A DNA stretch of 64,000 nucleotides from an uncultured Microbacterium sp. (GTDB taxonomy: Bacteria > Actinomycetota > Actinomycetes > Actinomycetales > Microbacteriaceae), in the NCBI GenBank assembly GCA_913774665.1, contig CAJYHN010000004.1:248001-312000 (forward strand). Reading direction: 5' to 3'. The position numbers were made by a program, and so were the translations under genes. The number at the start of each line of letters is the position of its first letter. The first letter of the stretch is position 1. Of this stretch, positions 1 to 64,000 are shown piece after piece. A model generated the notes under the pieces. The model made no database searches, was not told where the DNA came from, and worked only from the letters and a program-made list of their open reading frames with translations.

Positions 1-198
1 CGGCACGAGCGCGAAGGCCAGCACGTACCCCGTCACGATCCACTGCAGCTCGCTCGCGCCCGCTCCGGTGGAGCGCCCGATCGACGGCAGAGCCACGTTC
101 GTCACGCTGACGTCGAGGAGGGCGGCGAACTGCCCCATCAGCATCACCGAGAGGGCGCGCCAACGGCGCGGGTCGGGAACGGGGGCGGATGCCGTCAT
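1..198 (-). CDS. MFS transporter, DHA2 (EmrB/QacA-type) family, N-terminal fragment
   Basis: The first 66 codons of a drug:proton antiporter; the rest lies beyond the left edge. The reading frame stays open from the ATG at 198 to base 1. The peptide shows the DHA2 signature of a first membrane helix ending in LLDVSVTNVALPSIG, followed by the LQWIVTGYVLAFALV segment that starts helix 2. Both match the 14-helix EmrB/QacA exporters. It is expected to sit in the cytoplasmic membrane and expel small hydrophobic compounds, but the substrate cannot be read from this piece. The short proline-rich N-terminus (MTASAPVPDPRRWR) is cytoplasmic. No regulator is visible on this side of the gene. Confidence 0.85.
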   Translation of the reverse strand, partial: MTASAPVPDPRRWRALSVMLMGQFAALLDVSVTNVALPSIGRSTGAGASELQWIVTGYVLAFALVP

Positions 199-354
199 GC
201 GGTGCCCGCCGTCGGACCGGGGTCCGCCGCGGCACAAGAGATCGGCATGGGCCGAGCCTATGCCTGCGGGGCAGGGCCGGGGCCGCCCGCGCGAGGGGAA
301 CACCTCGACGGGAATGCGGGTTGAGTCTCTCGACGGATGACGAGCGGGACGGCC

Positions 355-555
355 ATGACCTACAGAGACCCTTACGACGACGGCGCACAACCGATCTGCC
401 CCTCGTGCGGCGTGACGATGCACCCGATGCTCGAGCAGGGCGGCGGGGCCGACGAGTGCCGCGAGTGCGGGTTCCAGCTGGAGTGGTCCACCCCGGGCCG
501 CGCCCGCGACGAGGATGACGACCGGCCTCGCGACCGCTGGTCCGAGGAGTCCTAG
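355..555 (+). CDS. Small zinc-ribbon protein
   Basis: A 66-residue acidic protein with one four-cysteine zinc ribbon: CPSC, then about 16 residues, then CREC. The tail is rich in Asp, Glu and Arg. The pattern suggests a structural zinc knuckle like those in small actinobacterial proteins of unknown function; no catalytic residues are present. An in-frame ATG at 337 would add six residues, but neither start has a strong Shine-Dalgarno. I prefer 355 because the conserved-looking part begins there. It stands alone between the divergent MFS gene and the convergent thiolase gene. Function unknown. Confidence 0.6.
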   Translation: MTYRDPYDDGAQPICPSCGVTMHPMLEQGGGADECRECGFQLEWSTPGRARDEDDDRPRDRWSEES

Positions 556-582
556 CCCGAGCGACGCGAGCCGCCACCGGAA

Positions 583-651
583 CAGGACGGGAGACGAGAA
601 CAGGTCGACTCCGCGCTGACCGTCCTGCTCCCCGTGCGACGCCTGTTCTCG
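583..651. repeat. Two interleaved perfect inverted repeats in a convergent gap
   Basis: Between the zinc-ribbon gene and the thiolase gene, an 8-bp arm (583-590, caggacgg) pairs with 620-627. A 10-bp arm (595-604, cgagaacagg) pairs with 642-651. The two pairs interleave (A-B-A'-B'), so a transcript could form either hairpin or an H-type pseudoknot. There is no T-tract, so it is not a textbook terminator, although its position between convergent stop codons would suit a bidirectional one. Confidence 0.5.
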
Positions 652-676
652 GGACACGGATGCCGCGGCGGCGGGC

Positions 677-1843
<1,167 letters not shown>

Positions 1844-1846
1844 GGC

Positions 1847-2485
1847 TCAGGCCTCCAGGGTCAGACCGAGGAGGTGCTCGATCTCGGCGTGGGTGTTGTC
1901 GCCGAACAGCTCGCGCACGCGGAAGCCGTCGGCGGTGACGTCGAAGACGCCGTGGTCGGTGTAGACCCGCGAGACGCAGCCCACCCCGGTCGGCGGGTAG
2001 CTGCAGGCGGCGACGAGCTTGGGCTCACCGCTCTTCGTCAGCAGGTCGGTCATGACGTAGACGTCTTTCGCGCCGATCGCGAGATCCATCGCCCCGCCGA
2101 CCGCGGGGATGGCCCCGGGCTCACCCGTCGACCAGTTGGCCAGGTCGCCGGTCGCCGACACCTGGAAAGCCCCCAGCACGCACACGTCGAGGTGCCCCCC
2201 GCGCATCATCGCGAACGAGTCGGCGTGGTGGAAGTACGCGGCCCCCGCGAGCGCCGTGACGGGCTGCTTGCCGGCGTTGATGAGGTCGGGGTCGACCCGG
2301 CCGCGCTCGGGGGCGGGCCCCATGCCGAGCATGCCGTTCTCGGTGTGCAGCACGATCTCGAGCCCGGCGGGGAGGTAGTCGGCGACCAGCGTCGGTGCTC
2401 CGATGCCCAGATTGACGACAGCACCCTCGGGAATGTCGGATGCCACGCGGGCGGCGAGATCGTGTCGTGAGATGCGCGTGGTCAT
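1847..2485 (-). CDS. pcaJ: 3-oxoadipate CoA-transferase subunit B
   Basis: A 212-residue beta subunit of a class I CoA-transferase, which moves CoA from succinyl-CoA to 3-oxoadipate. The active-site glutamate lies in the conserved ENGMLGMGPAP segment, and the GIGAPTLVA glycine loop is present near the N-terminus. The ATG overlaps the pcaI stop codon (ATGA), giving translational coupling expected for subunits made in equal amounts. A longer upstream extension of the frame is open but only runs antisense-style through pcaI, so the short start is the real one. The residue context matches Pca enzymes better than acetoacetate (SCOT/AtoA) enzymes. Confidence 0.88.
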   Translation of the reverse strand: MTTRISRHDLAARVASDIPEGAVVNLGIGAPTLVADYLPAGLEIVLHTENGMLGMGPAPERGRVDPDLINAGKQPVTALAGAAYFHHADSFAMMRGGHLDVCVLGAFQVSATGDLANWSTGEPGAIPAVGGAMDLAIGAKDVYVMTDLLTKSGEPKLVAACSYPPTGVGCVSRVYTDHGVFDVTADGFRVRELFGDNTHAEIEHLLGLTLEA

Positions 2486-3225
2486 TTCTCCTCCTCGGAT
2501 GCCAGGACCCGACCCTCGATGTCGACGCCGCCGACGAAGACGCCGTCGCGGAGCCACCGTCGTTCGCCCACGGCGACGACGCGATCGACGTAGATCCCCG
2601 GGGTGACGACGGACTCGGGGTCGAGGGAGCCGAGCTCGACGACCTCGTCGACCTGGACGATGGTCGTGGCCGCGGCGGCGGCCATGATGGGTCCGAAGTT
2701 GCGCGCCGTCTCGCGGTAGACCAGGTTGCCCCATCTGTCGGCGGCGCGGGCGCTGATCAGCGCGGCATCCGCGTGAATGGGGTATTCGAGCACGTAGTCG
2801 CGGCCGTCGATACGCCGCGTCTCTTTGCCGTCGGCGAGCTGTGTGCCGAAGCCGGTGGGAGTGAAGAACCCGCCGATACCGGCACCTGCCGCGCGGATGC
2901 GCTCGGCGAGGTTGCCCTGCGGCACCAGCTCGAGTTCGACCTTGCCGTCGCGGTAGAGCCCGTCGAAGACCCACGAGTCGCTCTGCCGGGGGAACGAGCA
3001 GATCATCTTGCGCACCTGACCTGCGGCGAGCAGGGCCGCGAGACCGGTGTCGCCGTTGCCGGCGTTGTTGTTGACGACGGTGAGATCCCCGGCCCGGTGC
3101 GCGATGAGCGCGTCGATCAGCTCGACGGGCTGACCCGCGCGGCCGAAGCCGCCGATCATCACGGTCGCGCCGTCGGCGATCCCGGCGACGGCCGACTCGA
3201 GGTCGGGGACGGTCTTGTCGATCAT
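2482..3225 (-). CDS. pcaI: 3-oxoadipate CoA-transferase subunit A
   Basis: The alpha subunit of the succinyl-CoA:3-oxoadipate CoA-transferase, about 247 residues. Recognisable blocks are the GGFGRAGQP nucleotide loop near residue 25, VVNNNAGNGDTG, SFPRQSDSWVFD, ELVPQGNLAERIRAAGAG and the GIYVDRVV tail. These are characteristic of PcaI rather than of generic acetate CoA-transferases. Two in-frame ATGs exist, at 3234 and 3225. The purine-rich GCGAGG lies directly against the first but about nine bases before the second, so 3225 is preferred. It overlaps pcaJ by 4 bp. The upstream gap carries a palindrome that may be the operator for the neighbouring IclR regulator. Confidence 0.88.
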   Translation of the reverse strand: MIDKTVPDLESAVAGIADGATVMIGGFGRAGQPVELIDALIAHRAGDLTVVNNNAGNGDTGLAALLAAGQVRKMICSFPRQSDSWVFDGLYRDGKVELELVPQGNLAERIRAAGAGIGGFFTPTGFGTQLADGKETRRIDGRDYVLEYPIHADAALISARAADRWGNLVYRETARNFGPIMAAAAATTIVQVDEVVELGSLDPESVVTPGIYVDRVVAVGERRWLRDGVFVGGVDIEGRVLASEEEK

Positions 3226-3241
3226 GCGGAGCATCCTCGCT

Positions 3242-3277
3242 TGTTCGCTGTGCGTACATACGTACGTCTTGCGAACA
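3242..3277. promoter_or_regulatory. Candidate IclR operator upstream of pcaI
   Basis: A perfect 7-bp inverted repeat (tgttcgc at 3242-3248, gcgaaca at 3271-3277) flanks a second, nearly palindromic core rich in gtac/acgt steps (3252-3267). It lies just upstream of the pcaI start. IclR-type Pca regulators bind GTTCG-like inverted sites, so this is the obvious candidate site. Binding is not shown. Confidence 0.5.
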
Positions 3278-3322
3278 GGGTACGCCGATCATCGCGGGCC
3301 CGGCAAGACCTCGGATCATGCC

Positions 3323-3451
3323 GGGTCGTCGCCGCGGCTCAGACCGAACGGGGGTCCGCATCGATCGCGGCCGCGGCCGCCGCCGCCGCGGGGAGGGTCG
3401 TCTCGGCGACTCAGACCAGGCGCAGGTCCGCGTCGATCGCGGCCGCGGCTG
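3323..3451. repeat. Decayed tandem duplication of the regulator 3' end
   Basis: Bases 3395-3448, which hold the last codons and stop of the IclR gene plus flanking DNA, recur without gaps at 3323-3376. The offset is 72 bp, with 9 mismatches in 54 positions by eye. The offset is a whole number of codons, and the downstream copy still reads AAAAIDADPRSV-stop next to the real AAAAIDADLRLV-stop. Confidence 0.75.
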
Positions 3452-4172
3452 TCCGCAACGCGGGCAGGCACCGCTGGCGCCACTCTCCCGCATCGCCGCG
3501 GGAACTGGCCGAGATGTTCACGGCCGCGACCACCGCCCCCGAGCGATCGTGAACGGGCGCCGCGAGAGACCGCAGCCCCTCTTCGAGCTCGCCGTCGACC
3601 AGGGCCCACCCCTGCGTGCGCACCGCGTCGAGTTCGGCGACGATCGCGTCGACGTCGGTACGCGTGCGCGGTGTCAGGGACTGCGGATGCGAGGCCTCGA
3701 TGAATCCGCGCGCCCGGTCGACGGGGAGGGCGGCGAGCAGCACTCGCCCCATGCTGGTCGCGTACGCGGGGAAGCGCGTGCCGATCGTGATGCCGACACT
3801 CATGATCCGTCGCGTGGGGACACGGGCCACGTAGACGATGTCGGCGCCGTCGAGCACGGCCGACGAGACGCTCTCGCCCACCTCGCGCGACAGACGCTCG
3901 AGATGCGGCTGAGCCAGCGCCGGCAGCGACAGCGCGGACAGGTAGCTGAAGCCGAGCTCGAGAACGCGCGGCGTGAGCGAGAAGACCCGACCGTCGGCGC
4001 GCACGTAGCCGAGGGTCTCGAGAGTCTGGAGGAAGCGACGGGCGGCGGCGCGGGTCAGATCCGCCCGGCGGGCGACCTCGCTGAGGGTCAGCGCCGGGTT
4101 CTCGGCGTCGAACGCCCGGATCACCCCGAGACCGCGAGCGAGGGATTGGACGAACTCTCCCGAATCACTCAC
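3411..4172 (-). CDS. pcaR: IclR-family regulator of the pca genes
   Basis: A 253-residue IclR-type regulator: an N-terminal winged helix-turn-helix (about residues 8-65, with LTLSEVARRADLTRAAARRFLQ) and a C-terminal effector-binding domain (about 75-250). The opening GEFVQSLARGLGVIRAF is typical of Pca/Pob regulators, which sense beta-ketoadipate or related aromatics. It lies directly upstream of pcaI on the same strand, so it probably controls pcaIJF and perhaps itself. The start is GTG: 4172 has AGGGTGA about nine bases upstream, and a second GTG at 4181 would add three residues. The gene name rests on family resemblance and neighbourhood. Confidence 0.82.
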   Translation of the reverse strand: MSDSGEFVQSLARGLGVIRAFDAENPALTLSEVARRADLTRAAARRFLQTLETLGYVRADGRVFSLTPRVLELGFSYLSALSLPALAQPHLERLSREVGESVSSAVLDGADIVYVARVPTRRIMSVGITIGTRFPAYATSMGRVLLAALPVDRARGFIEASHPQSLTPRTRTDVDAIVAELDAVRTQGWALVDGELEEGLRSLAAPVHDRSGAVVAAVNISASSRGDAGEWRQRCLPALRTAAAAIDADLRLV

Positions 4173-4229
4173 GCGGCTCACCCTATCGGGGTCCGCGGCG
4201 GCAGCCCCTCGGTCCCGCGGCGACGAGAT

Positions 4230-4252
4230 GAAACCGCCCGGAGGACGGTTTC
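4230..4252. promoter_or_regulatory. Inverted repeat upstream of the IclR gene
   Basis: Seven-base perfect arms gaaaccg (4230-4236) and cggtttc (4246-4252) surround a 9-bp spacer in the 204-bp gap between the IclR gene and the divergent kinase gene. It could be an operator for either gene. I see no convincing -35/-10 pair around it. Confidence 0.35.
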
Positions 4253-4376
4253 GCGACGCGCGGACGCGGCATCGAACAGCCGCGCGCGGGGTCGTCCCGC
4301 CACGCGTGAGCGGGGATCGTCCGCGCGCTCCGTCCGCGTCGCCGGTCGCCCGCGCACCGACTGCTAGCCTCGCACC

Positions 4377-5324
4377 GTGCGCGTCGAAGAAGAGATCGGC
4401 GATGCGCTGACCACGGCGCTCTCCGTATCGGACACCCCTCCCCCGCCCTCGACGCTGCTCGCGACGTTCGCCGAGGTGATCGGCGCGGATCGATGCGAGG
4501 TGCGGCTCGGCCTGAAGGCGCTCAGCTGGAGCGCGCGGGATGCCGCTCCCGACGACGACATCGGAATCCTCAGACTCGGCACGAACCCCGACATCATCGC
4601 CACCGTGACACCCGCGCGGGCGATGCCGAGCCCCGAAGCGTGGCAGCCGCTGCTCCTGCTGCTCACGCCCTACGCCGCCGAAGACGGGATGTGGCACGCG
4701 CGGCGTCAGCAGCAGGAGGCAGCGCGACGCATCGACGACGTCCGCTGGCGGGCGTCAGCCGACATGGAACACGAGCGACGGCGTCTCGAGCGAGATCTGC
4801 ACGACGGCGCGCAGCACCATCTCGTCGCCCTCCGCCTCGCGATGGCCTTCGCCGACCACCGGCAGGCCGAGGACGGCGCCGAGGAACGGCTCGCCGCTCT
4901 TCGCGATCAGCTCGATGAGACCGAGCGACTCCTCATCTCGACGGCCCGGGGCGTGCTGCCACCGGTCCTGGCACGCGGAGGCCTGAGCGGCGCCCTCGCC
5001 CCCCTCGAAGCCCCGGATCTGGAGGTGCACGCGGACATCTCGCGGCTCATGCCCGTCGTCGAATCCGCCCTCTACTTCTTCACGCTGGAGGCCGTCGGCA
5101 ACGCGCGCAGGCACGCCGCCGGGGCGCACATCGTCGTCGAGGCACGACTCGAGGGCGGGCGGGCGTTCGTGAGCGTGAGCGACGACGGGCCCGGTTTCAC
5201 CGCGAGCGGCGAGGCCGGAGGCCTGGCGTATCTCGCGCAGCGCATCGAAGCGGTCGGCGGCACCCTCGAGGTCGACTCCTCGCCCGGCGCGGGCACCCGA
5301 CTGTCAGCCAGCGTGCCCTACTGA
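4377..5324 (+). CDS. Cytosolic sensor histidine kinase, NarL/HisKA_3 type
   Basis: A 315-residue histidine kinase without membrane segments. The N-terminal ~115 residues form an unassigned input region. A HisKA_3 dimerisation helix follows, with phospho-acceptor His142 in ERDLHDGAQHH. The C-terminal HATPase has its N-box (EAVGNARRHA, Asn242), a G-box (DDGPGF) and a GLAYLAQRI motif. It should phosphorylate a NarL-type regulator; the obvious partner is the response regulator at 7078-7749, although that gene lies on the other strand beyond a degenerate kinase. It starts with GTG, and its stop codon overlaps the stop of the convergent pseudokinase gene by 7 bp. The absence of membrane helices suggests it senses an internal signal or is recruited by another protein. 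Confidence 0.85.
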   Translation: MRVEEEIGDALTTALSVSDTPPPPSTLLATFAEVIGADRCEVRLGLKALSWSARDAAPDDDIGILRLGTNPDIIATVTPARAMPSPEAWQPLLLLLTPYAAEDGMWHARRQQQEAARRIDDVRWRASADMEHERRRLERDLHDGAQHHLVALRLAMAFADHRQAEDGAEERLAALRDQLDETERLLISTARGVLPPVLARGGLSGALAPLEAPDLEVHADISRLMPVVESALYFFTLEAVGNARRHAAGAHIVVEARLEGGRAFVSVSDDGPGFTASGEAGGLAYLAQRIEAVGGTLEVDSSPGAGTRLSASVPY

Positions 5325-7081
5325 CGGCGGCCGTCGGGATCGATCAGACCCGCCGCGCTGCGCTGCAGCACCTCGGCCGCCCACCGCCCCGAACGGCCCA
5401 GACCGGGGCGGTCCGCCGCCTGCCGCCACCGTTCCGCGACGGCGAGCGCGGCTGCCCGCACCTGCTCGTCGGTCGCGTCCGCGGGCAGAGCGAGTCGTGC
5501 ACGCGCGTCGCCTCCGGCAGCGCCGGCGAGCACTGCCGCATCGGCATCGACGAGCGGATGCGCGCCGCCCCGTGCGAACTGGTCGAGGAGATCGTCCTCG
5601 ACAAGCTCGTGAGAGTGAGCGCGCAATCGATCGATCTCCCAGAGCAGGGGCTCGTCACCGACCCTCGATGCGGCCTCTGCGAGCACGCCGATCACTCTCC
5701 GCGCGACGATGACCGGCGCCCTCGCCGACAGGGTGGCGACGGCCTCGGCCGGAGAGACGCCATCACGGAAGAGCAGTCGATCGGAGGGAAGGGCGTCGAC
5801 GAACCCCGCTTGAGGGGCGAGCGCGCAGACGACGGCGTCGATCGAGCCCCACCGGCCGCGTCGGTCCCGCACATCGGCACCCAGCCGCGCGTCGGGGGCT
5901 TCGTCGCAGAGCACCGTCTGCACGCCCGGCATGGGCGCCGGCGCCGGGCCCTGAACCACCAGCAGGGTCACGGGCGCCGCCAGCGCGTCGTGGCATCGGA
6001 TGAGCTCTGCCGCGGGCAGACCCGCGGCATCCACCATTGCGGACACGCGGGCGAACACCGGGCGTGCCACGACGTCCCCGTGCGTCAGCGGCAACGACCT
6101 CACTTCGCCGCGATCCGGCATGGTCACGATGATCTCGACCTCGTCGTCATCCCGCTCCCGCACACTCAGCCCGCCGCCGAGGGAACCGATGCGCTCGATC
6201 TCCATCCGCAGAGCGCGCTCGGTCGCGTCCCGATCGCATCCGCGCGCGCGGATCGTCGCCACGGGTCCGGACGCACGGTGGAGGGCCAGCCTCAGGGGCT
6301 CGCCCGCACGCGCCAGGACCCGCAACGAGCCGGCGACCGCGTGGTAGAAACCCGACTCCACGTCCCAGCTCGTCCGGCGCCCGAGATCGCCGACGACGGT
6401 GACGTGCACCCCCGACGCCGCCGCGAGCTCGCGCAGGGTCTCTTCGACGCCGCGCGCCGGCAGCATCGCCGGGAAGACGCCTCGAACGGTGTCGCGGAGC
6501 TCATCGATGAGACGTTCCGTCAGCGCGTGGACCGCGGGCCATTCCACGGCATCCGCGGGCTGGGCGAGCAAGCGTCGCAGCTCGGCGACGTCGTGGACGG
6601 TCGCCGTGGTGATGCTCTCGACGAGCCGCATGCGCTCGCCCTCTCGGACCCGACCGGCGCGTACCTCCGCCCGCTCGGCGTCGTGCACACTCTGACGGGC
6701 GTCCTGCCGGATCCTCTCGAGCTCGCGCACGGCGCGCTCGGCACGCACCGTCGCGCCGATCCACAGGCACGATTCGCTGAGCAGCCGTCGACATCGAGCG
6801 ACGGACAGATCGGGACGAGGGACGATCTCGAGCACACCGACACCGGGCACCGGGTGCTGATCGGCGACCTCGGACTCGAAACTCGGCGCGTTCGCCGGCC
6901 AGGTGGCCAGCCGCTGCAGGTGCCCGTCCGCGAGCCTCTGGAGAAGCCGTATTCGCGGCTCCGGCGCATCGGGCGAGCCGAGTCCGCGGGCGAGGTTCTC
7001 GAGGAGCGCGGGAAGCAGCGCGTCGCGTGGCGTCCGCGCGACCACCTCGAGGACGCGCCCCGGCCCGCTCGGCGCCGTCAT
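5318..7081 (-). CDS. Degenerate histidine kinase-like protein (probable pseudokinase)
   Basis: A 587-residue soluble protein. Residues about 140-330 resemble a HisKA_3/HATPase module, but the key residues are gone. Where its neighbour has ERDLHDGAQHH, this protein reads VESITTATVHD, so no His sits at the acceptor position. The N-box asparagine is also absent (GFYHAVAGSLRVLARA). The second half (about 345-587) has no family I recognise; it is rich in Ala, Asp and Arg and has no membrane segment. The start codon overlaps the response-regulator stop (ATGA), so the two are co-translated. A role as a regulatory partner or scaffold for the active kinase and regulator is an inference. Catalytic activity is unlikely. 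Confidence 0.65.
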   Translation of the reverse strand: MTAPSGPGRVLEVVARTPRDALLPALLENLARGLGSPDAPEPRIRLLQRLADGHLQRLATWPANAPSFESEVADQHPVPGVGVLEIVPRPDLSVARCRRLLSESCLWIGATVRAERAVRELERIRQDARQSVHDAERAEVRAGRVREGERMRLVESITTATVHDVAELRRLLAQPADAVEWPAVHALTERLIDELRDTVRGVFPAMLPARGVEETLRELAAASGVHVTVVGDLGRRTSWDVESGFYHAVAGSLRVLARAGEPLRLALHRASGPVATIRARGCDRDATERALRMEIERIGSLGGGLSVRERDDDEVEIIVTMPDRGEVRSLPLTHGDVVARPVFARVSAMVDAAGLPAAELIRCHDALAAPVTLLVVQGPAPAPMPGVQTVLCDEAPDARLGADVRDRRGRWGSIDAVVCALAPQAGFVDALPSDRLLFRDGVSPAEAVATLSARAPVIVARRVIGVLAEAASRVGDEPLLWEIDRLRAHSHELVEDDLLDQFARGGAHPLVDADAAVLAGAAGGDARARLALPADATDEQVRAAALAVAERWRQAADRPGLGRSGRWAAEVLQRSAAGLIDPDGRRQ

Positions 7082-7749
7082 GGCCGCCCGCCGCCGGCTT
7101 TCTGCGCCTGGAGGTAGCTCAACACGGCGAGCACTCGGCGATGGTGCATCGTGGCGTCCTCCGGAATGCCGAGTTTCACGAAAAGCGAGGCGACATGCTT
7201 TTCGACCGCCTTGACCGAGACATACAGCTGCTTTGCAATCGACCGGTTGGCTCTCCCCTCGGCCATGAGCCGCAGAACATCCAATTCACGTCCACCCAGG
7301 CTCGCCACCGTCGTGTCGCGCTGCTCGCTGACCTCGATGAGCCGTCCTGCGAGCACCGGCTCGATGACGATCTCGCGTGCCCGAACGCGCTCCAGAGTGT
7401 CATTCAGCATCTGCACGCCGGCGATGCGCTCTTTGAGGCGATAGCCGATCGCCTCCGTGTCGATCTCGAGCATCGCCCGCAGATAATGCGACTCGGCGTA
7501 GTGCGACAACAGCAGCAGTCCGACGTCCGGGTACCGTTCACGGACGCGCTGCGCGGTGATCAGTCCCCCCTCTTCGCCGGGAGGCATGCGGATGTCGAGC
7601 ACGGCGATGTCCACCTGTTGCGAGGGGAGCGCCGCGAGGAGTTGATCGCCGCCGTCGTACGCTCCGACGACATCGTGACCCGCCGCTTCGAGCAGCATCA
7701 CGAGGCCTTCACGAAAAAGAATGCCGTCGTCGGCGATTGCCACCCGCAT
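7078..7749 (-). CDS. NarL/FixJ-family response regulator
   Basis: A 223-residue regulator with an N-terminal receiver domain and a C-terminal LuxR-type helix-turn-helix. The receiver has the acidic pair IADD, phospho-acceptor Asp52 in VLDIRMP and Lys106 in YRLKERI. The HTH is seen as GGRELDVLRLMAEGRANRSIAKQLYVS. The start at 7749 is chosen because a GGGAGGCGG ribosome site precedes it by about six bases; an upstream ATG at 7776 lacks one. It is coupled to the pseudokinase by an ATGA overlap. The divergent Hsp70 gene 165 bp away and the secretion genes beyond it are plausible targets. Confidence 0.88.
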   Translation of the reverse strand: MRVAIADDGILFREGLVMLLEAAGHDVVGAYDGGDQLLAALPSQQVDIAVLDIRMPPGEEGGLITAQRVRERYPDVGLLLLSHYAESHYLRAMLEIDTEAIGYRLKERIAGVQMLNDTLERVRAREIVIEPVLAGRLIEVSEQRDTTVASLGGRELDVLRLMAEGRANRSIAKQLYVSVKAVEKHVASLFVKLGIPEDATMHHRRVLAVLSYLQAQKAGGGRP

Positions 7750-7821
7750 CGTGACCGCCTCCCGCACCGCGGCCATCGGCCATCTCGCGCCCTTATGATA
7801 TCGCGGCCGTCGGCGACAGAG

Positions 7822-7846
7822 GGAATGTGGACTAAGGGTTCTCGTT
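7822..7846 (+). promoter_or_regulatory. Candidate ECF-type promoter for the Hsp70 gene
   Basis: GGAAT (7822-7826) and CGTT (7843-7846), 16 bp apart, resemble the GGAAC/CGTT layout recognised by many ECF sigma factors. They lie about 70 bp before the Hsp70 start. An ECF sigma gene lies immediately downstream of the Hsp70 gene, so autogenous co-control is possible. This rests on a short motif only. Confidence 0.3.
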
Positions 7847-7914
7847 CACACTATTCGTTTATTGTCTGCCCCGTCCCCGGCTGCGCTGAGCGATGGCGGA
7901 CAAGAAAGGAACCC

Positions 7915-9852
7915 ATGCCATATTCGATCGGCGTCGACCTCGGAACAACCTCGATCGCGGTCGCCCTCGGCGACGAGCTCGGTGTGCGCGCCGCCCACCT
8001 GTCGCCGCGCGTCGTCGAACCGTCCGTCGCCTTCGTGGACGAGGACGGCCGCATCGTGACCGGCCAGGCAGCGATCGACGCCGCGCGCAACGACACCGCC
8101 CGGCTCGTGCTCGGGTTCAAGAGGAGGCTCGGTGACCCGACGCCGATCTTCGCGGGCGGCGTCGGCATGACTCCCGAAGCCCTCCTGGCCGCGCAGCTGC
8201 GCGACGTCGTCGCCGCGGTGACCGAGCAGCGCGCGGAAGCACCCCAGCGCGTGGTCGTCACCTGCCCCACCGCGTGGGGCCCGTATCGCCGGGAACAGTT
8301 CGGGCGCATCGCCGAGCTCTCCGGCGTACACGTCGACGAGATCGTCGGCGACGCCGTCGCCGCCGCGATGTTCTTCGCACGCGATCGGCGACTCGCCGAG
8401 GGCGCCATCCTCGCCGTCTTCGATCTCGGGGGCCGCAGCACCGATGCCGCGGTGCTGCGGCTCGGCGCAGACGGGCCCGAGGTGCTCGGCACCCCGGAGG
8501 GGCTCGAACACCTCGGGGGCGACGATTTCGACGACACGATCCGCGGGATCCTCGACCAGCGCCTGGGCGGCCGCATCTCGGCCCTGGACCCGGCCGACCC
8601 CGCGGACAGCGCCTCCCTCGTCGCGGTCGCCGAGGCGTGCACAGCGGCCAAAGAGATCCTGTCCGTGCGCGACGAGACGGTCGTCAGCCTCGATCTGGAC
8701 GGGTCGGAGCAGAGAGTCCCGCTGACACGGCTCGACATCGAGCACAGCATCCGCCCCATGGTCAAGACGGCCGTCGCGGCTCTGCTGCGGTCGATCTCAT
8801 CGGCGGGCGTCGAGCCCGAGGCCATCGATGTCGTGGTCCTCGCGGGCGCGTCCTCGCGACTCCCCCTCGTCGCTGAAGAGGTGTCGACGATCGGCAGGCC
8901 CGTCGCCACGACCCACCACCCCAAGTTCACCGTCGCCCTCGGCGCCGCCGAGCGGGCACGGGCGCTCGCCGAGACCGGCCGCCACACGGACCCGACGCCT
9001 CGCGTTCCGTCGCACGAGACCGGCACCGCGGCATCCCCCGTCACGACCACCGTCGCGCCGTCCGATCCCCCCGCGGACGCACGGAAGCGGGTCCGCCGGC
9101 GCACCCTGCTGCTCGCCGGCCTCGCCGTCGCCGGGATCGTCGCCGTCGTCGTGGGAGCAGCCGCTCTCTCGAGCCGGAGCGAGACCCCGGCAGCCGACAC
9201 CGCCCCGGCGAGCCCCGTGGCCAGTGCACCGCCCACCGTCGTGGCGGTGCCCGCGCCTCCGACCACCGCGGGGAAGCAGACCGCGGCCACCGCCGCGTTC
9301 CCGGTCCTCACCGAGAGCGTCCCCACCACGGGGCTCGCCTGGTACGTGCAGTCGAACGACACGGCGGGCGTGTGGGGCATCACCCCACTCGCCGCGGGAG
9401 AAGCGGCGCGACCGAACCTCACGCTGACGCAGACGACCGCGGGTTTCCGTGCCGTCTGGGCCGGAGAGGCCCCCGCCCAGTTGTACGCCCAGAGCACCGG
9501 CGACGCGATAGACCTCGACTCCATCGCGGACGGCGACGGTGCGCTCGTGTTCGACGTGACCCGCAATGGCGGTCAGGCGACGTTCTTCGAGGTCGCGGCC
9601 CACTGCGGGTACCCGTGCGGCGGGGCCGTCGACATCACGAGCACGATCAACGGTCTCGCCGCCGGGACCGCGCAGCAGGTCATCGTGCCCACCGAGTGCT
9701 TCACGGTATCGGGGCTGACCCCGGGCGCCGTCGACACCCCCTTCGTGGCCTTCGGAACCGGCACCCTCGACCTCACGCTCTCGGACGTGCGTTGGGAGGA
9801 TCGCGCGGGCAACGACCCCTCGGCGGTGCGCTGCAGCCCCGAGGGAGGGTAG
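7915..9852 (+). CDS. Membrane-anchored Hsp70-family protein with C-terminal ExoP-type galactose-binding-like domain
   Basis: A 645-residue protein in three parts. Residues 1-~350 form a DnaK/actin-like ATPase with phosphate-1 loop GVDLGTTS (Asp8), phosphate-2 loop FDLGGRSTD near 170 and adenosine motif VVLAGASSR near 308. It has no DnaK substrate-binding domain. A Pro/Thr/Arg-rich linker leads to one membrane helix (about 397-418). The outside part (about 475-640) resembles the ExoP C-terminal galactose-binding-like domain of exo-beta-glucanases, with an FEVAAHCGYPC segment (Cys564, Cys568), PTECFTV (Cys595) and a closing LTLSDVRWED strand. The ATG at 7915 has AAGAAAGGA upstream. The plausible role is transmembrane sensing or gating linked to the envelope. 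The fusion is clear; the function is inferred. Confidence 0.78.
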   Translation: MPYSIGVDLGTTSIAVALGDELGVRAAHLSPRVVEPSVAFVDEDGRIVTGQAAIDAARNDTARLVLGFKRRLGDPTPIFAGGVGMTPEALLAAQLRDVVAAVTEQRAEAPQRVVVTCPTAWGPYRREQFGRIAELSGVHVDEIVGDAVAAAMFFARDRRLAEGAILAVFDLGGRSTDAAVLRLGADGPEVLGTPEGLEHLGGDDFDDTIRGILDQRLGGRISALDPADPADSASLVAVAEACTAAKEILSVRDETVVSLDLDGSEQRVPLTRLDIEHSIRPMVKTAVAALLRSISSAGVEPEAIDVVVLAGASSRLPLVAEEVSTIGRPVATTHHPKFTVALGAAERARALAETGRHTDPTPRVPSHETGTAASPVTTTVAPSDPPADARKRVRRRTLLLAGLAVAGIVAVVVGAAALSSRSETPAADTAPASPVASAPPTVVAVPAPPTTAGKQTAATAAFPVLTESVPTTGLAWYVQSNDTAGVWGITPLAAGEAARPNLTLTQTTAGFRAVWAGEAPAQLYAQSTGDAIDLDSIADGDGALVFDVTRNGGQATFFEVAAHCGYPCGGAVDITSTINGLAAGTAQQVIVPTECFTVSGLTPGAVDTPFVAFGTGTLDLTLSDVRWEDRAGNDPSAVRCSPEGG

Positions 9853-9971
9853 GGACAGCCCTACCCCTGACGTCGGGATGACGAGAAAACAAGGGGGATG
9901 AGCCCAGAGACGGTGTTTCCACACGGCCGGACGATCGAAAAGAACCGTCCACCGAAGGAAGGACTCGTCCC

Positions 9972-10514
9972 ATGGCCATCCCCCCGGCTCCGCGAACGAG
10001 CAGTGACCCGACCGAATTCGACGCGCTCGTGACCGCACACCGGTGCGGTCTCTTGCGTTACGCCACCCGTCTGCTCGACGGCGACTCCGCCGCCGCCGAA
10101 GACGTCGTGCAAGAGACCATGTTGCGCGCCTGGCATCATCTCGACCGCCTCACCGAGCGGCAGGGATCCGTGCGCGGCTGGCTGACGCGCGTGGCCCACA
10201 ACATCGCGATGGACCACCATCGCGCCCGCCGAGCGCGTCCCACCGAGATCGCCTGGTCCGAGTTCGACGCCGAGCGGATGCCCTCCGTCCACGACCCCGC
10301 TCGCGAGGTCGAGGACCGCGTGGTCGTCACCGAGCTGCTCGCCGGTGTCTCGCCCGAGCATCGGGCCACCCTGGCCGAGGTCTATCTCGCCGACCAGACC
10401 GCGGCGGCGGCGGCGGAACGACTCGGCGTGCCCGTCGGGACCGTCAAGAGCCGCGTCTTCCACGCGCTGCGGACGATCCGCTCCCAGAGCACGGCGACGG
10501 CGCTCGCGGCCTGA
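9972..10514 (+). CDS. ECF RNA polymerase sigma factor
   Basis: A 180-residue sigma-70 family factor of the extracytoplasmic-function class. It contains region 2 (FDALVTAHRCGLLRYATRLL through the DVVQETMLRAW and GWLTRVAHNIAMDHHR helices) and region 4 (LAEVYLADQTAAAAAERLGVPVGTVKSRVFHALRTIR). It is similar in layout to SigL/SigK-type factors. No anti-sigma gene follows, which is unusual; the membrane-anchored Hsp70 immediately upstream could play that part, but there is no direct evidence. A strong GAAGGAAGGA ribosome site precedes the ATG. A perfect 14-bp hairpin closes the transcript. Confidence 0.88.
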   Translation: MAIPPAPRTSSDPTEFDALVTAHRCGLLRYATRLLDGDSAAAEDVVQETMLRAWHHLDRLTERQGSVRGWLTRVAHNIAMDHHRARRARPTEIAWSEFDAERMPSVHDPAREVEDRVVVTELLAGVSPEHRATLAEVYLADQTAAAAAERLGVPVGTVKSRVFHALRTIRSQSTATALAA

Positions 10515-10525
10515 GACGACCGTCC

Positions 10526-10558
10526 GGGTGCCCGTCGGGATTCGCCCGACGGGCACCC
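10526..10558. terminator. Bidirectional hairpin terminator
   Basis: A perfect 14-bp stem (10526-10539 with 10545-10558) with a 5-base loop lies in the 56-bp gap between the convergent sigma-factor and AAA+ genes. It has a C-rich, not T-rich, flank. Its position and stem strength favour a terminator for both transcripts. Confidence 0.75.
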
Positions 10559-10570
10559 CCGCATCCGTCC

Positions 10571-13564
10571 TCAGGCTCCGATCGCCCCGACGGCGGGAAC
10601 GTCCTCGGGCAGTAGCAGCACCAGATCGTCCATCGTCGGCTTCTCGATCGTGCGGGTGCGACGCGCGTGATTGGCGATCGCGGCATCCATGACCTGTCGT
10701 GCATACCGGCCGTTGCCGAAGGATGCCGTGCGGTCGACCGCCGTGAAGTGCCCCCGGAGCGCGGCGACGGTGGAGCCCGTGCACTCATACCCCGAGCCCG
10801 TCGCGTGCTGGTTCACGATCGTCACCAGCTCGTCCGGGGTGTAATTCGCGAACCGCACGCGGTGCGAGAACCGGGAGTCCAGCCCCGGGTTGGTGGCGAG
10901 GAACTGGTCCATCTCGCGCTCGTAGCCCGCCGCGATGACGACCACCTCGTCGCGATGGTCCTCCATCAGCTTGACCAGGGTGTCGACGGACTCCTTGCCG
11001 AAGTCGGCGCCGTTGCCGCCCCCGGACGCGAGGGTGTAGGCCTCGTCGATGAACAGCACCCCGCCGCGCGCGCGATCGAACGCCTCCGTCGTCCGGCGCG
11101 CCGTGTGCCCCACGTACTCGCCGACGAGGTCGGCACGCGATACCTCGGTGACCTGCCCCTGGGCGAGCACGCCGAGCGCCGTCAGGAGCGAGCCGTACAG
11201 GCGCGCGACCGTCGTCTTACCGGTGCCCGGCGGACCCGCGAAGATGAGGTGCCGGCTGAGAGAGGGGGCGGGCAGCCCCGCGGCCTGGCGGCGACGAGCG
11301 GAGGTCAGCAGATCGACCATCCCCTGGACCTCCGTCTTGACGTCGTCGAGGCCGACGAGCTCGCGCAGCGTCCCGAGGAGCTGCTCGACGCGTTCCTCGT
11401 CGACGCGGCCGACGCCGGCCCCGATCGCCGATCCGGGCAGGGGGCCCAGGTCGTTCGGCACGAGACGCGTGAGGGCGAGCGCGTCCACCTCGGCGACGTT
11501 CCCCAGCCGGTAGGCCTGGCGCCCCAGCATCTCTTCGAACACCTTGCGCGCCGTACGCCCGTTGCCGAAGGTCTCGTCACGGGGGAGCTTGGTGAAGTAG
11601 TCGTGCAGGGCGGCTCGCGTCTCGAACTCGAGACTGTAATGGTTCGCGCGGCACAGCCCCTCGACGATCGTCACCATCTCGGCCGACGAATAGTCGGCGA
11701 ACTCGACGGTCCGCGAGAAGCGCGACGACAGCCCCGGGTTCGTCGCCATGAACGTCCGCATGTCGTTGGTGTATCCCGCGACGATCACCACGACGTCGTC
11801 GCGGTGGTCCTCCATCAGCTTGACGAGAGTGTCGATCGCCTCCCCGCCGAAGTCGTTGCTCGAACCGCTGTCCTTCGACAGCGCGTAGGCCTCGTCGATG
11901 AAGAGCACGCCGCCGAGGGCTTTCCCGAACATCTCGGCCGTCTTGATCGCGGTGCCGCCGATGACCGCCGCGACGAGGTCGGGGCGCGCGACCTCGACGA
12001 GCTGGCCCGTCCTCAACACACCCAGCGCGGCGAGGATGCGACCGTAGAGGCGCGCGACCGTCGTCTTGCCCGTGCCCGGGGCGCCGGCGAAGACGAGGTG
12101 CCGCGAGACCGGGGGCGAGGGCAGACCCGCCTCGGCACGACGCTCGGCCATCTGGTGCATCCGAACGAGCGTCTCGACCTGCCGTTTGACGCTGTCGAGT
12201 CCTACGAGCTGATCCAGCTCCGCGAGCAGGCGGTCGAGCTCGCTCGCGTCGTCGGCGTCCTGCCCGACGGTCGACTCATCGAGCGCTCGCCGCTCCCGCG
12301 GGACCGCGCCGGACGGGGGTGGGGCGTCCTCGCCGTCCGGCGCTTCCTCGATCTCGACGTCGGCGTCGGGGTCGACGTGCACACTGTCTTCGGACACGTC
12401 CCGCACCCTCGTGCGCCGCAGGGCTCCCGTCGACGACCCGTGCCACGCGGCCCCCTGGCGGCCGCCCCGCACCGAGCCGCCGTCGAGGACGAGACGGGCG
12501 AAGTCCCTCGCCACCGCGCCCGCGGCCTCCGCCTCGATGATCCGCACATCCGTCAGCGCCGCCGTCGCCTCGTCCGAGACCGTCACGCCGGAACCGGCGG
12601 GACGCCGGATCGTCGAGTCGACGAGCGTGACCGACGCGGAGTCCGCGACGACGACGGCGTCGTGCCCGGCCCCGTGCAGCTCGCATCCGTCCGCGGTCAC
12701 CCGTGCCCGCTCCACGAGGTGCAGCGCGTGTGTGGCCCCGTCATGGATTCCGACGCGCGACAGCCGGATCACCGCGTCGGCCATACCGACGACGCCCTGT
12801 CCACGCGGGTGGTGGACGGTGGTGTCGGTGAGGGTCGCGGACCCGTCGGAGGTGACGAACACGCCGATGCCGCCGGCATCCGCGACGGTCGTCCCGGTGG
12901 CATCCAGGCTCGCCCCGCCCTCGACGGTGATCGCCGCTCCGGTGACGTCCTCGATGCGACCGCGGGCGATCGTCATCTGTCCGCCGTCCGCGACGAGCAG
13001 ACCGCCCTGCGCCGAGGAGACGACGGTGTCTACGACGTACGCCGAGCTCGGGCCCCGCACCACCAGCGCCGTCGTCGCGATCTCGGCGAGTCTGCTGCCG
13101 GTGAGCTCGGCGCGGCCGCCCTCGAACACGAGCACACCGGCGCCGAGGGTGTTCGAGACGCGGGTGTCACGCATCGACAGGTGTGCGTCGGTCCGCACCA
13201 CCAGCGCCACCTCCGTCGACGCCTCGACCGTGCAGTCGTCCAGCGAGAGCGTGCCGGAAGCCACGTCGACGGCCACGTCGCCGTCGGTCCGTGCCAAGGT
13301 CAGGCCCGACATCCTCGCCTCCGCCGTGCTGAGCACCGCGGGGCCCTCCACCGCCTCGATGCGCACGTCTCCGGCATTGCCCACCCCCGAGAGAGAGACG
13401 GCACGGTCGAGCAGGAGCGACTCGCGGTAGAGACCGGGGCGGATCGATATGACGTCTCCGTCCTCCGCCGACGCGAGCGCCGACGCGATGGAGGGATGGC
13501 AGTCGGGAGCGCCTGCGGCGACCGTCAGCACGGTGCGCTCTCGCGCGGTCAATCGAGTGGCCAT
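10571..13564 (-). CDS. EccA-like double AAA+ ATPase with N-terminal parallel beta-helix
   Basis: A 997-residue protein. Residues about 20-400 are a run of short imperfect repeats (V-x-G/D turns with T/S-rich strands) typical of a right-handed parallel beta-helix, as in pectate-lyase-like folds. A charged linker leads to two CbxX/CfqX-type AAA+ modules. Each has a Walker A (GAPGTGKTT with Lys500; GPPGTGKTT with Lys783), a Walker B (LFIDEAYAL; LFIDEAYTL) and an NPGL/SRF arginine-finger region. Module 2 keeps the usual pore loop GEYVGHTA, while module 1 reads AAVIGGTA. EccA proteins assist type VII export and normally have a TPR N-terminus, not a beta-helix. It is the last gene of the minus-strand secretion train. 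Confidence 0.8.
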   Translation of the reverse strand: MATRLTARERTVLTVAAGAPDCHPSIASALASAEDGDVISIRPGLYRESLLLDRAVSLSGVGNAGDVRIEAVEGPAVLSTAEARMSGLTLARTDGDVAVDVASGTLSLDDCTVEASTEVALVVRTDAHLSMRDTRVSNTLGAGVLVFEGGRAELTGSRLAEIATTALVVRGPSSAYVVDTVVSSAQGGLLVADGGQMTIARGRIEDVTGAAITVEGGASLDATGTTVADAGGIGVFVTSDGSATLTDTTVHHPRGQGVVGMADAVIRLSRVGIHDGATHALHLVERARVTADGCELHGAGHDAVVVADSASVTLVDSTIRRPAGSGVTVSDEATAALTDVRIIEAEAAGAVARDFARLVLDGGSVRGGRQGAAWHGSSTGALRRTRVRDVSEDSVHVDPDADVEIEEAPDGEDAPPPSGAVPRERRALDESTVGQDADDASELDRLLAELDQLVGLDSVKRQVETLVRMHQMAERRAEAGLPSPPVSRHLVFAGAPGTGKTTVARLYGRILAALGVLRTGQLVEVARPDLVAAVIGGTAIKTAEMFGKALGGVLFIDEAYALSKDSGSSNDFGGEAIDTLVKLMEDHRDDVVVIVAGYTNDMRTFMATNPGLSSRFSRTVEFADYSSAEMVTIVEGLCRANHYSLEFETRAALHDYFTKLPRDETFGNGRTARKVFEEMLGRQAYRLGNVAEVDALALTRLVPNDLGPLPGSAIGAGVGRVDEERVEQLLGTLRELVGLDDVKTEVQGMVDLLTSARRRQAAGLPAPSLSRHLIFAGPPGTGKTTVARLYGSLLTALGVLAQGQVTEVSRADLVGEYVGHTARRTTEAFDRARGGVLFIDEAYTLASGGGNGADFGKESVDTLVKLMEDHRDEVVVIAAGYEREMDQFLATNPGLDSRFSHRVRFANYTPDELVTIVNQHATGSGYECTGSTVAALRGHFTAVDRTASFGNGRYARQVMDAAIANHARRTRTIEKPTMDDLVLLLPEDVPAVGAIGA

Positions 13565-14040
13565 GACGTGCCCTCCCAGGCGTCGGGGCGGATCGCCGCG
13601 GAAAGGCGCCGCCAGGTCTTCGCGTCGACAGGATGAGCCGGGCGCGCGGTTCGCAGGTGCCGCACGAGTTCCGCGTCGGGCGCGATCCAGTACCGCTCGA
13701 GGAAGAAGGCGCAGGCATCGCTCCAGATCCAGACGCCATCCGAGCGGAGGGAGGCGGGCACGGTCGCATCATGACCACCCACGTGGTCGCGCAGCTTCTT
13801 CGCCGCGTGCAAGATGACCGCGCCCGACCGCAGGAGTCGCAGAACGTCCTCGCGCTCGCGCGGATCGACGATGACGGCGTGCTCGGGGGCGAACCACGGG
13901 TCGCCGTCGCGCTGACCGTCGAAGACCCGCGCCACCCTCGTCCGCGGCGTCGGTCGCAGACGTCGCGCGACCCGGCCGATGAGGCCGCTCGCGAACCCGC
14001 GGGCCGCTGCGGCGTCTGCGTCCGAGGTGTGCTCGTCCAT
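13549..14040 (-). CDS. Hypothetical 163-residue protein between ART-like and AAA+ genes
   Basis: I do not recognise this protein. It has a basic N-terminal stretch (GLIGRVARRLRPTPRTRVARVFDG), then an acidic middle and a C-terminal segment with SDGVWIWSDACAFFLERYWI. That motif (W-x-W, then aromatic-rich helix) recalls small proteins placed next to toxin-like genes in actinobacteria. Three starts are possible (14055 GTG, 14046, 14040). GTGAGGGGG lies at the right distance only for the ATG at 14040. The 3' end overlaps the start of the AAA+ gene by 16 bp, and the frame begins just after the ART-like gene. An adaptor or immunity role is a guess from position. Confidence 0.6.
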   Translation of the reverse strand: MDEHTSDADAAAARGFASGLIGRVARRLRPTPRTRVARVFDGQRDGDPWFAPEHAVIVDPREREDVLRLLRSGAVILHAAKKLRDHVGGHDATVPASLRSDGVWIWSDACAFFLERYWIAPDAELVRHLRTARPAHPVDAKTWRRLSAAIRPDAWEGTSWPLD

Positions 14041-14051
14041 CGTCATCCCCC

Positions 14052-16829
14052 TCACGCCGCCGAGGGCAGGTCGCCGAACCAGCGGTCGTCCGTGTGCGCC
14101 CGGAGCTCGCCGCGGGCTTCCGACGCCGCCTGCAGTCGGCCCAGCGCCTGCTGTGCTCCGGCGCCCTCCTCGGCGAGGAGCAGGCGCGCGCCGCGTCCCG
14201 CCTCGAGCACGCGCACGCGAAGACCGGCGGGCAGCGCGATGTCCGCTGCCCCCGTCACCCCGTGCAGGACGCGGTCGAGCCGACGGCCGCTCGTCGTCCA
14301 GATCAGGGCTTCGGCCGGACCCGTCGCCGGGCCGTCCGCGGCGGCGGCGATCAGCGGCATCCGCAGCCGGAGGACGTCGCCCGGCGCGGCGTCGACGGCA
14401 GAGGGGATGCCGCGCACGACGACCGCCCGCGCGGTGGGAAGCATCGCCAATCCCTCGGCGAGGCAGACGTGGAAGTCGAGGTCGTAATCGGCGTGGGGGT
14501 CCGCGGCGAACACCCGGACGAGCGACAAACCGGTCAACATCGCGGAACGGTCCCCGGCCGACGCGCGCATGCCCGGCTGCTGCGCGAGCAGCTGCGACAC
14601 GGTGCGGCTGGCGACGTCGTACCGCGGACCGAGCGCGGTCCGCACGCGATGCCGCTGCTCGGCGGTCGAGCGGACGTCGACGGGCACCTCTTCGAGGCGA
14701 CGACGCGTCGTCGGGGCGGACGCTGCCGGAGCTCGCTCCGGCTCGCGGGATGGCAGAGGGGATGCCGGCCCCGGCGCCTCGACCGTCGCGCTCCCCCGCG
14801 CGGCGGCGGCGTCGGCCGCGGGGGCAGCCGGCCGGTCCCGCGCGGCGGTCGTCGCGAGTGCGGGCGCGGCGGTCGTCACGGGCTCGGGCATGGACGCTCG
14901 AGGCGACGTCGCCGGGGCCACCCGCTCAGCGGGGTCACGAGGGGCGGTCGGTCGCCCGTCGCCGGGATCGGACGCGGACACCGGCCGAGCGGCAGCACCC
15001 GGGGCGGGTGTCTCCGCGGACCCCCGCAGGGCGCGTGCGAGGCCCGTGGGCGGGGCGGCGGGAAAGTCGGCGGCCTTCGGAACGGCGGTGATCACGGGAG
15101 GAGTGGCGTCCGGCGACGTGGCGATGCCCGACGCGGCCGTCGGTCCCGTGGCGCGTCCGGAAGTCGCGAGCGTCGCAGCGGGCGCGTGCTCCGCGGGGGG
15201 CGCGGCCACAGCGGGAGGAGCGGACCTCGCGACGGGCGCGTGCTCCGCGGGGGCCGAGGGCTGCGCGACGGGCGTGGTTGGAGCAGACGTCACCTCGGCG
15301 CGCCGGCCACGGGCCGAGGCCGGCGCCGCCCCGACCCGACGGACGGATCCGCTCTCGCGCTGCGGTCGGGTCTCGCTCGCGCCACCCACGACGGGATCGA
15401 CCGTCAGGGGGCCCATCGGCGCCGGCCGCGGGATGGCCGTAGAGGCGACGGACTGCGCGGGGGCCCCGGTCCGCTCCGAGGCCTGCTTCACGTGTCCCGA
15501 TTCGGCCGAGGATGAGACAGGGTCTGCGTCGACGACGGCACCGGTTCCACCGGTCGTGGGCGTGTCACCGCTGGCATCCATCGTCGCCGCCACGAGCTGA
15601 CCGTCCGCGGTGAGTGCGACCGCCTCGACCGGCGCCCACCGCCCGGGGTAAGCGTCGCGCACGACGCGTCTCGCGGTGGCGTCGAGCGGATGGATCGTCA
15701 CGGTGCCGAGGCGCTCGAGACGCGCGAGCAGGGGGGCGAGCAGACGCGGGAGGCTGTTCGGCCGCCGCGCGCCGTCGCACTGCAGGGAGAGCTGGAGGCT
15801 GTCGCCGATCGGGGCGGCGGCACCGGCCGCGACGGGCCGCACCCCCGCGGGAGCCACGATCAGCCCCGCGGGGACGATGTGCACCCGCCATTCCTCGCTC
15901 GCCCGGCGGTTCGCTCTCGAACTGTCGTCGATGCGGTAGCCCCCGGAAGCAGCGGGCACGAGACCGGCCGGGGTCTCCCATCGATCGAGACGGACGGAGC
16001 CGTCGGGGGCGCAGACGCTCTCGATCGCGAGTGTCGGTGGCGTCGTCGCCTCACCGTCGAGGCGGACCGAGGCCCCACCGATCTCGACGCCGTGCGCAAC
16101 GCGGAGCGGTTGCTTCAGCGCTGCGGCGAGGTCGCGGACCGTGGCCACATCGAGGCTGCGCGGACCATAGCCCACGAGCGCGGCCACCGACAGCGCTTCC
16201 GGGGGCAATGCCCGCAGCACCGTCTCGAGGCGCTCTCGGCTCGGCGGCGGTTCGGCGGGGCTGCCCACGACCACGAGAAGCTGCTCCTCGCGAACGGCGA
16301 CGCCCGCCAGGCGGACGGCGTGTTGCGCTTCGGCTCCCGCCGTCACCCAGAGTCCGGCGGGGATGTGCGCGATCCCGGGCAGGTTCGCAGGGAGGTGGTG
16401 CTGCCACGCCGGGGCCGGGTACCGCCGTCCGGAGGGGACGCGCGCTCCCTGCGGGCTGCGCGTGACCCAGCCGTCGCCCTTGCCGACCGAGAAGAGCGTT
16501 CCGGAGCAGGGCAGAAAGCGCCCGTCCGGCGCGACGACGGGCACCCCGAGCACGCGCGCGAGCCGAGCACCGTCGGCCTCCGCCCCGTCCTCGCCCTCCC
16601 CTCCGAGTCCCTCCGAAGGGACGACGACGGTTCCATCGAGATGAGGTCGTACCGCCTCGACGACTTCTGGCGCGGCCTCCCGCAGCGACTGCTGCAACGC
16701 GGGCGTGGCCACCAGGTACCGCGCGGCCTTCAGCGGTGGCAGCCCGTCCAGGAGGGAGCCGGTCCGCAGGTCGCCCTGCGCGGCGACGATGATCCCGAAA
16801 CCCGTTCGTTCCACGGTGATCGACGACAC
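14052..16829 (-). CDS. Large protein with C-terminal ADP-ribosyltransferase-like domain
   Basis: About 925 residues in three zones. The first ~410 form a folded, beta-rich region with no family I can name. A Pro/Ala/Thr-rich linker (about 420-750) follows. The C-terminal ~150 residues begin QRHRVRTALGPRYDVASRTV and contain an RG pair (VVVRGIPS), a strand EALIWTTSGRRL and PAGLRVRVLE. Such an Arg / W-S/T-S / strand-Glu layout recalls ADP-ribosyltransferase folds, but the catalytic E-x-E is not evident, so the domain may be inactive or binding-only. The GTG at 16829 is favoured by AGGGAAGGGG just upstream; 16847 and 16856 are alternatives. It follows the giant effector gene on the same strand, 51 bp after its stop. 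Confidence 0.55.
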   Translation of the reverse strand: MSSITVERTGFGIIVAAQGDLRTGSLLDGLPPLKAARYLVATPALQQSLREAAPEVVEAVRPHLDGTVVVPSEGLGGEGEDGAEADGARLARVLGVPVVAPDGRFLPCSGTLFSVGKGDGWVTRSPQGARVPSGRRYPAPAWQHHLPANLPGIAHIPAGLWVTAGAEAQHAVRLAGVAVREEQLLVVVGSPAEPPPSRERLETVLRALPPEALSVAALVGYGPRSLDVATVRDLAAALKQPLRVAHGVEIGGASVRLDGEATTPPTLAIESVCAPDGSVRLDRWETPAGLVPAASGGYRIDDSSRANRRASEEWRVHIVPAGLIVAPAGVRPVAAGAAAPIGDSLQLSLQCDGARRPNSLPRLLAPLLARLERLGTVTIHPLDATARRVVRDAYPGRWAPVEAVALTADGQLVAATMDASGDTPTTGGTGAVVDADPVSSSAESGHVKQASERTGAPAQSVASTAIPRPAPMGPLTVDPVVGGASETRPQRESGSVRRVGAAPASARGRRAEVTSAPTTPVAQPSAPAEHAPVARSAPPAVAAPPAEHAPAATLATSGRATGPTAASGIATSPDATPPVITAVPKAADFPAAPPTGLARALRGSAETPAPGAAARPVSASDPGDGRPTAPRDPAERVAPATSPRASMPEPVTTAAPALATTAARDRPAAPAADAAAARGSATVEAPGPASPLPSREPERAPAASAPTTRRRLEEVPVDVRSTAEQRHRVRTALGPRYDVASRTVSQLLAQQPGMRASAGDRSAMLTGLSLVRVFAADPHADYDLDFHVCLAEGLAMLPTARAVVVRGIPSAVDAAPGDVLRLRMPLIAAAADGPATGPAEALIWTTSGRRLDRVLHGVTGAADIALPAGLRVRVLEAGRGARLLLAEEGAGAQQALGRLQAASEARGELRAHTDDRWFGDLPSAA

Positions 16830-16871
16830 GGCATCCCCTTCCCTCATCTCGTCCACGGATGAGAGCGCGTC

Positions 16872-16888
16872 CGCGGTTCATTACCGCG
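16872..16888. other. Hairpin at the giant effector stop codon
   Basis: Six-base perfect arms (cgcggt at 16872-16877, accgcg at 16883-16888) enclose a 5-base loop and overlap the TAA of the giant gene. With no T-tract, it may tune read-through or mRNA decay between the effector and the downstream ART-like gene rather than end transcription. Confidence 0.35.
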
Positions 16889-19800
16889 CGGGTGACGCGT
16901 CCGATGCGCTCAGACCCGCCAGAGCGTCGTCGAAGAACGCCTGGGCGTCGAAGACCGACCCGTCGCCGGTGATGCTGCCGTCGGGGAGCAGAACGCCGTC
17001 GATCTCGTGCTCGTCCTCGTCTTCGGGCACGTATCCGGACGTCGGCGCGTGCGGGATCCATGTCGTCGCGGGAGCCGCACCCGGTGGGGAGGAGAGGACG
17101 TCGGATACCGGAGGTCCGGCATCCGGGATGCCGGTGGTCGGCGAGGACGGGCGCGAGGGCGCCGGTGCCTCCTGCGGCGGGATCGCGGCCGGCGGCCGGG
17201 GCGGCGCAGGACGGGCGGGCGGCTCGTCGTCCTCGGGCTCCGGAGCCGTGACGTACTCGTCGTCCGAGTCGATCTCCGGCGCCGTGACGTATTCCGCCTC
17301 CGAGTCGTCGGACGGGAGGGACTCCGTCGCGGCGACGGGCGACGGCGGGGGCGGCGAGCCGAACGGCGGCGGGGCCGGGTCGACGCCGTCGTCGCCGGGG
17401 GCCGGCGCGGGTGCGTCGTCGCCGTCGCGCGCACCTCGGTCGTTCGCGTCGTCCCCCTCGCGGTCGTCTTCACGCTCGTCGTCGGGTTCGTACCCGTCGT
17501 CGGCGTCCTGGTCGTCGCGCTCGCCCGCGCGGTCGTTCTGCTCGGCGTCGCGCGTGGGCTGCTCGGCCTCGCGCCGCCGCTGCTCCTCGTGCGCGCTTAC
17601 CTCCGCAGCCCGACGCTCCGTCTCCTCCGCTGCCAGTCGCTCCGCCTCACGACGCTCCGCCTCCACCGCAGCCGCGCGCTCCGCCTCGCGACGCTCAGCC
17701 TCACGACGCTCCGCCGCCACGCGCTCCGCCTCACGACGCTCCGCCGCCACGCGCTCCGCCTCCACCGCAGCCGCGCGCTCCGCCTCACGACGCTCCGCCT
17801 CGCGACGCTCCGCCGCCTCCGCAGCCAGTCGCTCCGCCTCACGACGCTCCGCCTCCACCGCAGCCGCGCGCTCCGCCTCACGACGCTCAGCCGCCACACG
17901 CTCCGCCTCACGACGCTCCGCCTCACGGCGCTCAGCCTCACGGCGCTCAGCCTCACGACGCTCCGCCGCCACACGCTCCGCCTCGCGACGCTCCGCGTCC
18001 GCAGCCAGGCGCCGCGCCCGGTCGCGCGCGGCGCGCGCCTCGGCTTCCCGTCCCGCGGCGTCGTCCGCCGCACGGGCGGCCTCCGCGGCCCGGGTGGCAT
18101 CGCCCTCCGTGTCGGGGGGCACCTCGAGACCGAGAGCGCTCAGCTGCTGCTCCCACACCTGCAACACCACCGGGACGTCGATCTCCTCGGACTGCGGCTG
18201 GCCTTGGCTGTTCCTGATGGTCGAGGTCTGAGCGCTCACCGAGAGACGCAGGTAGGCGTCCACGATGAACGATCGTCCCGTGTGTTTCACGCTCTCGGAT
18301 GTCTTGACGTCCGCACTCTGCTCGTCTGTCCGGCTCGAGGACACCTTGAACGACGGACTCAACCCGGCGAAGACGAATCCCGGTTCGGTCGGTCCGAACA
18401 TCCCGAACTGCAGCGTCTCGCCCGTCTCGTCAGCCTTCTTCCCCGCGCGGGACGTGCCCGTGTCGAGGTCGACGGAATGCTTCAACGTCGTCTCCGGTGC
18501 GGTCGTGTCCGGGCGCAGCGACGGCGCGACCAGACCACCCGAGACCGACAGACGCGAGCGGACGTCGCGGAAAGCTGCACGACGCGCGACCAGATCGTGA
18601 TTGCCGACGGTCTCGCCCGCGACGATCCGGGGCAGTGCGTTGAAGAGGGTGCCGGTCGACGTCGACACCCACAGCTGCTCGTCGTAGACGTCCCCCGGTC
18701 GGGCGGCGCCGCGCGAACCGAGCTGAGACAGCACCGCCTGGCGGACGGCGTCCACGCTCGCGCTGTCCCAGCGCACGGCTCTCCAGGCTCCCCTCGCGGG
18801 CAGCTGGTAAACCGTCGCGCCCGGCGCGGGCGGTGCCGAGATGACGGACTCCGGTGAGTTCTCCGGCTCGAGGATCTCGACCGTCCCGTCGAGCGCGAAC
18901 CCCGGCAGGCTCTGGTGGGTTCCGTATGCGGCGCCCCTCGAGAGCATGGCGTCGATCGCGCCGCTCACGTGCTCATGGAGGTCCACATCGACCGAGAAGG
19001 TGACGGGGATGTGACTCTGCTCCAACGCCTCATGCTCGGCGGTGACCGTCACCGTGGGAGACAGGGGCTGCGATGCGCTCTTGTCCCATCGCCGGTTGAA
19101 AAGCGTCACATCGTGCTGGGGAGTGATCTCCGCACCGGGGAGGTTCTTCTCGCCGTCCGCGCGGGTATTGAAGCCGAGCCTGCCGTCGGCTCCGGCGTCG
19201 ACGGCGTGGAAACTGCTGCGCTTCCCGGTGACGCCGTACGAATGGCCCGTCGTGAGCTTCTCGCCCGTCAGGGTCGTGCGCGTCTCGGGGTCGGTCGCAT
19301 CCGGGCGGTGGGTGACGGCGACCCGGATGGTCGCGCTGCGGTGGGAGAACGATCCCGACGGCAGCGCGATCGTCACACGATTCGGCCCCACGATGGCGCC
19401 ACGCACGAAGGTGTTGCCCGCGGCGTCGGTGAGCAGGCGACGCACCTCGGCCACGATTACCGCGCGATCAGGGTCGGACAGGCCGTTCGGACGCCAATTG
19501 GCATCCATGTTCGCGAGATCCGGCGCCGAGACCGAGCTCTCTCCGACGACGGCGTCCGAGTCGTCGCGATACGGAGCGAGCGGATCGATGGTCCCGGCTG
19601 TCGGCGGGACGGCCGCGTCCATCGGAGCAGGGCCCGCGGCGGGCGGATCCTGAGGCCGCACGGGACCCATCTCGTAACCGTCCGGTCCGTCGCCGGGCGG
19701 ATCGGTTGCCGCAGTGCTCGGTCCCGCCGGTGCGGGCGCGATCGCCGGGGCCGGCGGAGGGACGGAGGGCCCCGGCTGGGGCAGGTCCGGCCCCGGCGCG

Positions 19801-22800
19801 GCATCCGCATCCGCATCCGCATCCGCATCCGCGGCCGGATCGTAGGCGGCCAGCTCCGGCGGGAGGGCGATGCCGTGCGCGAGCATCAGCTTCGCGGCCT
19901 CGCGAGCCGGCAGCTCGATGTCCACGGCACCCGGTTCATGGCGCGTGAAAGACGGATTTTCGAATCCGCTCCTCCACCGCCAGCGGCGCAGCTCCAGAGT
20001 CGGCGTGTAGGTGCGCTCGGCGTCGAAGCGGAGGACGACGGTCTCCCCCTTCAGACTGCGCTCGGATGAGGAGCCCGTCGCCAGGCTCGTATCGCTGGAT
20101 TGTCCATAGGTGTACCCCGCCTTCGCCCCGGCCTGCACGACGAACCTGTCCTTCGACCCCGGCACGAGGGCGCGCAGCATTCCGTCCGCCCCGACGCCGG
20201 CGTTCCACTCGCGCGTCGTGCCGAGGCCACGATCCTCCGCGGAGCCGCGCACCAGCGTCCTGTCCTGCCGGGTCGTGACGTACACGGGATTACCCAGACG
20301 CTGCTGCACTTGGAGGGAACCGTGCAGGTCTCCCAGCGTGCCGGTCAGCGTCATGTCGCCGGTCGACACCGGGCGACCGCTCAGTCCGGCGTTCGCGATC
20401 ATCCGAAGCCCCGTCTCGGAACCGAGTGCCGTCACAGACGAGGCCGTCACCTCGCCCGGACGGGTGAGGGGCGAACGCGAAAGGGTGAACCGACCGGACT
20501 CGCCGACGAAGGACTGCTCGCCCCAGCTCGAGAAGTTGCCGCTGCCTCGGACGGGGCGATGCGGCGCTCCGGCGCCGCGGACGAGGTGACTCTTCTTCGA
20601 CAGCGACGCTTCGAGCAGCCCCGCGTGCGCCTCGTGCCCGCGCACGCGTTCGACCTTGGCGAAGGGGCCGAGCGCCGATCCCTCGACCGGTCGGAAGTCT
20701 CTCGTACCCGTTGTTCCCACGAAGGTTCGTCCGCGTCCGGCAGTCGGTGCACCCACCTCGACCTGCGGACGGCGCACGACGATCCCTCGCACGCGCAGAG
20801 CCCGTCCGGCGTCCGGAGTCTGCGTGCGATGACGCGTGCTCGCGGGACCGCTGCCGAGCAGCCTTCCGCCCGCCAGCGCACGCTGGAAGAAGTTCGGATC
20901 CTTGGTCGACTCGTGCACCACCCGGAGGGTCGTCTCGCTGGGGTGGTACGCAGCAGGGACATCGCTCGAGGCCGCGCGAGTCTCTTTCAGAGCGTGGGAT
21001 GCCGAACTCTTGACCGATTGCTGATAGCCGGCCGACACCTGAGCGGAGAGCCTGCCCCAGTCCGGGCCGAGGGCCGTCGTGGCCGGGGATTCGAACGCGG
21101 CCACCCCCAGAACGCCGATGGCGAGGCGCTGACCGCGTTTGGAATCGACGGTCATCTCGTTCTTGGTCGCGTGCGACTCTTCGCGCTTGAACGCGGCGGG
21201 GTCGGTCGCGCCGGGCGCGTCGCCGAGGCGGATGTCGGCGGTGATGGTCAGGCGGTGGGTACGACCGCCCTCCCGCCAGGTCACGGTCGCGCCTCCGGTG
21301 GTCGCGTCGTGCAGCCCCTCCTTGACGGAATCACCGTCGAATCGGCGCGCAACGGCTCCCTTGCCCGTCCCGGACAGGCCGAGACCGCGCGCGATCTGGT
21401 CGGAGAGATCGGACGGCACGGACACGAAAGAGTCCCGGGACGGATCGAAGGCGGCGTCCTCGCCGGGCGTCACGTCGGGCAGATCGCGATCCGCGTTCGC
21501 GACGGCGTCCGGCAGCGAGAGACGACGCTGCTGCGCATCGGCGATCGGCACCGAGAAGGTCGTGTGCACCTGCACCGGTCGAGAAGCCCCGCGCCCCGAC
21601 GAAATGTGCACCGTACGCGAGAGGGCGTACACGGCCAGCGTGCCGTCGTCGCTGCGGGAGGCGGAGTGCTTGCGTTCGCCCGACGCGCCGTGCGATCCGC
21701 TCAACGTCGCGGTCAGGCCGCCGCCGGTGCGCAGGAAGCTGCGCACTCCGCCGCGCGCTCCGAGGGTCGCACTGAGATCGTTTCCGCGCGAGAACCCCGA
21801 CGACAGAGCGGTGTTCTTCGCCGTCTTGCTCGTGCCCGCGGACACACCGAGGAAGGTGGTCCGAGGGGCCGTGGCATCCACGGAGAAGGTCAGGGTGTCA
21901 CCCGTGCCCTTCGCCGCGCCGGGAGCGGTGAGAATGCTGGTCAGCTCGTCGACGTCGCGCTGCGACCTAGGGCGCAGAGGCCCGACGGCGAGATCTGTGA
22001 CGCGGCGGGGACGGATGCCACGCAGGTCCGCGCCGCGCGGGCGCCCGATCTGACCCTGGGGGTGGTCGGGCAGACTCATCTCGGGCGTCGTCAGGGTCAT
22101 GTCGACGCGGATGTTCGTGGTCCGTGAGCCGGTCGTGAAGGCGAGCGACACCGTGGCGTGCGCGGGCGACGAGGCCGCCTTCGGGGTGGCGGAATCGCTG
22201 TGCGTGGTCTTGGCACCGAGGTCGGAACCCGCAGTGGACCCCGCACCGAACGTCACGGCCGGGTACCCCGGTCCGAACCCCGCGGCGAGCGTCAGCTGCG
22301 CTCCGATCTGACGCGAGGAGCTTTGCGACTGCTTCGCAGCGACCTCTGTGTTCTGCGTCAGAGAGAAGACGTCCTCGGCCGTCGGTTGCGCCGTCTCCGT
22401 CGTCGCGGTCGCCGGGGCCGGATCGCCCGCCGACGACTTCGGCGCGGTCGGGGTGATGGCCGGCAACCGCACACCGGTCCGCCGCACCTCGGTCGTCGTG
22501 CCGTCCACGGTGAGGGACCCGGACTCGATCACCCCGCGCCACGCCGCCGCCACCTCGGCCGCCGTCGACTGATCGGTCAAGCCGAGCGCCCGCGAGACGC
22601 GCTGTTGTCCGACGCCCAAGTGGCCCGCGACGTCGGCGAGCCCGTCCCCGGGGCGGACGATGGTCGAGACCGGCAGCGGTTGCCCCTGGACGAGGGCGTT
22701 CGCCGGGAAGGTCGCATCCGGCAGCCGGTGCTCGGCATCGGCGAGTCGCTCGATCGCCCAGAGATGACGCGGGTAGACCATCGCGCCGTCGCGGTGGACG

Positions 22801-25800
22801 CCGTCACCCATGATGCCGCGATCGTCGCGCACGCCGCTGCGCGTCGCGTCCTGGAGGAAGATGCGCCGTGGGTCGACGGACTCGTCGGCGAGGCCGAGCG
22901 AGTGCAGGAGTTCGTGCGTGAGAACCGGTCCGGACTCATCGGCCCGCCACGTTCGCTGATCCGTCGCGGTGAACGCGCGGCCATCCGGCCCCCTGCCGGT
23001 CGCCCCCACCTCGTCGACACCGGGGACGACATCCACGACGCTGTGCGCGTCGCCCGCGTCGGCGGTGAAAACGACGTCGAGATGCAGTTGATCCCCGCTC
23101 GGCAAGCGGTATCCGCGATTGACGATCGCGTTCACGCTCGATGCCGCACGTTCCTGAGCGGCGGCGACCTCGGCGGGGGTCACTCCCTCGCCGCGCCTCA
23201 GGTGTACGCGCACGGTGTACACCTGGATCGCTCGACCATCGGGAACCACGACGCGTGCACGGTCGTACGAGATGCGTCCTTCGAAGCGCTCGAGACGTCC
23301 CGCACGACCATCGGCGCGCACATCGGCCACGATCTGGTCGACCCGGTGAGGCGTTGCGGACCCGAGCCGCGGTCGCCATTCCGACTCCCTGATCGGATCA
23401 GACGGACGCGACCAGGTCGCGGTCTCGTCGGGAGCGTGCCGCCATCCCTCATCGGTGGCGGGCGCGCGACGGGGGTCAGGGGCGGGAGGGGGCGGCGCGG
23501 GGCGTCGAGGGCGCGGCGGCCGCGAGGGGCCGGCCTGCGAGGGGCCGGCGGGGCGCGGCGGGCGCGGCGGGGGCGGCGGGGGCGCGGCGGGTGGGGTGGC
23601 GGGTGCGGTGGCGGACGTCGACGCCGTCGGTTGGCTCGAGGTTGCCGGGCGAGCCGGCGCACCGCCCGGTTGGCGCTGCCCGTTCGCGTCCTGTCGTCCC
23701 GCCGCCGGAGACGGGGCGGAGGCGGTGGTGACCGGGGCGGTCTGCGCGCCGGCCCGAGCGGGCGCCGGCGCGGTCTGCGCGTCGGTCCGAGCGGGCGCCG
23801 GCGCGGGCGCCGAGGCTGCGGCCGGTCCCGCGGGCGGCAGTGCCGACGACGACGACGTGGCGGGTCTCGCCTGCGAGAGCGCGGTCGCCGGGGATGCGGC
23901 GGTCAGCGGGTTCTGTCGCCCCGGTCCCGGCGGCGTCGACGTCGTCGAGGGTGCGTCCGCGCGCGGCGCGGTGGTCGGGGCGGAAACGGGCCCGCCGGGG
24001 GAGGCTCCGGCGAGGCCATCGGCCGCATCTCCGCGGTTCGGAGGCGGCGCCGATGCCACGGACGAGTCCGCCGCCGGGGCAGTCTCGGGGCGAAGCGAAG
24101 CCTCGCCCGAGGCCCCCGCTCCGTGATCGAGGGCACCCGAGATCGGTGCCGGCCCCCGCACGTCGTCCGGCCGCGGCGCGTCGGTCGGAAGAGGTGCGGG
24201 CACGACGGGATCGACGGACGAGAGCGTGGGCTGACCGGAAAGAGGCGGAACGGGCGCGGCGGTGGCGCTTGCGGCAGCCGCCTGTGCACCGTGCGACGGG
24301 GGCGCGACCTGCGGGCTGTCGGTGATCCGGCCCGGCGTCGCCGCGATGCCCGGTTCAGGGCGTGAAGGAGAACCGGCTGTCGACGCCGGGACGGGCGGAG
24401 CGGCCGGGGCGGGTGTCGTTGCGGGGGCGGGCGTCGCCGCGGGGGCGGGCGTCGCGGCCGGAGCGGGTGTCGTCGCCGGGGCGGGTGTCGTAGCCGGGGC
24501 GGGTGTCGTCGCCGGGGCGGGCGTCGTCGCCGGGGCGGGCGTCGTCGCCGGGGCGGGCGTCGCCGCAGGGGCGGGCGTCGCCGGGCGAGGCGATCCGGAC
24601 GGGCCGGACGCAGCCTCCGGGCCGGGCGTCGCGGACGGGTCGGGCGCCCCCGCCGGTCGGGGCACCGAAGAGTCCGACGTCGTCGCGGGATCAGGGTCGC
24701 TCGTCGCGTCGAGCGTCGTCGACTCCCCCGTCACCGGCCCGGGAGCGGACCCGATGTCCGGCACCGCCACGTCGTCCGGCAGCGAGGCCGAAAGGTGCGG
24801 TGAGTCAGACCCGGGCCCCGTCTCCGTGTCCGGCGCGGGCACCGGGTCGCCCGCGGTCGCGGAGTCGGGTCGGGTGTCCACAGCGGACCCGGCCGCATCG
24901 ATCGTCGTGGACGGAGGGGAGGCGGAACCGGGTGTCGTCCCGGCATGAGCCGACACGGCCGCGTCTCCGGTCGGCCCCGGGTTCGGTGACGGGGTGGCCA
25001 CGGGCGCCGTGCCCGGGTTCGTCGACGTCGATGAGTCGGGGCGTCCGGGGACAGTCCCCGCGGCCGCCTCGGGACGCGTACCGGTTGTCGCGCCGGATGT
25101 CGGGTCGGAGGCCGAAGGCGGCGGGGCGTCCTGCGTCGGCCCGCTCGAGGGACGATCGCTCGCTCCCGACGCTGCGGGAGGCGGCGAGGCCGCCGCGAGG
25201 TCCTGGGCCGGAGCACCCTGCGGCGCGTGCGACCCCGCGTCGACGGAAGGAGCGACCGGGGCCGCGGACGAACCGGTCAGCACCGACGCGGGGATCGACG
25301 GTCCGGCGGACGGCGATGCCGTCGGTGGCGACGCGGGGGGCGCGACTGCTCCCGGCGCTCCGGCGGCCGACGTCGCTTCGGGCGGAACGTCGGGACGCGG
25401 TCGCGGCGCCGGCCGGCTCGGCGGATCGTCGGTCGATGACCCCGTTTCGAGGGGAGTCGTCCCGCGCGCCGGAGTCGACGCGGCGTCGTGTGCGAGGTCC
25501 GCCCCGTCCGGACGGGAGCCGACCGACTCCGTCGAACCCGACGGACGACCCGGACCGGCATCGGTGGCGGCGCCCGGGCCGCGGCCGGGAACCGCGGCCG
25601 GGGACGGACTGACAGCCGGAGCCGGAGCCGGAGCCGGGGTCGTACCCACCCCGACGTCGTCGGAGGTCGCGTCGGATCCGGCATCATCGCCCGCGCCCGC
25701 CCCCGTAGAATCCCCGTCCCCCTGCTTCGAACCGCCCCCGAGGTGGAATCCGGCCGCCTCCCCGAGACCCGTGCCGATGCTCGACGACGCCGCCGACAGG

Positions 25801-26813
25801 ACACCACCCACACCGACCTCGAACCCCTCGCCCTGGATGGCGTTGTAGGTGCCCTCGGTCATCACCTCGACGAAGGCCTCGCCCGCGAAGTCGGTGACGA
25901 TGCCCTGGCCGGTGTCCCTCCACCCGTGCGGTCGCGGTCCTGCTCCGGCGGGAGAGGGGACCGGGGGCGATCCCGTACCGCCCGGCGCCGGATTCGGGCT
26001 CGAAGCGGGGCCGGGCGACGGGGTCGAGGACGGACTCGGAGCGGGGGTCGAAGACGGACTCGGAGTCGGTGTCCCGCCCGGTACGTCGTCAGCCGCCCCC
26101 TTCACCGCACCGGGGCCGGCCGCGCCGGCGCCCTTGCCCAGGCCCTTGCCGATCGCCGCACCGCCGAGCACGACGACGCCGCCGAACATGCCCGCGAGGG
26201 CTCCGCCCTGCGCCGCACCGGACGTCTTGCTTTCGTCCCACTCCGTGCGGTTGCCCTCCGCCATCTGCGCGAGCTGCGCGACGGCGTCGATGGCGACCTC
26301 GCTCAGAACATTGAACGCGGCGCCTTTGGCGATCTCGGCGAGCAGCTTGCGCAGCACCGTGCGGAAAAGGATCGAGTACATCGCCTTGCGCGCGGCGAGC
26401 CACGCCATCGAGGCCCCGAACGACGGGACCGCCATGGCGACGGCCCAGGCGATCTCGGCGACGAGCGCGATGAGGGCGCCGATGAGCGTGTACTTCGTGT
26501 ACTCCACGTCGAGCGCGAGCTTCTCGAGGAACTGCGAGCTCGAGAGCATCGATTCGGCGACCTCTCGCAGCGCATCGCCCTCGGTGAGCGTGGAGATGTA
26601 CTGGTCGTACGCGTCGCGGCTCTTGCCCTCGAAGCCGCTCTGCGTGGCCATCAGATCGCGGCGCAGGTCTCCGTCGAGGTCGTTCAGCTCACGAGCGGCC
26701 GCCTCCCACCCCCGTGAGAGGTCGCGGAGCTGGTCCTCGTTCGCCATCGGGAATCGCTCTCCCGCGAGTACGAGAAAGAGGTTCGCGGCCTCATTGCTGA
26801 CCATCATCGCCAT
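16881..26813 (-). CDS. Giant type VII effector, 3310 residues, with embedded metzincin-like protease site
   Basis: Residues 1-~215 are an alpha-helical WXG100-like/CpnT-N-terminal-type export domain with hydrophobic helices ([22 protein letters not shown]). A Gly-rich membrane-like patch follows near 225-240 and again near 300-370. Residues about 370-1110 are Pro/Ala/Thr low complexity. A folded domain near 1130-1365 carries [11 protein letters not shown] (His1300, Glu1301, His1304, Asp1310), the HExxHxxGxxD zinc motif, plus GIMGD as a likely Met-turn. A LysM-like segment lies near 1370-1420. Long beta-rich, Ser/Thr-rich repeats run to about 2890, then an ERREAE coiled coil (about 2900-3090) and an acidic Pro-rich tail. 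GGAGGA lies 5 bases before the start. No standard C-terminal toxin is visible. The frame is continuous; function is inferred. Confidence 0.8.
17600..18005 (-). repeat. Coiled-coil-encoding tandem repeats in the giant gene
   Basis: About 400 bp made of near-identical 12-15-bp pieces (gcctcacgacgctcc, gccgccacgcgctcc) encoding ERREAE, ERVAAE and RAAAVEAE heptad-like units. Several longer blocks recur (for example around 17641, 17761 and 17848), pointing to expansion by slippage or unequal crossing-over. The protein product is a long, highly charged single helix or coiled coil. Confidence 0.85.
19801..19830 (-). repeat. Five perfect gcatcc hexamers
   Basis: Five exact tandem copies of gcatcc in the giant gene encode an alternating Asp-Ala run. 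This is a likely slippage site; changes in copy number would keep the reading frame. Confidence 0.9.
24403..24582 (-). repeat. 18-bp tandem repeat in the giant gene
   Basis: About ten copies of an 18-bp unit (consensus gtcgtcgccggggcgggc) encode [12 protein letters not shown] hexapeptides in the Pro/Ala-rich spacer. Units differ by a few bases. Length variation between strains is likely and would stay in frame. Confidence 0.88.
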
Positions 26814-26864
26814 CGCGTCCTCCTCTCTCGTGACCCCGGCGGTCGCCCCGACGGGCGCCTCGAC

Positions 26865-27182
26865 TTACTTCTCGCGCCGACTCTCGCGCACGGCCACGTC
26901 CTCCCGCTCGGCGAAGTCGCCGGCGACGGTCGCCGTGTCCTGGGCGAGCTTCTCGACGGACGTCGACAGCTGGGCGGTGAATGCACGGGCGGTCTCGGCG
27001 GCCGGCACGTACTTGCCGTCGAAAGACTCCTTGAAGTCGCCATCGCCCCCGGCATCCGGATAGCGGGATGCCAATTGGTCGACAGTCGCGGTGATCGCCT
27101 GCACGCGACCGTGGAGGTCGCTGATCCGCCGGGCGCTCTGCCGCAAGCGGTCGGGATCGGCGGCGAAGCGATCAGCGCTCAT
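26865..27182 (-). CDS. WXG100-like helical protein (giant effector partner candidate)
   Basis: A 105-residue, all-helical protein in the size range of ESX substrates (MSADRFAADPDRLRQSARRI...). It has two predicted amphipathic helices separated by a Gly/Asp-rich turn (YPDAGGDGDFKESF). The turn lacks a clear W-x-G, so it is a divergent member. It lies directly upstream of the giant effector gene (51 bp), the usual place for a heterodimer partner or chaperone in type VII loci. The ATG at 27182 is preferred over a GTG at 27191, and it overlaps the end of the YbaB-like gene. Secretion is inferred. Confidence 0.65.
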   Translation of the reverse strand: MSADRFAADPDRLRQSARRISDLHGRVQAITATVDQLASRYPDAGGDGDFKESFDGKYVPAAETARAFTAQLSTSVEKLAQDTATVAGDFAEREDVAVRESRREK

Positions 27183-27573
27183 GACGACCACCCGGGAGCT
27201 GCTCGAGCATGGTCTGCATCATTTCGGCCATGTCGTCGGCGGAGGGGAGGCCCATCGTGGGGTCGAGGCCGTCCGGCCCGTCCTCGGACAGGAGCGCCCT
27301 GCCGCGCTCCTGCACCTCGCGCTGCGCCTGAGCGACCACCGCGACGATCTTGGCGCAGAGCTCCTTGGGAGCGAGCTCGCGCCACGACTGGCCGTTGATG
27401 CGCAGATCGGTGAGTTCGCCACGCGCGTCGACCGTCGCGCTCAGCACACGATCCTTCGACGTGGCGGTCGCGGTCAGCGCCTCGATGTCGGCCGCGCGGG
27501 CGGCGAGGTCGGCATGGGACTGCCGCACCTCCGTCAGCATCCGCTCGATGTCGTCTGCGGTGAACTGCATCAT
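27172..27573 (-). CDS. YbaB/EbfC-family protein
   Basis: A 133-residue protein with the YbaB/EbfC core: an N-terminal helix, then TATVDARGELTDLRING-like beta strands, then the SWRELAPKELCAKIVAVVAQAQREV helix. Stand-alone YbaB proteins bind DNA near recF/recR. Members inside actinobacterial type VII loci are common and their role there is not settled. The ATG at 27573 overlaps the stop of the EspB-like gene (ATGA), and the end overlaps the next WXG-like gene, so it belongs to the same operon. A cytosolic chaperone or adaptor role for the secretion substrates is possible but unproven. Confidence 0.75.
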   Translation of the reverse strand: MMQFTADDIERMLTEVRQSHADLAARAADIEALTATATSKDRVLSATVDARGELTDLRINGQSWRELAPKELCAKIVAVVAQAQREVQERGRALLSEDGPDGLDPTMGLPSADDMAEMMQTMLEQLPGGRHER

Positions 27574-30500
27574 GATCCCTTCTGCTGCGCCACCGCAGCC
27601 TCTTCGGACGCGCCGGACTCGGCACGTCTGCTCGCCACGGGCGCACGGCCGGCGGCCACGCCGGCGGGAACGTGCGTCGGCTGTGCCAGCTCGCGCTCCT
27701 CGCTGAGACCGACGACCCCGTTGCCCTCGGCGTTACTCGTGCCCCAGACGGACTCGTCCTCGGAGAGCCAGGTATTGCGCTCGCGATCGCGATCTCTCGA
27801 GGCCTGAGATTGCGGGGACATGGGCATCATCGGCATCCCTCCGCCACCCATTCCCCCGCCGTTGGCGGCCCCGGCACCGTTGCCCGCGCCTCCACCGGCG
27901 GCGAAGCCGTCGGCGGGGCGAGATCCGGCGGCCGCCCCCCAGACATCGCCGCCCGCATCGCCGCGTCCGCCCGCGGAGCCGAAGGATGCCGCATCGTCGA
28001 GGGCACCGCCGCCGCCCGCACCCGCGCCGCCGGGCGAATAGCCGCCGCCACCGCTGGCGGTCGCGAAATCACCCGCGCCGCCGCCGAAGCCGGCTCCACC
28101 GCCCGCCGCGAAATCATCGCCGAGCCCGCCGCCGGACGACCAGTCGACACCGGAGCCGCTGCCCGCGCCGCCGCCCTGTCCTGCGCCGACACCACCGACG
28201 GCCCAGTCGTCGCCGCTCCCCGGCGACCACCCCGCGCCGGAACCACCGGCACCCGCACCGACATCACCGAACCCGGCACCGCCCGAGGCCCAGCCCGACC
28301 CCGAACCCGCCGCACCGTCGGAACCCGCACCGACGCCACCGACGCCCGCACCACCCGAGGCCCACCCCGGGTCCGTGCCGCCGGAACCTGCACCGACATC
28401 ACCGAACCCGGCACCGCCCGGCGACCACCCCGCGCCAGAACCACCGGCACCCGCACCGACATCACCGAACCCGGCACCGCCCGAGGCCCAGCCCGGGTCC
28501 GCGCCACCGGAACCCCCGCCGACGCCGCCCACGCCCGCACCGCCCGAGGCCCACCCCGGGTCCGCGCCACCGGAACCCGCACCGACGCCACCGACGCCCG
28601 CACCGCCCGACGACCACCCCGCGCCAGAACCACCGGCACCCGCACCGACGTCACCGAACCCGGCACCGCCCGAGGCCCACCCCGGGTCCGTGCCGCCGGC
28701 GCCCGCGCCGAGGTCGATTCCGAGACCAGCGGGGCCGCCGTTCGCGTCGGGGGCGGTCCAATTCGCTCCGCTCCCGGCTCCGACTCCGGCGCCAGAGGAG
28801 ACGGTGCCGCCGGCACCGGTGCCGATCGGTGGCAGCGAGCCGCTGACCCCGGCTCCGCCTTCGAGCTCGCTGGGCGCCGTGAGGCCGGCGAAGTCTGCTC
28901 CCGGGGCGTCGAACTCGGGCGCAACGACGTCGTCGGGCACCAGCGCGGCACCGTCGTCGTACCCGGAGCCTGCGCTTCCGGGACGCTCGTTCTCCGAGCC
29001 ACGATTCGTGCCGCGCGCGCCGCCAAATCCGCCTCCGGCGCCCCCCGACGCACCGACGACGCCCATGCCGCCGATGCCCTGGCCGATCCCGGAGTCGCCG
29101 CCGGACCAGTTCCCGGCGCCGCCCCCCGTGAGGTCGTCGGGTGCGCCGAAACCCGAACCGCCGGACGCCCCTCCGAGAGAACCGCCCGCACCGCCGCCGG
29201 TCCCCGAGCCAGGACTCGAGCCAAACACCCCGTCACCGTTACCCGAGGCACCGCCCACGCCCCCACCGGGACCCGAGCCGAACGCCCCGTCACCGTTACC
29301 GGACGCACCGCCCACGCCGCCGCCGGTCCCCGAGCCGGGATCTGAGCCGAACACCCCATCACCGTTATCGGACGCACCGCCCACGCCCCCACCGGGACCC
29401 GAGCCGAACACCCCGTCACCGTTACCCGACGCGCCGCCCACGCCCCCACCGGGACCCGACCCGAACACCCCGTCACCGTTACCCGACGCACCGCCCGCGC
29501 CGGGGGTGCCGCCGAACAGGTCGGTCAGGTCCGGGACATTGTTCCCTCCGCCCGGGCCGTTGACACCGCCGCCGCCCGGACCGCCCGCTCCCGGGTAGGG
29601 AGGCGGCGAGGTCTCGGCGATGACCGTCGGGTCCTGCATCTCCTTCAACGCCCGCAACGACATGCGCATGGTCGTCTCGAGCTTCTGCTGCGCCGCGAAC
29701 ACCTCGGCCGCAACGGTCGCCAGGATGCTTCGCACGGACTGAGAGATGGAGTGGTTGATCGGACCGTACGTCTGCGGGTCGCGGAGGTCTCCCCCGACGC
29801 TGGTGAACCCCTCGGGGGCGAGGTGCGCTCGGTCGCCCCAGGTGTAGGCGGCGAACACGCCCTTGGCATGCTCGACCGACATGCCGTTGCGGCCCTTCGC
29901 ACCGGCGCGCCAGGCCCGGTCGGCGTCTTCGATGTACTGGACGATGTCTTCCATCACGGCCGCCTTCGCCTGCAGGGCACGGGTGGAGATGGCCGCTTGA
30001 TGCTGGTTCCACGTGTTCTGGACCGACAGTTCGAAGGTGCGGACCGCCTCGGCGATCGTGCGCAGGGCGGCCGCGACGCCGTTGTCGTCGGTCAGCTGGC
30101 GGTGCATCGAGGCGAGCGACTTCTGTTGCGCGGTGAGCTCCGCCAGCAGGGCCGTCGCCGCCGATCCGCGGATGGACGAATCGTCCGCCCCCAGAGCGGT
30201 CGCTCGCGCGCGCATGTGCTCCGAGTTCTCGCCGATGACGGTCGTGAACCTCTCGAAGAGGGCGGCTGCGGTGTCGGAACGTCGGGCGCTCAGCCCGGGG
30301 GCGTTGTCGCTCGCGACCTTGGCGACGTTGGTCTGCAGCTGCTGGAACTTCGCCACGAAATCGACGTTGGAGGTCGGGTTGTTGATGAGCTCGTAGGTGC
30401 GGACGTTGTCCTCGTAGTGGAAATACCCGTACCGCATGTTCTCGGACCATTTGTCGCGGTTCTCACCCCCGGGAAGGCCGGTCATCCAGCCTTTGGTGGC

Positions 30501-30671
30501 GGAATCCATGTCGTCGAGGTGCTTGCCCAGGGTGGTGAGTTCGACTCCCGTCACGGTCGCGAGAAGGCTCTCCAAGCCCATGTCCCCCGTCGCGGTGGAC
30601 CCGCTGGTCGAACCCCCTGCGCCCGTCGCTCCGTGGTCGCCCGAGCCCGTGGTGGTCTCACTGTCGGCCAT
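27570..30671 (-). CDS. EspB/PPE-like secretion substrate with long Gly-rich repeat region
   Basis: A 1033-residue protein. Residues about 30-350 are helical (including LGKHLDDMDSATKGWMTGLP and several Gln/Ala-rich helices), in the manner of EspB/PPE-type N-domains. After SPPPYPG the protein becomes Gly/Ala/Ser-rich to about residue 960, with two families of tandem repeats. The C-terminus has a short conserved-looking segment, TWLSEDESVWG (near 965), then an Ala/Arg tail. It starts at ATG 30671 with CGAGGAG upstream and is coupled to the YbaB-like gene by ATGA. In such loci, similar proteins are exported or surface-exposed and form extended structures. Export here is inferred from context. Confidence 0.7.
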   Translation of the reverse strand: MADSETTTGSGDHGATGAGGSTSGSTATGDMGLESLLATVTGVELTTLGKHLDDMDSATKGWMTGLPGGENRDKWSENMRYGYFHYEDNVRTYELINNPTSNVDFVAKFQQLQTNVAKVASDNAPGLSARRSDTAAALFERFTTVIGENSEHMRARATALGADDSSIRGSAATALLAELTAQQKSLASMHRQLTDDNGVAAALRTIAEAVRTFELSVQNTWNQHQAAISTRALQAKAAVMEDIVQYIEDADRAWRAGAKGRNGMSVEHAKGVFAAYTWGDRAHLAPEGFTSVGGDLRDPQTYGPINHSISQSVRSILATVAAEVFAAQQKLETTMRMSLRALKEMQDPTVIAETSPPPYPGAGGPGGGGVNGPGGGNNVPDLTDLFGGTPGAGGASGNGDGVFGSGPGGGVGGASGNGDGVFGSGPGGGVGGASDNGDGVFGSDPGSGTGGGVGGASGNGDGAFGSGPGGGVGGASGNGDGVFGSSPGSGTGGGAGGSLGGASGGSGFGAPDDLTGGGAGNWSGGDSGIGQGIGGMGVVGASGGAGGGFGGARGTNRGSENERPGSAGSGYDDGAALVPDDVVAPEFDAPGADFAGLTAPSELEGGAGVSGSLPPIGTGAGGTVSSGAGVGAGSGANWTAPDANGGPAGLGIDLGAGAGGTDPGWASGGAGFGDVGAGAGGSGAGWSSGGAGVGGVGAGSGGADPGWASGGAGVGGVGGGSGGADPGWASGGAGFGDVGAGAGGSGAGWSPGGAGFGDVGAGSGGTDPGWASGGAGVGGVGAGSDGAAGSGSGWASGGAGFGDVGAGAGGSGAGWSPGSGDDWAVGGVGAGQGGGAGSGSGVDWSSGGGLGDDFAAGGGAGFGGGAGDFATASGGGGYSPGGAGAGGGGALDDAASFGSAGGRGDAGGDVWGAAAGSRPADGFAAGGGAGNGAGAANGGGMGGGGMPMMPMSPQSQASRDRDRERNTWLSEDESVWGTSNAEGNGVVGLSEERELAQPTHVPAGVAAGRAPVASRRAESGASEEAAVAQQKGS
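28199..28700 (-). repeat. 21-residue tandem repeats of the Gly-rich protein
   Basis: About seven and a half copies of a 63-bp unit encode GW(A/S)(S/P)GGAG(F/V)G(D/G)VGAG and related residues. Copies alternate between two subtypes (GFGDV and GVGGV), suggesting block duplication. Confidence 0.85.
29206..29495 (-). repeat. 19-residue tandem repeats of the Gly-rich protein
   Basis: Five copies of a 57-69-bp unit encode GGASGNGDGVFGSGPGGGV; two copies carry a 4-residue insertion (SGTG). The NGDG core resembles calcium-binding turns but is too short to call. Confidence 0.8.
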
Positions 30672-30711
30672 ATCGTCTCCTCGTTCGCAGGGGGTTCTCG
30701 GTGGGGCGGGG

Positions 30712-31044
30712 TCAGGCCTCGGCCTGCAGGGTGCTCAGGTCGTCGGTCTCCTCGAAGAGCTGCTCCGCCTTGTCCAGCTGGTCGCGGAACTCGGGGAGGG
30801 TCTTCTCCGTGAAGGTCTCGGTGAACGAACGCACCCGCCCGGCGAGTGCCGAGACGTGGGTGCCGACCTGTGCGGCGACCTCCCATCTGGCCTCGACGGG
30901 CTGCGCACGAAGATCCGAGCTGATGGAATAGCCGTCCGCGCCGTAGAGCGCGTCATCGGTGGTGGTCTCGACGTCGAGAACGAGCGCCTTCACCTGCTTG
31001 TACTGTTCGCGATCGAAGGCGACGCGGGTGCCGTTGTCTGCCAC
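30712..31044 (-). CDS. WXG100-like small helical protein
   Basis: A 110-residue acidic helical protein starting at GTG 31044 with GAGAGGAG upstream. It has a helix (REQYKQVKALVLDVETTTDDALYG), a loop containing Ser/Arg/Gln, then a long C-terminal helix (ARWEVAAQVGTHVSALAGRVRSF to EQLFEETDD). Size, helix content and position between a WXG pair and the EspB-like gene support an ESX-type protein. A canonical W-x-G is missing. Confidence 0.6.
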   Translation of the reverse strand: MADNGTRVAFDREQYKQVKALVLDVETTTDDALYGADGYSISSDLRAQPVEARWEVAAQVGTHVSALAGRVRSFTETFTEKTLPEFRDQLDKAEQLFEETDDLSTLQAEA

Positions 31045-31103
31045 GATTCACTCCTCTCTGGGGGGTCACGGGGTACCCGCGAGCAGCGGGTACCCCGTCG
31101 TGC

Positions 31104-31388
31104 TCAGTTGAAGATCGCCGCGCCGCGCATGTCGCCGTCGAGGAATTCCTCGCGCACGCGCAGTGCCGCGTTCTTGATGTTGAGGCCGGCCTGCTGGACC
31201 TCCTCGTACTCGGCATTCCACCGCTGCTGCAGCTCGCCCCACACGGGCAGCGAACGACCCCACTGGGCCTCGCCCATCGGACGGATGGTGTCGTAGATGT
31301 TCTGGAGAATCTGCTCGACCTCCTGGCAGGAGCTGTTGAGCGACTGGTTGGCCACCTCGAACTGGACGAGGTCGACGTTGAAGGACAT
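31104..31388 (-). CDS. WXG100-family (EsxA/B-like) protein
   Basis: A 94-residue protein with two helices and a Trp/Gly-bearing turn (AQWGRSLPVWGELQQRWNAEY). The turn has WG rather than W-x-G but keeps the aromatic spacing of the family. Such proteins form helical hairpin dimers exported by type VII machines. The ATG at 31388 is preceded by GAAAGGAAA. It is 26 bp from the next WXG gene upstream, so the two probably form a heterodimeric pair as EsxB/EsxA do. Confidence 0.75.
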   Translation of the reverse strand: MSFNVDLVQFEVANQSLNSSCQEVEQILQNIYDTIRPMGEAQWGRSLPVWGELQQRWNAEYEEVQQAGLNIKNAALRVREEFLDGDMRGAAIFN

Positions 31389-31414
31389 GGCGTTTCCTTT
31401 CGGGGGGAGGGGGG

Positions 31415-31708
31415 TCAGGCCGCGGCGGTGGACGTGGTGGAGTCGTCGGTGTTGGTGCGCTGCGACAGCAGCGCCTGAACCTGGGTGTTCAGAACGTCGA
31501 GCTTGTTCTTGATGTCGCTGTACTCGCTCTGCCACTCGGTGAGTCGGCGCTGCAGCACGACGCCGGCCTCCGCCCGCGCGGCGGCGGCCATCGTCTGGGT
31601 GGCGTCCTCGACGCGGCCGCGTGCGGCCTCCATCGCGGAGACCTGCTCCATCGTGCGGCTGATGATCTGCTGAAGGGTTCCTGCTTCGAAACCGGTGAGC
31701 TGTGCCAT
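31415..31708 (-). CDS. WXG100-family (EsxA/B-like) protein
   Basis: A 97-residue helical hairpin protein (MAQLTGFEAGTLQQIISRTM...). The usual W-x-G turn reads AEAG, but the following pattern of spaced Leu, Trp and Tyr (VLQRRLTEWQSEYSDIKNKL) fits the second helix of the family. AAGGAG sits seven bases before the ATG at 31708, the strongest ribosome site of the cluster, consistent with an abundant substrate. It lies directly downstream of eccB and forms a pair with the next gene. Confidence 0.75.
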   Translation of the reverse strand: MAQLTGFEAGTLQQIISRTMEQVSAMEAARGRVEDATQTMAAAARAEAGVVLQRRLTEWQSEYSDIKNKLDVLNTQVQALLSQRTNTDDSTTSTAAA

Positions 31709-31790
31709 GGGATTTCTCCTTGTTCGTGAAAGTGAGGGGATGAGTTCGAACGGATGGACGTGGATACGGAACCTGCGAGCGCCTCCTCTC

Positions 31791-33065
31791 CTACGTCGCG
31801 ATGGTCGGGCCCGTCGGCAGCAGCGCGAGAAGCGCGCCCGGCACGGCGGGGGAACGGGAGACATCGAGCCCGAGGGCGGATGCCGTGGCTGAGTCGGCGA
31901 CGGGGTACTTGGTGCCGTCGTCCGAGACGAGGTAGAGGCCGATGCCCGCGACCCCGGGCGCGGCAGCGGTGGCGGCGAGGAGTCCAGAGCCCGGGGCGAC
32001 CTCGACGGATCCGCGGGACCCGCTCCGTGCGGTGTCGTCGACGAAGGCGAGAGTCGTCCCTCCGTCGCCCCACACCGAGCAGGGGGTGACGCCCGCGGCC
32101 GCCGGCGTCGGAGGGGTTCGGGGAAGGTCGTCCTGCCACGACGCGGCATCCGTGATCCGGGCAGCGACCAGGTTGCGCCGGTCCAGCGCACGCGGAGCCG
32201 GTAGCGCGGAATCGGGGGCCGCGGTCAGCAACGCGGCGACGGTCTCGGTGACGGGCATCAACCCCTCGGGGGTCACGACGTAGCGGGAACCGTCGTCACC
32301 GGCATCCATCACCTGTCCGAGGACCGTGGGCTCTCCCGCGATGTCGGGGCCCGCCCCACCGAGCGTCAGCGGCGCCAGCGAGAGGTCTCGACCGTCGGGG
32401 ATCGTGTCCAGCCACGCCTGCTCGACCGGCGTGGCATCCGTCGGCTCGAAGCCGATGGCGCGCGCGGCCCACGCTCCGTCGACGCGTGAGCGCACGCCAC
32501 CCCAGACGAGCCACAGCTCCCCGGCCGAGGTCACGAGCATGCCCTCGCCCGCGGCCGACGGTGTCGTGCGGGCAGCACCGCCGATCGTGAGGGTCGTTGC
32601 ACCGTCGGCGGCGCAGGCGGTCCACGTCGACGACGTCGACGAGGGGGACGGGAGTTCGTCGGGCAAGCCCTCGGTGCCCACCGCGCGCCCGCGGGGCACC
32701 GAGGCCAGGTCTGCGCTCGAGACGCGGACGACCGGGGGCGGCCCCCCGACGAGGAGGGCGGCGGAGGCCAGGTTCAGGATCGGATGCAGCACATCGTCGA
32801 TCAGCAGGTAGCGGCTGCCGGTGGTGTCGTCGACCAGGAGTGCGCCGCGCTGCTTGCGCCAGCTGTCGTTCGTCGTGAAGAGGAACATGTTCAGAACGAC
32901 GACCACGACGATCGCGGCGGCCGCGACGGCCACGCCGATCCCCATGCCGGTCGATGTGCGACGCAGCGGGCGGTCGGGCGAGTCGGGGTCGGAGCGCAGC
33001 ACGGCCGCCGAGAGGCGCCCGCGCAGGAAGAGGTGCGCGTCCACGAGATCACGTCTGCCGTACAT
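31791..33065 (-). CDS. eccB: Type VII secretion membrane protein EccB
   Basis: A 424-residue protein with the EccB layout: a short cytosolic N-terminus (YGRRDLVDAHLFLRGRLSAAVL), one membrane helix near 42-63, then a large outside domain with the EccB repeat pattern (GSRYLLIDDVLHPILNLASA near 85; DGTKYPVADSATASALG near 385). Two cysteines (in WTACAAD and VTPCSVW) fit the conserved disulphide. EccB helps form the membrane pore with EccC and EccD. GGAGGGA precedes the ATG. It lies between eccD and the WXG genes on the same strand. Confidence 0.92.
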   Translation of the reverse strand: MYGRRDLVDAHLFLRGRLSAAVLRSDPDSPDRPLRRTSTGMGIGVAVAAAAIVVVVVLNMFLFTTNDSWRKQRGALLVDDTTGSRYLLIDDVLHPILNLASAALLVGGPPPVVRVSSADLASVPRGRAVGTEGLPDELPSPSSTSSTWTACAADGATTLTIGGAARTTPSAAGEGMLVTSAGELWLVWGGVRSRVDGAWAARAIGFEPTDATPVEQAWLDTIPDGRDLSLAPLTLGGAGPDIAGEPTVLGQVMDAGDDGSRYVVTPEGLMPVTETVAALLTAAPDSALPAPRALDRRNLVAARITDAASWQDDLPRTPPTPAAAGVTPCSVWGDGGTTLAFVDDTARSGSRGSVEVAPGSGLLAATAAAPGVAGIGLYLVSDDGTKYPVADSATASALGLDVSRSPAVPGALLALLPTGPTIAT

Positions 33066-33120
33066 GTCGTCCCTCCTCTGCTGCCTTCATCTCGACCACG
33101 GCCAGCCGGCCGTGGATGGT

Positions 33121-34602
33121 TCACACGACGTCGGCGATCCAGTCGAAGAGCCCGACGACGGCGAGCATCAGACCGGGCACGGCGATCGCGCAGCACCAGT
33201 GCAGGATGTCGCCGGTCCGCCCCCACGTCGGCGCGAGGCGCGTGCGCGGGAGCACCAGGGTCAGGACGCACGCGTTGGCCGCGACGATGACCATGAGCAA
33301 CGCGGAGAGGATCTGCCACACCGGCTCCAGGACCGCCGCCTGCGCGATCCCGAGCACCGCCAGCGGCAGGGACGCCGCCACCAGCACGGCCCCCCGCTGC
33401 AGCGTCGTGTGCAGTTCGCGCGCCTGCAGCAGGACTCCCACGCTCGCAGCGATCGTCAGAGCGACCGCGCCCCACTCGCGTGTCAGGGCGAGATCGATCA
33501 TGGCGGCGCACAGCAGCGCGGACCATGCGACCCACAAAGCGGTGGACATGTGGTGAGCGACCGTCGCGCGCCGTTGCACGTCGTCCGCGGGAACCGCCTC
33601 GAGCCCGGTCTGGAACTCGGCGGCCGACAACGGTACGGGGTCCACGGCGAGCCCGCCCACCCAGGCAGCGAGGCCGGGGATGCCGCGGGCCAGACCGAGG
33701 GCGAGGACCACGAGGATCGCCGAGGCGGCGTCGAGGCCGAGCGAGAACACGAGCGGAAGAGAGGCGGCGGAGATCGTGAGCATCGCCGCACCCGCGGAGG
33801 CCAACAGGACGGGACGCACACCCCCTCTCGCATAGGCCGCCGCACCCGCGGCGAGGCCCCACGCCGCCGCTCCCGTCGAAAGGGACGGCAGGAGCGCGAC
33901 GTCTCCGTCGGGGAACAGGGAGGCGGGTACCCCCGCCCCCGCGACCCCCGCCGCGATGACCCCCACCCCCGTGAGCACCGTTCCGATCGGGTCGTCCCAC
34001 AACCGCCCGACGAGCACACCCGCGGTGACGAGGGCGAGGGCGAGCGCACCGACGACGAGGGGGGCGATCGCGCCGGCTCCGCCCGCGATCACGACGGCGG
34101 CCAGTGAGGCGACGGCGGTCGCGGCGAGGGCCGCTCGCCGGGTGGAGGCGGAGGACCACTCATCGGAGCGCGCGTCGAGGACCGATTGCACGCCGTCGAC
34201 GACGTCGTCGTACTGCGCCTCGGCGAGCGCGGACGCTCGCGGGCGCAGGAACAGCACATCCCCGTCGAGGAGCCCCGCCGCGGCCGTTCCCCGGTCTTCG
34301 TCGAGCGGAGGATGGCCGAGCCGCTGCAGCACCCATCCGCCGTGGTCCAGGCCGCGCGTGGCGAGCGACGGGTCGAGATGACCGACGATGGTCGGCAGCA
34401 GTTCCACGATCGGGATGTGCGAGGGAACGGCGAGTTCCACGCGCGACGTCGGTCCGACGACGCTGAGTCGGCACATGTCTCCGCTGCTCGGGGCGACGAA
34501 GGGCTCCACGGCCCGTTCGGTATTCTCCGCCGTGCGGGGTTCGGTGCGCTGATCGAGCGTCGTCATGCACTGCACACGCACGACGGCCCGCGGAGGGTTC
34601 AC
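33121..34602 (-). CDS. eccD: Type VII secretion membrane protein EccD
   Basis: A 493-residue EccD: an N-terminal ubiquitin-like domain (about 43-125, starting CRLSVVGPTSRVELAVPSHI) followed by about eleven closely spaced hydrophobic segments to the C-terminus. EccD is the most hydrophobic core component and forms a dimer beside EccB and EccC in the ESX membrane complex. The GTG at 34602 has GGAGG ten bases before it; the ATG at 34566 has no ribosome site, though the conserved part begins after both. It is the first gene of the long minus-strand secretion train and is divergent from eccC. Confidence 0.92.
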   Translation of the reverse strand: MNPPRAVVRVQCMTTLDQRTEPRTAENTERAVEPFVAPSSGDMCRLSVVGPTSRVELAVPSHIPIVELLPTIVGHLDPSLATRGLDHGGWVLQRLGHPPLDEDRGTAAAGLLDGDVLFLRPRASALAEAQYDDVVDGVQSVLDARSDEWSSASTRRAALAATAVASLAAVVIAGGAGAIAPLVVGALALALVTAGVLVGRLWDDPIGTVLTGVGVIAAGVAGAGVPASLFPDGDVALLPSLSTGAAAWGLAAGAAAYARGGVRPVLLASAGAAMLTISAASLPLVFSLGLDAASAILVVLALGLARGIPGLAAWVGGLAVDPVPLSAAEFQTGLEAVPADDVQRRATVAHHMSTALWVAWSALLCAAMIDLALTREWGAVALTIAASVGVLLQARELHTTLQRGAVLVAASLPLAVLGIAQAAVLEPVWQILSALLMVIVAANACVLTLVLPRTRLAPTWGRTGDILHWCCAIAVPGLMLAVVGLFDWIADVV

Positions 34603-34786
34603 CGGCGCACCGCCTCCGAGGACCCGGCCCGGGTGAGGACACGAAGCCCTGATCCGGGGATGCCGGCAGCCCGGCGCACGAGACGGCTCCGGGATCTGCG
34701 CGCCCAGGCCCTCGAGTCGCGCGATGAACCCCCGACACGGTCAGAACCGTGGGAGGGGTGACGCACATGCAGCGAGGAGAGCCGAC

Positions 34787-37700
34787 GTGAGCACCATCCC
34801 CTTCCGCAGGCAGCAGCGAGAGAAGCCTCCCGAGATGCCCTCGGGCGACATCGAGCTGCAGGAGCCGCCGTCGCTGCCCGAGCTGCAGCCGAAGGATCCG
34901 CTGACGATGCTCATGATGGTGCCGATGATGCTCATCAGCGGCGTGATGATGCTCGTCTTCCTCGGCGAGCGCAATCCCGCCCTGGCCGTCGGCCTCTTCC
35001 TGGGCATGCTGGCGCTGGCGGTGCTCATGGTGCTGGTGCAGCTCACCCGAGCCGCCGCCGAGCGCCGGACCACGGTGCGCGGCGACCGCCGGGACTTCCT
35101 GCGGTATCTCGCGCAGATGCGCACGAAGGTCCGCGGCGCGGCCGCGCAGCAGCGCGCGTCCCTGCTGTGGCGGCATCCGGATCCCTCGTCTTTGTCCAAC
35201 ATGGCCATGACGGCGCGGCTGTGGGAGCGCCGGGGCAGCCACGGCGACTTCGGCGAACTGCGCATCGGGACGGGGTCGCACGGCTTGAGTCAGCGCATCA
35301 CCCCGTTGTCGACCAAGCCCATCGCCGATCTGGAGCCCCTGTCGGCGCGGGCGTTGCGACGCTTCATCGCCGTGCACGGTTCGGTACGCGACCTGCCCGT
35401 CTCGCTGTTCGTCCGTCGTCTCGGCGACATCCGCCTCACGGGCGACGAGGATGCCGCCCGCAGCATGATCCGCGCCCTGCTCGCCCAGGCGGTGACCTCG
35501 CACGCACCGGACGAACTGCGCATCGCGGTCTGTGCGGCGCCGGAGCGCGCCGCCGAGTGGGATTGGACGAAGTGGCTTCCGCACGCGCAGCACCCCACCG
35601 GTCAGGACGGCGCGGGATCGGCCCGGCTCTTCGCGACGGACGTCGCCGCGTTCGTCGACCTCCTCGACTCCGATCTGAACGGGCGCTCCCGCTTCGAGCC
35701 GGGGGCGTCGCCCAGCGCCGAGGAGCCGTACCACCTCGTCGTCTTCGACGGCGTCGCCCCCGCGACCGGCTCGCGCATCACGTCGGGCGGGTACCGGTGC
35801 ACCACCGTGCTCACACTGGGTGTCGAGGTCGACGAGCACGATCCCTCGGGCCTGCTGCTGGACGTGCAGCCGGATGCCGTCCAGATGCTGCGTCGTGACC
35901 GGAGCGAGGGCGTGCAGCGTTCGACGCTGTGCCGTCCGGATGCCATGAGCCTGTCGGCCGCGACCGCTCTCGCTCGCGTCGTCGCGCCGTATCGGGCGGG
36001 CGGGCGGTCCGCGGACGCGAGCGAGCCGATGGTGTCCGACTTCGAACTGCCGAGTCTGCTCGGCATCGATGACGTCGACACCTGGTCGCCCGCCGCCTCC
36101 CTCCGCGAGGAGCTCGACCGGACCCGTCTGCGGATCCCGCTCGGCGTCGACGAGCGCGGTCATCCCGTGCACCTCGACATCAAGGAGGCCGCGCAGGGCG
36201 GCATGGGTCCGCATGGTCTGCTCATCGGCGCGACGGGCTCGGGCAAGAGCGAGCTGCTGCGCACGCTCGTGCTCGGGATGGCGATGACGCACTCGTCCGA
36301 GACGCTGAATTTCGTGCTCGTCGACTTCAAGGGAGGAGCGACGTTCCTCGGTCTCGACGAACTCCCCCATGTGTCGGCCCTCATCACGAACCTCGCCGAC
36401 GAGGCGACCCTCGTCACCCGCATGCAGGACGCTCTCGCCGGCGAGCTGAATCGACGGCAGGAGTACCTGCGCGCGGCGGGCAATTACTCGTCGCTGCTCG
36501 AGCACGAGAAGGCGCGGCTGGCGGGCGTCCCCCTCGAAGCGATGCCGACGCTGTTCGTCATCGTGGACGAGTTCAGCGAGCTGTTGGCATCCAATCCGGA
36601 TTTCGCCGAACTCTTCGTCATGATCGGTCGGCTCGGTCGCTCCCTCGGCGTTCACCTCCTGCTTGCCAGTCAGCGTCTGGAGGACGGGCGTATGACGAAG
36701 CTCGAGAGCCATCTGTCGTACCGCATCGGCCTGCGCACCTTCTCCGCCATGGAGAGCCGCAGCGTCATCGGCGTGCCGGATGCCCACCAGCTGCCCAACG
36801 CTCCGGGAAACGGTTACCTCCGCAGCGACGTCGCGACCCTCACGCGGTTCAAGGCCGCCTACGTCTCGGGGACGTACCGCCGACGCACGCGTGAGGAGCG
36901 CCAAGAAGAGGTGCGTCAACAGGTGGTGGTCTTCCAGGCGTCGCGCGTCGCTCCCCCCGTCGTCGACGAGGCGACGTCGACCGTGTCGGAGCAGCCGTCC
37001 GTCCCGCCGGAGCCCGCGGGATCGGCGCCGGAGATCGACGACACGGTCATGTCGATGATCGTGGACCGCCTCGTCGGTTTCGGCCCTCCGGCTCATCAGG
37101 TGTGGCTGCCCCCGCTCGCGGCTCCCCCGACGCTGGACCAGCTCCTGCCCCCTCTGCTCGTCGAACCGGACCGCGGGCTGCACGCGATCGGGTGGACCGG
37201 TTCCGGGCACCTCGGGGTGCCGATCGGCGTGGTCGACAAGCCTTACGAGCAGACGCGAGAGCTGTACGAGGTCGACCTCGCCGGCGCGGGCGGGAACGTC
37301 GGCGTCGCCGGTGGTCCTCAGTCCGGCAAGACGACGCTGCTGCGCACCATGGTCTGCGCTCTCGCGCTCACGCACACACCGGCGGAGGTGCAGTTCTACT
37401 GCATCGATTTCGGCGGCGGCGGACTCTCGACGCTCGAGGGCTTGCCCCACGTCGGCGGTGTCGCCACCCGCCGTCAAGCGGAGCAGGTCGCCCGCACGAT
37501 CGCCGAGGTGCGCACGCTGCTGCGCGAGCGCGAGCAGCTCTTCACCGACGCGGCGCTCGAGGGAATGGCCGAGTACCGCGCGCGGCGCGCCGCCGGGGAG
37601 TTCGCCGAGCAGCAGTTCGGGGACGTGTTCCTCGTCGTCGACGGTTGGGCGGCCCTGCGCGCCGAGTTCGAGGAGCACGACACGACCCTGCGGGAGATCG

Positions 37701-38773
37701 CGCGCCAGGGCCTCGCCTATGGGGTACACGTGATGATCTCGACGAGCCGTTGGACGGACGTCCACAGCTCGCTGCGCGATCAGCTCGGCACGCGCGTGGA
37801 GCTCAAGCTGGGTGACCCGATCGACTCGGTCCACGGCATGCGCAAGGCGGCGACCGTCCCGCAGCTTCCCGGCCGTGGCATCACCGTCGACGGCATGCAC
37901 TTCCTCGCCGGCGTGCCGCGCATCGACGGCGACACCTCGGTGGAGGGGCTGGCAGCGGCATCCCGGAATCTCGGGGAGGCCCTCGGCGAGGCCTGGGACG
38001 GTCCGGTGGCCCCGCCGGTCCGCATGCTGCCCGCGGTCCTCGACGCCGCCCTTCTGCCCGCGTCGACGCTCCCCGGCCCGAGCGTCGCGCTCGGACAGGG
38101 CGAACAGGATCTCCAGCCGGTATGGCACGACTTCGCAGCGAAGCCGCACCTGAGCATCGTCGGTGATTCCGCCAGCGGCAAGACGGGGGTGCTCCGCCTG
38201 ATCGCGCGAGGCATCGTCGACGCGTACGCACCCGAAGACGTGCGCTTGGTGATCATCGACCCGCGCCGCGGCGTCGTCGAATCCGTGCCCGAGCGGTATC
38301 AGTTCGCCACCGCGTTCTCGCCGTCGGCGAGCGAGCAGGTGATCTCGAAACTCGTCACCGAGCTGCGCGGACGCGTCCCCAGCGCCGACATCACGCCCGC
38401 CCAGCTGCGGCGACGGGACTGGTGGAGCGGCCCCGACGTCTTCGTGCTGGTCGACGATTACGACCTTCTGCTGGGCGGTGGCATGACGGGACCGCTCTCT
38501 CCGCTCGTCGAGCTCATCCCGCAGGCCGGCGACATCGGCCTGCACCTCGTTCTGGCCCGCGCGGGCGCGGGCTCGAGCCGAACGGCGATGGATGCCGTCA
38601 TCCGCCGCCTTCACGAGTCGAACACGCCCGAGCTGACTCTGTCGATGCCCGCGTCCGAGCCGATGACCTTCACTCCGGGTCGCGGCCGCCCCCTGCCCCC
38701 GGGACGCGCCTCCCTGCTCACGCGACGCGGAGGGACCGGACTGCAGATCGGCTGGACGGAGCCGCCGCAGTGA
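34787..38773 (+). CDS. eccC: Type VII secretion ATPase EccC
   Basis: A 1328-residue single-chain EccC, equivalent to fused EccCa plus EccCb. Two membrane helices near 45-90 are followed by a DUF region and three FtsK/SpoIIIE-type ATPase domains, with Walker A lysines at 487 (GATGSGKS), 848 (GGPQSGKTT) and 1132 (GDSASGKTG). ATPase 1 has an intact Walker B and Glu (VIVDEFSELL), while ATPases 2 and 3 read VVDGWAAL and LVDDYDLLL. Known EccCs use domain 1 as the active motor and domains 2-3 for substrate binding, which fits. The GTG at 34787 has GAGGAGA six bases upstream. It overlaps mycP. Confidence 0.94.
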   Translation: MSTIPFRRQQREKPPEMPSGDIELQEPPSLPELQPKDPLTMLMMVPMMLISGVMMLVFLGERNPALAVGLFLGMLALAVLMVLVQLTRAAAERRTTVRGDRRDFLRYLAQMRTKVRGAAAQQRASLLWRHPDPSSLSNMAMTARLWERRGSHGDFGELRIGTGSHGLSQRITPLSTKPIADLEPLSARALRRFIAVHGSVRDLPVSLFVRRLGDIRLTGDEDAARSMIRALLAQAVTSHAPDELRIAVCAAPERAAEWDWTKWLPHAQHPTGQDGAGSARLFATDVAAFVDLLDSDLNGRSRFEPGASPSAEEPYHLVVFDGVAPATGSRITSGGYRCTTVLTLGVEVDEHDPSGLLLDVQPDAVQMLRRDRSEGVQRSTLCRPDAMSLSAATALARVVAPYRAGGRSADASEPMVSDFELPSLLGIDDVDTWSPAASLREELDRTRLRIPLGVDERGHPVHLDIKEAAQGGMGPHGLLIGATGSGKSELLRTLVLGMAMTHSSETLNFVLVDFKGGATFLGLDELPHVSALITNLADEATLVTRMQDALAGELNRRQEYLRAAGNYSSLLEHEKARLAGVPLEAMPTLFVIVDEFSELLASNPDFAELFVMIGRLGRSLGVHLLLASQRLEDGRMTKLESHLSYRIGLRTFSAMESRSVIGVPDAHQLPNAPGNGYLRSDVATLTRFKAAYVSGTYRRRTREERQEEVRQQVVVFQASRVAPPVVDEATSTVSEQPSVPPEPAGSAPEIDDTVMSMIVDRLVGFGPPAHQVWLPPLAAPPTLDQLLPPLLVEPDRGLHAIGWTGSGHLGVPIGVVDKPYEQTRELYEVDLAGAGGNVGVAGGPQSGKTTLLRTMVCALALTHTPAEVQFYCIDFGGGGLSTLEGLPHVGGVATRRQAEQVARTIAEVRTLLREREQLFTDAALEGMAEYRARRAAGEFAEQQFGDVFLVVDGWAALRAEFEEHDTTLREIARQGLAYGVHVMISTSRWTDVHSSLRDQLGTRVELKLGDPIDSVHGMRKAATVPQLPGRGITVDGMHFLAGVPRIDGDTSVEGLAAASRNLGEALGEAWDGPVAPPVRMLPAVLDAALLPASTLPGPSVALGQGEQDLQPVWHDFAAKPHLSIVGDSASGKTGVLRLIARGIVDAYAPEDVRLVIIDPRRGVVESVPERYQFATAFSPSASEQVISKLVTELRGRVPSADITPAQLRRRDWWSGPDVFVLVDDYDLLLGGGMTGPLSPLVELIPQAGDIGLHLVLARAGAGSSRTAMDAVIRRLHESNTPELTLSMPASEPMTFTPGRGRPLPPGRASLLTRRGGTGLQIGWTEPPQ

Positions 38774-40026
38774 GCGCCGGTCGGTCCCGTGGTACCACTC
38801 GGCGCATTCCGGTTCTCGTCGCGGCCTCGGTGATGGCGGGGCTGTCGGGCATCGTGCTGCCGGGCCCACCCGCGGCGATCGCCGCGTCGTGCGCGGCATC
38901 CGCCGACTCCCCGGTCATCGAGGCCGCCTCGTCCGCGCAGCAGCGGATGGGGGCGGCTCGGGCGTGGCCGCGCACGACGGGCGACGTCGTGGTGGCCGTG
39001 CTCGACACCGGGGTCAGCGCGGCGTCGGCGTCCTTGCAGGGGCATGTGCTGCCGGGAACCGACCTGGCGGGCGGCGCGGCGGATACGGACTGCTACGGTC
39101 GCGGCACGTTCATCGGCTCGCTCATCGCCGGTCACGCGAGGGAAGGCACGGAGTTCGTCGGGCTCGCGCCCGGGGCGACGATCCTCCCCGTCCGGATCAC
39201 GAACAATCCGGACGATTTCTCGTTGACGGCCGCGTTGCCGGGGCGCCTGGCGGAGGGCATCACGGCAGCGGTGGCCGGCGGTGCCCGCGTCGTCGCGATC
39301 CCTCTCACCGCCACGACCAGCTCTCCCGAGCTGGAGCAGGCCGTGCGGGCCGCGGTCGCCGCAGACGTCCTCATCGTCGCCGCCGCGGGCACCTCGGGCA
39401 CCGGAGAGGCGGCCTACCCGGCGAGCCTCGAGGGCGTGCTGTCGGTCGCGCCGTTCGACGACAAGGGAGGACGGGACGCTTCTCGGCTGGGGGCCGTGCC
39501 GGACATCGCTGCGCCCTCCTCCGGTCTCGTGGGCGCCGTGCCCGACGGCGCAGGTCACGTGGTCGGCGACGAACCGAGCCTTGCCGTCGCCTACGCCGCC
39601 GGCGCCGCGGCGCTCGTGCGTGACGACGATCCCATGCTCACGGTCGCCGCGGTCATCCAGCGACTCGAAGCGACGGCCGACGCGCCGACCAGGCCGGTGC
39701 CGAACGGGGCGACGGTCGACCCCTCGCTGGGTGCGGGTGTCGTCGATCCGGTTGCGGCGGTCTCGCGCCTCGCCCCGGAACTGCGCGTCAGCCCGAACGA
39801 TGAGGTGCCGAGGCTCGAGATCTCCCCGCCGGTCGACCACCGGCCCGGTGACCTCGCCCTGATGTCGATCGGGGGCCTCCTCGCCGCGGCGGCAGCCGTC
39901 CTCGGACCGCTCGTGGGTGTGGTGACGGTGCGGCGCCGCACGGCTGACCGCGCTGCCTCGCGCGAGGGACCGGCTCTCCCGGCCGAGGCCGGTCAGCCAT
40001 CCCCGCGTCGGCCGCGCACGGGGTGA
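38770..40026 (+). CDS. mycP: Degenerate mycosin (S8 subtilisin-like MycP)
   Basis: A 418-residue mycosin: a signal peptide, subtilisin fold, and a C-terminal membrane helix (LALMSIGGLLAAAAAVLGPLVGVV). The start GTG overlaps the eccC stop. Of the catalytic triad, Asp79 (VLDTGVS) is present, but the expected His in G-H-G-T is Arg111 (GRGT). The oxyanion Asn is Thr208 (AAAGTSG). The Ser block reads EPSLAVAYAAG with Ser270 kept but the flanking GT and Pro lost. It therefore should not cleave substrates. Mycosins also stabilise the ESX membrane complex independently of proteolysis, which could be the retained role. Confidence 0.88.
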   Translation: MSAGRSRGTTRRIPVLVAASVMAGLSGIVLPGPPAAIAASCAASADSPVIEAASSAQQRMGAARAWPRTTGDVVVAVLDTGVSAASASLQGHVLPGTDLAGGAADTDCYGRGTFIGSLIAGHAREGTEFVGLAPGATILPVRITNNPDDFSLTAALPGRLAEGITAAVAGGARVVAIPLTATTSSPELEQAVRAAVAADVLIVAAAGTSGTGEAAYPASLEGVLSVAPFDDKGGRDASRLGAVPDIAAPSSGLVGAVPDGAGHVVGDEPSLAVAYAAGAAALVRDDDPMLTVAAVIQRLEATADAPTRPVPNGATVDPSLGAGVVDPVAAVSRLAPELRVSPNDEVPRLEISPPVDHRPGDLALMSIGGLLAAAAAVLGPLVGVVTVRRRTADRAASREGPALPAEAGQPSPRRPRTG

Positions 40027-40040
40027 GCGTGGTGACATCT

Positions 40041-40074
40041 CGCGGGCCCCGGATCGCGGTTCGGGGGCCCCGCG
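40041..40074 (+). terminator. GC-rich hairpin after mycP
   Basis: An imperfect stem (40041-40051 with 40062-40074, two bulges) with a GATCGCGGTT loop lies 15 bp after the mycP stop and is followed by a C/T-rich stretch. It is a probable terminator for eccC-mycP. Confidence 0.5.
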
Positions 40075-40131
40075 CGTCTCGTCTCCCGAACCGCCCCGGT
40101 TCGCCGTGATTCGACGATTGTCAAGAGCCGA

Positions 40132-40155
40132 GGTACCGACCAAATGGTCGGTACC
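40132..40155. promoter_or_regulatory. Perfect TetR-type operator palindrome
   Basis: Eleven-base perfect arms (ggtaccgacca at 40132-40142, tggtcggtacc at 40145-40155) flank an AA spacer. The site ends eight bases before the MFS start codon and covers the likely -10 (a TTGTCA -35-like box lies at 40118-40123). Size and symmetry are typical of TetR-family operators; the regulator gene follows the exporter. Confidence 0.85.
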
Positions 40156-40163
40156 TTGCTCTC

Positions 40164-41678
40164 ATGCTTCACGCACCCTCCGCCCCCGCTGCGCTCGCGA
40201 CCCGGCGCGAATGGGCCTCACTCAGTGTCCTCACGCTCGCCGTCATGCTGCTGTCCATCGACGGCACCGTTCTCGCTCTCGCCATCCCGTCCCTCACAGC
40301 GGCCCTGAGCCCCACCGCGACGCAGGTGCTGTGGATCGGCGACATCTACTCGTTCGCTCTCGCGGGCCTGCTCATCACGATGGGCAATATCGCCGACCGG
40401 ATCGGCCGGAAGAAGCTCCTCCTGATGGGAGCGACGGCTTTCGGTGCCGCCTCCGCTCTCGCCGCCTTCTCTCCCGGACCGGAGGTGCTCATCGTGGCGC
40501 GCGCCCTGCTGGGCATCGCCGGTGCCACCCTGATGCCGTCGACCCTGTCGCTCATCCGATCGATCTTCCGCAACCCACGCCAGCGCACCACAGCGATCGC
40601 CGTCTGGGCCGCGGGTGCCTCGGGCGGCGCAGCCGCCGGACCCCTGATCGGCGGAGCTCTCCTCGAGAATTTCTGGTGGGGCTCGGTGTTCCTCGTGAAC
40701 ATCCCGGTGATCGCGGTGATCGTGGTGGCCGGGGCCGTTCTGCTCCCGGAATCCCGCGGGTCCGAGAAGAAACCCATCGATCTGCTCTCGGCGACCCTGT
40801 CCGTGCTCGCCATCGTGCCTCTCGTCTACGCCGTGAAGCACCTCGCCGGACACGGATTCGACGCGACCGTGCCGGTGGCGATCGTCGTCGGAGTGGCGAG
40901 TGCGTGGATCTTCGTGCGTCGCCAGCGGAGCCTTCGCACTCCCCTGCTGGATCTGGAACTGTTCCGTGTGCCGGCGTTCACGGGCGCGATCGTGGCGAAC
41001 TCCCTGGGGGTCTTCGCCTTCATCGGCCTGCTCTTCTTCTTCTCGCAGTACCTGCAGCTCGTCCGCGGGTTCTCACCGCTGGTCGCCGGTCTGGCGCAGC
41101 TTCCGGCCTCGGTCGCCTCCGTCGCCGTCGTGGTGATCGTCGCCCTCCTCGCGCGCAAGCTCGGCCGCGGTCGAGCGATCGGCTGCGCCCTGCTCGTCGC
41201 CGGCGTGGGAATGGTCGGGCTGGCGTTGACCGAGGGTCTCACCACCTACGTCGGCGTGGGTCTCTGCCTCGCGATCGTCGGCCTCGGTGTCGGCGTGTCG
41301 ATGACCCTCTCCACCGACGCCGTCGTCGCTGCGGCTCCGAAGGAGCGGGCGGGAGCCGCCTCGGCCATCTCGGAGACCGGCTACGAACTCGGCACGGCCC
41401 TCGGAATCGCCGTGCTCGGAACGCTGCAGACCGTCTTCTATCGCGCCCGGCTCGAAGCCGATCAGCTCGCCGGCACCGACGAACAGGCGGTACGGGAATC
41501 ACTGGCGCGAGCGCTCGAGGTCCTCCCCGCCGACTCCCCCGTGCTCGAGCACGCGCGGGAGGCGTTCACGGGGGGAATGCAACTCGCCTCGTTCTGCGCC
41601 GCGGCCCTGCTCGTCGTGGGCGGGACCATCGCCCTGCGGGTCATTCCGAACACCAAAGAAGCCGCCGATGGCCACTGA
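40164..41678 (+). CDS. MFS drug exporter, DHA2 family
   Basis: A 504-residue DHA2 (14-helix) antiporter with TVLALAIPSLTAAL in helix 1, motif A (GNIADRIGRKK) in the first cytosolic loop, and motif C-like GAASGAAAGPLIGGALLE around helix 5. It should extrude drugs or toxic metabolites with protons. It begins eight bases after a TetR operator, with no Shine-Dalgarno, so the mRNA may be nearly leaderless. It is followed by an overlapping TetR gene (11 bp), forming a self-controlled exporter-regulator operon. Substrate unknown. Confidence 0.88.
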   Translation: MLHAPSAPAALATRREWASLSVLTLAVMLLSIDGTVLALAIPSLTAALSPTATQVLWIGDIYSFALAGLLITMGNIADRIGRKKLLLMGATAFGAASALAAFSPGPEVLIVARALLGIAGATLMPSTLSLIRSIFRNPRQRTTAIAVWAAGASGGAAAGPLIGGALLENFWWGSVFLVNIPVIAVIVVAGAVLLPESRGSEKKPIDLLSATLSVLAIVPLVYAVKHLAGHGFDATVPVAIVVGVASAWIFVRRQRSLRTPLLDLELFRVPAFTGAIVANSLGVFAFIGLLFFFSQYLQLVRGFSPLVAGLAQLPASVASVAVVVIVALLARKLGRGRAIGCALLVAGVGMVGLALTEGLTTYVGVGLCLAIVGLGVGVSMTLSTDAVVAAAPKERAGAASAISETGYELGTALGIAVLGTLQTVFYRARLEADQLAGTDEQAVRESLARALEVLPADSPVLEHAREAFTGGMQLASFCAAALLVVGGTIALRVIPNTKEAADGH

Positions 41679-42234
41679 GCACGTCCGAGACCCCGAGGGT
41701 ACGCGCGCGGCGATTCTGCAGCATGCCGAGTCGCTCGTCGCGACGCGAGGCCTGAAGGTGAGCCTCGCCGACGTCGCGGAGGCTGCCGGAGTCTCGAAAA
41801 GCGGCCTCCTGCATCACTTCGCCTCTCGGAATGCGCTTCTGTGCGCCGTCGCGGATCACGGAATGCGAGCGTTCATCGACGACGTCGTGCGCGATGTCGA
41901 TCCCGGTGATCGTGAACCCGGAGCGCGCCTGCGTGCGTACGTGCGAACGCTGTGCGGCGGGAGCGCTCGGGCGATGGCGCTGTTTTCTCCCACCACCCTG
42001 TCGAACGGGATCATCGCCGTTCCCGGGATGAAGCCCCTGCTCGAGGCCGACGCAGACTGGTGGAGGGACTTCTTCGCTGCCGACGGTCTGAGCGTCGAGC
42101 ACGTCCTGGTGGTTCGACACGCCGCCGAGGGCATTGCGGCGGCCTCCGCGGTCGAGCCGTACCTGAAAGACACCGAACGGACGCTTGCCCGAGACGCGCT
42201 CCTCGCGCTCACCCACCGTGCGATCTCGTGGTGA
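41668..42234 (+). CDS. TetR-family repressor of the exporter
   Basis: A 188-residue TetR regulator. The DNA-binding domain spans about 10-55 with the helix-turn-helix LADVAEAAGVSKSGLLHHFASR; the rest is a helical ligand domain with a WWRDFF aromatic patch. It overlaps the MFS gene and probably represses both genes from the palindrome at 40132-40155. The ligand is likely a substrate of the pump. Confidence 0.88.
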   Translation: MATEHVRDPEGTRAAILQHAESLVATRGLKVSLADVAEAAGVSKSGLLHHFASRNALLCAVADHGMRAFIDDVVRDVDPGDREPGARLRAYVRTLCGGSARAMALFSPTTLSNGIIAVPGMKPLLEADADWWRDFFAADGLSVEHVLVVRHAAEGIAAASAVEPYLKDTERTLARDALLALTHRAISW

Positions 42235-42380
42235 CGTTCACCTCATTCGGCGAACGATCACGCCCCCTGGCGATCAAGGGCGCACCTCCCCCACGGGAAG
42301 CGGTGGCGGCTCATCGACGGCCAGTGAGGCGAGTCCGTCTCACCCCGCGCCCTCTGGCTCGGACGCTGACGGTCTATTGT

Positions 42381-42396
42381 TTTACATAAATGTAAA
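42381..42396. promoter_or_regulatory. AT-rich palindrome upstream of the esterase gene
   Basis: Perfect 7-bp arms tttacat and atgtaaa flank an AA spacer, in a rare AT-rich patch 36 bp before the carboxylesterase start, followed by attaatt. It is a likely operator/promoter. The motif resembles the AT-rich element before the small gene at 62237. Confidence 0.55.
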
Positions 42397-42431
42397 TTAA
42401 TTCCGGCGACCACCGACGGACGGGATGCCCG

Positions 42432-44270
42432 ATGAGTGCACAGACGAACACGGAACGTCCCCGATGGGGCACGCTGATCGTCGCGGGGGTCGTCGCGCTC
42501 GTGGGGTTCGGCCTCGCGTGGCTCGGACGATCGCCCTGGTGGGCGTGGGGTGCGATCGCGGCCGTCGTCGTGTGCGCCGTCCTCGCTCTTCGCGCCCTTT
42601 CTCACCGAGGACGCGTGCTGCGCTCTTCCGCCTGGATGGCGGCGACCGTTCTCGTCGCGACGATAGCGATCGCGGTCGGGCCACCCGCTGAGCGACGTCC
42701 CGCCGTCGTCTCGGGCGTGCCCTCGCTCGGAACGGTGCGAACCTCAGAGGGTCCCGTCCGCGGGGTGATCGACGGAGAACGAGGCGTCGAGGTCTTCGCG
42801 GGGATCCCCTATGCGGCGCCGCCCGTGGGCGATCTCCGCTGGAGAGCGCCGCATGCCCCTGAGCCGCACGATGACGTCTTGGTCGCCGACGCCTTCTCCG
42901 ATGTGGCCGTGCAGGCACCGGCGGACTTCCTCCGCCGCGCCCTGCCGAAAGTCGTTCCCGTACCGGTCTTCGCCGAGATCGAGAATCGACAGCCCATGAG
43001 CGAGGACAGTCTGACGCTCAACATCTGGCGGAGCACGCGGCCCGCATCCGAGCCGTTGCCGATCCTCGTGTTCATCCACGGTGGCGGCTTCCAAAGCGGC
43101 TCCGGGGCGGTGCCGCTCTACGACGGAGCCGCCCTCGCGTCGCGCGGCGAGGCGATCATCGTCACCATCAACTATCGAGTCGGCGTGTTCGGATACCTCT
43201 CTCATCCCGATCTCGCGGCCGAATCTCCGACCGGGAGTTCCGGGATGTACGGCACCCTCGACCAGATCGCCGCACTGCGGTGGATCGATGACAACGCCGC
43301 TGCTTTCGGGGGAGATGCGTCGCGCGTGACGATCGCGGGCGAGTCGGCAGGCGGCGAAGCGGTCTGCATCCTCGGGGCGACCTCGCTCACCCGGGGTCTC
43401 GTCGACGGCATCATCGCCGACAGCGGAGCGTGCATGGGGACGACCGGCGACACCGAGCAGGGCGATCAGATCAACACACGGGAGGTTGCCGAGCACGCCG
43501 GCACACAGCTCAGCGCACAGCTCGGGGGTGCGACCATCGCCGAGCTCCGTTCCATGTCGGCACAGGACCTTCAGCGCGCGAGCGCCGCTCTTTCGGGACA
43601 TTGGCGCCCGTCGCTCGATGGACATGTGCTGAAGCGCGAGCCAGCCGAGGTGTACGCGCGAGGCGAGCAGCTCGATGTGCCCCTGCTCATCGGCAGCAAC
43701 GCGAATGAAGCCTCCCTCAGCCTCGCGATCCCCGCGAGCACCTCCGTCGAAGAGTTCGAGGCGGACGCGCGGGAGACCTACGGCGATGACGCGGAGCGGT
43801 TCCTCACGCTGTATCCGGCGACCACCGACAACGACGCTCGACTCGCGGCCCTGCAGGCCGATACCGATCGCGTCATGGCGAGGGCGATGTTCCGCTGGGC
43901 GTCTCTGCACACGGCCACGGCGTCAGCGCCCGCGTTCCTGTTCTCCTTCGCGCACACACCGCCCGCGCCGGGTCTCGAGAAGTTCGGCGCGTATCACGGG
44001 GCGGAGATCCCCTACGCCTTCGACAATCTCGACAAGCTCGAGCGCGGCGAGTTCACCGCGGCCGACTACCGCCTCCGCGATCAACTCAGCTCGGCCTGGC
44101 TCAGCTTCGTCGCCACCGGGAGCCCGGGCAGCGCGCGGACGCCCGAGTGGGTGGAATTCCGGCGCGACCCCGAGGGGGTGATGCTCTTCGACGACGAGGG
44201 AGGCTTCCGTCCGCATCCGCGAGCGAAGCAGGTGGAGTTCTGGATGGCCTACGACGGGCCGATCGCGTAA
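42432..44270 (+). CDS. Membrane-anchored type B carboxylesterase
   Basis: A 612-residue esterase with three N-terminal hydrophobic helices (about 13-32, 36-56, 66-83), then an outside alpha/beta-hydrolase of the carboxylesterase type B family starting at TSEGPVRGV. The nucleophile is Ser305 in GESAGG. The acid lies in GSNANEAS and the catalytic His in YHGAEIPYAF. The oxyanion loop is HGGGF. The helices put the enzyme on the outer face of the membrane. The substrate (an ester, lipid or antibiotic) cannot be told. It lies downstream of the TetR gene but has its own AT-rich palindromic promoter region. Confidence 0.85.
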   Translation: MSAQTNTERPRWGTLIVAGVVALVGFGLAWLGRSPWWAWGAIAAVVVCAVLALRALSHRGRVLRSSAWMAATVLVATIAIAVGPPAERRPAVVSGVPSLGTVRTSEGPVRGVIDGERGVEVFAGIPYAAPPVGDLRWRAPHAPEPHDDVLVADAFSDVAVQAPADFLRRALPKVVPVPVFAEIENRQPMSEDSLTLNIWRSTRPASEPLPILVFIHGGGFQSGSGAVPLYDGAALASRGEAIIVTINYRVGVFGYLSHPDLAAESPTGSSGMYGTLDQIAALRWIDDNAAAFGGDASRVTIAGESAGGEAVCILGATSLTRGLVDGIIADSGACMGTTGDTEQGDQINTREVAEHAGTQLSAQLGGATIAELRSMSAQDLQRASAALSGHWRPSLDGHVLKREPAEVYARGEQLDVPLLIGSNANEASLSLAIPASTSVEEFEADARETYGDDAERFLTLYPATTDNDARLAALQADTDRVMARAMFRWASLHTATASAPAFLFSFAHTPPAPGLEKFGAYHGAEIPYAFDNLDKLERGEFTAADYRLRDQLSSAWLSFVATGSPGSARTPEWVEFRRDPEGVMLFDDEGGFRPHPRAKQVEFWMAYDGPIA

Positions 44271-44436
44271 CCCTCGTTCGTGCGATGCAGCGCCCCGCGC
44301 CTATGGCGACGCCCTGCCCCTCGCGTGGGCACGGACTCCGGCGCCCGCGGCGCCAGTGCTCTCAGCGGACTTGTGATCGGCGATGCAGCGTGCGCGGGGA
44401 TTCACCGCGTCAGTCCGCCGTATGCCGTCAGCGTTG

Positions 44437-44513
44437 TGGTAGCGGGAGCGGGGCTTGAACCCGCGACCTCACGATTATGAGTCGTGCGCTCTCACCAACT
44501 GAGCTACCCCGCC
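44437..44513 (-). tRNA. tRNA-Met (CAT anticodon), elongator type
   Basis: Reverse complement starts GGCGGGGTAGCTCAG, has a CTCATAA anticodon loop, a GCGGGTTCAAGCCCCGC T-arm, an A discriminator and an encoded CCA. The acceptor closes with two G-U pairs. It lacks initiator-type features. A tRNA-Ile with modified CAT is less likely given the acceptor and D-arm. Confidence 0.92.
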
Positions 44514-44547
44514 GCACGGCATCCGAGATTCAGATGAGGATGCCTTG

Positions 44548-44619
44548 AGCCCCGAGTCAGGATTGAACTGACGACCCCTTCCTTACCATGGAAGTGCTCT
44601 GCCACTGAGCTATCGGGGC
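44548..44619 (-). tRNA. tRNA-Thr (GGT anticodon)
   Basis: Reverse complement: GCCCCGATAGCTCAG, anticodon stem CTTCC/GGAAG with loop ATGGTAA (anticodon GGT), and T-arm GTCAG-TTCAATC-CTGAC. The acceptor pairs perfectly. No CCA is encoded. It lies 34 bp upstream of tRNA-Met in transcription order. Confidence 0.94.
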
Positions 44620-44686
44620 GTACCCGGATCGCTCCGGGCAACTAGAAGAGAATATCAGACCTCGACACTCTCTTACGAATCGAGGG

Positions 44687-46240
44687 TCAGCCGCCGGCGT
44701 GCTGACGCAGCCACGCGATCGGATCGATCGGGGTGGTGCCGTTCTGGAGGATCTCGACGTGCGTGTGCGCGCCGAAGGAACGACCGGTGTTGCCGGTGCG
44801 TCCGAGGAACTGTCCGACGTGCACCTTCTCTCCCGGGGTGACCTGAAGCGAGCCGTACTGCATGTGTCCGTAGCGGCTCGAGACGAGCTGACCGTCGATC
44901 ACGTGGTCGATCAGCACGGTCACGCCGAAGGCGCCGCCCTGCTCGGTCGCGATGCGGACCGTGCCGTCGGCGATCGCCTGCACGGGAGCGCCCTCGCCGG
45001 GGACGAAGTCTGCGCCCTCGTGGAAGCCGCCGTCGCGCATGCCGAAGCCGTAGGAGATCGACACGCCGACCGCGAAGGGCCACTGGATGGGCGCTGTCGG
45101 GTCGTTGACGTAGAAGTTCGTGGGGTATTTGATGCCCGAGTCGACCGCCATCTTGGAGTAGGTGGTGGCGCTGTAGCCGTCGGCGCGGTCGACGACCGCG
45201 GCCTGCGACTGGGCCGGGGAAACGTAGGCCTGGATGGCGCCGTCCGCCGAAGCGACGTCTCCGCCGACCGCGAGACGCGTCGTCGTGGTGTCGGCCGCGG
45301 GGGACGCGATGTTGTCGGTCCCGCTCGCCGAGGCGATGGCGCTCACGGGCATGGTCATGCCGACCGTGAGGAGCCCCACGACGCCCATGACGCCGACCGA
45401 GAACGACGTCGCCGCGATCCGGCGGACGTTGCGGCGGGTGCGGGGCGCGGCGGGTAGGCCCTCCGCGACGGGCTCGGGAGCCGGCGTGACCGGCGCCGTC
45501 TGCTGCGTGGGCGTCTCGCCGGTGAACGAGAACAGGCGCGCGGCGGTCGCGAATTCGTCCGCGGCCGTCTCGTCGGTGGGGTCCGCGGCGGCGGCCGGCT
45601 GCTCGATCGCGGGCTGAGCGACGACGGGCTGAGACACCGGCTCCGCCACCTCGGGAGCCTCGTCGACGGTCGAGTCGAGGATGACCGAGGCCTGGGGCCG
45701 GCGGCGTGACCGGCGGCTCACCGGGAGCGTGATCGGCGAGGTCGGCAGCGACACCGGCGTGGTCGCGACGGCACCGTCCGCGCTCTGCAGGATCACGGCG
45801 ACGTCGTCGGAACGACGCTGCTCGTCGACGACGGTGACCTCGAGGGCGTCGGAGGACGCGGCATCCGGAGTGTGCTCCGCGGCAGTGTCACGCGGCGGCA
45901 GCGTCGGCTCGATGGTCGCGGCGATGACAGTCTCGACGACCGCGGCGGCGACGCTCTCGATCAGCTCGGGCTGAGAGGCGGCCTCGGCGTCGACCGGAGC
46001 GGGGTCGGAGGCCTTCGGCGCGGGGGTGTCGAGCGTGGCGACGGGGGTCTCGCTCGCGGAACGACGGCGCATCTCGGCTCGGGTCAGCCGGGGGGTCGTC
46101 TCGGGAGCGGACGTGGGGAGGGGGCGACGAGACCGCCGGGTGACGGCGGGCTCGTTCTCAGAGGCTTCTGACGGCAACGCGGAAGGGCTCTCGTGTCGTG
46201 TCGCAGGAGCGACGGCTTCGGGCTGTGGGGGCTTGGCCAT
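44687..46240 (-). CDS. Membrane-anchored M23 family metallopeptidase
   Basis: A 517-residue protein. The long N-terminal cytoplasmic part (about 1-265) is Pro/Ala/Glu-rich and disordered, with Arg-rich patches. A membrane helix lies near 273-297. A C-terminal lysostaphin-type M23 domain follows with zinc ligands in FHEGADF (H-x3-D) and GAHTHVE (H-x-H), plus the GHMQYG motif. It cuts, or binds, peptidoglycan cross-links outside the cell. The catalytic residues are intact. An inositol monophosphatase gene lies upstream on the same strand, separated by 85 bp, and two tRNAs lie downstream. Confidence 0.88.
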   Translation of the reverse strand: MAKPPQPEAVAPATRHESPSALPSEASENEPAVTRRSRRPLPTSAPETTPRLTRAEMRRRSASETPVATLDTPAPKASDPAPVDAEAASQPELIESVAAAVVETVIAATIEPTLPPRDTAAEHTPDAASSDALEVTVVDEQRRSDDVAVILQSADGAVATTPVSLPTSPITLPVSRRSRRRPQASVILDSTVDEAPEVAEPVSQPVVAQPAIEQPAAAADPTDETAADEFATAARLFSFTGETPTQQTAPVTPAPEPVAEGLPAAPRTRRNVRRIAATSFSVGVMGVVGLLTVGMTMPVSAIASASGTDNIASPAADTTTTRLAVGGDVASADGAIQAYVSPAQSQAAVVDRADGYSATTYSKMAVDSGIKYPTNFYVNDPTAPIQWPFAVGVSISYGFGMRDGGFHEGADFVPGEGAPVQAIADGTVRIATEQGGAFGVTVLIDHVIDGQLVSSRYGHMQYGSLQVTPGEKVHVGQFLGRTGNTGRSFGAHTHVEILQNGTTPIDPIAWLRQHAGG

Positions 46241-46325
46241 CTCCGCAGATTCGGGTTGCGGAAGATAACGAACTGGTAAACAGCCTACCTCGGCTGGTCT
46301 GGGAATGCCATGAGCAGACCCTCTG

Positions 46326-47123
46326 TCAGCGCTCGTAGTCGAGCAGCGGCTCGAGACGGCCGTAGAAGGCCGGCCCCGCGGCGATCACCATGCCGTTTCC
46401 GGGCCGACCCCCGGGGGCGCCTCCGACGGTGCCGCCCGCCTCCGTCACCAGCAGCGCGCCGGCGGCGTGATCCCACGGCTGCGTTCCGCGCTCGTAGTAC
46501 GCGTCGACGCGTCCGGCGGCCACCGAGGCCAGGTCGAGCGAGGCCGCGCCGATACGGCGCACGTCACGGGCGATCGGCATGACGCGCGACAGCTGGGCGA
46601 GGGCGGGGCCGTGCGTCTCGGGGTTGTAGCCGAAGCCGGTCGCGATGAGTCCGCCCGCCGGGCCCACCTCGCTCACCGAGAGGCGCTGGTCGCCCAGCCA
46701 GGCTCCCCCGCCGCGCGATGCGCGGAAGAGCTCGCCGGTCACGGGGTTGAACACGGCTCCGGCCAGCGCCGTCCACGACGCCGTCTGCGCGGTGCCCTCG
46801 ACGGCGGCGATGCTCACGGCCCACGCCGGGATGCCGTAGGCGTAGTTGACGGTGCCGTCGATCGGATCGACGACCCAGGTGATGCCGCTCGTTCCCTCTT
46901 CGGCCCCCGACTCCTCGCCGAAGAAGCCGTCGTCCGGACGCTCCCGCGCGAGCTCGGCGCGGATGAAGGCCTCGACCTCCCGATCGGCGGCGGTCACGAT
47001 GTCCGCGGCGGCCGACTTGGTGGCGGCGACGGTCACCCCCTCCCGGCGCCGGCGGTGGGCCAGTTCACCGGCCTCCCGGGCGATGCGCGTGGCGATCTCG
47101 AGCAGGTCGGCTGCGGAAGTCAT
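46326..47123 (-). CDS. Inositol monophosphatase family protein
   Basis: A 265-residue Mg-dependent phosphatase with the family metal motifs: GEESG near 70, WVVDPIDGTVNY near 85 and WDHAAG near 210. Such enzymes act on inositol-1-phosphate, histidinol phosphate, FBP or NADP; the exact substrate is not readable here. The start at 47123 is divergent from the flavoprotein gene at 47186 with a 62-bp shared control region. Confidence 0.88.
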   Translation of the reverse strand: MTSAADLLEIATRIAREAGELAHRRRREGVTVAATKSAAADIVTAADREVEAFIRAELARERPDDGFFGEESGAEEGTSGITWVVDPIDGTVNYAYGIPAWAVSIAAVEGTAQTASWTALAGAVFNPVTGELFRASRGGGAWLGDQRLSVSEVGPAGGLIATGFGYNPETHGPALAQLSRVMPIARDVRRIGAASLDLASVAAGRVDAYYERGTQPWDHAAGALLVTEAGGTVGGAPGGRPGNGMVIAAGPAFYGRLEPLLDYER

Positions 47124-47185
47124 GGCATCCAGGCTACGTGCGCCACCCCCTGCGACGAATTCGTCGCCGTCGTTAGCGTGGGGCC

Positions 47186-48775
47186 ATGACCACTTCGGAT
47201 TCTCGCCGGTACGACGTCGTCATCGTGGGGGGCGGGCACAACGCCCTGGTCTCCGCGGCCTACCTCGCCCGGGCAGGGCGTCGCGTGGCGGTGATCGAGA
47301 GATCGGATGCCGTGGGCGGCGCCGCCGTGTCGGAGCGACCGTGGCGCGGAGTCGACGCCCGCCTATCGCGCTACTCCTACCTCGTGAGCCTGCTGCCGCA
47401 GCAGATCATCGACGACCTCGGCCTGCGGATCACGCTGAAAAGACGCCGCTACAGCTCGTACACCCCCGACCCGCGTGACCCCTCGCGCGGCATCCTGGTC
47501 GACACCCAGGACGCCGAAGCGACCACCGCCTCGTTCGTGCGGACCCTCGGCGCCGACGGGGCCGCCGAAGCCGAGAGGTTCTCGGCCTTCGGCGAACGTC
47601 TCGCTCCGCTCGCGCGAGCGGTGTTCCCGACCATGACGGAGCCGCTGCCCACGGCCGACGACCTCCGGGAGCGCGTGGGCGACGATGAGCTGTGGGACGC
47701 CCTCACCAAGCGGCCCCTCGGAGAGCTCCTGCGGCGGTCGTTCGAGAGCGATCTGGTCCGTGGCATCGCCCTCACGGACGGCCTCATCGGCACCTTCGCG
47801 ACCTCTGACGACCCGACCCTCGTGCAGAACCGCTGCTTCCTCTACCACGTGGTGGGCGGCGGGACCGGTGACTGGGACGTGCCGGTCGGCGGTATGGGCG
47901 CCGTGACCGCCGAGCTCGAACGAGCGGCGCTCGAGGCGGGCGCCGAGATCTACACCGGGGTCGAGGTCATGTCGATCTCGCCCGACGGCGACGTGCACAC
48001 GATGACCGATCGCTCCGAGGTCTTCCACGGCGAGCTCGTGCTCAGCGGCGTGGGCCGCGCCGTCCTCGATCGCCTGCTCGCCGCCGGTGGCAGCGCGACG
48101 ACCGGGGCCGACGAGCCCGAGGGTGCCCAGGTGAAGGTGAACATGCTCCTGTCGCGCCTCCCCCGCCTTCGGGACGAGTCGATCACCCCCGAGGCCGCCT
48201 TCTCGGGCACCTTCCACGTCAACGAGACGATGACGCAGGTCGATTCCGCGTACACGGCGGCATCCGGCGGCCTCATCCCCGAGCCGCTGCCCGTCGAGAT
48301 CTACTGCCACTCCCTCACCGATCCGTCGATCCTGGGCGACCACCTCGTCGCCGACGGTGCCCAGACCCTGACCATGTTCGGGCTGCAGGTGCCGCATCGT
48401 CTGATCGCTGACATGGACCCGGTCGCGGCGGGGGCGAAGCTGCTCGCCGCCGCACAGGCCTCTCTCGAGTCCGTGATCGCGGAGCCGCTGCGCGACTGCA
48501 TCTTCCGCGCTCCCGACGGGCGTCTCTGCATCGAGGCGCGCACGACCCGCGACCTCGAGGAGTCGCTGAACATGGTGGGCGGCGACATCTTCCACGGGAC
48601 GCTGTCATGGCCGTGGCTCGAGGAGCCCGCGTCGACACCGGCCGAGCGCTGGGGCGTGGCGACCTCGCACCCCCGCGTGCTGCTGTGCGGGTCGAGCGCG
48701 CGGCGCGGCGGCGCGGTCAGCGGAATCGGCGGTCAGAACGCGGCGATGGCGGCGTTGGAGATCCTCGAGGGCTGA
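47186..48775 (+). CDS. Phytoene dehydrogenase-like FAD-dependent oxidoreductase
   Basis: A 529-residue flavoprotein with an N-terminal FAD Rossmann motif (VVIVGGGHNALVSAAYLARAG) and ERSDAVGGAA. The C-terminal FAD motif GSSARRGGAVSGIGGQNAA is clear. It resembles the PYROXD2/CrtI-like amine-oxidase group. No carotenoid genes are nearby, so a carotenoid role is not supported. Convergent with a MerR gene; both stop codons lie in one hairpin. Confidence 0.82.
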   Translation: MTTSDSRRYDVVIVGGGHNALVSAAYLARAGRRVAVIERSDAVGGAAVSERPWRGVDARLSRYSYLVSLLPQQIIDDLGLRITLKRRRYSSYTPDPRDPSRGILVDTQDAEATTASFVRTLGADGAAEAERFSAFGERLAPLARAVFPTMTEPLPTADDLRERVGDDELWDALTKRPLGELLRRSFESDLVRGIALTDGLIGTFATSDDPTLVQNRCFLYHVVGGGTGDWDVPVGGMGAVTAELERAALEAGAEIYTGVEVMSISPDGDVHTMTDRSEVFHGELVLSGVGRAVLDRLLAAGGSATTGADEPEGAQVKVNMLLSRLPRLRDESITPEAAFSGTFHVNETMTQVDSAYTAASGGLIPEPLPVEIYCHSLTDPSILGDHLVADGAQTLTMFGLQVPHRLIADMDPVAAGAKLLAAAQASLESVIAEPLRDCIFRAPDGRLCIEARTTRDLEESLNMVGGDIFHGTLSWPWLEEPASTPAERWGVATSHPRVLLCGSSARRGGAVSGIGGQNAAMAALEILEG

Positions 48776-48798
48776 GGGCGGCGGCGCGCCGCCTCAGC
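48771..48798. terminator. Hairpin spanning two convergent stop codons
   Basis: gctgagg(g)cggc at 48771-48782 pairs with gccgcctcagc at 48788-48798 with one bulge. The stem contains the stop codons of both the flavoprotein and MerR genes. It is a probable bidirectional terminator. Confidence 0.55.
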
Positions 48799-49597
48799 CG
48801 TGAACGACCGGCTGCTGCAATTCGGTCACCCAGTCGGACTGGTCGTCGGATTCGGCCCGCACGTACAGCTCACGGCACGGGCCCGACGGCACGAGCCCGC
48901 GATCGAGGATCTGCGCGTGGACGGACTGCCAGCTCTCGCGGATGCGGTCCATGGATCCCAGATGGATGCCGCACACCGCCTCGACGACCGCGGGAAGCGC
49001 CACGATCTCGACGCCGTCGCGCGCGGGGCCGGTGTAGACGTATCCGGCGACGACCTCGGTGCCGTCCTCTCGGGCTGCGTATTGGGCGACGGGAGTGTCG
49101 AGCGCTCCCCTCTCGGCCCCGATCACCGCGGCGACGGCGTCGAACGTCGGCCCGACGGCCTCGGCCATCTCGGCCCCGTCGGCGACCAGTCGGCGGTGCG
49201 CCGCGAGGCGCAGGGCTGGCAGGGACTTCTGGACGATCTCGATCTCGCGCATGTGCTTCTCACTTTCGATGAGTCGGAGGCGCTGCTCCACGTCGACGAG
49301 ACGCGCGGCGGCGATGCGATGCTCGCGCTCGACCTCGGCGCGGCGCTCGCGGAGCAGGAGGGCGATGCGGTCGGCATCCACTCCCCCGTCCAGGATCTGC
49401 GCGACGTCGTCGAGGCCGAAGCCGAGTTGGCGCAGCGCCACGATTCGGTGCAGCCTCGCGAGCTGCGACGGGTCGTAGGACCGGTAACCGCTGTGCTCGT
49501 CCACGTGCGCGGGCACGAGCAGCCCGGCGGTGTCCCAGTGCCGCAGCATGCGGTGGGTCACCTGACCGATCTGCGCGAACGCTCCGATGGACAACAT
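48794..49597 (-). CDS. MerR-family regulator with GyrI-like effector domain
   Basis: A 267-residue MerR regulator. The winged HTH (about 1-70) reads FAQIGQVTHRMLRHWDTAGLL and HSGYRSYDPSQLARLHRI. A coiled dimerisation helix follows (about 75-115), then a C-terminal GyrI/BmrR-like ligand pocket from about 120. It probably senses a small hydrophobic compound. The ATG at 49597 is chosen for the GGGAGGAG nine bases upstream. A GTG at 49618 (overlapping the MocR stop) would lengthen the protein by seven residues. Confidence 0.85.
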   Translation of the reverse strand: MLSIGAFAQIGQVTHRMLRHWDTAGLLVPAHVDEHSGYRSYDPSQLARLHRIVALRQLGFGLDDVAQILDGGVDADRIALLLRERRAEVEREHRIAAARLVDVEQRLRLIESEKHMREIEIVQKSLPALRLAAHRRLVADGAEMAEAVGPTFDAVAAVIGAERGALDTPVAQYAAREDGTEVVAGYVYTGPARDGVEIVALPAVVEAVCGIHLGSMDRIRESWQSVHAQILDRGLVPSGPCRELYVRAESDDQSDWVTELQQPVVHG

Positions 49598-49614
49598 GCT
49601 TCTGTTCTCCTCCC

Positions 49615-51075
49615 TCACGCCGTGTCAGGGTCAAGCGGGACGGCGGAAGAGGCCGACCGCGGACCCCGGCCGACGAGAGCGCCGGCGATGGCGATGATGC
49701 GGTCGACGGCATCCATCAGTGCGGGGGTCGACGGCGCGGCGTATCCGAACACGATGCCGGCGGGCAGGTCGGCGGCGGCGCCCGGCACGGCGTAGCCCGA
49801 GAGGGGCGCGACCACGATGCCCTCCGCCGCGAGCGCGGCGACCACCTCGGCCTCGGCTCCGGGCCCGGTGTCGTCGAGCAGGACCACCGCGTGCAGACCG
49901 CCATCGGTCGCCGTCAACGCCAGGCCGCCGACGCCGCGGAAGGCGTCGAGCAGCAGACGGCGGCGGTGCCGATAATCGCGGCGGCGGCGGGCGGTGTGAC
50001 GAGCCAGGGCGCCCTCGGCCACGTACAGCGCGAGGGCGCGCTGCGGGATCGACGCGACCGGCGGGTCGAGGTCTTCGCGGGCGGCCGCGATGCGAGCGCG
50101 GACGGCTCCGGTGGCCACGATCCACCCGCAGCGCAACGCGGGACTCAGCACCTTCGAGAAGCTGCCGATCAACACCACCCCCGCCGGGTCGACCAGGTGC
50201 AGCGGGGGCAGCGGCACCCGTCCGTGCGGGAACTCACTGTCGTAGTCATCCTCGATGACGACCGTGGCCGTGCGCGCCGCCCAGCTCAGCAGTCGCGAAC
50301 GGGCAGCGGCATCCAGGCGGCTGCCGAGCGGGTAGTGATGGTGCGGGGTGATGATGACGGCATCCAGGTCGTCCTGTTGCTCGACGGCGTCGAGGTCGAG
50401 CCCCGTGCCCGATCGCACCGGGATCGGCACCGCGTGCGCGCCCAGCCGAGAGACCACTCGGCGCACCCGCGGGTACCCCGGGTTCTCGATGCCCACGCGC
50501 AGCACAGGCCCGCGGGGAGCGAGGGCCAGCAGGGTGAGCAGCATCGCATCGCTCGTGCCCGCGGTCACGATCACGTCGTCGGGCGCGACGTCGAGGCCCC
50601 GTGTGCGCCCGAGGTGCCCGGCGATCGCCCGGCGCAGGGCGGGGTCGCCGAGGACGTCGCCGATGTCGGCGTTGACGTCGAGCGCGCTCGCCCGCCGCCA
50701 GGCCGAGCGCCAGGCGGCCTCGACGACGCCCGTCGTTCCGGGCCGGCCGGGGCGCAGATCGACGAGGGGCGCCGGCACCACGGGGTCGGGCGACACCGTG
50801 GCGACCGCGGTCGACCCCACCGCCGCCCGAGCGACCTCGGCGACGGCGGTGCCCCCGCCCGGTCGGGTGACGAGGTACCCCTCGCCCGCGAGGATCTCGT
50901 ACGCCGAGACGACCGTCCCCCGCGCGAGACCCAGGTCGGCCGCGAGCGCGCGGCTCGACGGCAGGGGATCACCACCGCGGACGCGGCCGGCGAGCACCGC
51001 GGCGCGGATGCCGTGGGCGAGTTGCTCGTGCAGCGGTGCGGCCGCACTCCGATCCAGGATGCCGACGTCGATCAC
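49615..51075 (-). CDS. MocR/PdxR-family regulator (GntR HTH fused to aminotransferase)
   Basis: A 486-residue protein with an N-terminal GntR-type winged helix (about 10-75, DPLPSSRALAADLGLARGTVVSAYEIL) and a fold-type I PLP aminotransferase-like domain (about 110-475). The PLP lysine is Lys308 in SFSKVLSP, with EDDYDSEF upstream. MocR proteins use PLP as a signal; PdxR members control vitamin B6 genes. The divergent gene at 51127 encodes a PNPOx-like protein and a GTGGTCCAC palindrome lies between them, which supports a local control role. Confidence 0.88.
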   Translation of the reverse strand: MIDVGILDRSAAAPLHEQLAHGIRAAVLAGRVRGGDPLPSSRALAADLGLARGTVVSAYEILAGEGYLVTRPGGGTAVAEVARAAVGSTAVATVSPDPVVPAPLVDLRPGRPGTTGVVEAAWRSAWRRASALDVNADIGDVLGDPALRRAIAGHLGRTRGLDVAPDDVIVTAGTSDAMLLTLLALAPRGPVLRVGIENPGYPRVRRVVSRLGAHAVPIPVRSGTGLDLDAVEQQDDLDAVIITPHHHYPLGSRLDAAARSRLLSWAARTATVVIEDDYDSEFPHGRVPLPPLHLVDPAGVVLIGSFSKVLSPALRCGWIVATGAVRARIAAAREDLDPPVASIPQRALALYVAEGALARHTARRRRDYRHRRRLLLDAFRGVGGLALTATDGGLHAVVLLDDTGPGAEAEVVAALAAEGIVVAPLSGYAVPGAAADLPAGIVFGYAAPSTPALMDAVDRIIAIAGALVGRGPRSASSAVPLDPDTA

Positions 51076-51090
51076 GCCTCGATCCTGTCA

Positions 51091-51099
51091 GTGGTCCAC
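51091..51099. promoter_or_regulatory. Candidate MocR operator
   Basis: The 9-bp palindrome gtggtccac lies in the 51-bp gap between the divergent MocR-type gene and the PNPOx-like gene. MocR/PdxR sites often contain such short inverted GTGG/CCAC-like elements. Only one copy is seen. Confidence 0.45.
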
Positions 51100-51126
51100 C
51101 GATCATGCGAAGAAGCGGACTACGCG

Positions 51127-51831
51127 ATGAACCACACCGTGGCCTGGACTCGACCCATGACCGAACTGCCCCTCACCACCCTGACCCGTGTGCGCCGCGG
51201 CGCCCACCACCAGCGCACCGACCGCGCGGCCCTGTACGACATCGTCGACAACGCCCTGTACGCCACCGTCGCCATCGTCCGCGACGATCGCCCGGTCGCC
51301 CTTCCGGTCGGGATCGGCCGCGACGGCGACGATCTCCTCATCCACGGCTCGACCGGCAGCGACTTCTTCCGACGCATCGCCGCGGGGGCGGCCCTGAGCC
51401 TGACGATCACGCACCTCCTGGGGCTGAAGTACGCCCGCTCACTCTTCGACAGCTCCATGCGGTACCGCTGCGCGGTGGTGCACGGCGTGGCATCCGTCGT
51501 CGCCCCGGACGAGAAGGAGTCGGCTCTGCTGGCCCTCGGCGAGCACCTCATGCCGGGGCGCAGCGCCGACGTACGCGCGATGACGGCGCGGGAGATCGCC
51601 GCGACGATGGTGCTGCGCGTCCCCCTGGCCGAGGCAAGCGTCAAGGACAACGCCGGCTCGCTCGTCGAGGTCGACGACGACGGCGAGGACCGCGCGGTGT
51701 GGGCCGGGATGCTGCCGCTCCGGCTCGTCGCCGGCGAACCGATCACGTCACCCCAGACCGCGGCGGGCACGACGGTTCCGGAGTCGCTGCGCCGCGCCGC
51801 CGCGCGCATCGCGGCGTCGGGGACGGCGTAG
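51127..51831 (+). CDS. Pyridoxamine 5'-phosphate oxidase family protein
   Basis: A 234-residue protein with the split-barrel FMN-binding fold: DNALYATVAIVRDDRPVALPVGIGRDGD, then DDLLIHGSTGSDFFRRIAAGAALSLTITHL and MRYRCAVVHGVAS. It resembles FMN flavin-dependent PNPOx-like proteins placed beside MocR regulators. It could be a flavin reductase or B6-related enzyme, but not proven. The ATG at 51127 has GAAGAAG upstream; an alternative ATG at 51157 exists. The 469-bp repeat region follows. Confidence 0.78.
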   Translation: MNHTVAWTRPMTELPLTTLTRVRRGAHHQRTDRAALYDIVDNALYATVAIVRDDRPVALPVGIGRDGDDLLIHGSTGSDFFRRIAAGAALSLTITHLLGLKYARSLFDSSMRYRCAVVHGVASVVAPDEKESALLALGEHLMPGRSADVRAMTAREIAATMVLRVPLAEASVKDNAGSLVEVDDDGEDRAVWAGMLPLRLVAGEPITSPQTAAGTTVPESLRRAAARIAASGTA

Positions 51832-51936
51832 CCGCGGCCCGATCCGGGCGAGGTGCACCGCGCGGCAGCCGCGGGCACGGCCTGACCGCATCCCTCGGGC
51901 CCGACGCCCCAGACGAGGCACGACCGGCACCGTCGC

Positions 51937-52254
51937 GCAGGAGTTGTGCGCGCGAGGAAGGCGCCGGTCCCGTCGGCACCCCGCAACGGGTGCCGACGCG
52001 CAGCACAACTCCTGCATCGCGTCGCGAGAAAGGGCGCCGCGCGCCCGGAAACGCCTTCCTGCAGGAGTTGTGCATGCGCCGGAGCAGTTGTGCGCGCCGC
52101 AGCAGTTGTGCGTGCGGCAGGAGTTGTGCGTGCGCACGAGGCGCCGAAACCCATCGGGACCCGGGGACGAGCTCCGACCCGCCGCACAACTCCTGCATCG
52201 CGCCACTCCAGAGGGCGCCGCGCGCCCGGAAACACCTTCCTGCAGGAGTTGTGC
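51937..52254. repeat. Cluster of eight GCAGGAGTTGTGC motifs with nested hairpins
   Basis: In the 469-bp gene-free stretch 51832-52300, the 13-mer gcaggagttgtgc occurs at 51937, 52061, 52117 and 52242. It is inverted at 52003 and 52184. Two variants with gagcagttgtgc/gcagcagttgtgc lie at 52082 and 52099. Two 71-bp copies (52003-52073, 52184-52254; 181 bp apart) each have 13-bp inverted ends around a GGGCGC/GCGCCC hairpin. Another pair of ends (51937 with 52003) encloses a perfect 11-bp hairpin (51971-51981 with 51988-51998). I see no ORF in it. Bases 51832-51936 and 52255-52300 show nothing notable. Confidence 0.85.
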
Positions 52255-52300
52255 GCGCCCCGGACCGCGATCGAGGGCGCGCCCCCGAACGGCGCCCCCG

Positions 52301-55300
52301 TCAGCCGACGAGCGGCGGCACCTCGTAGCGCCGCGGAGTGCCGAAGCGGTGCGCCGTGATCGACACGGCCTGCTCGCGCAGGAAGGCCAGCAGCTCGACG
52401 TGCCCGGCGCGGGTGACCGCGCCCGCGTACACCGCGACCGAGGGCGAACCGCCCGTGGCCTCGGCGACCGCGGCGGTCGACCCGCCGAGCAGACGGACAC
52501 GACCGCCGGTCCGGGCGAGGCGTGCCGCGCGGCGCTCCCAGTCCGCGGCGTCCTCGACCGCGGAACGCACGCCCACACCCTCGAGCCAGGCGCGGACGGC
52601 GGGCGCGAGCTCTGCGGCGGAGCTCACGGTGACGGTCGACCCGGCGCGCACGCCCGCGGCCACGACGCGAACGAGAGCCGACGACGGAGCCTCCTCGACG
52701 CGCACCGTCACCGGCACCGCCGAATAACGCAGCACGTTCTGCTCCGACTCCAGGCCGGTCACGTCGCGCGCCAGCGAGAACTCCTCCGCCCACGCGGCGG
52801 CGTCGCTCGCCAACGCCCCGGCCAGCCACTCGCGGTCGGCGGCGGGCACGGCGGCCAGCGCCGGGGCGGCGAGGGCGTCGGGCGTGCGGGGAGCCGAGGT
52901 CTCGGCATCCGCCCACTCCCCGAAGCCGAAGAGGTAGTGCGGTCCGCCGGCCTTGGTGCCCGCGCCGACGGCCGACTTCTTCCATCCGCCGAACGGCTGA
53001 CGCTGCACGATCGCGCCGGTGGTGCCGCGGTTGACGTAGACGTTGCCCGCCTCGATGCGTGAGAGCCACCGCTGGATCTCGGCCTCGTCGAGGGCGTGCA
53101 GGCCCGAGGTGAGGCCGTACTCGATCGCGTTGACGATCTCGATCGCCTCGTCGAGCGTCTCGGCGGTCATGATGCCGAGCACCGGTCCGAAGTACTCGGT
53201 GCGGTGGAAGGCGCTGCCCGGCTGCACACCCTCGCGGATGCCGGGGCGCCACAGCGACCCCTCGTCGTCGAGCTTTCTCGGCTCGACCACCCAGCTCTGA
53301 CCGGGCTCGAGAGTCGTGAGGGCCGTGAGCAGCTTGCCGTTCGCGGGCTCGATGAGGGGTCCGATGCGCGAGGCCTCGTCCCACGGCAGGCCGACCTCGA
53401 GCGAGGTGACGGCGTCGACGAGCTGGTCGCGGAAGCGCCGCGAGCGCGCGACCGATCCGACGAGCACGACGAGGGATGCCGCGGAGCACTTCTGCCCGGC
53501 GTGGCCGAAGGCCGACATCGCGACGTCTTTCGCCGCGAGGTCGAGGTCGGCGCTGGGGGTGACGATCACGGCGTTCTTGCCGCTCGTCTCCGCCAGCAGG
53601 GGCAGGTCGGAACGGAAGGAGCGGAACAGCTCGGCCGTCTCGTAGGCGCCGGTGAGCACGACCCGCTCGACGGCGGGGTGGGTGAGCAGCTGACGGCCGA
53701 GGTCGTTCTCGGAGACCTGCACGAGCTTCAGCACCTCGCGCGGGACGCCCGCTTCCCACAGCGCTTCCACCATCACGGCGCCCGAGCGCTCGGCGAGGCC
53801 CGCGGGCTTGATGACGACGGCGGAACCGGCGGCGAGCGCGGCGAGGGTCGAGCCCGCGGGGATCGCGACCGGGAAGTTCCACGGCGGGGTCACCACGGTC
53901 ACGCCGACCGGGGTGAAGGTCGCGCCGTCGACGCTCTCGAGCGTGCGCGCCTGCTCGGCGTAGTAGTGGGCGAAGTCGATCGCCTCCGACACCTCGGGGT
54001 CGCTCTGCTCGATGACCTTGCCGCACTCGGCGCCCATGACCTCGAGCAGGTCGGCGCGGCGCTTCTCGAGCGCGTCCCCGGCGCGGTGCAGGATCTCGGC
54101 GCGGCCGGCGGCCCCGAGCGCGCGCCACCCGGCGGCGGCGTCGGCGGCATCCTGGATCAGCGTGTTCAGCGCGGTCTCGTCGGTGACGGTGTGGGCGGCG
54201 ATGGTGTCGCGGCCCAGGGTCGACTCCTCCATACGCGCGACGATCGCCCGCGACCAGTCGCGATTGGCCTCGATCGCCGGGTCGGAGTCGGGGGTGTTGC
54301 GGAAGCCGTGGGTCGGCGTGGGAGCCGCGGGGGTCGTGCGGTCCTGCACGCGGTGGGACTCCGGCACTGCCGACGGCATCTCGGCGAGCGAGGCGAGGAA
54401 GCGGTCGCGCTCTCGCGAGAACAGCGCCTCGTGGGTGTCGAGGTCGAACACCGCCGACATGAAGTTCTCGCTCGATGCGCCCTCTTCGAGGCGGCGGATG
54501 AGGTACGCGATCGCGACGTCGAACTCCTGCGGGTGCACCACGGGGGTGTAGAGCAGGATCGAGCCGACCGTGCGACGCACGACCGCCTGCTGCGCGGTCG
54601 CCATGCCGAGCAGCATCTCGACGTCGATGCCGCCGGTCACGCCGCGCCGCTCGGCGAGCAGCCACGCGAGGGCGACGTCGAAGAGGTTGTGTCCGGCGAC
54701 GCCGATCCGCACGTGCTTCGTGTGCTCGGGGCGCAGGGCGTAGTCGAGCACCGCCTTGTACGAGGCGTCGGTCGCCTGCTTCGACGGCCAGGTGGCGAGC
54801 GGCCAGTCGTGCACCTCTGCATCCACCCGCTCCATCGGCAGGTTCGCGCCCTTGACCACGCGCACCTTGATGTGGGCTCCCCCGGATGCCACCCGCGCGG
54901 CGGTCCACTCCTGCAGGCGGATCATCGCGGCGAGCGCGTCGGGCAGGTAGGCCTGCAGCACGATCCCCGCCTCGACGCCGTGGAACTCGGGCTCGCTCAG
55001 CAGCGTCTCGAAGACGGCGAGGGTGAGGTCGAGGTCCTTGAATTCCTCCATGTCGAGGTTCACGAACGTGCCCGTCTCCTTCGCCACCCGGTACAGGGGG
55101 CGCAGGGCCGCGACCGCATCGGCGACGGCGGCGTCGAAGGCCCACGGGGTGTGCGGGGCGACGGTCGACGAGACCTTGATCGAGACGTAGTCGACGTCGT
55201 CGCGGGCGAGCAGCTTGCGCGTGCCGGCCAGGCGGCGCGCGGCCTCCTTCTTGCCGAGGATGGCCTCGCCGAGCAGGTTCACGTTGAGGCGGATGCCGTC

Positions 55301-55756
55301 TCCCCGGCCCCGGATCGAGGTGATGGCCTCGCCGAGCTTGCGATCGGTGGCGTCGACGATGAGGTGGCGCACCATCGAGCGCAGCGCCGTGCGGGCGGCG
55401 GGGACCACGACCTGCGGCAGGATCGGCGCGGCGAAGGCGCCCATACGGATCGCGGCCCTGAGGTGCAGCGGGAGGAATCCCGGGATGAGGGGGGTCAGCG
55501 CGGCGAGGTTGCGCGCGGCGACGCGCACGTCTTCTGGGCGCACGACGCCGTCGACGAAGCCGACGGTGAAGTCGAGGCCGCGCGGGTCGCGGAGGACTCC
55601 GGCGAGACGCTGGGCGGCGGCGTCGACGGGCTCGTCGCGACTCTCGGCGAGCCAGCGGCGCACGAGGGCGATCGCCTCGTCGGCGAGCTCGTGCGGAGAG
55701 ACGAGTGCGGCGGGGGTGGTGCCGGACGTGGTGTCGGGGACATCGGTGAGCGACAT
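52301..55756 (-). CDS. putA: Bifunctional proline dehydrogenase / L-glutamate gamma-semialdehyde dehydrogenase
   Basis: A 1151-residue PutA without the DNA-binding domain of enteric PutA. The proline dehydrogenase barrel (about 150-440) oxidises proline with FAD (KGANLPMERVDAEVH, GHNLFDVALAWLLAERRG). The aldehyde dehydrogenase domain (about 520-985) oxidises glutamate semialdehyde to glutamate with NAD; its general base is Glu723 (LAETSGKNA) and its nucleophile Cys757 (GQKCSAAS). Substrate is channelled between the sites. A C-terminal ALDH-like extra region follows to 1151. AGGAAGGA precedes the ATG. A divergent LysR gene lies 99 bp away. Confidence 0.92.
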   Translation of the reverse strand: MSLTDVPDTTSGTTPAALVSPHELADEAIALVRRWLAESRDEPVDAAAQRLAGVLRDPRGLDFTVGFVDGVVRPEDVRVAARNLAALTPLIPGFLPLHLRAAIRMGAFAAPILPQVVVPAARTALRSMVRHLIVDATDRKLGEAITSIRGRGDGIRLNVNLLGEAILGKKEAARRLAGTRKLLARDDVDYVSIKVSSTVAPHTPWAFDAAVADAVAALRPLYRVAKETGTFVNLDMEEFKDLDLTLAVFETLLSEPEFHGVEAGIVLQAYLPDALAAMIRLQEWTAARVASGGAHIKVRVVKGANLPMERVDAEVHDWPLATWPSKQATDASYKAVLDYALRPEHTKHVRIGVAGHNLFDVALAWLLAERRGVTGGIDVEMLLGMATAQQAVVRRTVGSILLYTPVVHPQEFDVAIAYLIRRLEEGASSENFMSAVFDLDTHEALFSRERDRFLASLAEMPSAVPESHRVQDRTTPAAPTPTHGFRNTPDSDPAIEANRDWSRAIVARMEESTLGRDTIAAHTVTDETALNTLIQDAADAAAGWRALGAAGRAEILHRAGDALEKRRADLLEVMGAECGKVIEQSDPEVSEAIDFAHYYAEQARTLESVDGATFTPVGVTVVTPPWNFPVAIPAGSTLAALAAGSAVVIKPAGLAERSGAVMVEALWEAGVPREVLKLVQVSENDLGRQLLTHPAVERVVLTGAYETAELFRSFRSDLPLLAETSGKNAVIVTPSADLDLAAKDVAMSAFGHAGQKCSAASLVVLVGSVARSRRFRDQLVDAVTSLEVGLPWDEASRIGPLIEPANGKLLTALTTLEPGQSWVVEPRKLDDEGSLWRPGIREGVQPGSAFHRTEYFGPVLGIMTAETLDEAIEIVNAIEYGLTSGLHALDEAEIQRWLSRIEAGNVYVNRGTTGAIVQRQPFGGWKKSAVGAGTKAGGPHYLFGFGEWADAETSAPRTPDALAAPALAAVPAADREWLAGALASDAAAWAEEFSLARDVTGLESEQNVLRYSAVPVTVRVEEAPSSALVRVVAAGVRAGSTVTVSSAAELAPAVRAWLEGVGVRSAVEDAADWERRAARLARTGGRVRLLGGSTAAVAEATGGSPSVAVYAGAVTRAGHVELLAFLREQAVSITAHRFGTPRRYEVPPLVG

Positions 55757-55855
55757 GGCGATCCTTCCTCGGATGCTCTCAGCATGAGGCTCGCGTCTGT
55801 TCGAGAAAAGCGATGATTTCCGACGCATACTGATCGATAGAGACGAAGGGATGCC

Positions 55856-56743
55856 ATGTTCGATCTGCGCCGTCTGCGCCTGCTGCACGAGCTGTCGGTG
55901 CGGGGCACCCTCGCCGCCGTCGCCGAGGCGCTCGCCTACAGCCCGTCGACGATCTCGCAGCAGCTCGCCCTGCTCGAGAAAGAAGCGGGAGTCCCCCTGC
56001 TCGAGCCCGACGGTCGCCGCGTGCGCCTCACCGCGCAGGGCGCGGCCCTGGCCGCCCACGCGGCCCGCATGCTCGCCGCCGACGAGGCCGCGCGCGCGGA
56101 GCTCGAGCGCATGCGACCCTCCCTCGCCCCGGTGCGCCTGGCGGTGATGCAGTCCGCCGCCCACGGCCTGCTCCCCCGCGCCCTCGATGCCCTCGCCGAG
56201 AGCGAGCCGCAGCTGCGCGTCGAGGTCGCCGAGCTCGCCCCCGAGGAGGGGCTGTTCGAGGTCGCGGCGCGCGGCTTCGATCTCGCCGTCGCCGAGCAGT
56301 ACCCCGGGCACACGCGCGAGCACCGCGAGGGACTCGAGCGCGGGCTCCTGGGTCGGGATGCCATCCGGCTCGCCGTCTCGCGCGACGACCCCGCGCAGCA
56401 TCTCGAAGACCTTCGCGAGCGGGCCTGGGTGATGGAACCGGTCGGCACGGCCGCCCGCCAGTGGGCCACCCAGCAGTGCCGGGCCGCCGGGTTCGAGCCC
56501 GACGTGCGGTTCGAGATGGCCGATCTCACCGCGCACGCCCGGCTCGTGGCATCCGGTCATGCCGTGGGGATGATCCCCGACCTCGTCTTCGCGGGCGAGG
56601 CCCCGCCCGTGCGGCTCGTCGGCCTTCCGGGCCAGCCGCGGCGCGAGGTGTTCACGGCGGTGCGCCGGGGAACGGCCTACCGCCCCGGGGTACGCGCCGT
56701 GCGCGCGGCACTGCAGGTGGCGTACGACCGGGGCGGTCGGTAG
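55856..56743 (+). CDS. LysR-family regulator divergent from putA
   Basis: A 295-residue LysR regulator. The winged HTH near 1-60 reads LRLLHELSVRGTLAAVAEALAYSPSTISQQLALLEKEAG. An effector domain (about 88-290) follows. It lies divergent from putA, so it probably controls proline use, though the signal is inferred. AAGGGATGCC precedes the ATG. The 99-bp gap holds a TGCT-CTC-AGCA inverted repeat (55774-55784), a possible site. It ends 6 bp from the convergent aztD gene. Confidence 0.85.
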   Translation: MFDLRRLRLLHELSVRGTLAAVAEALAYSPSTISQQLALLEKEAGVPLLEPDGRRVRLTAQGAALAAHAARMLAADEAARAELERMRPSLAPVRLAVMQSAAHGLLPRALDALAESEPQLRVEVAELAPEEGLFEVAARGFDLAVAEQYPGHTREHREGLERGLLGRDAIRLAVSRDDPAQHLEDLRERAWVMEPVGTAARQWATQQCRAAGFEPDVRFEMADLTAHARLVASGHAVGMIPDLVFAGEAPPVRLVGLPGQPRREVFTAVRRGTAYRPGVRAVRAALQVAYDRGGR

Positions 56744-56749
56744 AGGCGC

Positions 56750-57952
56750 TTACTTGGTCAGCGCGATCTCGTTCGGCGTCTGCTCGAGCGTCACGCTCTT
56801 GACGACCTGGCCCGTGGTGAGGTCGACCGCGTGCACGGCGTTCTTCGCCGGCTCGGTCACGTAGGCGAGGTCGCCCGAGACCTTGATGGCGGGGTGGGCG
56901 TCCTGCCACTCGGCCGGTCCCTCCCAGGCGTCGATAACGGGGAACGCGTCGGTGAACTCCCCGGTCGCGGGGTCGAGCACGTGGATCGCCCCGTCGGATG
57001 CCAGCACGTAGGCGAGGTCGCCCGGACCCCGGGCCACGTCGCGGAAGGTGTACTCCGCCCCCGCGGGCATGTCGATCACGCGCTGGGTCTTCGCCGCGGT
57101 GTCGATCAGGGCGAGACGGTGCAGCAGGTAGCCCTCGGCATCGCGGTCGTCCTTGTAGTCGCCCACGATCAGCGCGCTGTTCTCGCTCACGTACGCGTTG
57201 CCCATGCGGCCGTACGGCTGGTCGGGAGCGGTCAGCTTGGTGAAGGTGCCGTTGTCGTAGACGAGGGCGCCGTTCTCGCAGCCGAACACGACGACCTCGT
57301 TCTTCGCGGTGCCTTCTCCGTGCACGCCGGGGCAGACGCTGCTCTCGGCGATCGTGGCACCGGAGGCGTCCTTCGCCACCACGCCGTTGCGGCCGTCGGC
57401 ATTGCCGACCGTGGTGAGGAAGGTGCCGTCCTCGAGCACGATCGAGACGCCGTGGTGCGCCTCGACGCCCGGAACCGTCCGAACCTCGGGAAGGGAGTCG
57501 GCGGATGCCAAGAGCGCATCGGTGTCGAAGATCGTCGAGTCGCTCGTGCCGTCGGCGTAGAGAACCGTCGTCCCACCGTGCGTCACCACGTGACCTGGCT
57601 TGGACGCCGAGAACACGAGGTCGGTGAGCTCGGGGTCGGCGGCCGCCGTCCCGGCATCCAGCACCTGGAACCCCTTGCTCGTGGTCACCATGACGTGGCG
57701 ACCGTCACCGGCGGCGTTCAGGCGGGTGAACTCCTCGGACGAGAGATCGCCCAGGGTCTCGAGGCTCTGACCGTCGAGCACCAGGATGCCTCCGGGGTAC
57801 GACAGCGCGACGCGGGTGGCGGTGTCGGTCGCGGGGCTCGACGCCGGGGCCGCCGATCCGGGGCCGGTTGCGCCGGCGCACGCCGACAGGGTGACGGTGG
57901 CTCCGATCGCGAGGGCGACCAGGCCCGCGCGGGGCAGGGAGAAGCTGCGCAT
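56750..57952 (-). CDS. aztD: Zinc metallochaperone AztD (lipoprotein form)
   Basis: A 400-residue lipoprotein with lipobox Cys25 (TLSAC) and a beta-propeller body. Blades show YPGGILVLDGQSLETLG, VEAHHGVSIVLEDGTFLTTVGN and a PTGEFTDAF-type repeat. AztD passes zinc to AztC in Paracoccus. The histidine-containing EAHHG segment could bind metal. It is the last gene of the aztB-lipoprotein-aztC-aztD operon, under the Zur box. The N-terminal metal loop of proteobacterial AztD is not evident, so the loading mode may differ. Confidence 0.8.
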   Translation of the reverse strand: MRSFSLPRAGLVALAIGATVTLSACAGATGPGSAAPASSPATDTATRVALSYPGGILVLDGQSLETLGDLSSEEFTRLNAAGDGRHVMVTTSKGFQVLDAGTAAADPELTDLVFSASKPGHVVTHGGTTVLYADGTSDSTIFDTDALLASADSLPEVRTVPGVEAHHGVSIVLEDGTFLTTVGNADGRNGVVAKDASGATIAESSVCPGVHGEGTAKNEVVVFGCENGALVYDNGTFTKLTAPDQPYGRMGNAYVSENSALIVGDYKDDRDAEGYLLHRLALIDTAAKTQRVIDMPAGAEYTFRDVARGPGDLAYVLASDGAIHVLDPATGEFTDAFPVIDAWEGPAEWQDAHPAIKVSGDLAYVTEPAKNAVHAVDLTTGQVVKSVTLEQTPNEIALTK

Positions 57953-57982
57953 TCGTATCTCTTTCTGGGGTGGGGGGTCTCG

Positions 57983-58882
57983 TCAGGGTGAGAGCCCGGT
58001 GGCGATGCGCTGCGTGTTCACGCGCATCATGGTCAGGTAGTCGGGGGCGTCCCCGCGTGCGTCGGTGAGCGACTCGGTGAACAGCTCGCTCACCTCGACA
58101 TGCCGATCGGCCTCTTCCGCGAGGGCACGGACGAGGCGGTCGGGAGACGACGACTCGGCGAAGATCGTCGGCACCTTCGCCTCGTCGATGGCCGAGACGA
58201 GGTCGGCGAGGTCGCTCGAGCTCGGGGCGGCGAGGGTCGTGCCGCCGGGGATCACGGCCCCGATGAGGCGGAAGTCGAAGCGAGCGGCGAGGTAGCCGAA
58301 CACGTGGTGGTTGGTGACCAGCGCCCGACGCTCGGCGGGGATCGCGGCGAAGGTCGCCGTCATGTCGGCATCCAACCGCTCGAGCTGTTCGCGGTACGCG
58401 GCCGAACGCTCGGTGACCGCTGCCCCGCCGAGGCGCTCCAACTCCGGGGCGAGCGCATCGACCACGGCGATCATCTGCGCGGGGTCGGTCCAGAAGTGCG
58501 GATCGGCGGCCCCGCCGGCATCCGTGGAGGTGTAGGGCAGCACGGCGACGACCTCTCCCGCGACGACCGTGTCCACCCCGTCGGCCTTCGCGGCGTCGAG
58601 GTGGTGCTGCAGGCCCTCTTCGAGCCCCAGCCCGTTCGCGACCAGCAGATCCGCCGAGCGCATCCGCGCGGCATCCGCGGCCGAGATCTCGAACGAGTGC
58701 GGGTCGGCGCCCGGGCGCATCAGGGTCATCACGTCCACGTCGTCGCCGACGAGGTTCGACACCACATCTCCCAGGATGTTCGTGGTCACCACGACCAGAG
58801 GGCGATCGGTTGCCGCGCTGCCCGCGCACCCGGTCAGGCTCAGCAGGGCTGCCGCGGCAAGGGCGGCGAGGATACGGCGCAT
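57983..58882 (-). CDS. aztC: Zinc ABC transporter substrate-binding lipoprotein
   Basis: A 299-residue cluster A-I (cluster 9) metal-binding protein with lipobox Cys19 (SLTGC). Three zinc-ligand histidines are visible: His62 (DPHSFEI), His129 (DPHFWTD) and His192/193 (NHHVFGYLA). An acid ligand lies later (E243 or E270 are candidates). It lacks the His-rich loop seen in ZnuA, as AztC does. It starts one base after the TGA of the upstream lipoprotein gene, so the two are coupled. It feeds zinc to AztB. Confidence 0.88.
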   Translation of the reverse strand: MRRILAALAAAALLSLTGCAGSAATDRPLVVVTTNILGDVVSNLVGDDVDVMTLMRPGADPHSFEISAADAARMRSADLLVANGLGLEEGLQHHLDAAKADGVDTVVAGEVVAVLPYTSTDAGGAADPHFWTDPAQMIAVVDALAPELERLGGAAVTERSAAYREQLERLDADMTATFAAIPAERRALVTNHHVFGYLAARFDFRLIGAVIPGGTTLAAPSSSDLADLVSAIDEAKVPTIFAESSSPDRLVRALAEEADRHVEVSELFTESLTDARGDAPDYLTMMRVNTQRIATGLSP

Positions 58883-58883
58883 G

Positions 58884-60098
58884 TCAGCGTCCCGTCTCTG
58901 CGAAGAAGAGCGGCGAGCGCTCGGGGGTGAACTCGCGCGCGATGCGCGCGCCGTCGGCGAAATCGATCTCCCACAACCGCCCCTCAGCGGGCCCGTTGAG
59001 GTACGCGCGCTGCTGGTCGGCGACGAGCGTCACGGGGAGCCCCGCGGCGAGACTCTCCGAGACGAGCGGGACGGACGCCGCGCGCACCGCGCCGCTGTCG
59101 CCGTCCAGCGTGAGCACCCGACCACCGGCGCTCAGCGCCAGGACGTTGGCCGTCTTGTCGTCGACGGCGGTGACCTGAACGAGCGGTTCGGGGGCGGGAA
59201 GAAGGGTCCACGTCCGCGCGCGCGTATCCAGGATCCAGATCCCGGCGTCACCCGCCAGGGCTGCGACGCGGGGTCGCCCCTCGCGGTTGTGGAAAGCGGT
59301 GGCCCGCGGCGCGGTGGTGCCCGGCGGGTACGGTACGACCTCGACGACCGGCTGATCGCCCTCGACGCTCGCGAGGACGGCGCCGTCACGGCATCCGATC
59401 ACCGCTCCGACGCGGGTCGTGATCGTGCCCGCCGGGTCGATGCACGGCGTCGACGCACCGAGAGGGGCGCCGTCGGCCGCGCGCAGCGTCACCTCTCCCC
59501 CGGCGGCGACCGCCGCGAAAGAACCGACGGGGGCGACGAGACCCGCGCCCGACGTCGTCGTCACGCGGAACTTCTCGACGACCTCGCCCTTCGACAACGC
59601 TTCGATATCGAGCAGGACCGCCTCGCCGGAGCCCGGGAAGAACACGCCCGCACCCCCCGTGGTCGACGAGTTGGACGTCGCGATCGTGGCCACACCCTCC
59701 CCCGCGATGTCACCGAGCACCCGCGCGGGCGCCCGGTAGTAGTGGAAGTGATCGACGTGGTCCCAGGTCCACACGCCGCTGTCGACGATCGAGACACCGT
59801 CACCGTCGGCCGAGAAGAGGTAGCGACCGTCGGAGTGCACCGCGGCGGGAGCGCGGACGACCCCCAGCTCGGCCGTGGTCTCGTCGAGCAGGTCGAGGTG
59901 CGAGACACCGCCTCCGGCGTCAATGGAGGTCAGGCCGAGCGCGGGCTCCGCCAGTTCCGCGGCGCCGTCGATCCGACCGTGCTCGTCGGACTCGGGGGCG
60001 GCTGTCGAGTCGGACGGCGGGGGCGGGGCGGCGCAGCCGGCCAGTGCGAGCAGCAGAAGGGCGCCGACGGACGCGAAGCGTCGGGAGAGATGAGGCAT
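58884..60098 (-). CDS. Additional beta-propeller-like lipoprotein of the azt operon
   Basis: A 404-residue lipoprotein with lipobox Cys22 (LALAGC). The body has repeated WD-like strands (GRYLFSADGDGVSIVDSGVW; PRVAALAGDAGIWILDTRART; GRVLTLDGDSG) consistent with a beta-propeller. It shares layout with AztD but is clearly a different sequence. A WDHVDHFHYYR motif (residues 112-122) offers three histidines for metal binding. It lies between aztB and aztC, so it is very likely part of zinc uptake, perhaps a second chaperone. The exact role is unknown. Confidence 0.72.
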   Translation of the reverse strand: MPHLSRRFASVGALLLLALAGCAAPPPPSDSTAAPESDEHGRIDGAAELAEPALGLTSIDAGGGVSHLDLLDETTAELGVVRAPAAVHSDGRYLFSADGDGVSIVDSGVWTWDHVDHFHYYRAPARVLGDIAGEGVATIATSNSSTTGGAGVFFPGSGEAVLLDIEALSKGEVVEKFRVTTTSGAGLVAPVGSFAAVAAGGEVTLRAADGAPLGASTPCIDPAGTITTRVGAVIGCRDGAVLASVEGDQPVVEVVPYPPGTTAPRATAFHNREGRPRVAALAGDAGIWILDTRARTWTLLPAPEPLVQVTAVDDKTANVLALSAGGRVLTLDGDSGAVRAASVPLVSESLAAGLPVTLVADQQRAYLNGPAEGRLWEIDFADGARIAREFTPERSPLFFAETGR

Positions 60099-60133
60099 GA
60101 AGGCTTTCCAGGGGGAAGGAGCGGGACGGGGAA

Positions 60134-60988
60134 TCAGGCGGGCGCGGGCAGGGCCGCGACGGCGCGACGGCGCACCTCGTTCGTCGCCCGCCGCAGGAGC
60201 CACGAGACGCCGGCGGCCGCGATCGCGGTGGCGGCGATCGTCGCCCCGGCCGCGGTGGCCGCGTGCCACGACACGACGAGACCGACGGCGACGGCGAGGG
60301 CGCCGATGGCGGCGGCGACCACCATGGTCGTGGAGATGCGCTCGGTCCATTGCCGCGCGGCGACGGCGGGAGCGACGAGCAGGCCCACGACGAGGAGCGA
60401 ACCGACGGCCTGGTAGGACGCGACGACCGCGAGGGTCACGAGGCCCACGAGCACCGTCTGCGCCGCACGCGGACGGAGGCCGAGGACGCGCGCGACACGC
60501 TCGTCGATCGCGAGGGCGATGAGGGAGCGGTGCGCCAGGGCTGCGGCGGTGATCCCCAGGGCGACCGCGACGGCGAGGACGACGAGGTCGGCGGCGGCGA
60601 CCGCCAGGATGTCGCCGAAGAGGATGGCCGTGGCATCCGTCGCGAAGCTTCCCGCGTGCGAGATGACGATCACCCCGAGCGCGAGCATGCCGACGAAGAG
60701 CAAACCGATGCTCGTGTCGTACGACACCTTCGCACGGCGCTGCAGGACGCCGATGCCGAGGCTCATCACGACGGCGCTGACCGCCGCGCCCGCCAGGACG
60801 GGGAGCCCCAGCACCGTGGCCAGTGCCACGCCGGGGAGCATGCCGTGGGCCAGCGCCTCGCCCAGGAAGGCCATCCCCCGCACGATCACCCATGTGCCGG
60901 CCACCGCGCACAGTACGGCGACGAGGACGCCACCCAGGAGGGCGCGTTGCACGAATTCGAGTGAAAAGGGATCGAGGAGCCAGGACAC
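60134..60988 (-). CDS. aztB: Zinc ABC transporter permease
   Basis: A 284-residue ABC-3 family permease with about eight hydrophobic helices. It has the GEALAHGMLPGVALA motif and the QAVGSLLVVGLLVAPAVAARQWTERI segment that contacts the ATPase. It transports zinc handed over by AztC. First gene of its operon, divergent from aztA, with the Zur box 23 bp before its start. Confidence 0.9.
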   Translation of the reverse strand: MSWLLDPFSLEFVQRALLGGVLVAVLCAVAGTWVIVRGMAFLGEALAHGMLPGVALATVLGLPVLAGAAVSAVVMSLGIGVLQRRAKVSYDTSIGLLFVGMLALGVIVISHAGSFATDATAILFGDILAVAAADLVVLAVAVALGITAAALAHRSLIALAIDERVARVLGLRPRAAQTVLVGLVTLAVVASYQAVGSLLVVGLLVAPAVAARQWTERISTTMVVAAAIGALAVAVGLVVSWHAATAAGATIAATAIAAAGVSWLLRRATNEVRRRAVAALPAPA

Positions 60989-61010
60989 GATGTCCGACCG
61001 TAGCGTTAAG

Positions 61011-61025
61011 TGAGAACGGTTATCA
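61011..61025. promoter_or_regulatory. Zur-box between aztA and aztB
   Basis: TGAGAACGGTTATCA is a 15-bp inverted repeat (arms TGAGAAC and GTTATCA around a G, one mismatch) that fits the TGAnAAn-type Zur boxes of actinobacteria. It lies 22 bp from the aztB start and 7-19 bp from the aztA start choices, so zinc-loaded Zur would block both promoters. Confidence 0.85.
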
Positions 61026-61032
61026 AACTCAT

Positions 61033-61695
61033 ATGATTGTTGCCATGACGATTTATGCCCTGCGTGCTCGCGGTCTCCGCGTCGAATTCCCCGGGGTCGT
61101 CGCGCTCGACGACGTCGACCTCGACATCGCGGACGGCGCCCTCACCGTGATCGTCGGACCCAACGGTGCAGGCAAGTCGACGCTGCTCGAGGTGCTCGCG
61201 GGGGCTCGCCCGACGGCCTCCGGTTCGCTCGAGCTCGGTGGACGGTCGCGTGCCTTCGTGCCGCAGCGCGCCGCGGTCGCAGAACACCTCCCCCTCACCG
61301 TCCGCGACGTCGTCACCGCCGGAGCATGGGGCCGCCTCGGGCCCCTAGGTCGCCTCACACGCGCACACCGGGAGTCCGTGGATCACGCGATGCGGAGGCT
61401 CGACGTGGCGCCTCTCGCGCGGCATCCGTTCTCCTCCCTCTCGGGTGGGCAACGGCAGCGAGCGCTCCTGGCGCAGGGGCTCGCGCGCAGAGCCGACATC
61501 CTGCTGCTCGATGAGCCGACCACGGGTCTCGACGCCGCGAGCGCGGAGCTCAATCGCGCGGCGATCAGCAGCGAGATCTCACGCGGGGCGGCGGTCGTGT
61601 GTGTCAGTCACGACGAGCGGTTGATCGACGATGCGGACCGCGTGATCCGCATCGAGGCCGGTCGCCTCAGGCCCGCGAGCGAACGCGTTCGGTGA
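61033..61695 (+). CDS. aztA: Zinc ABC transporter ATP-binding protein
   Basis: A 220-residue ABC ATPase: Walker A GPNGAGKST, Q-loop VPQRAAV, signature LSGGQRQR, Walker B ILLLDEPTTGLD and switch His in CVSHDERL. It powers AztB. The start is ATG 61033 (MIVAMTIYALRA) or ATG 61045; neither has a clear ribosome site, as the Zur box occupies the region. It is convergent with, and overlaps by 29 bp, the MarR gene. Confidence 0.88.
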   Translation: MIVAMTIYALRARGLRVEFPGVVALDDVDLDIADGALTVIVGPNGAGKSTLLEVLAGARPTASGSLELGGRSRAFVPQRAAVAEHLPLTVRDVVTAGAWGRLGPLGRLTRAHRESVDHAMRRLDVAPLARHPFSSLSGGQRQRALLAQGLARRADILLLDEPTTGLDAASAELNRAAISSEISRGAAVVCVSHDERLIDDADRVIRIEAGRLRPASERVR

Positions 61696-62095
61696 TGCGG
61701 CGCAGCAGCGCGGCGGCAGCCTCCGCCGCATCGCGCGACTCCAGGCCCACCGCCGCCTCGACCTCGGTCGAGAATCGGCGCAGCGCGTTCCAGGGCTCGG
61801 CGTCGAGGTCGACCTCGAGGTAGATGTGGTTGACGCGACGATCCTCGGCGTCGAGTTCGCGGCGAAGCAGTCCGCGACCGATGAGTCGGTCCACGAGAGT
61901 CGTGACCCCGGCGGGTGTCACGCCGAGGCGTGAGCGCAGATGCGAGGGTCGGATGCCGGGCTCGTCGCAGATGCAGCACAGAGCGGCCGCTTCGAGCTCG
62001 CTGACACCGAGATCGGATCGTGCTTTCGCCGCCATCTCGTCACGCGCTTCGACGTACTCGTCGAGCGCCAGCGTCAACGCAGAGGACTGTGTCAT
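61667..62095 (-). CDS. MarR-family regulator
   Basis: A 142-residue winged-helix regulator with GVSELEAAALCCICDEPGIRPSHLRSRLGVTPAGVTTLVDRLIGRGLLRRELDAEDRRVNHIYL, split here into motif PSHLRSRLGVTPAGVTTLVD. Its D-x-R-R turn is intact. The ATG at 62095 is supported by GGAGG eight bases upstream; a GTG at 62104 is adjacent to that site and less likely. The AT-rich palindromic area upstream (62150-62185) is the likely operator, shared with the divergent small gene at 62237. Confidence 0.82.
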   Translation of the reverse strand: MTQSSALTLALDEYVEARDEMAAKARSDLGVSELEAAALCCICDEPGIRPSHLRSRLGVTPAGVTTLVDRLIGRGLLRRELDAEDRRVNHIYLEVDLDAEPWNALRRFSTEVEAAVGLESRDAAEAAAALLRRITERVRSRA

Positions 62096-62166
62096 TTCCG
62101 CCACCTCCTCTTCGTGGCCCGGCCGGCCGCATCTCCACCATAGTGAACATGTGAAACATTTTACGA

Positions 62167-62178
62167 AATTAATTAATT
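62167..62178. promoter_or_regulatory. AT-rich palindrome between MarR gene and the 62237 gene
   Basis: aattaattaatt is a perfect 12-bp palindrome, flanked by two direct ATGTGAA elements, in an AT-rich gap unlike the surrounding DNA. It is a candidate MarR operator. It resembles the AT-rich element at 42381-42396. Confidence 0.55.
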
Positions 62179-62236
62179 ATGTGAACTACGTGCTACCTTA
62201 GTGATTAGCCCATCGACCCAAGCGAAGGAGATCGCC

Positions 62237-62605
62237 ATGGCCACGTTGTTCTACGGATCCGACACGGACCCCATCGTTCTGCCCGATCGCCTGATGGGGT
62301 ACATCAAAGTCATCACCTCGACCAAGCTGCGGCGCGGAGAATCCTTCACGCTGACCTGGACGGGAACCGACGACGAGGCCGGGCGTTCCACCATCTGGCT
62401 GCAGCCGTCCATCCCCCTGCGATTCGTCTTCGACGCGGTCGAGCCCGAGCAGCTCGCCGGAGACTACCTGCGCTCGCTCGCCGATCAGGCGAACGCCGCG
62501 TCAGGCCTGGTCGTCGACACCCGCACGTGGGAGGCCGCCGAAGAGGCGAGCCACACCGCTGCCCGGCCGACCCGCACCGCGGGTCGCCCCGTCCGCGCCG
62601 CCTGA
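62237..62605 (+). CDS. Small Microbacteriaceae-type protein (DUF7882-like)
   Basis: A 122-residue protein starting MATLFYGSDTDPIVLPDRLM with LRRGESFTLTW and STIWLQPSIPLRF blocks. This matches a small-protein family very common in Microbacteriaceae and often mislabelled as an ATP-dependent DNA ligase fragment; it has no ligase motifs. The C-terminus is basic and disordered. GAAGGAG precedes the ATG at 62237, which is why a GTG at 62201 is not used. Divergent from MarR. Function unknown. Confidence 0.75.
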   Translation: MATLFYGSDTDPIVLPDRLMGYIKVITSTKLRRGESFTLTWTGTDDEAGRSTIWLQPSIPLRFVFDAVEPEQLAGDYLRSLADQANAASGLVVDTRTWEAAEEASHTAARPTRTAGRPVRAA

Positions 62606-62696
62606 TACCACCTTCCGCGCGATCGATCCAGCCCCTCTCCGTACACGGCATACTGTTCGGGCGCGTCGCAGTCGCGCGAATGGATCGGAGAGGCCC

Positions 62697-63044
62697 GTGC
62701 CGGTACGAACGCTGCTCGACAAGTCGCTGCTCGAAGCATGGCTGACCGAATTCCGCGAGCTCGGCTACCTCACCGGCAGCGATATCCGCGTCCTCGACCA
62801 GGAGGATGACGCCGACCCCCACACCGGGCTCATCGTCGTCGACCTCAGCGAGGCCAAAACCATCACCTACCTCCAGCCCCTCCCGGGCGGCGACGGCAGC
62901 TGGAAGGCGACGATGGAGGCGCGCGACGCCACGATCGAGCTCGGCGCTGTCGCCCTGGTCAACCTCGGCAACGAGGTCAACGTGCTCGGCGCGCTCGTCG
63001 CCTTCCTCGAGACGAAGTCGAAGGCGCTGCTCGCGAGGAGCTGA
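62697..63044 (+). CDS. Hypothetical 115-residue protein
   Basis: A small alpha/beta protein starting at GTG 62697 with GGAGAGG upstream (MPVRTLLDKSLLEAWLTEFRELGYL). It has no catalytic motif I recognise, no signal peptide and no membrane segment. It lies just after the MarR-linked gene and before a strong terminator, so it is transcribed on its own or with 62237. Probably a Microbacteriaceae-specific protein. Confidence 0.7.
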   Translation: MPVRTLLDKSLLEAWLTEFRELGYLTGSDIRVLDQEDDADPHTGLIVVDLSEAKTITYLQPLPGGDGSWKATMEARDATIELGAVALVNLGNEVNVLGALVAFLETKSKALLARS

Positions 63045-63069
63045 GCCCGGGTACGAGCCGGGAACGAGA

Positions 63070-63096
63070 AAAGGGCACCCGATCCGGGTGCCCTTT
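63070..63096 (+). terminator. Intrinsic terminator
   Basis: A perfect 11-bp stem (aaagggcaccc 63070-63080 with gggtgcccttt 63086-63096), GATCC loop and TTTCTTC tail, 26 bp after the hypothetical gene. Confidence 0.9.
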
Positions 63097-63101
63097 CTTC
63101 A

Positions 63102-63186
63102 TGGTGGCGAGTGAGGGATTCGAACCCCCGAATGCAATGCAGTCTGATTTACAGTCAGATCCCTTTGGCCGCTTGGGTAACTCGCC
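63102..63186 (-). tRNA. tRNA-Tyr (GTA anticodon)
   Basis: Reverse complement starts GGCGAGTTACCCAAG, has the anticodon stem TCTGA/TCAGA with loop CTGTAAA (anticodon GTA), a long variable arm, a TTCGAAT T-loop, and an encoded CCA. Length about 85 nt, as expected for tRNA-Tyr. It lies on the opposite strand just after the terminator at 63070. Confidence 0.93.
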
Positions 63187-63277
63187 AGGTGCGCACCCGT
63201 CCGGCTTTTTCAGTCGACCGGAGGCGCGATAGACCACTCTACTATCCCCCGAGGGATGCTCGAAACCATCGACGCCC

Positions 63278-64000
63278 TCACTCGGGCGTACGAAGAAGAG
63301 CACCCTCGTGGCGACAGGTCGCGGCAGCGACATCCATGGCGCGTGAGAGCACGGCATCCCACTCCTGCGCGTCCGCGGGGAGCCGGTCTCGAACGAGCGC
63401 GGCTGTGGTGGCGAGCACGGCGTCACCGCCGCCCATCGTGTCGACGATGCGCCCGGGCAGATCGGAGATGCCTCGCGAGACGGTCGTCTCCCCCGCGTCG
63501 ATCGCGGCCCCGCCGGCGCCGTAGGTCGCGAGCACGGCCCCCACGCCGAGGCTTACGAGCTTCGCGCGGAGCTCGTCGAGCGGCGCTTCATAGAGCAGCT
63601 GCGCGTCGTCCTCACCGACCTTCACGAGCAGGGCGCCGGATGCCGCTTTCTCGAACCCTCGCACGAAGGCGGCCCGGTCGCGGAGCATGCCGCTGCGCGG
63701 GTTCGGATCGATCGCAAGGGGGGTCGAGGTGGAGGCCGTGGCCTCGATGAGCAGGTCGGTCTGCTGAGCGTCGTCGAAGGGGAAACAGCTGACCACCACC
63801 ATGGGGGCGTCGGCGATCGCCGCACGCTCGGCGTCACCGTAGGCGACGCGACGGTTCTGGGCGGCCTCGTTGAAGACGTAGACGGGCTCGCCCTGCGGCG
63901 AGCGCGTGCTCACGGCGCGCGACGACCCGTGCTCCGCGGGGCTGGCGAGCAGGTCGACGTCGTGCTCGTCGAGGAAGGCACGGATCTGCTCCCCCGCGTC
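63278..64000 (-). CDS. PfkB-family carbohydrate kinase, C-terminal part
   Basis: The frame runs from the window edge (no start) to the stop at 63278: 240 residues. It has the PfkB features DPNPRSGML, LATYGAGGAAI (ATP site) and TMGGGDAVLA, where the catalytic Asp of the GxGD motif is kept. It resembles fructokinases/ribokinases. The substrate cannot be told from the C-terminal part. The gap 63187-63277 shows no other gene. Confidence 0.8.
   Translation of the reverse strand, partial: DAGEQIRAFLDEHDVDLLASPAEHGSSRAVSTRSPQGEPVYVFNEAAQNRRVAYGDAERAAIADAPMVVVSCFPFDDAQQTDLLIEATASTSTPLAIDPNPRSGMLRDRAAFVRGFEKAASGALLVKVGEDDAQLLYEAPLDELRAKLVSLGVGAVLATYGAGGAAIDAGETTVSRGISDLPGRIVDTMGGGDAVLATTAALVRDRLPADAQEWDAVLSRAMDVAAATCRHEGALLRTPE

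Follow-up and report, generated by a model that had tools for sequence, protein, structure and literature searches.

Proteins of the Hsp70 family are known as chaperones, and in Hsp70, DnaK and HscA alike a nucleotide-binding core with phosphate and adenosine motifs is accompanied by a substrate-binding domain. Among membrane regulators, RsgI proteins carry outside binding modules. The RsgI anti-sigma factors of SigI systems are described as transmembrane, polysaccharide-sensing regulators (PMC12203970), and SCO4117 (ECF52) as an ECF factor that has a Pro-rich region and a carbohydrate-binding domain in the periplasm (PMC8999054). In ExoP, an exo-1,3/1,4-beta-glucanase, the Exop_C domain forms the end of a GH3 enzyme. 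A domain 3 of ExoP is missing from related enzymes (PMC6987092). Type VII (ESX) loci, for their part, have EccB, EccC, EccD, EccE, mycosin and WXG100 proteins. Other associations of WXG100 proteins are the subject of PMC11090510.

The gene described here combines elements of these systems in another way. It lies at 7915-9852 on the plus strand of the window, by which we mean the whole analysed stretch of 64,000 nucleotides, and its 645-aa product consists of three parts, namely an Hsp70 core, a single membrane helix and an Exop_C domain (Table 1). The core of such fusions has, like that of Hsp70, DnaK and HscA, a conserved Lys and the presumed motifs for phosphate and adenosine, but a membrane helix stands in place of the substrate-binding domain of those proteins. 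The outer end shares with the C-domain of ExoP the Pfam family Exop_C and four aligned cysteines, whereas in the fusion it terminates a membrane Hsp70 and no enzyme domain is present. RsgI and SCO4117 are the closest in layout; however, the inside part is an anti-sigma domain in the former and the sigma factor itself in the latter, and an Hsp70 core in the fusion. The surrounding island likewise has the EccB, EccC, EccD and WXG100-type proteins of ESX loci, together with a mycosin-like frame that scores below the model cut-off, but unlike these loci it also encodes the membrane Hsp70, a two-component system and a protein in which a beta-helix is joined to two AAA modules. The fusion is a real and conserved architecture which recurs with the same neighbours and co-occurs with one type of EccC, and it is undescribed as far as our literature search reaches: neither the fusion nor an Hsp70 in such islands was found described in the titles and abstract openings among the matches listed, most subscription journals lying outside the search.

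Regarding the protein itself, the first-pass annotation had claimed an Hsp70 ATPase core without the DnaK substrate domain, one membrane helix and an ExoP_C-type domain on the outside; these points hold, and the motifs which it quoted are all present in the translation. PF00012 (HSP70) matches with E=4.1e-35 (121.5 bits against a Pfam cut-off of 20.6), and as for membership of the DnaK family, the actin-like nucleotide-binding domain with its phosphate and adenosine motifs is present by PF00012 and across 26 aligned fusions. The NCBIfam models of DnaK and HscA cover residues 4-357 and nothing beyond; hence the C-terminal substrate-binding domain, for which these two models gave no match, is missing. 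The longest open reading frame, of 941 aa from 7027, was considered as the gene start and discarded because the alignment of the relatives begins at the position of 7915. Hydropathy peaks in a 19-residue stretch from residue 398 with a mean of 2.65, and since six K/R occur in the 15 residues before the helix and one in the 15 after it, the N-terminus is predicted inside and the C-terminus outside. K/R residues are more numerous before the helix than after it in 45/45 fusions, and in all of them the Hsp70 part is predicted to be cytosolic and Exop_C extracytoplasmic. Positions 8, 10, 69, 170, 172 and 173 are invariant in the 26 aligned fusions, and E146, T175 and D177 are kept in at least 90 percent of them; D8, G10, K69, E146, D170, G172, G173, T175 and D177 are what we take to be the phosphate-loop and catalytic-lysine positions of DnaK. 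Judged from these residues the ATPase core of the fusions looks usable. The window's own copy deviates by D for E146 and S for T175, both conservative, and by Ala for P147, so that its ATPase may be slower or altered.

The outside domain is identified by PF18559 (Exop_C), which aligns residues 510-627 with profile positions 39-155 of 155 at E=2.5e-23, its 83 bits lying well above the curated threshold of 26.1; this score, like that of HSP70, is beyond chance. A profile search had been suggested in the first-pass annotation, and the profile built from the 26 fusions does recover the solved C-domain chains of ExoP, 3f95, 3usz and 3rrx, with a best E of 5e-4. The first-pass annotation had also named a C-terminal fold other than a galactose-binding-like sandwich as counter-evidence; the Pfam match of the segment gives no sign of this, and in view of the profile match to the solved domain such a sandwich is the candidate fold. 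Folding the C-domain from its single sequence gave a poor model (pLDDT 39.6); an in-frame query with the C-terminal part of the 645-aa protein returned as its sole match an irrelevant designed repeat protein. Four cysteines of the fusions align with cysteines of 3f95, 3usz and 3rrx, which fits a domain located outside the membrane. The last 185 residues hold exactly four Cys in 45/45 fusions, the first two always four apart, and two possible disulfides are predicted to stabilise the domain. Moreover, 34 Exop_C positions are common, at a level of at least 80 percent, to the 26 fusions and 43 GH3-type copies, including W487, W515, Q522, Y524, Q526, H563 and the four Cys. Binding of a sugar or glucan by this domain may be expected by analogy with the places where Exop_C otherwise occurs and with two loci that lie next to GH64 genes. 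In these loci (L135 at 6102-8573 and L137 at 12158-14789) solitary fusion genes stand right behind genes of GH64 beta-1,3-glucanases; they belong to two genomes of one genus and are the sole hint at the ligand.

To what extent the architecture is distributed can be seen from genome surveys. Exop_C matches were found in 15 of 394 genomes of the class, 88 of 249 genomes of family f58 and 6 of 398 genomes of the window's own family f1, and in one of 14 control genomes. Every Exop_C place of at most 132.4 bits was examined, the window's copy excluded (n=49), and places above 132.4 bits were taken as GH3-type, a label that rests for the 43 copies on long frames and, in 35/43, a GH3-like motif. The Hsp70-helix-Exop_C architecture is present in 44 of the 49 places, which together with the window's protein makes 45 fusions from two actinobacterial families; in L062 the N-terminus is cut off by the contig start. 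The five places not counted are L061 (GH3-like by eye), L144 (with a GH3-like end), L136 (match limited to the C-terminal part), L145 (a 186-aa frame in which the Hsp70 motif is absent) and L146 (a 532-aa frame with no Hsp70 motif seen, apparently antisense). That the gene might be an isolated assembly artefact, with Hsp70 relatives that always lack the outside domain, had been considered in the first-pass annotation and is countered by these 44 other genes, which also rule out a chance fusion; a lone oddity of the window is ruled out by five relatives of the same family with the full set of neighbours. Of 296 genomes searched phylum-wide with a C-domain profile, two gave a match; one is that of the window and the other, G215, has a GH3-like frame, so that this sample yielded no fusion beyond the two families. 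Scanning genome contigs with the full protein gave seven loci without a fusion, most of which look DnaK-like by eye. Among 234 plasmid records none covers 80 percent of the query, and the matches listed there are to the Hsp70 core only.

Around the gene extends an island for type VII secretion of about 36 kb, from about 4377 to 40026, and neither this island nor its two-component system appeared in the first-pass annotation. The island contains EccB, EccC, EccD, a mycosin-like protein, WXG100 proteins, an EccA-like ATPase, a response regulator of the LuxR type and two genes for kinase-like proteins (Table 1).

Table 1. Parts of the fusion protein and genes of the island, in coordinates of the window
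Feature	Position	Strand	Basis
Hsp70-type nucleotide-binding domain, residues 1-352	7915..8970	+	PF00012, NCBIfam models, alignment of 26 fusions
Single transmembrane helix, residues 398-416, preceded by K/R-rich residues	9106..9162	+	Hydropathy, charge count
Ala/Pro/Thr-rich linker, predicted extracytoplasmic, residues 417-473	9163..9333	+	Translation; variable across alignment
Exop_C-type domain, residues 474-645, invariant Cys 564, 568, 595, 640	9334..9849	+	PF18559, PDB profile match, invariant columns
Sensor histidine kinase	4377..5324	+	HisKA_3, HATPase_c
Degenerate histidine-kinase-like protein with C-terminal extension	5318..7081	-	No Pfam match over cut-off
LuxR-type response regulator, divergent from Hsp70 gene	7078..7776	-	Response_reg, GerE
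ECF sigma factor, about 120 bp downstream, same direction	9972..10514	+	Sigma70_r2 3.4e-17, Sigma70_r4
Right-handed beta-helix and two SpoVK/EccA-type AAA modules	10571..13564	-	Over SpoVK and EccA cut-offs
Conserved 168-aa island protein	13549..14055	-	No family match over cut-off
Conserved 934-aa island protein	14052..16856	-	No family match
3310-aa protein, N-terminal WXG100_2	16881..26813	-	PF25547 E=3e-16, over cut-off
WXG100-like small protein	26865..27191	-	PF06013 E=1.7e-4, below cut-off
YbaB/EbfC-like protein	27172..27573	-	PF02575 E=3e-8
Gly-rich 1033-aa protein, possible substrate	27570..30671	-	No family match
110-aa protein	30712..31044	-	No family match
EccB	31791..33065	-	TIGR03919 266.8 bits, cut-off 154
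EccD	33121..34602	-	TIGR03920 164.8 bits, cut-off 94.95
EccC (EccCa and EccCb)	34724..38773	+	TIGR03924 936 bits, TIGR03925 825 bits, over cut-off
Mycosin-like subtilase frame	38422..40026	+	TIGR03921 212.5 bits at 38950-39939, below cut-off 278.75

As to the assignment to type VII secretion, EccB, EccC, EccD and WXG100_2 score over their cut-offs and the small WXG100 protein below, and the EccE search gave a match neither in the island nor in the controls. The mycosin-like gene probably starts close to the stop codon of EccC or beyond it; its HGT motif, presumably that of the catalytic His in mycosin, reads RGT by eye, and it may be an inactive mycosin. The 3310-aa protein has a long low-complexity middle and a HELLH motif, and from its sequence it is likely a large secreted type VII substrate and possibly a toxin. 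The degenerate kinase-like product matches the family of the neighbouring kinase with an hhalign probability of 96 percent and misses the LHDG phospho-acceptor motif, and the N-terminal beta-helix joined to a double AAA is an unusual fusion itself. Among 33 congeners no EccC match is more than 46 percent identical to that of the island, full-length ones reaching at most 44 percent, and the same genome holds a second type VII EccC (contig C10, 325393-329376) which is 43 percent identical to the island's, a level resembling that of the EccC of several congeners; the absence of a close EccC in congeners together with the second, different EccC indicates that the island is accessory.

The neighbourhood of the fusion gene was counted over 39 fusion loci with flanks, for seven families of neighbouring genes in the stretches retrieved. 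A regulator of the LuxR type lies near the fusion in 26/39, always upstream and divergent, a degenerate kinase-like gene in 26/39 and a sensor kinase in 23/39, while the EccA-like protein, the 168-aa protein and the 934-aa protein are near in 17/39 each. The full set stands in the same order in 5/5 relatives of family f1. In ten of the 39 loci all seven families are missing from the stretch, and an eleventh shows a kinase-like match alone; hence the protein is able to occur without the module. A further observation in family f58 is that a small protein of about 190 aa, which resembles the sensor kinase in its phospho-acceptor region, lies between the regulator and the Hsp70 gene in ten loci (L103, L112, L113, L123 and L125-L130).

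These counts bear on the sigma factor, to which the first-pass annotation had specifically coupled the protein. It had pointed to an ECF sigma gene directly behind the fusion gene and to the absence of a classical anti-sigma, and both statements stand: the gene is where it was said to be, and no anti-sigma family matched among the scanned neighbouring genes. One might suppose a direct switch in which the Hsp70 core, while in one nucleotide state, keeps the sigma factor bound and releases it once sugar reaches the outside domain. The codirectional arrangement agrees with such a switch, being found downstream in 15/39 loci with all five same-family relatives among them; however, a sigma gene is near in just 22/39, of which six have it downstream on the opposite strand and one upstream at a distance, against 26/39 for the always divergent LuxR regulator, and no anti-sigma domain was matched in the 645-aa fusion by Pfam or NCBIfam up to E=1. 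Coupling to sigma specifically is therefore where the first-pass reading does not carry over to the wider set of loci, and we regard a direct sigma switch as improbable, though it may apply to one branch only.

The link with secretion can be quantified through EccC. Island-type EccC, defined as full-length and sharing 58 percent identity or more with the EccC of the island, occurs in 23 of 35 genomes with a fusion and in none of 35 control genomes of family f58 without a fusion, among the matches listed (Fisher p=9e-10, every genome being taken as independent); within f58 alone the figures are 18/30 and 0/35 (p=1.7e-8). On account of the kinship of the genomes both p-values overstate independence. 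The controls were hand-picked from the f58 survey, 18 free of Exop_C matches and 17 whose copies are all GH3-type; their best full-length EccC has 51 percent identity, and partial matches occur in G484 (58 percent over 425 residues) and G504 (60 percent over 289 residues). Twelve of the 35 fusion genomes are without a full-length island-type EccC among the matches listed, G510 having pieces, and the island-type copy of G635 contains one internal stop. As raw distance counts on the same contig, taken from 29 matches judged best or nearest, 14 of 43 fusions lie within 45 kb of an EccC gene and six more within 70 kb, among the matches listed; 17 of these 20 EccC genes are island-type and three are 49-50 percent identical. 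Two of the 43 lie farther away, and 21 have no EccC on their contig among the matches listed, some assemblies being fragmented.

Such proximity would suit a protein that is an accessory part of the type VII apparatus, with the outside domain anchoring the apparatus to a wall glycan and the Hsp70 core acting as an ATP-driven clamp or chaperone with the EccA-like ATPase. EccB has its N-terminus inside, one helix and a large outer domain, and the predicted topology of the fusion matches this; the EccA-like ATPase is, in addition, near together with the 168-aa and the 934-aa protein in 16/39 loci. However, the fusion gene is divergent from the response regulator and stands on the regulatory side of the island, the ten module-less copies speak against a structural role even though one of them (L119) matches the start of the WXG100_2 protein, and the queried type VII proteins found no match in the stretches around 22 Hsp70 relatives without Exop_C. 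We consider the accessory role unlikely, and a receptor is favoured over a structural part because the protein is also found without secretion genes nearby.

The relatives without Exop_C are informative on origin as well. Membrane Hsp70s whose tail is P/T/S-rich and lacks Exop_C are present in the genus and in the order, the nearest relatives of the fusion having been found in the order; they share with it the core and one helix, which is seen in 14/16 of them (mean hydropathy above 1.7), and differ in the tail and in the lack of matches to the queried type VII proteins in their stretches, two of which (L025 and L029) gave a weak response-regulator match. In a tree computed without L062 and L136, 16 of these relatives form one group beside the fusions (support 96/100, branch 0.85), and the split separating the f1 fusions has a support of just 60/85. 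This grouping fits a single fusion event, with weak rooting, as the rooting is unreliable and the DnaK rows are on a long branch. The same relatives, together with the copies found away from the module, could suggest that the fusion is a general protein of envelope stress or wall assembly, carried by the island as a passenger, whose Hsp70 core chaperones membrane or wall proteins. Against it stand the missing substrate-binding domain and the strong co-occurrence with one EccC type, and this is to us the least probable of the readings. The island is distributed patchily over two actinobacterial families, and we infer that it spread between them by horizontal transfer.

With regard to function, the reading that we tentatively prefer, at somewhat less than an even chance, is that of a transmembrane Hsp70-type switch which senses extracellular beta-glucan and reports to the regulators of the island. 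The anatomy fits a receptor, with Exop_C outside, one helix and a nucleotide-binding core inside, and the predicted topology fits a carbohydrate-sensing transmembrane regulator. The fusion protein would then be the receptor of a regulatory module made up of the sensor kinase, the degenerate kinase, the LuxR regulator and often the ECF sigma factor. Its outside Exop_C domain, on a flexible linker, would recognise beta-glucan of a competitor, of a host or of the own envelope; we infer that binding would shift the ATP/ADP state of the Hsp70 core, that a cytosolic partner would read this state, most likely one among the response regulator and the kinases, joined at some loci by the sigma factor, and that the partner would then set the expression of the secretion island. 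Whether the fusions amount to a new receptor class, in which a non-chaperone Hsp70 core is the switch of a glucan sensor controlling or gating a horizontally spread type VII island, is a possible but doubtful proposition. If true, an Hsp70 would act as an ATPase that signals or gates across the membrane, and an extracellular sugar polymer would be a candidate trigger for a type VII island with a very large WXG100_2 protein.

As to regulatory elements in the DNA, the promoter and terminator scan was empty, and three pattern searches gave no promoter motif common to the island operons. Two short conserved stretches were seen in the loci of the window's own family: a motif at 7855-7869, upstream of the Hsp70 gene, is kept in five of six loci, and a 36-base stretch at 9903-9938, upstream of the sigma gene, is kept in all six and occurs a single time in the window.
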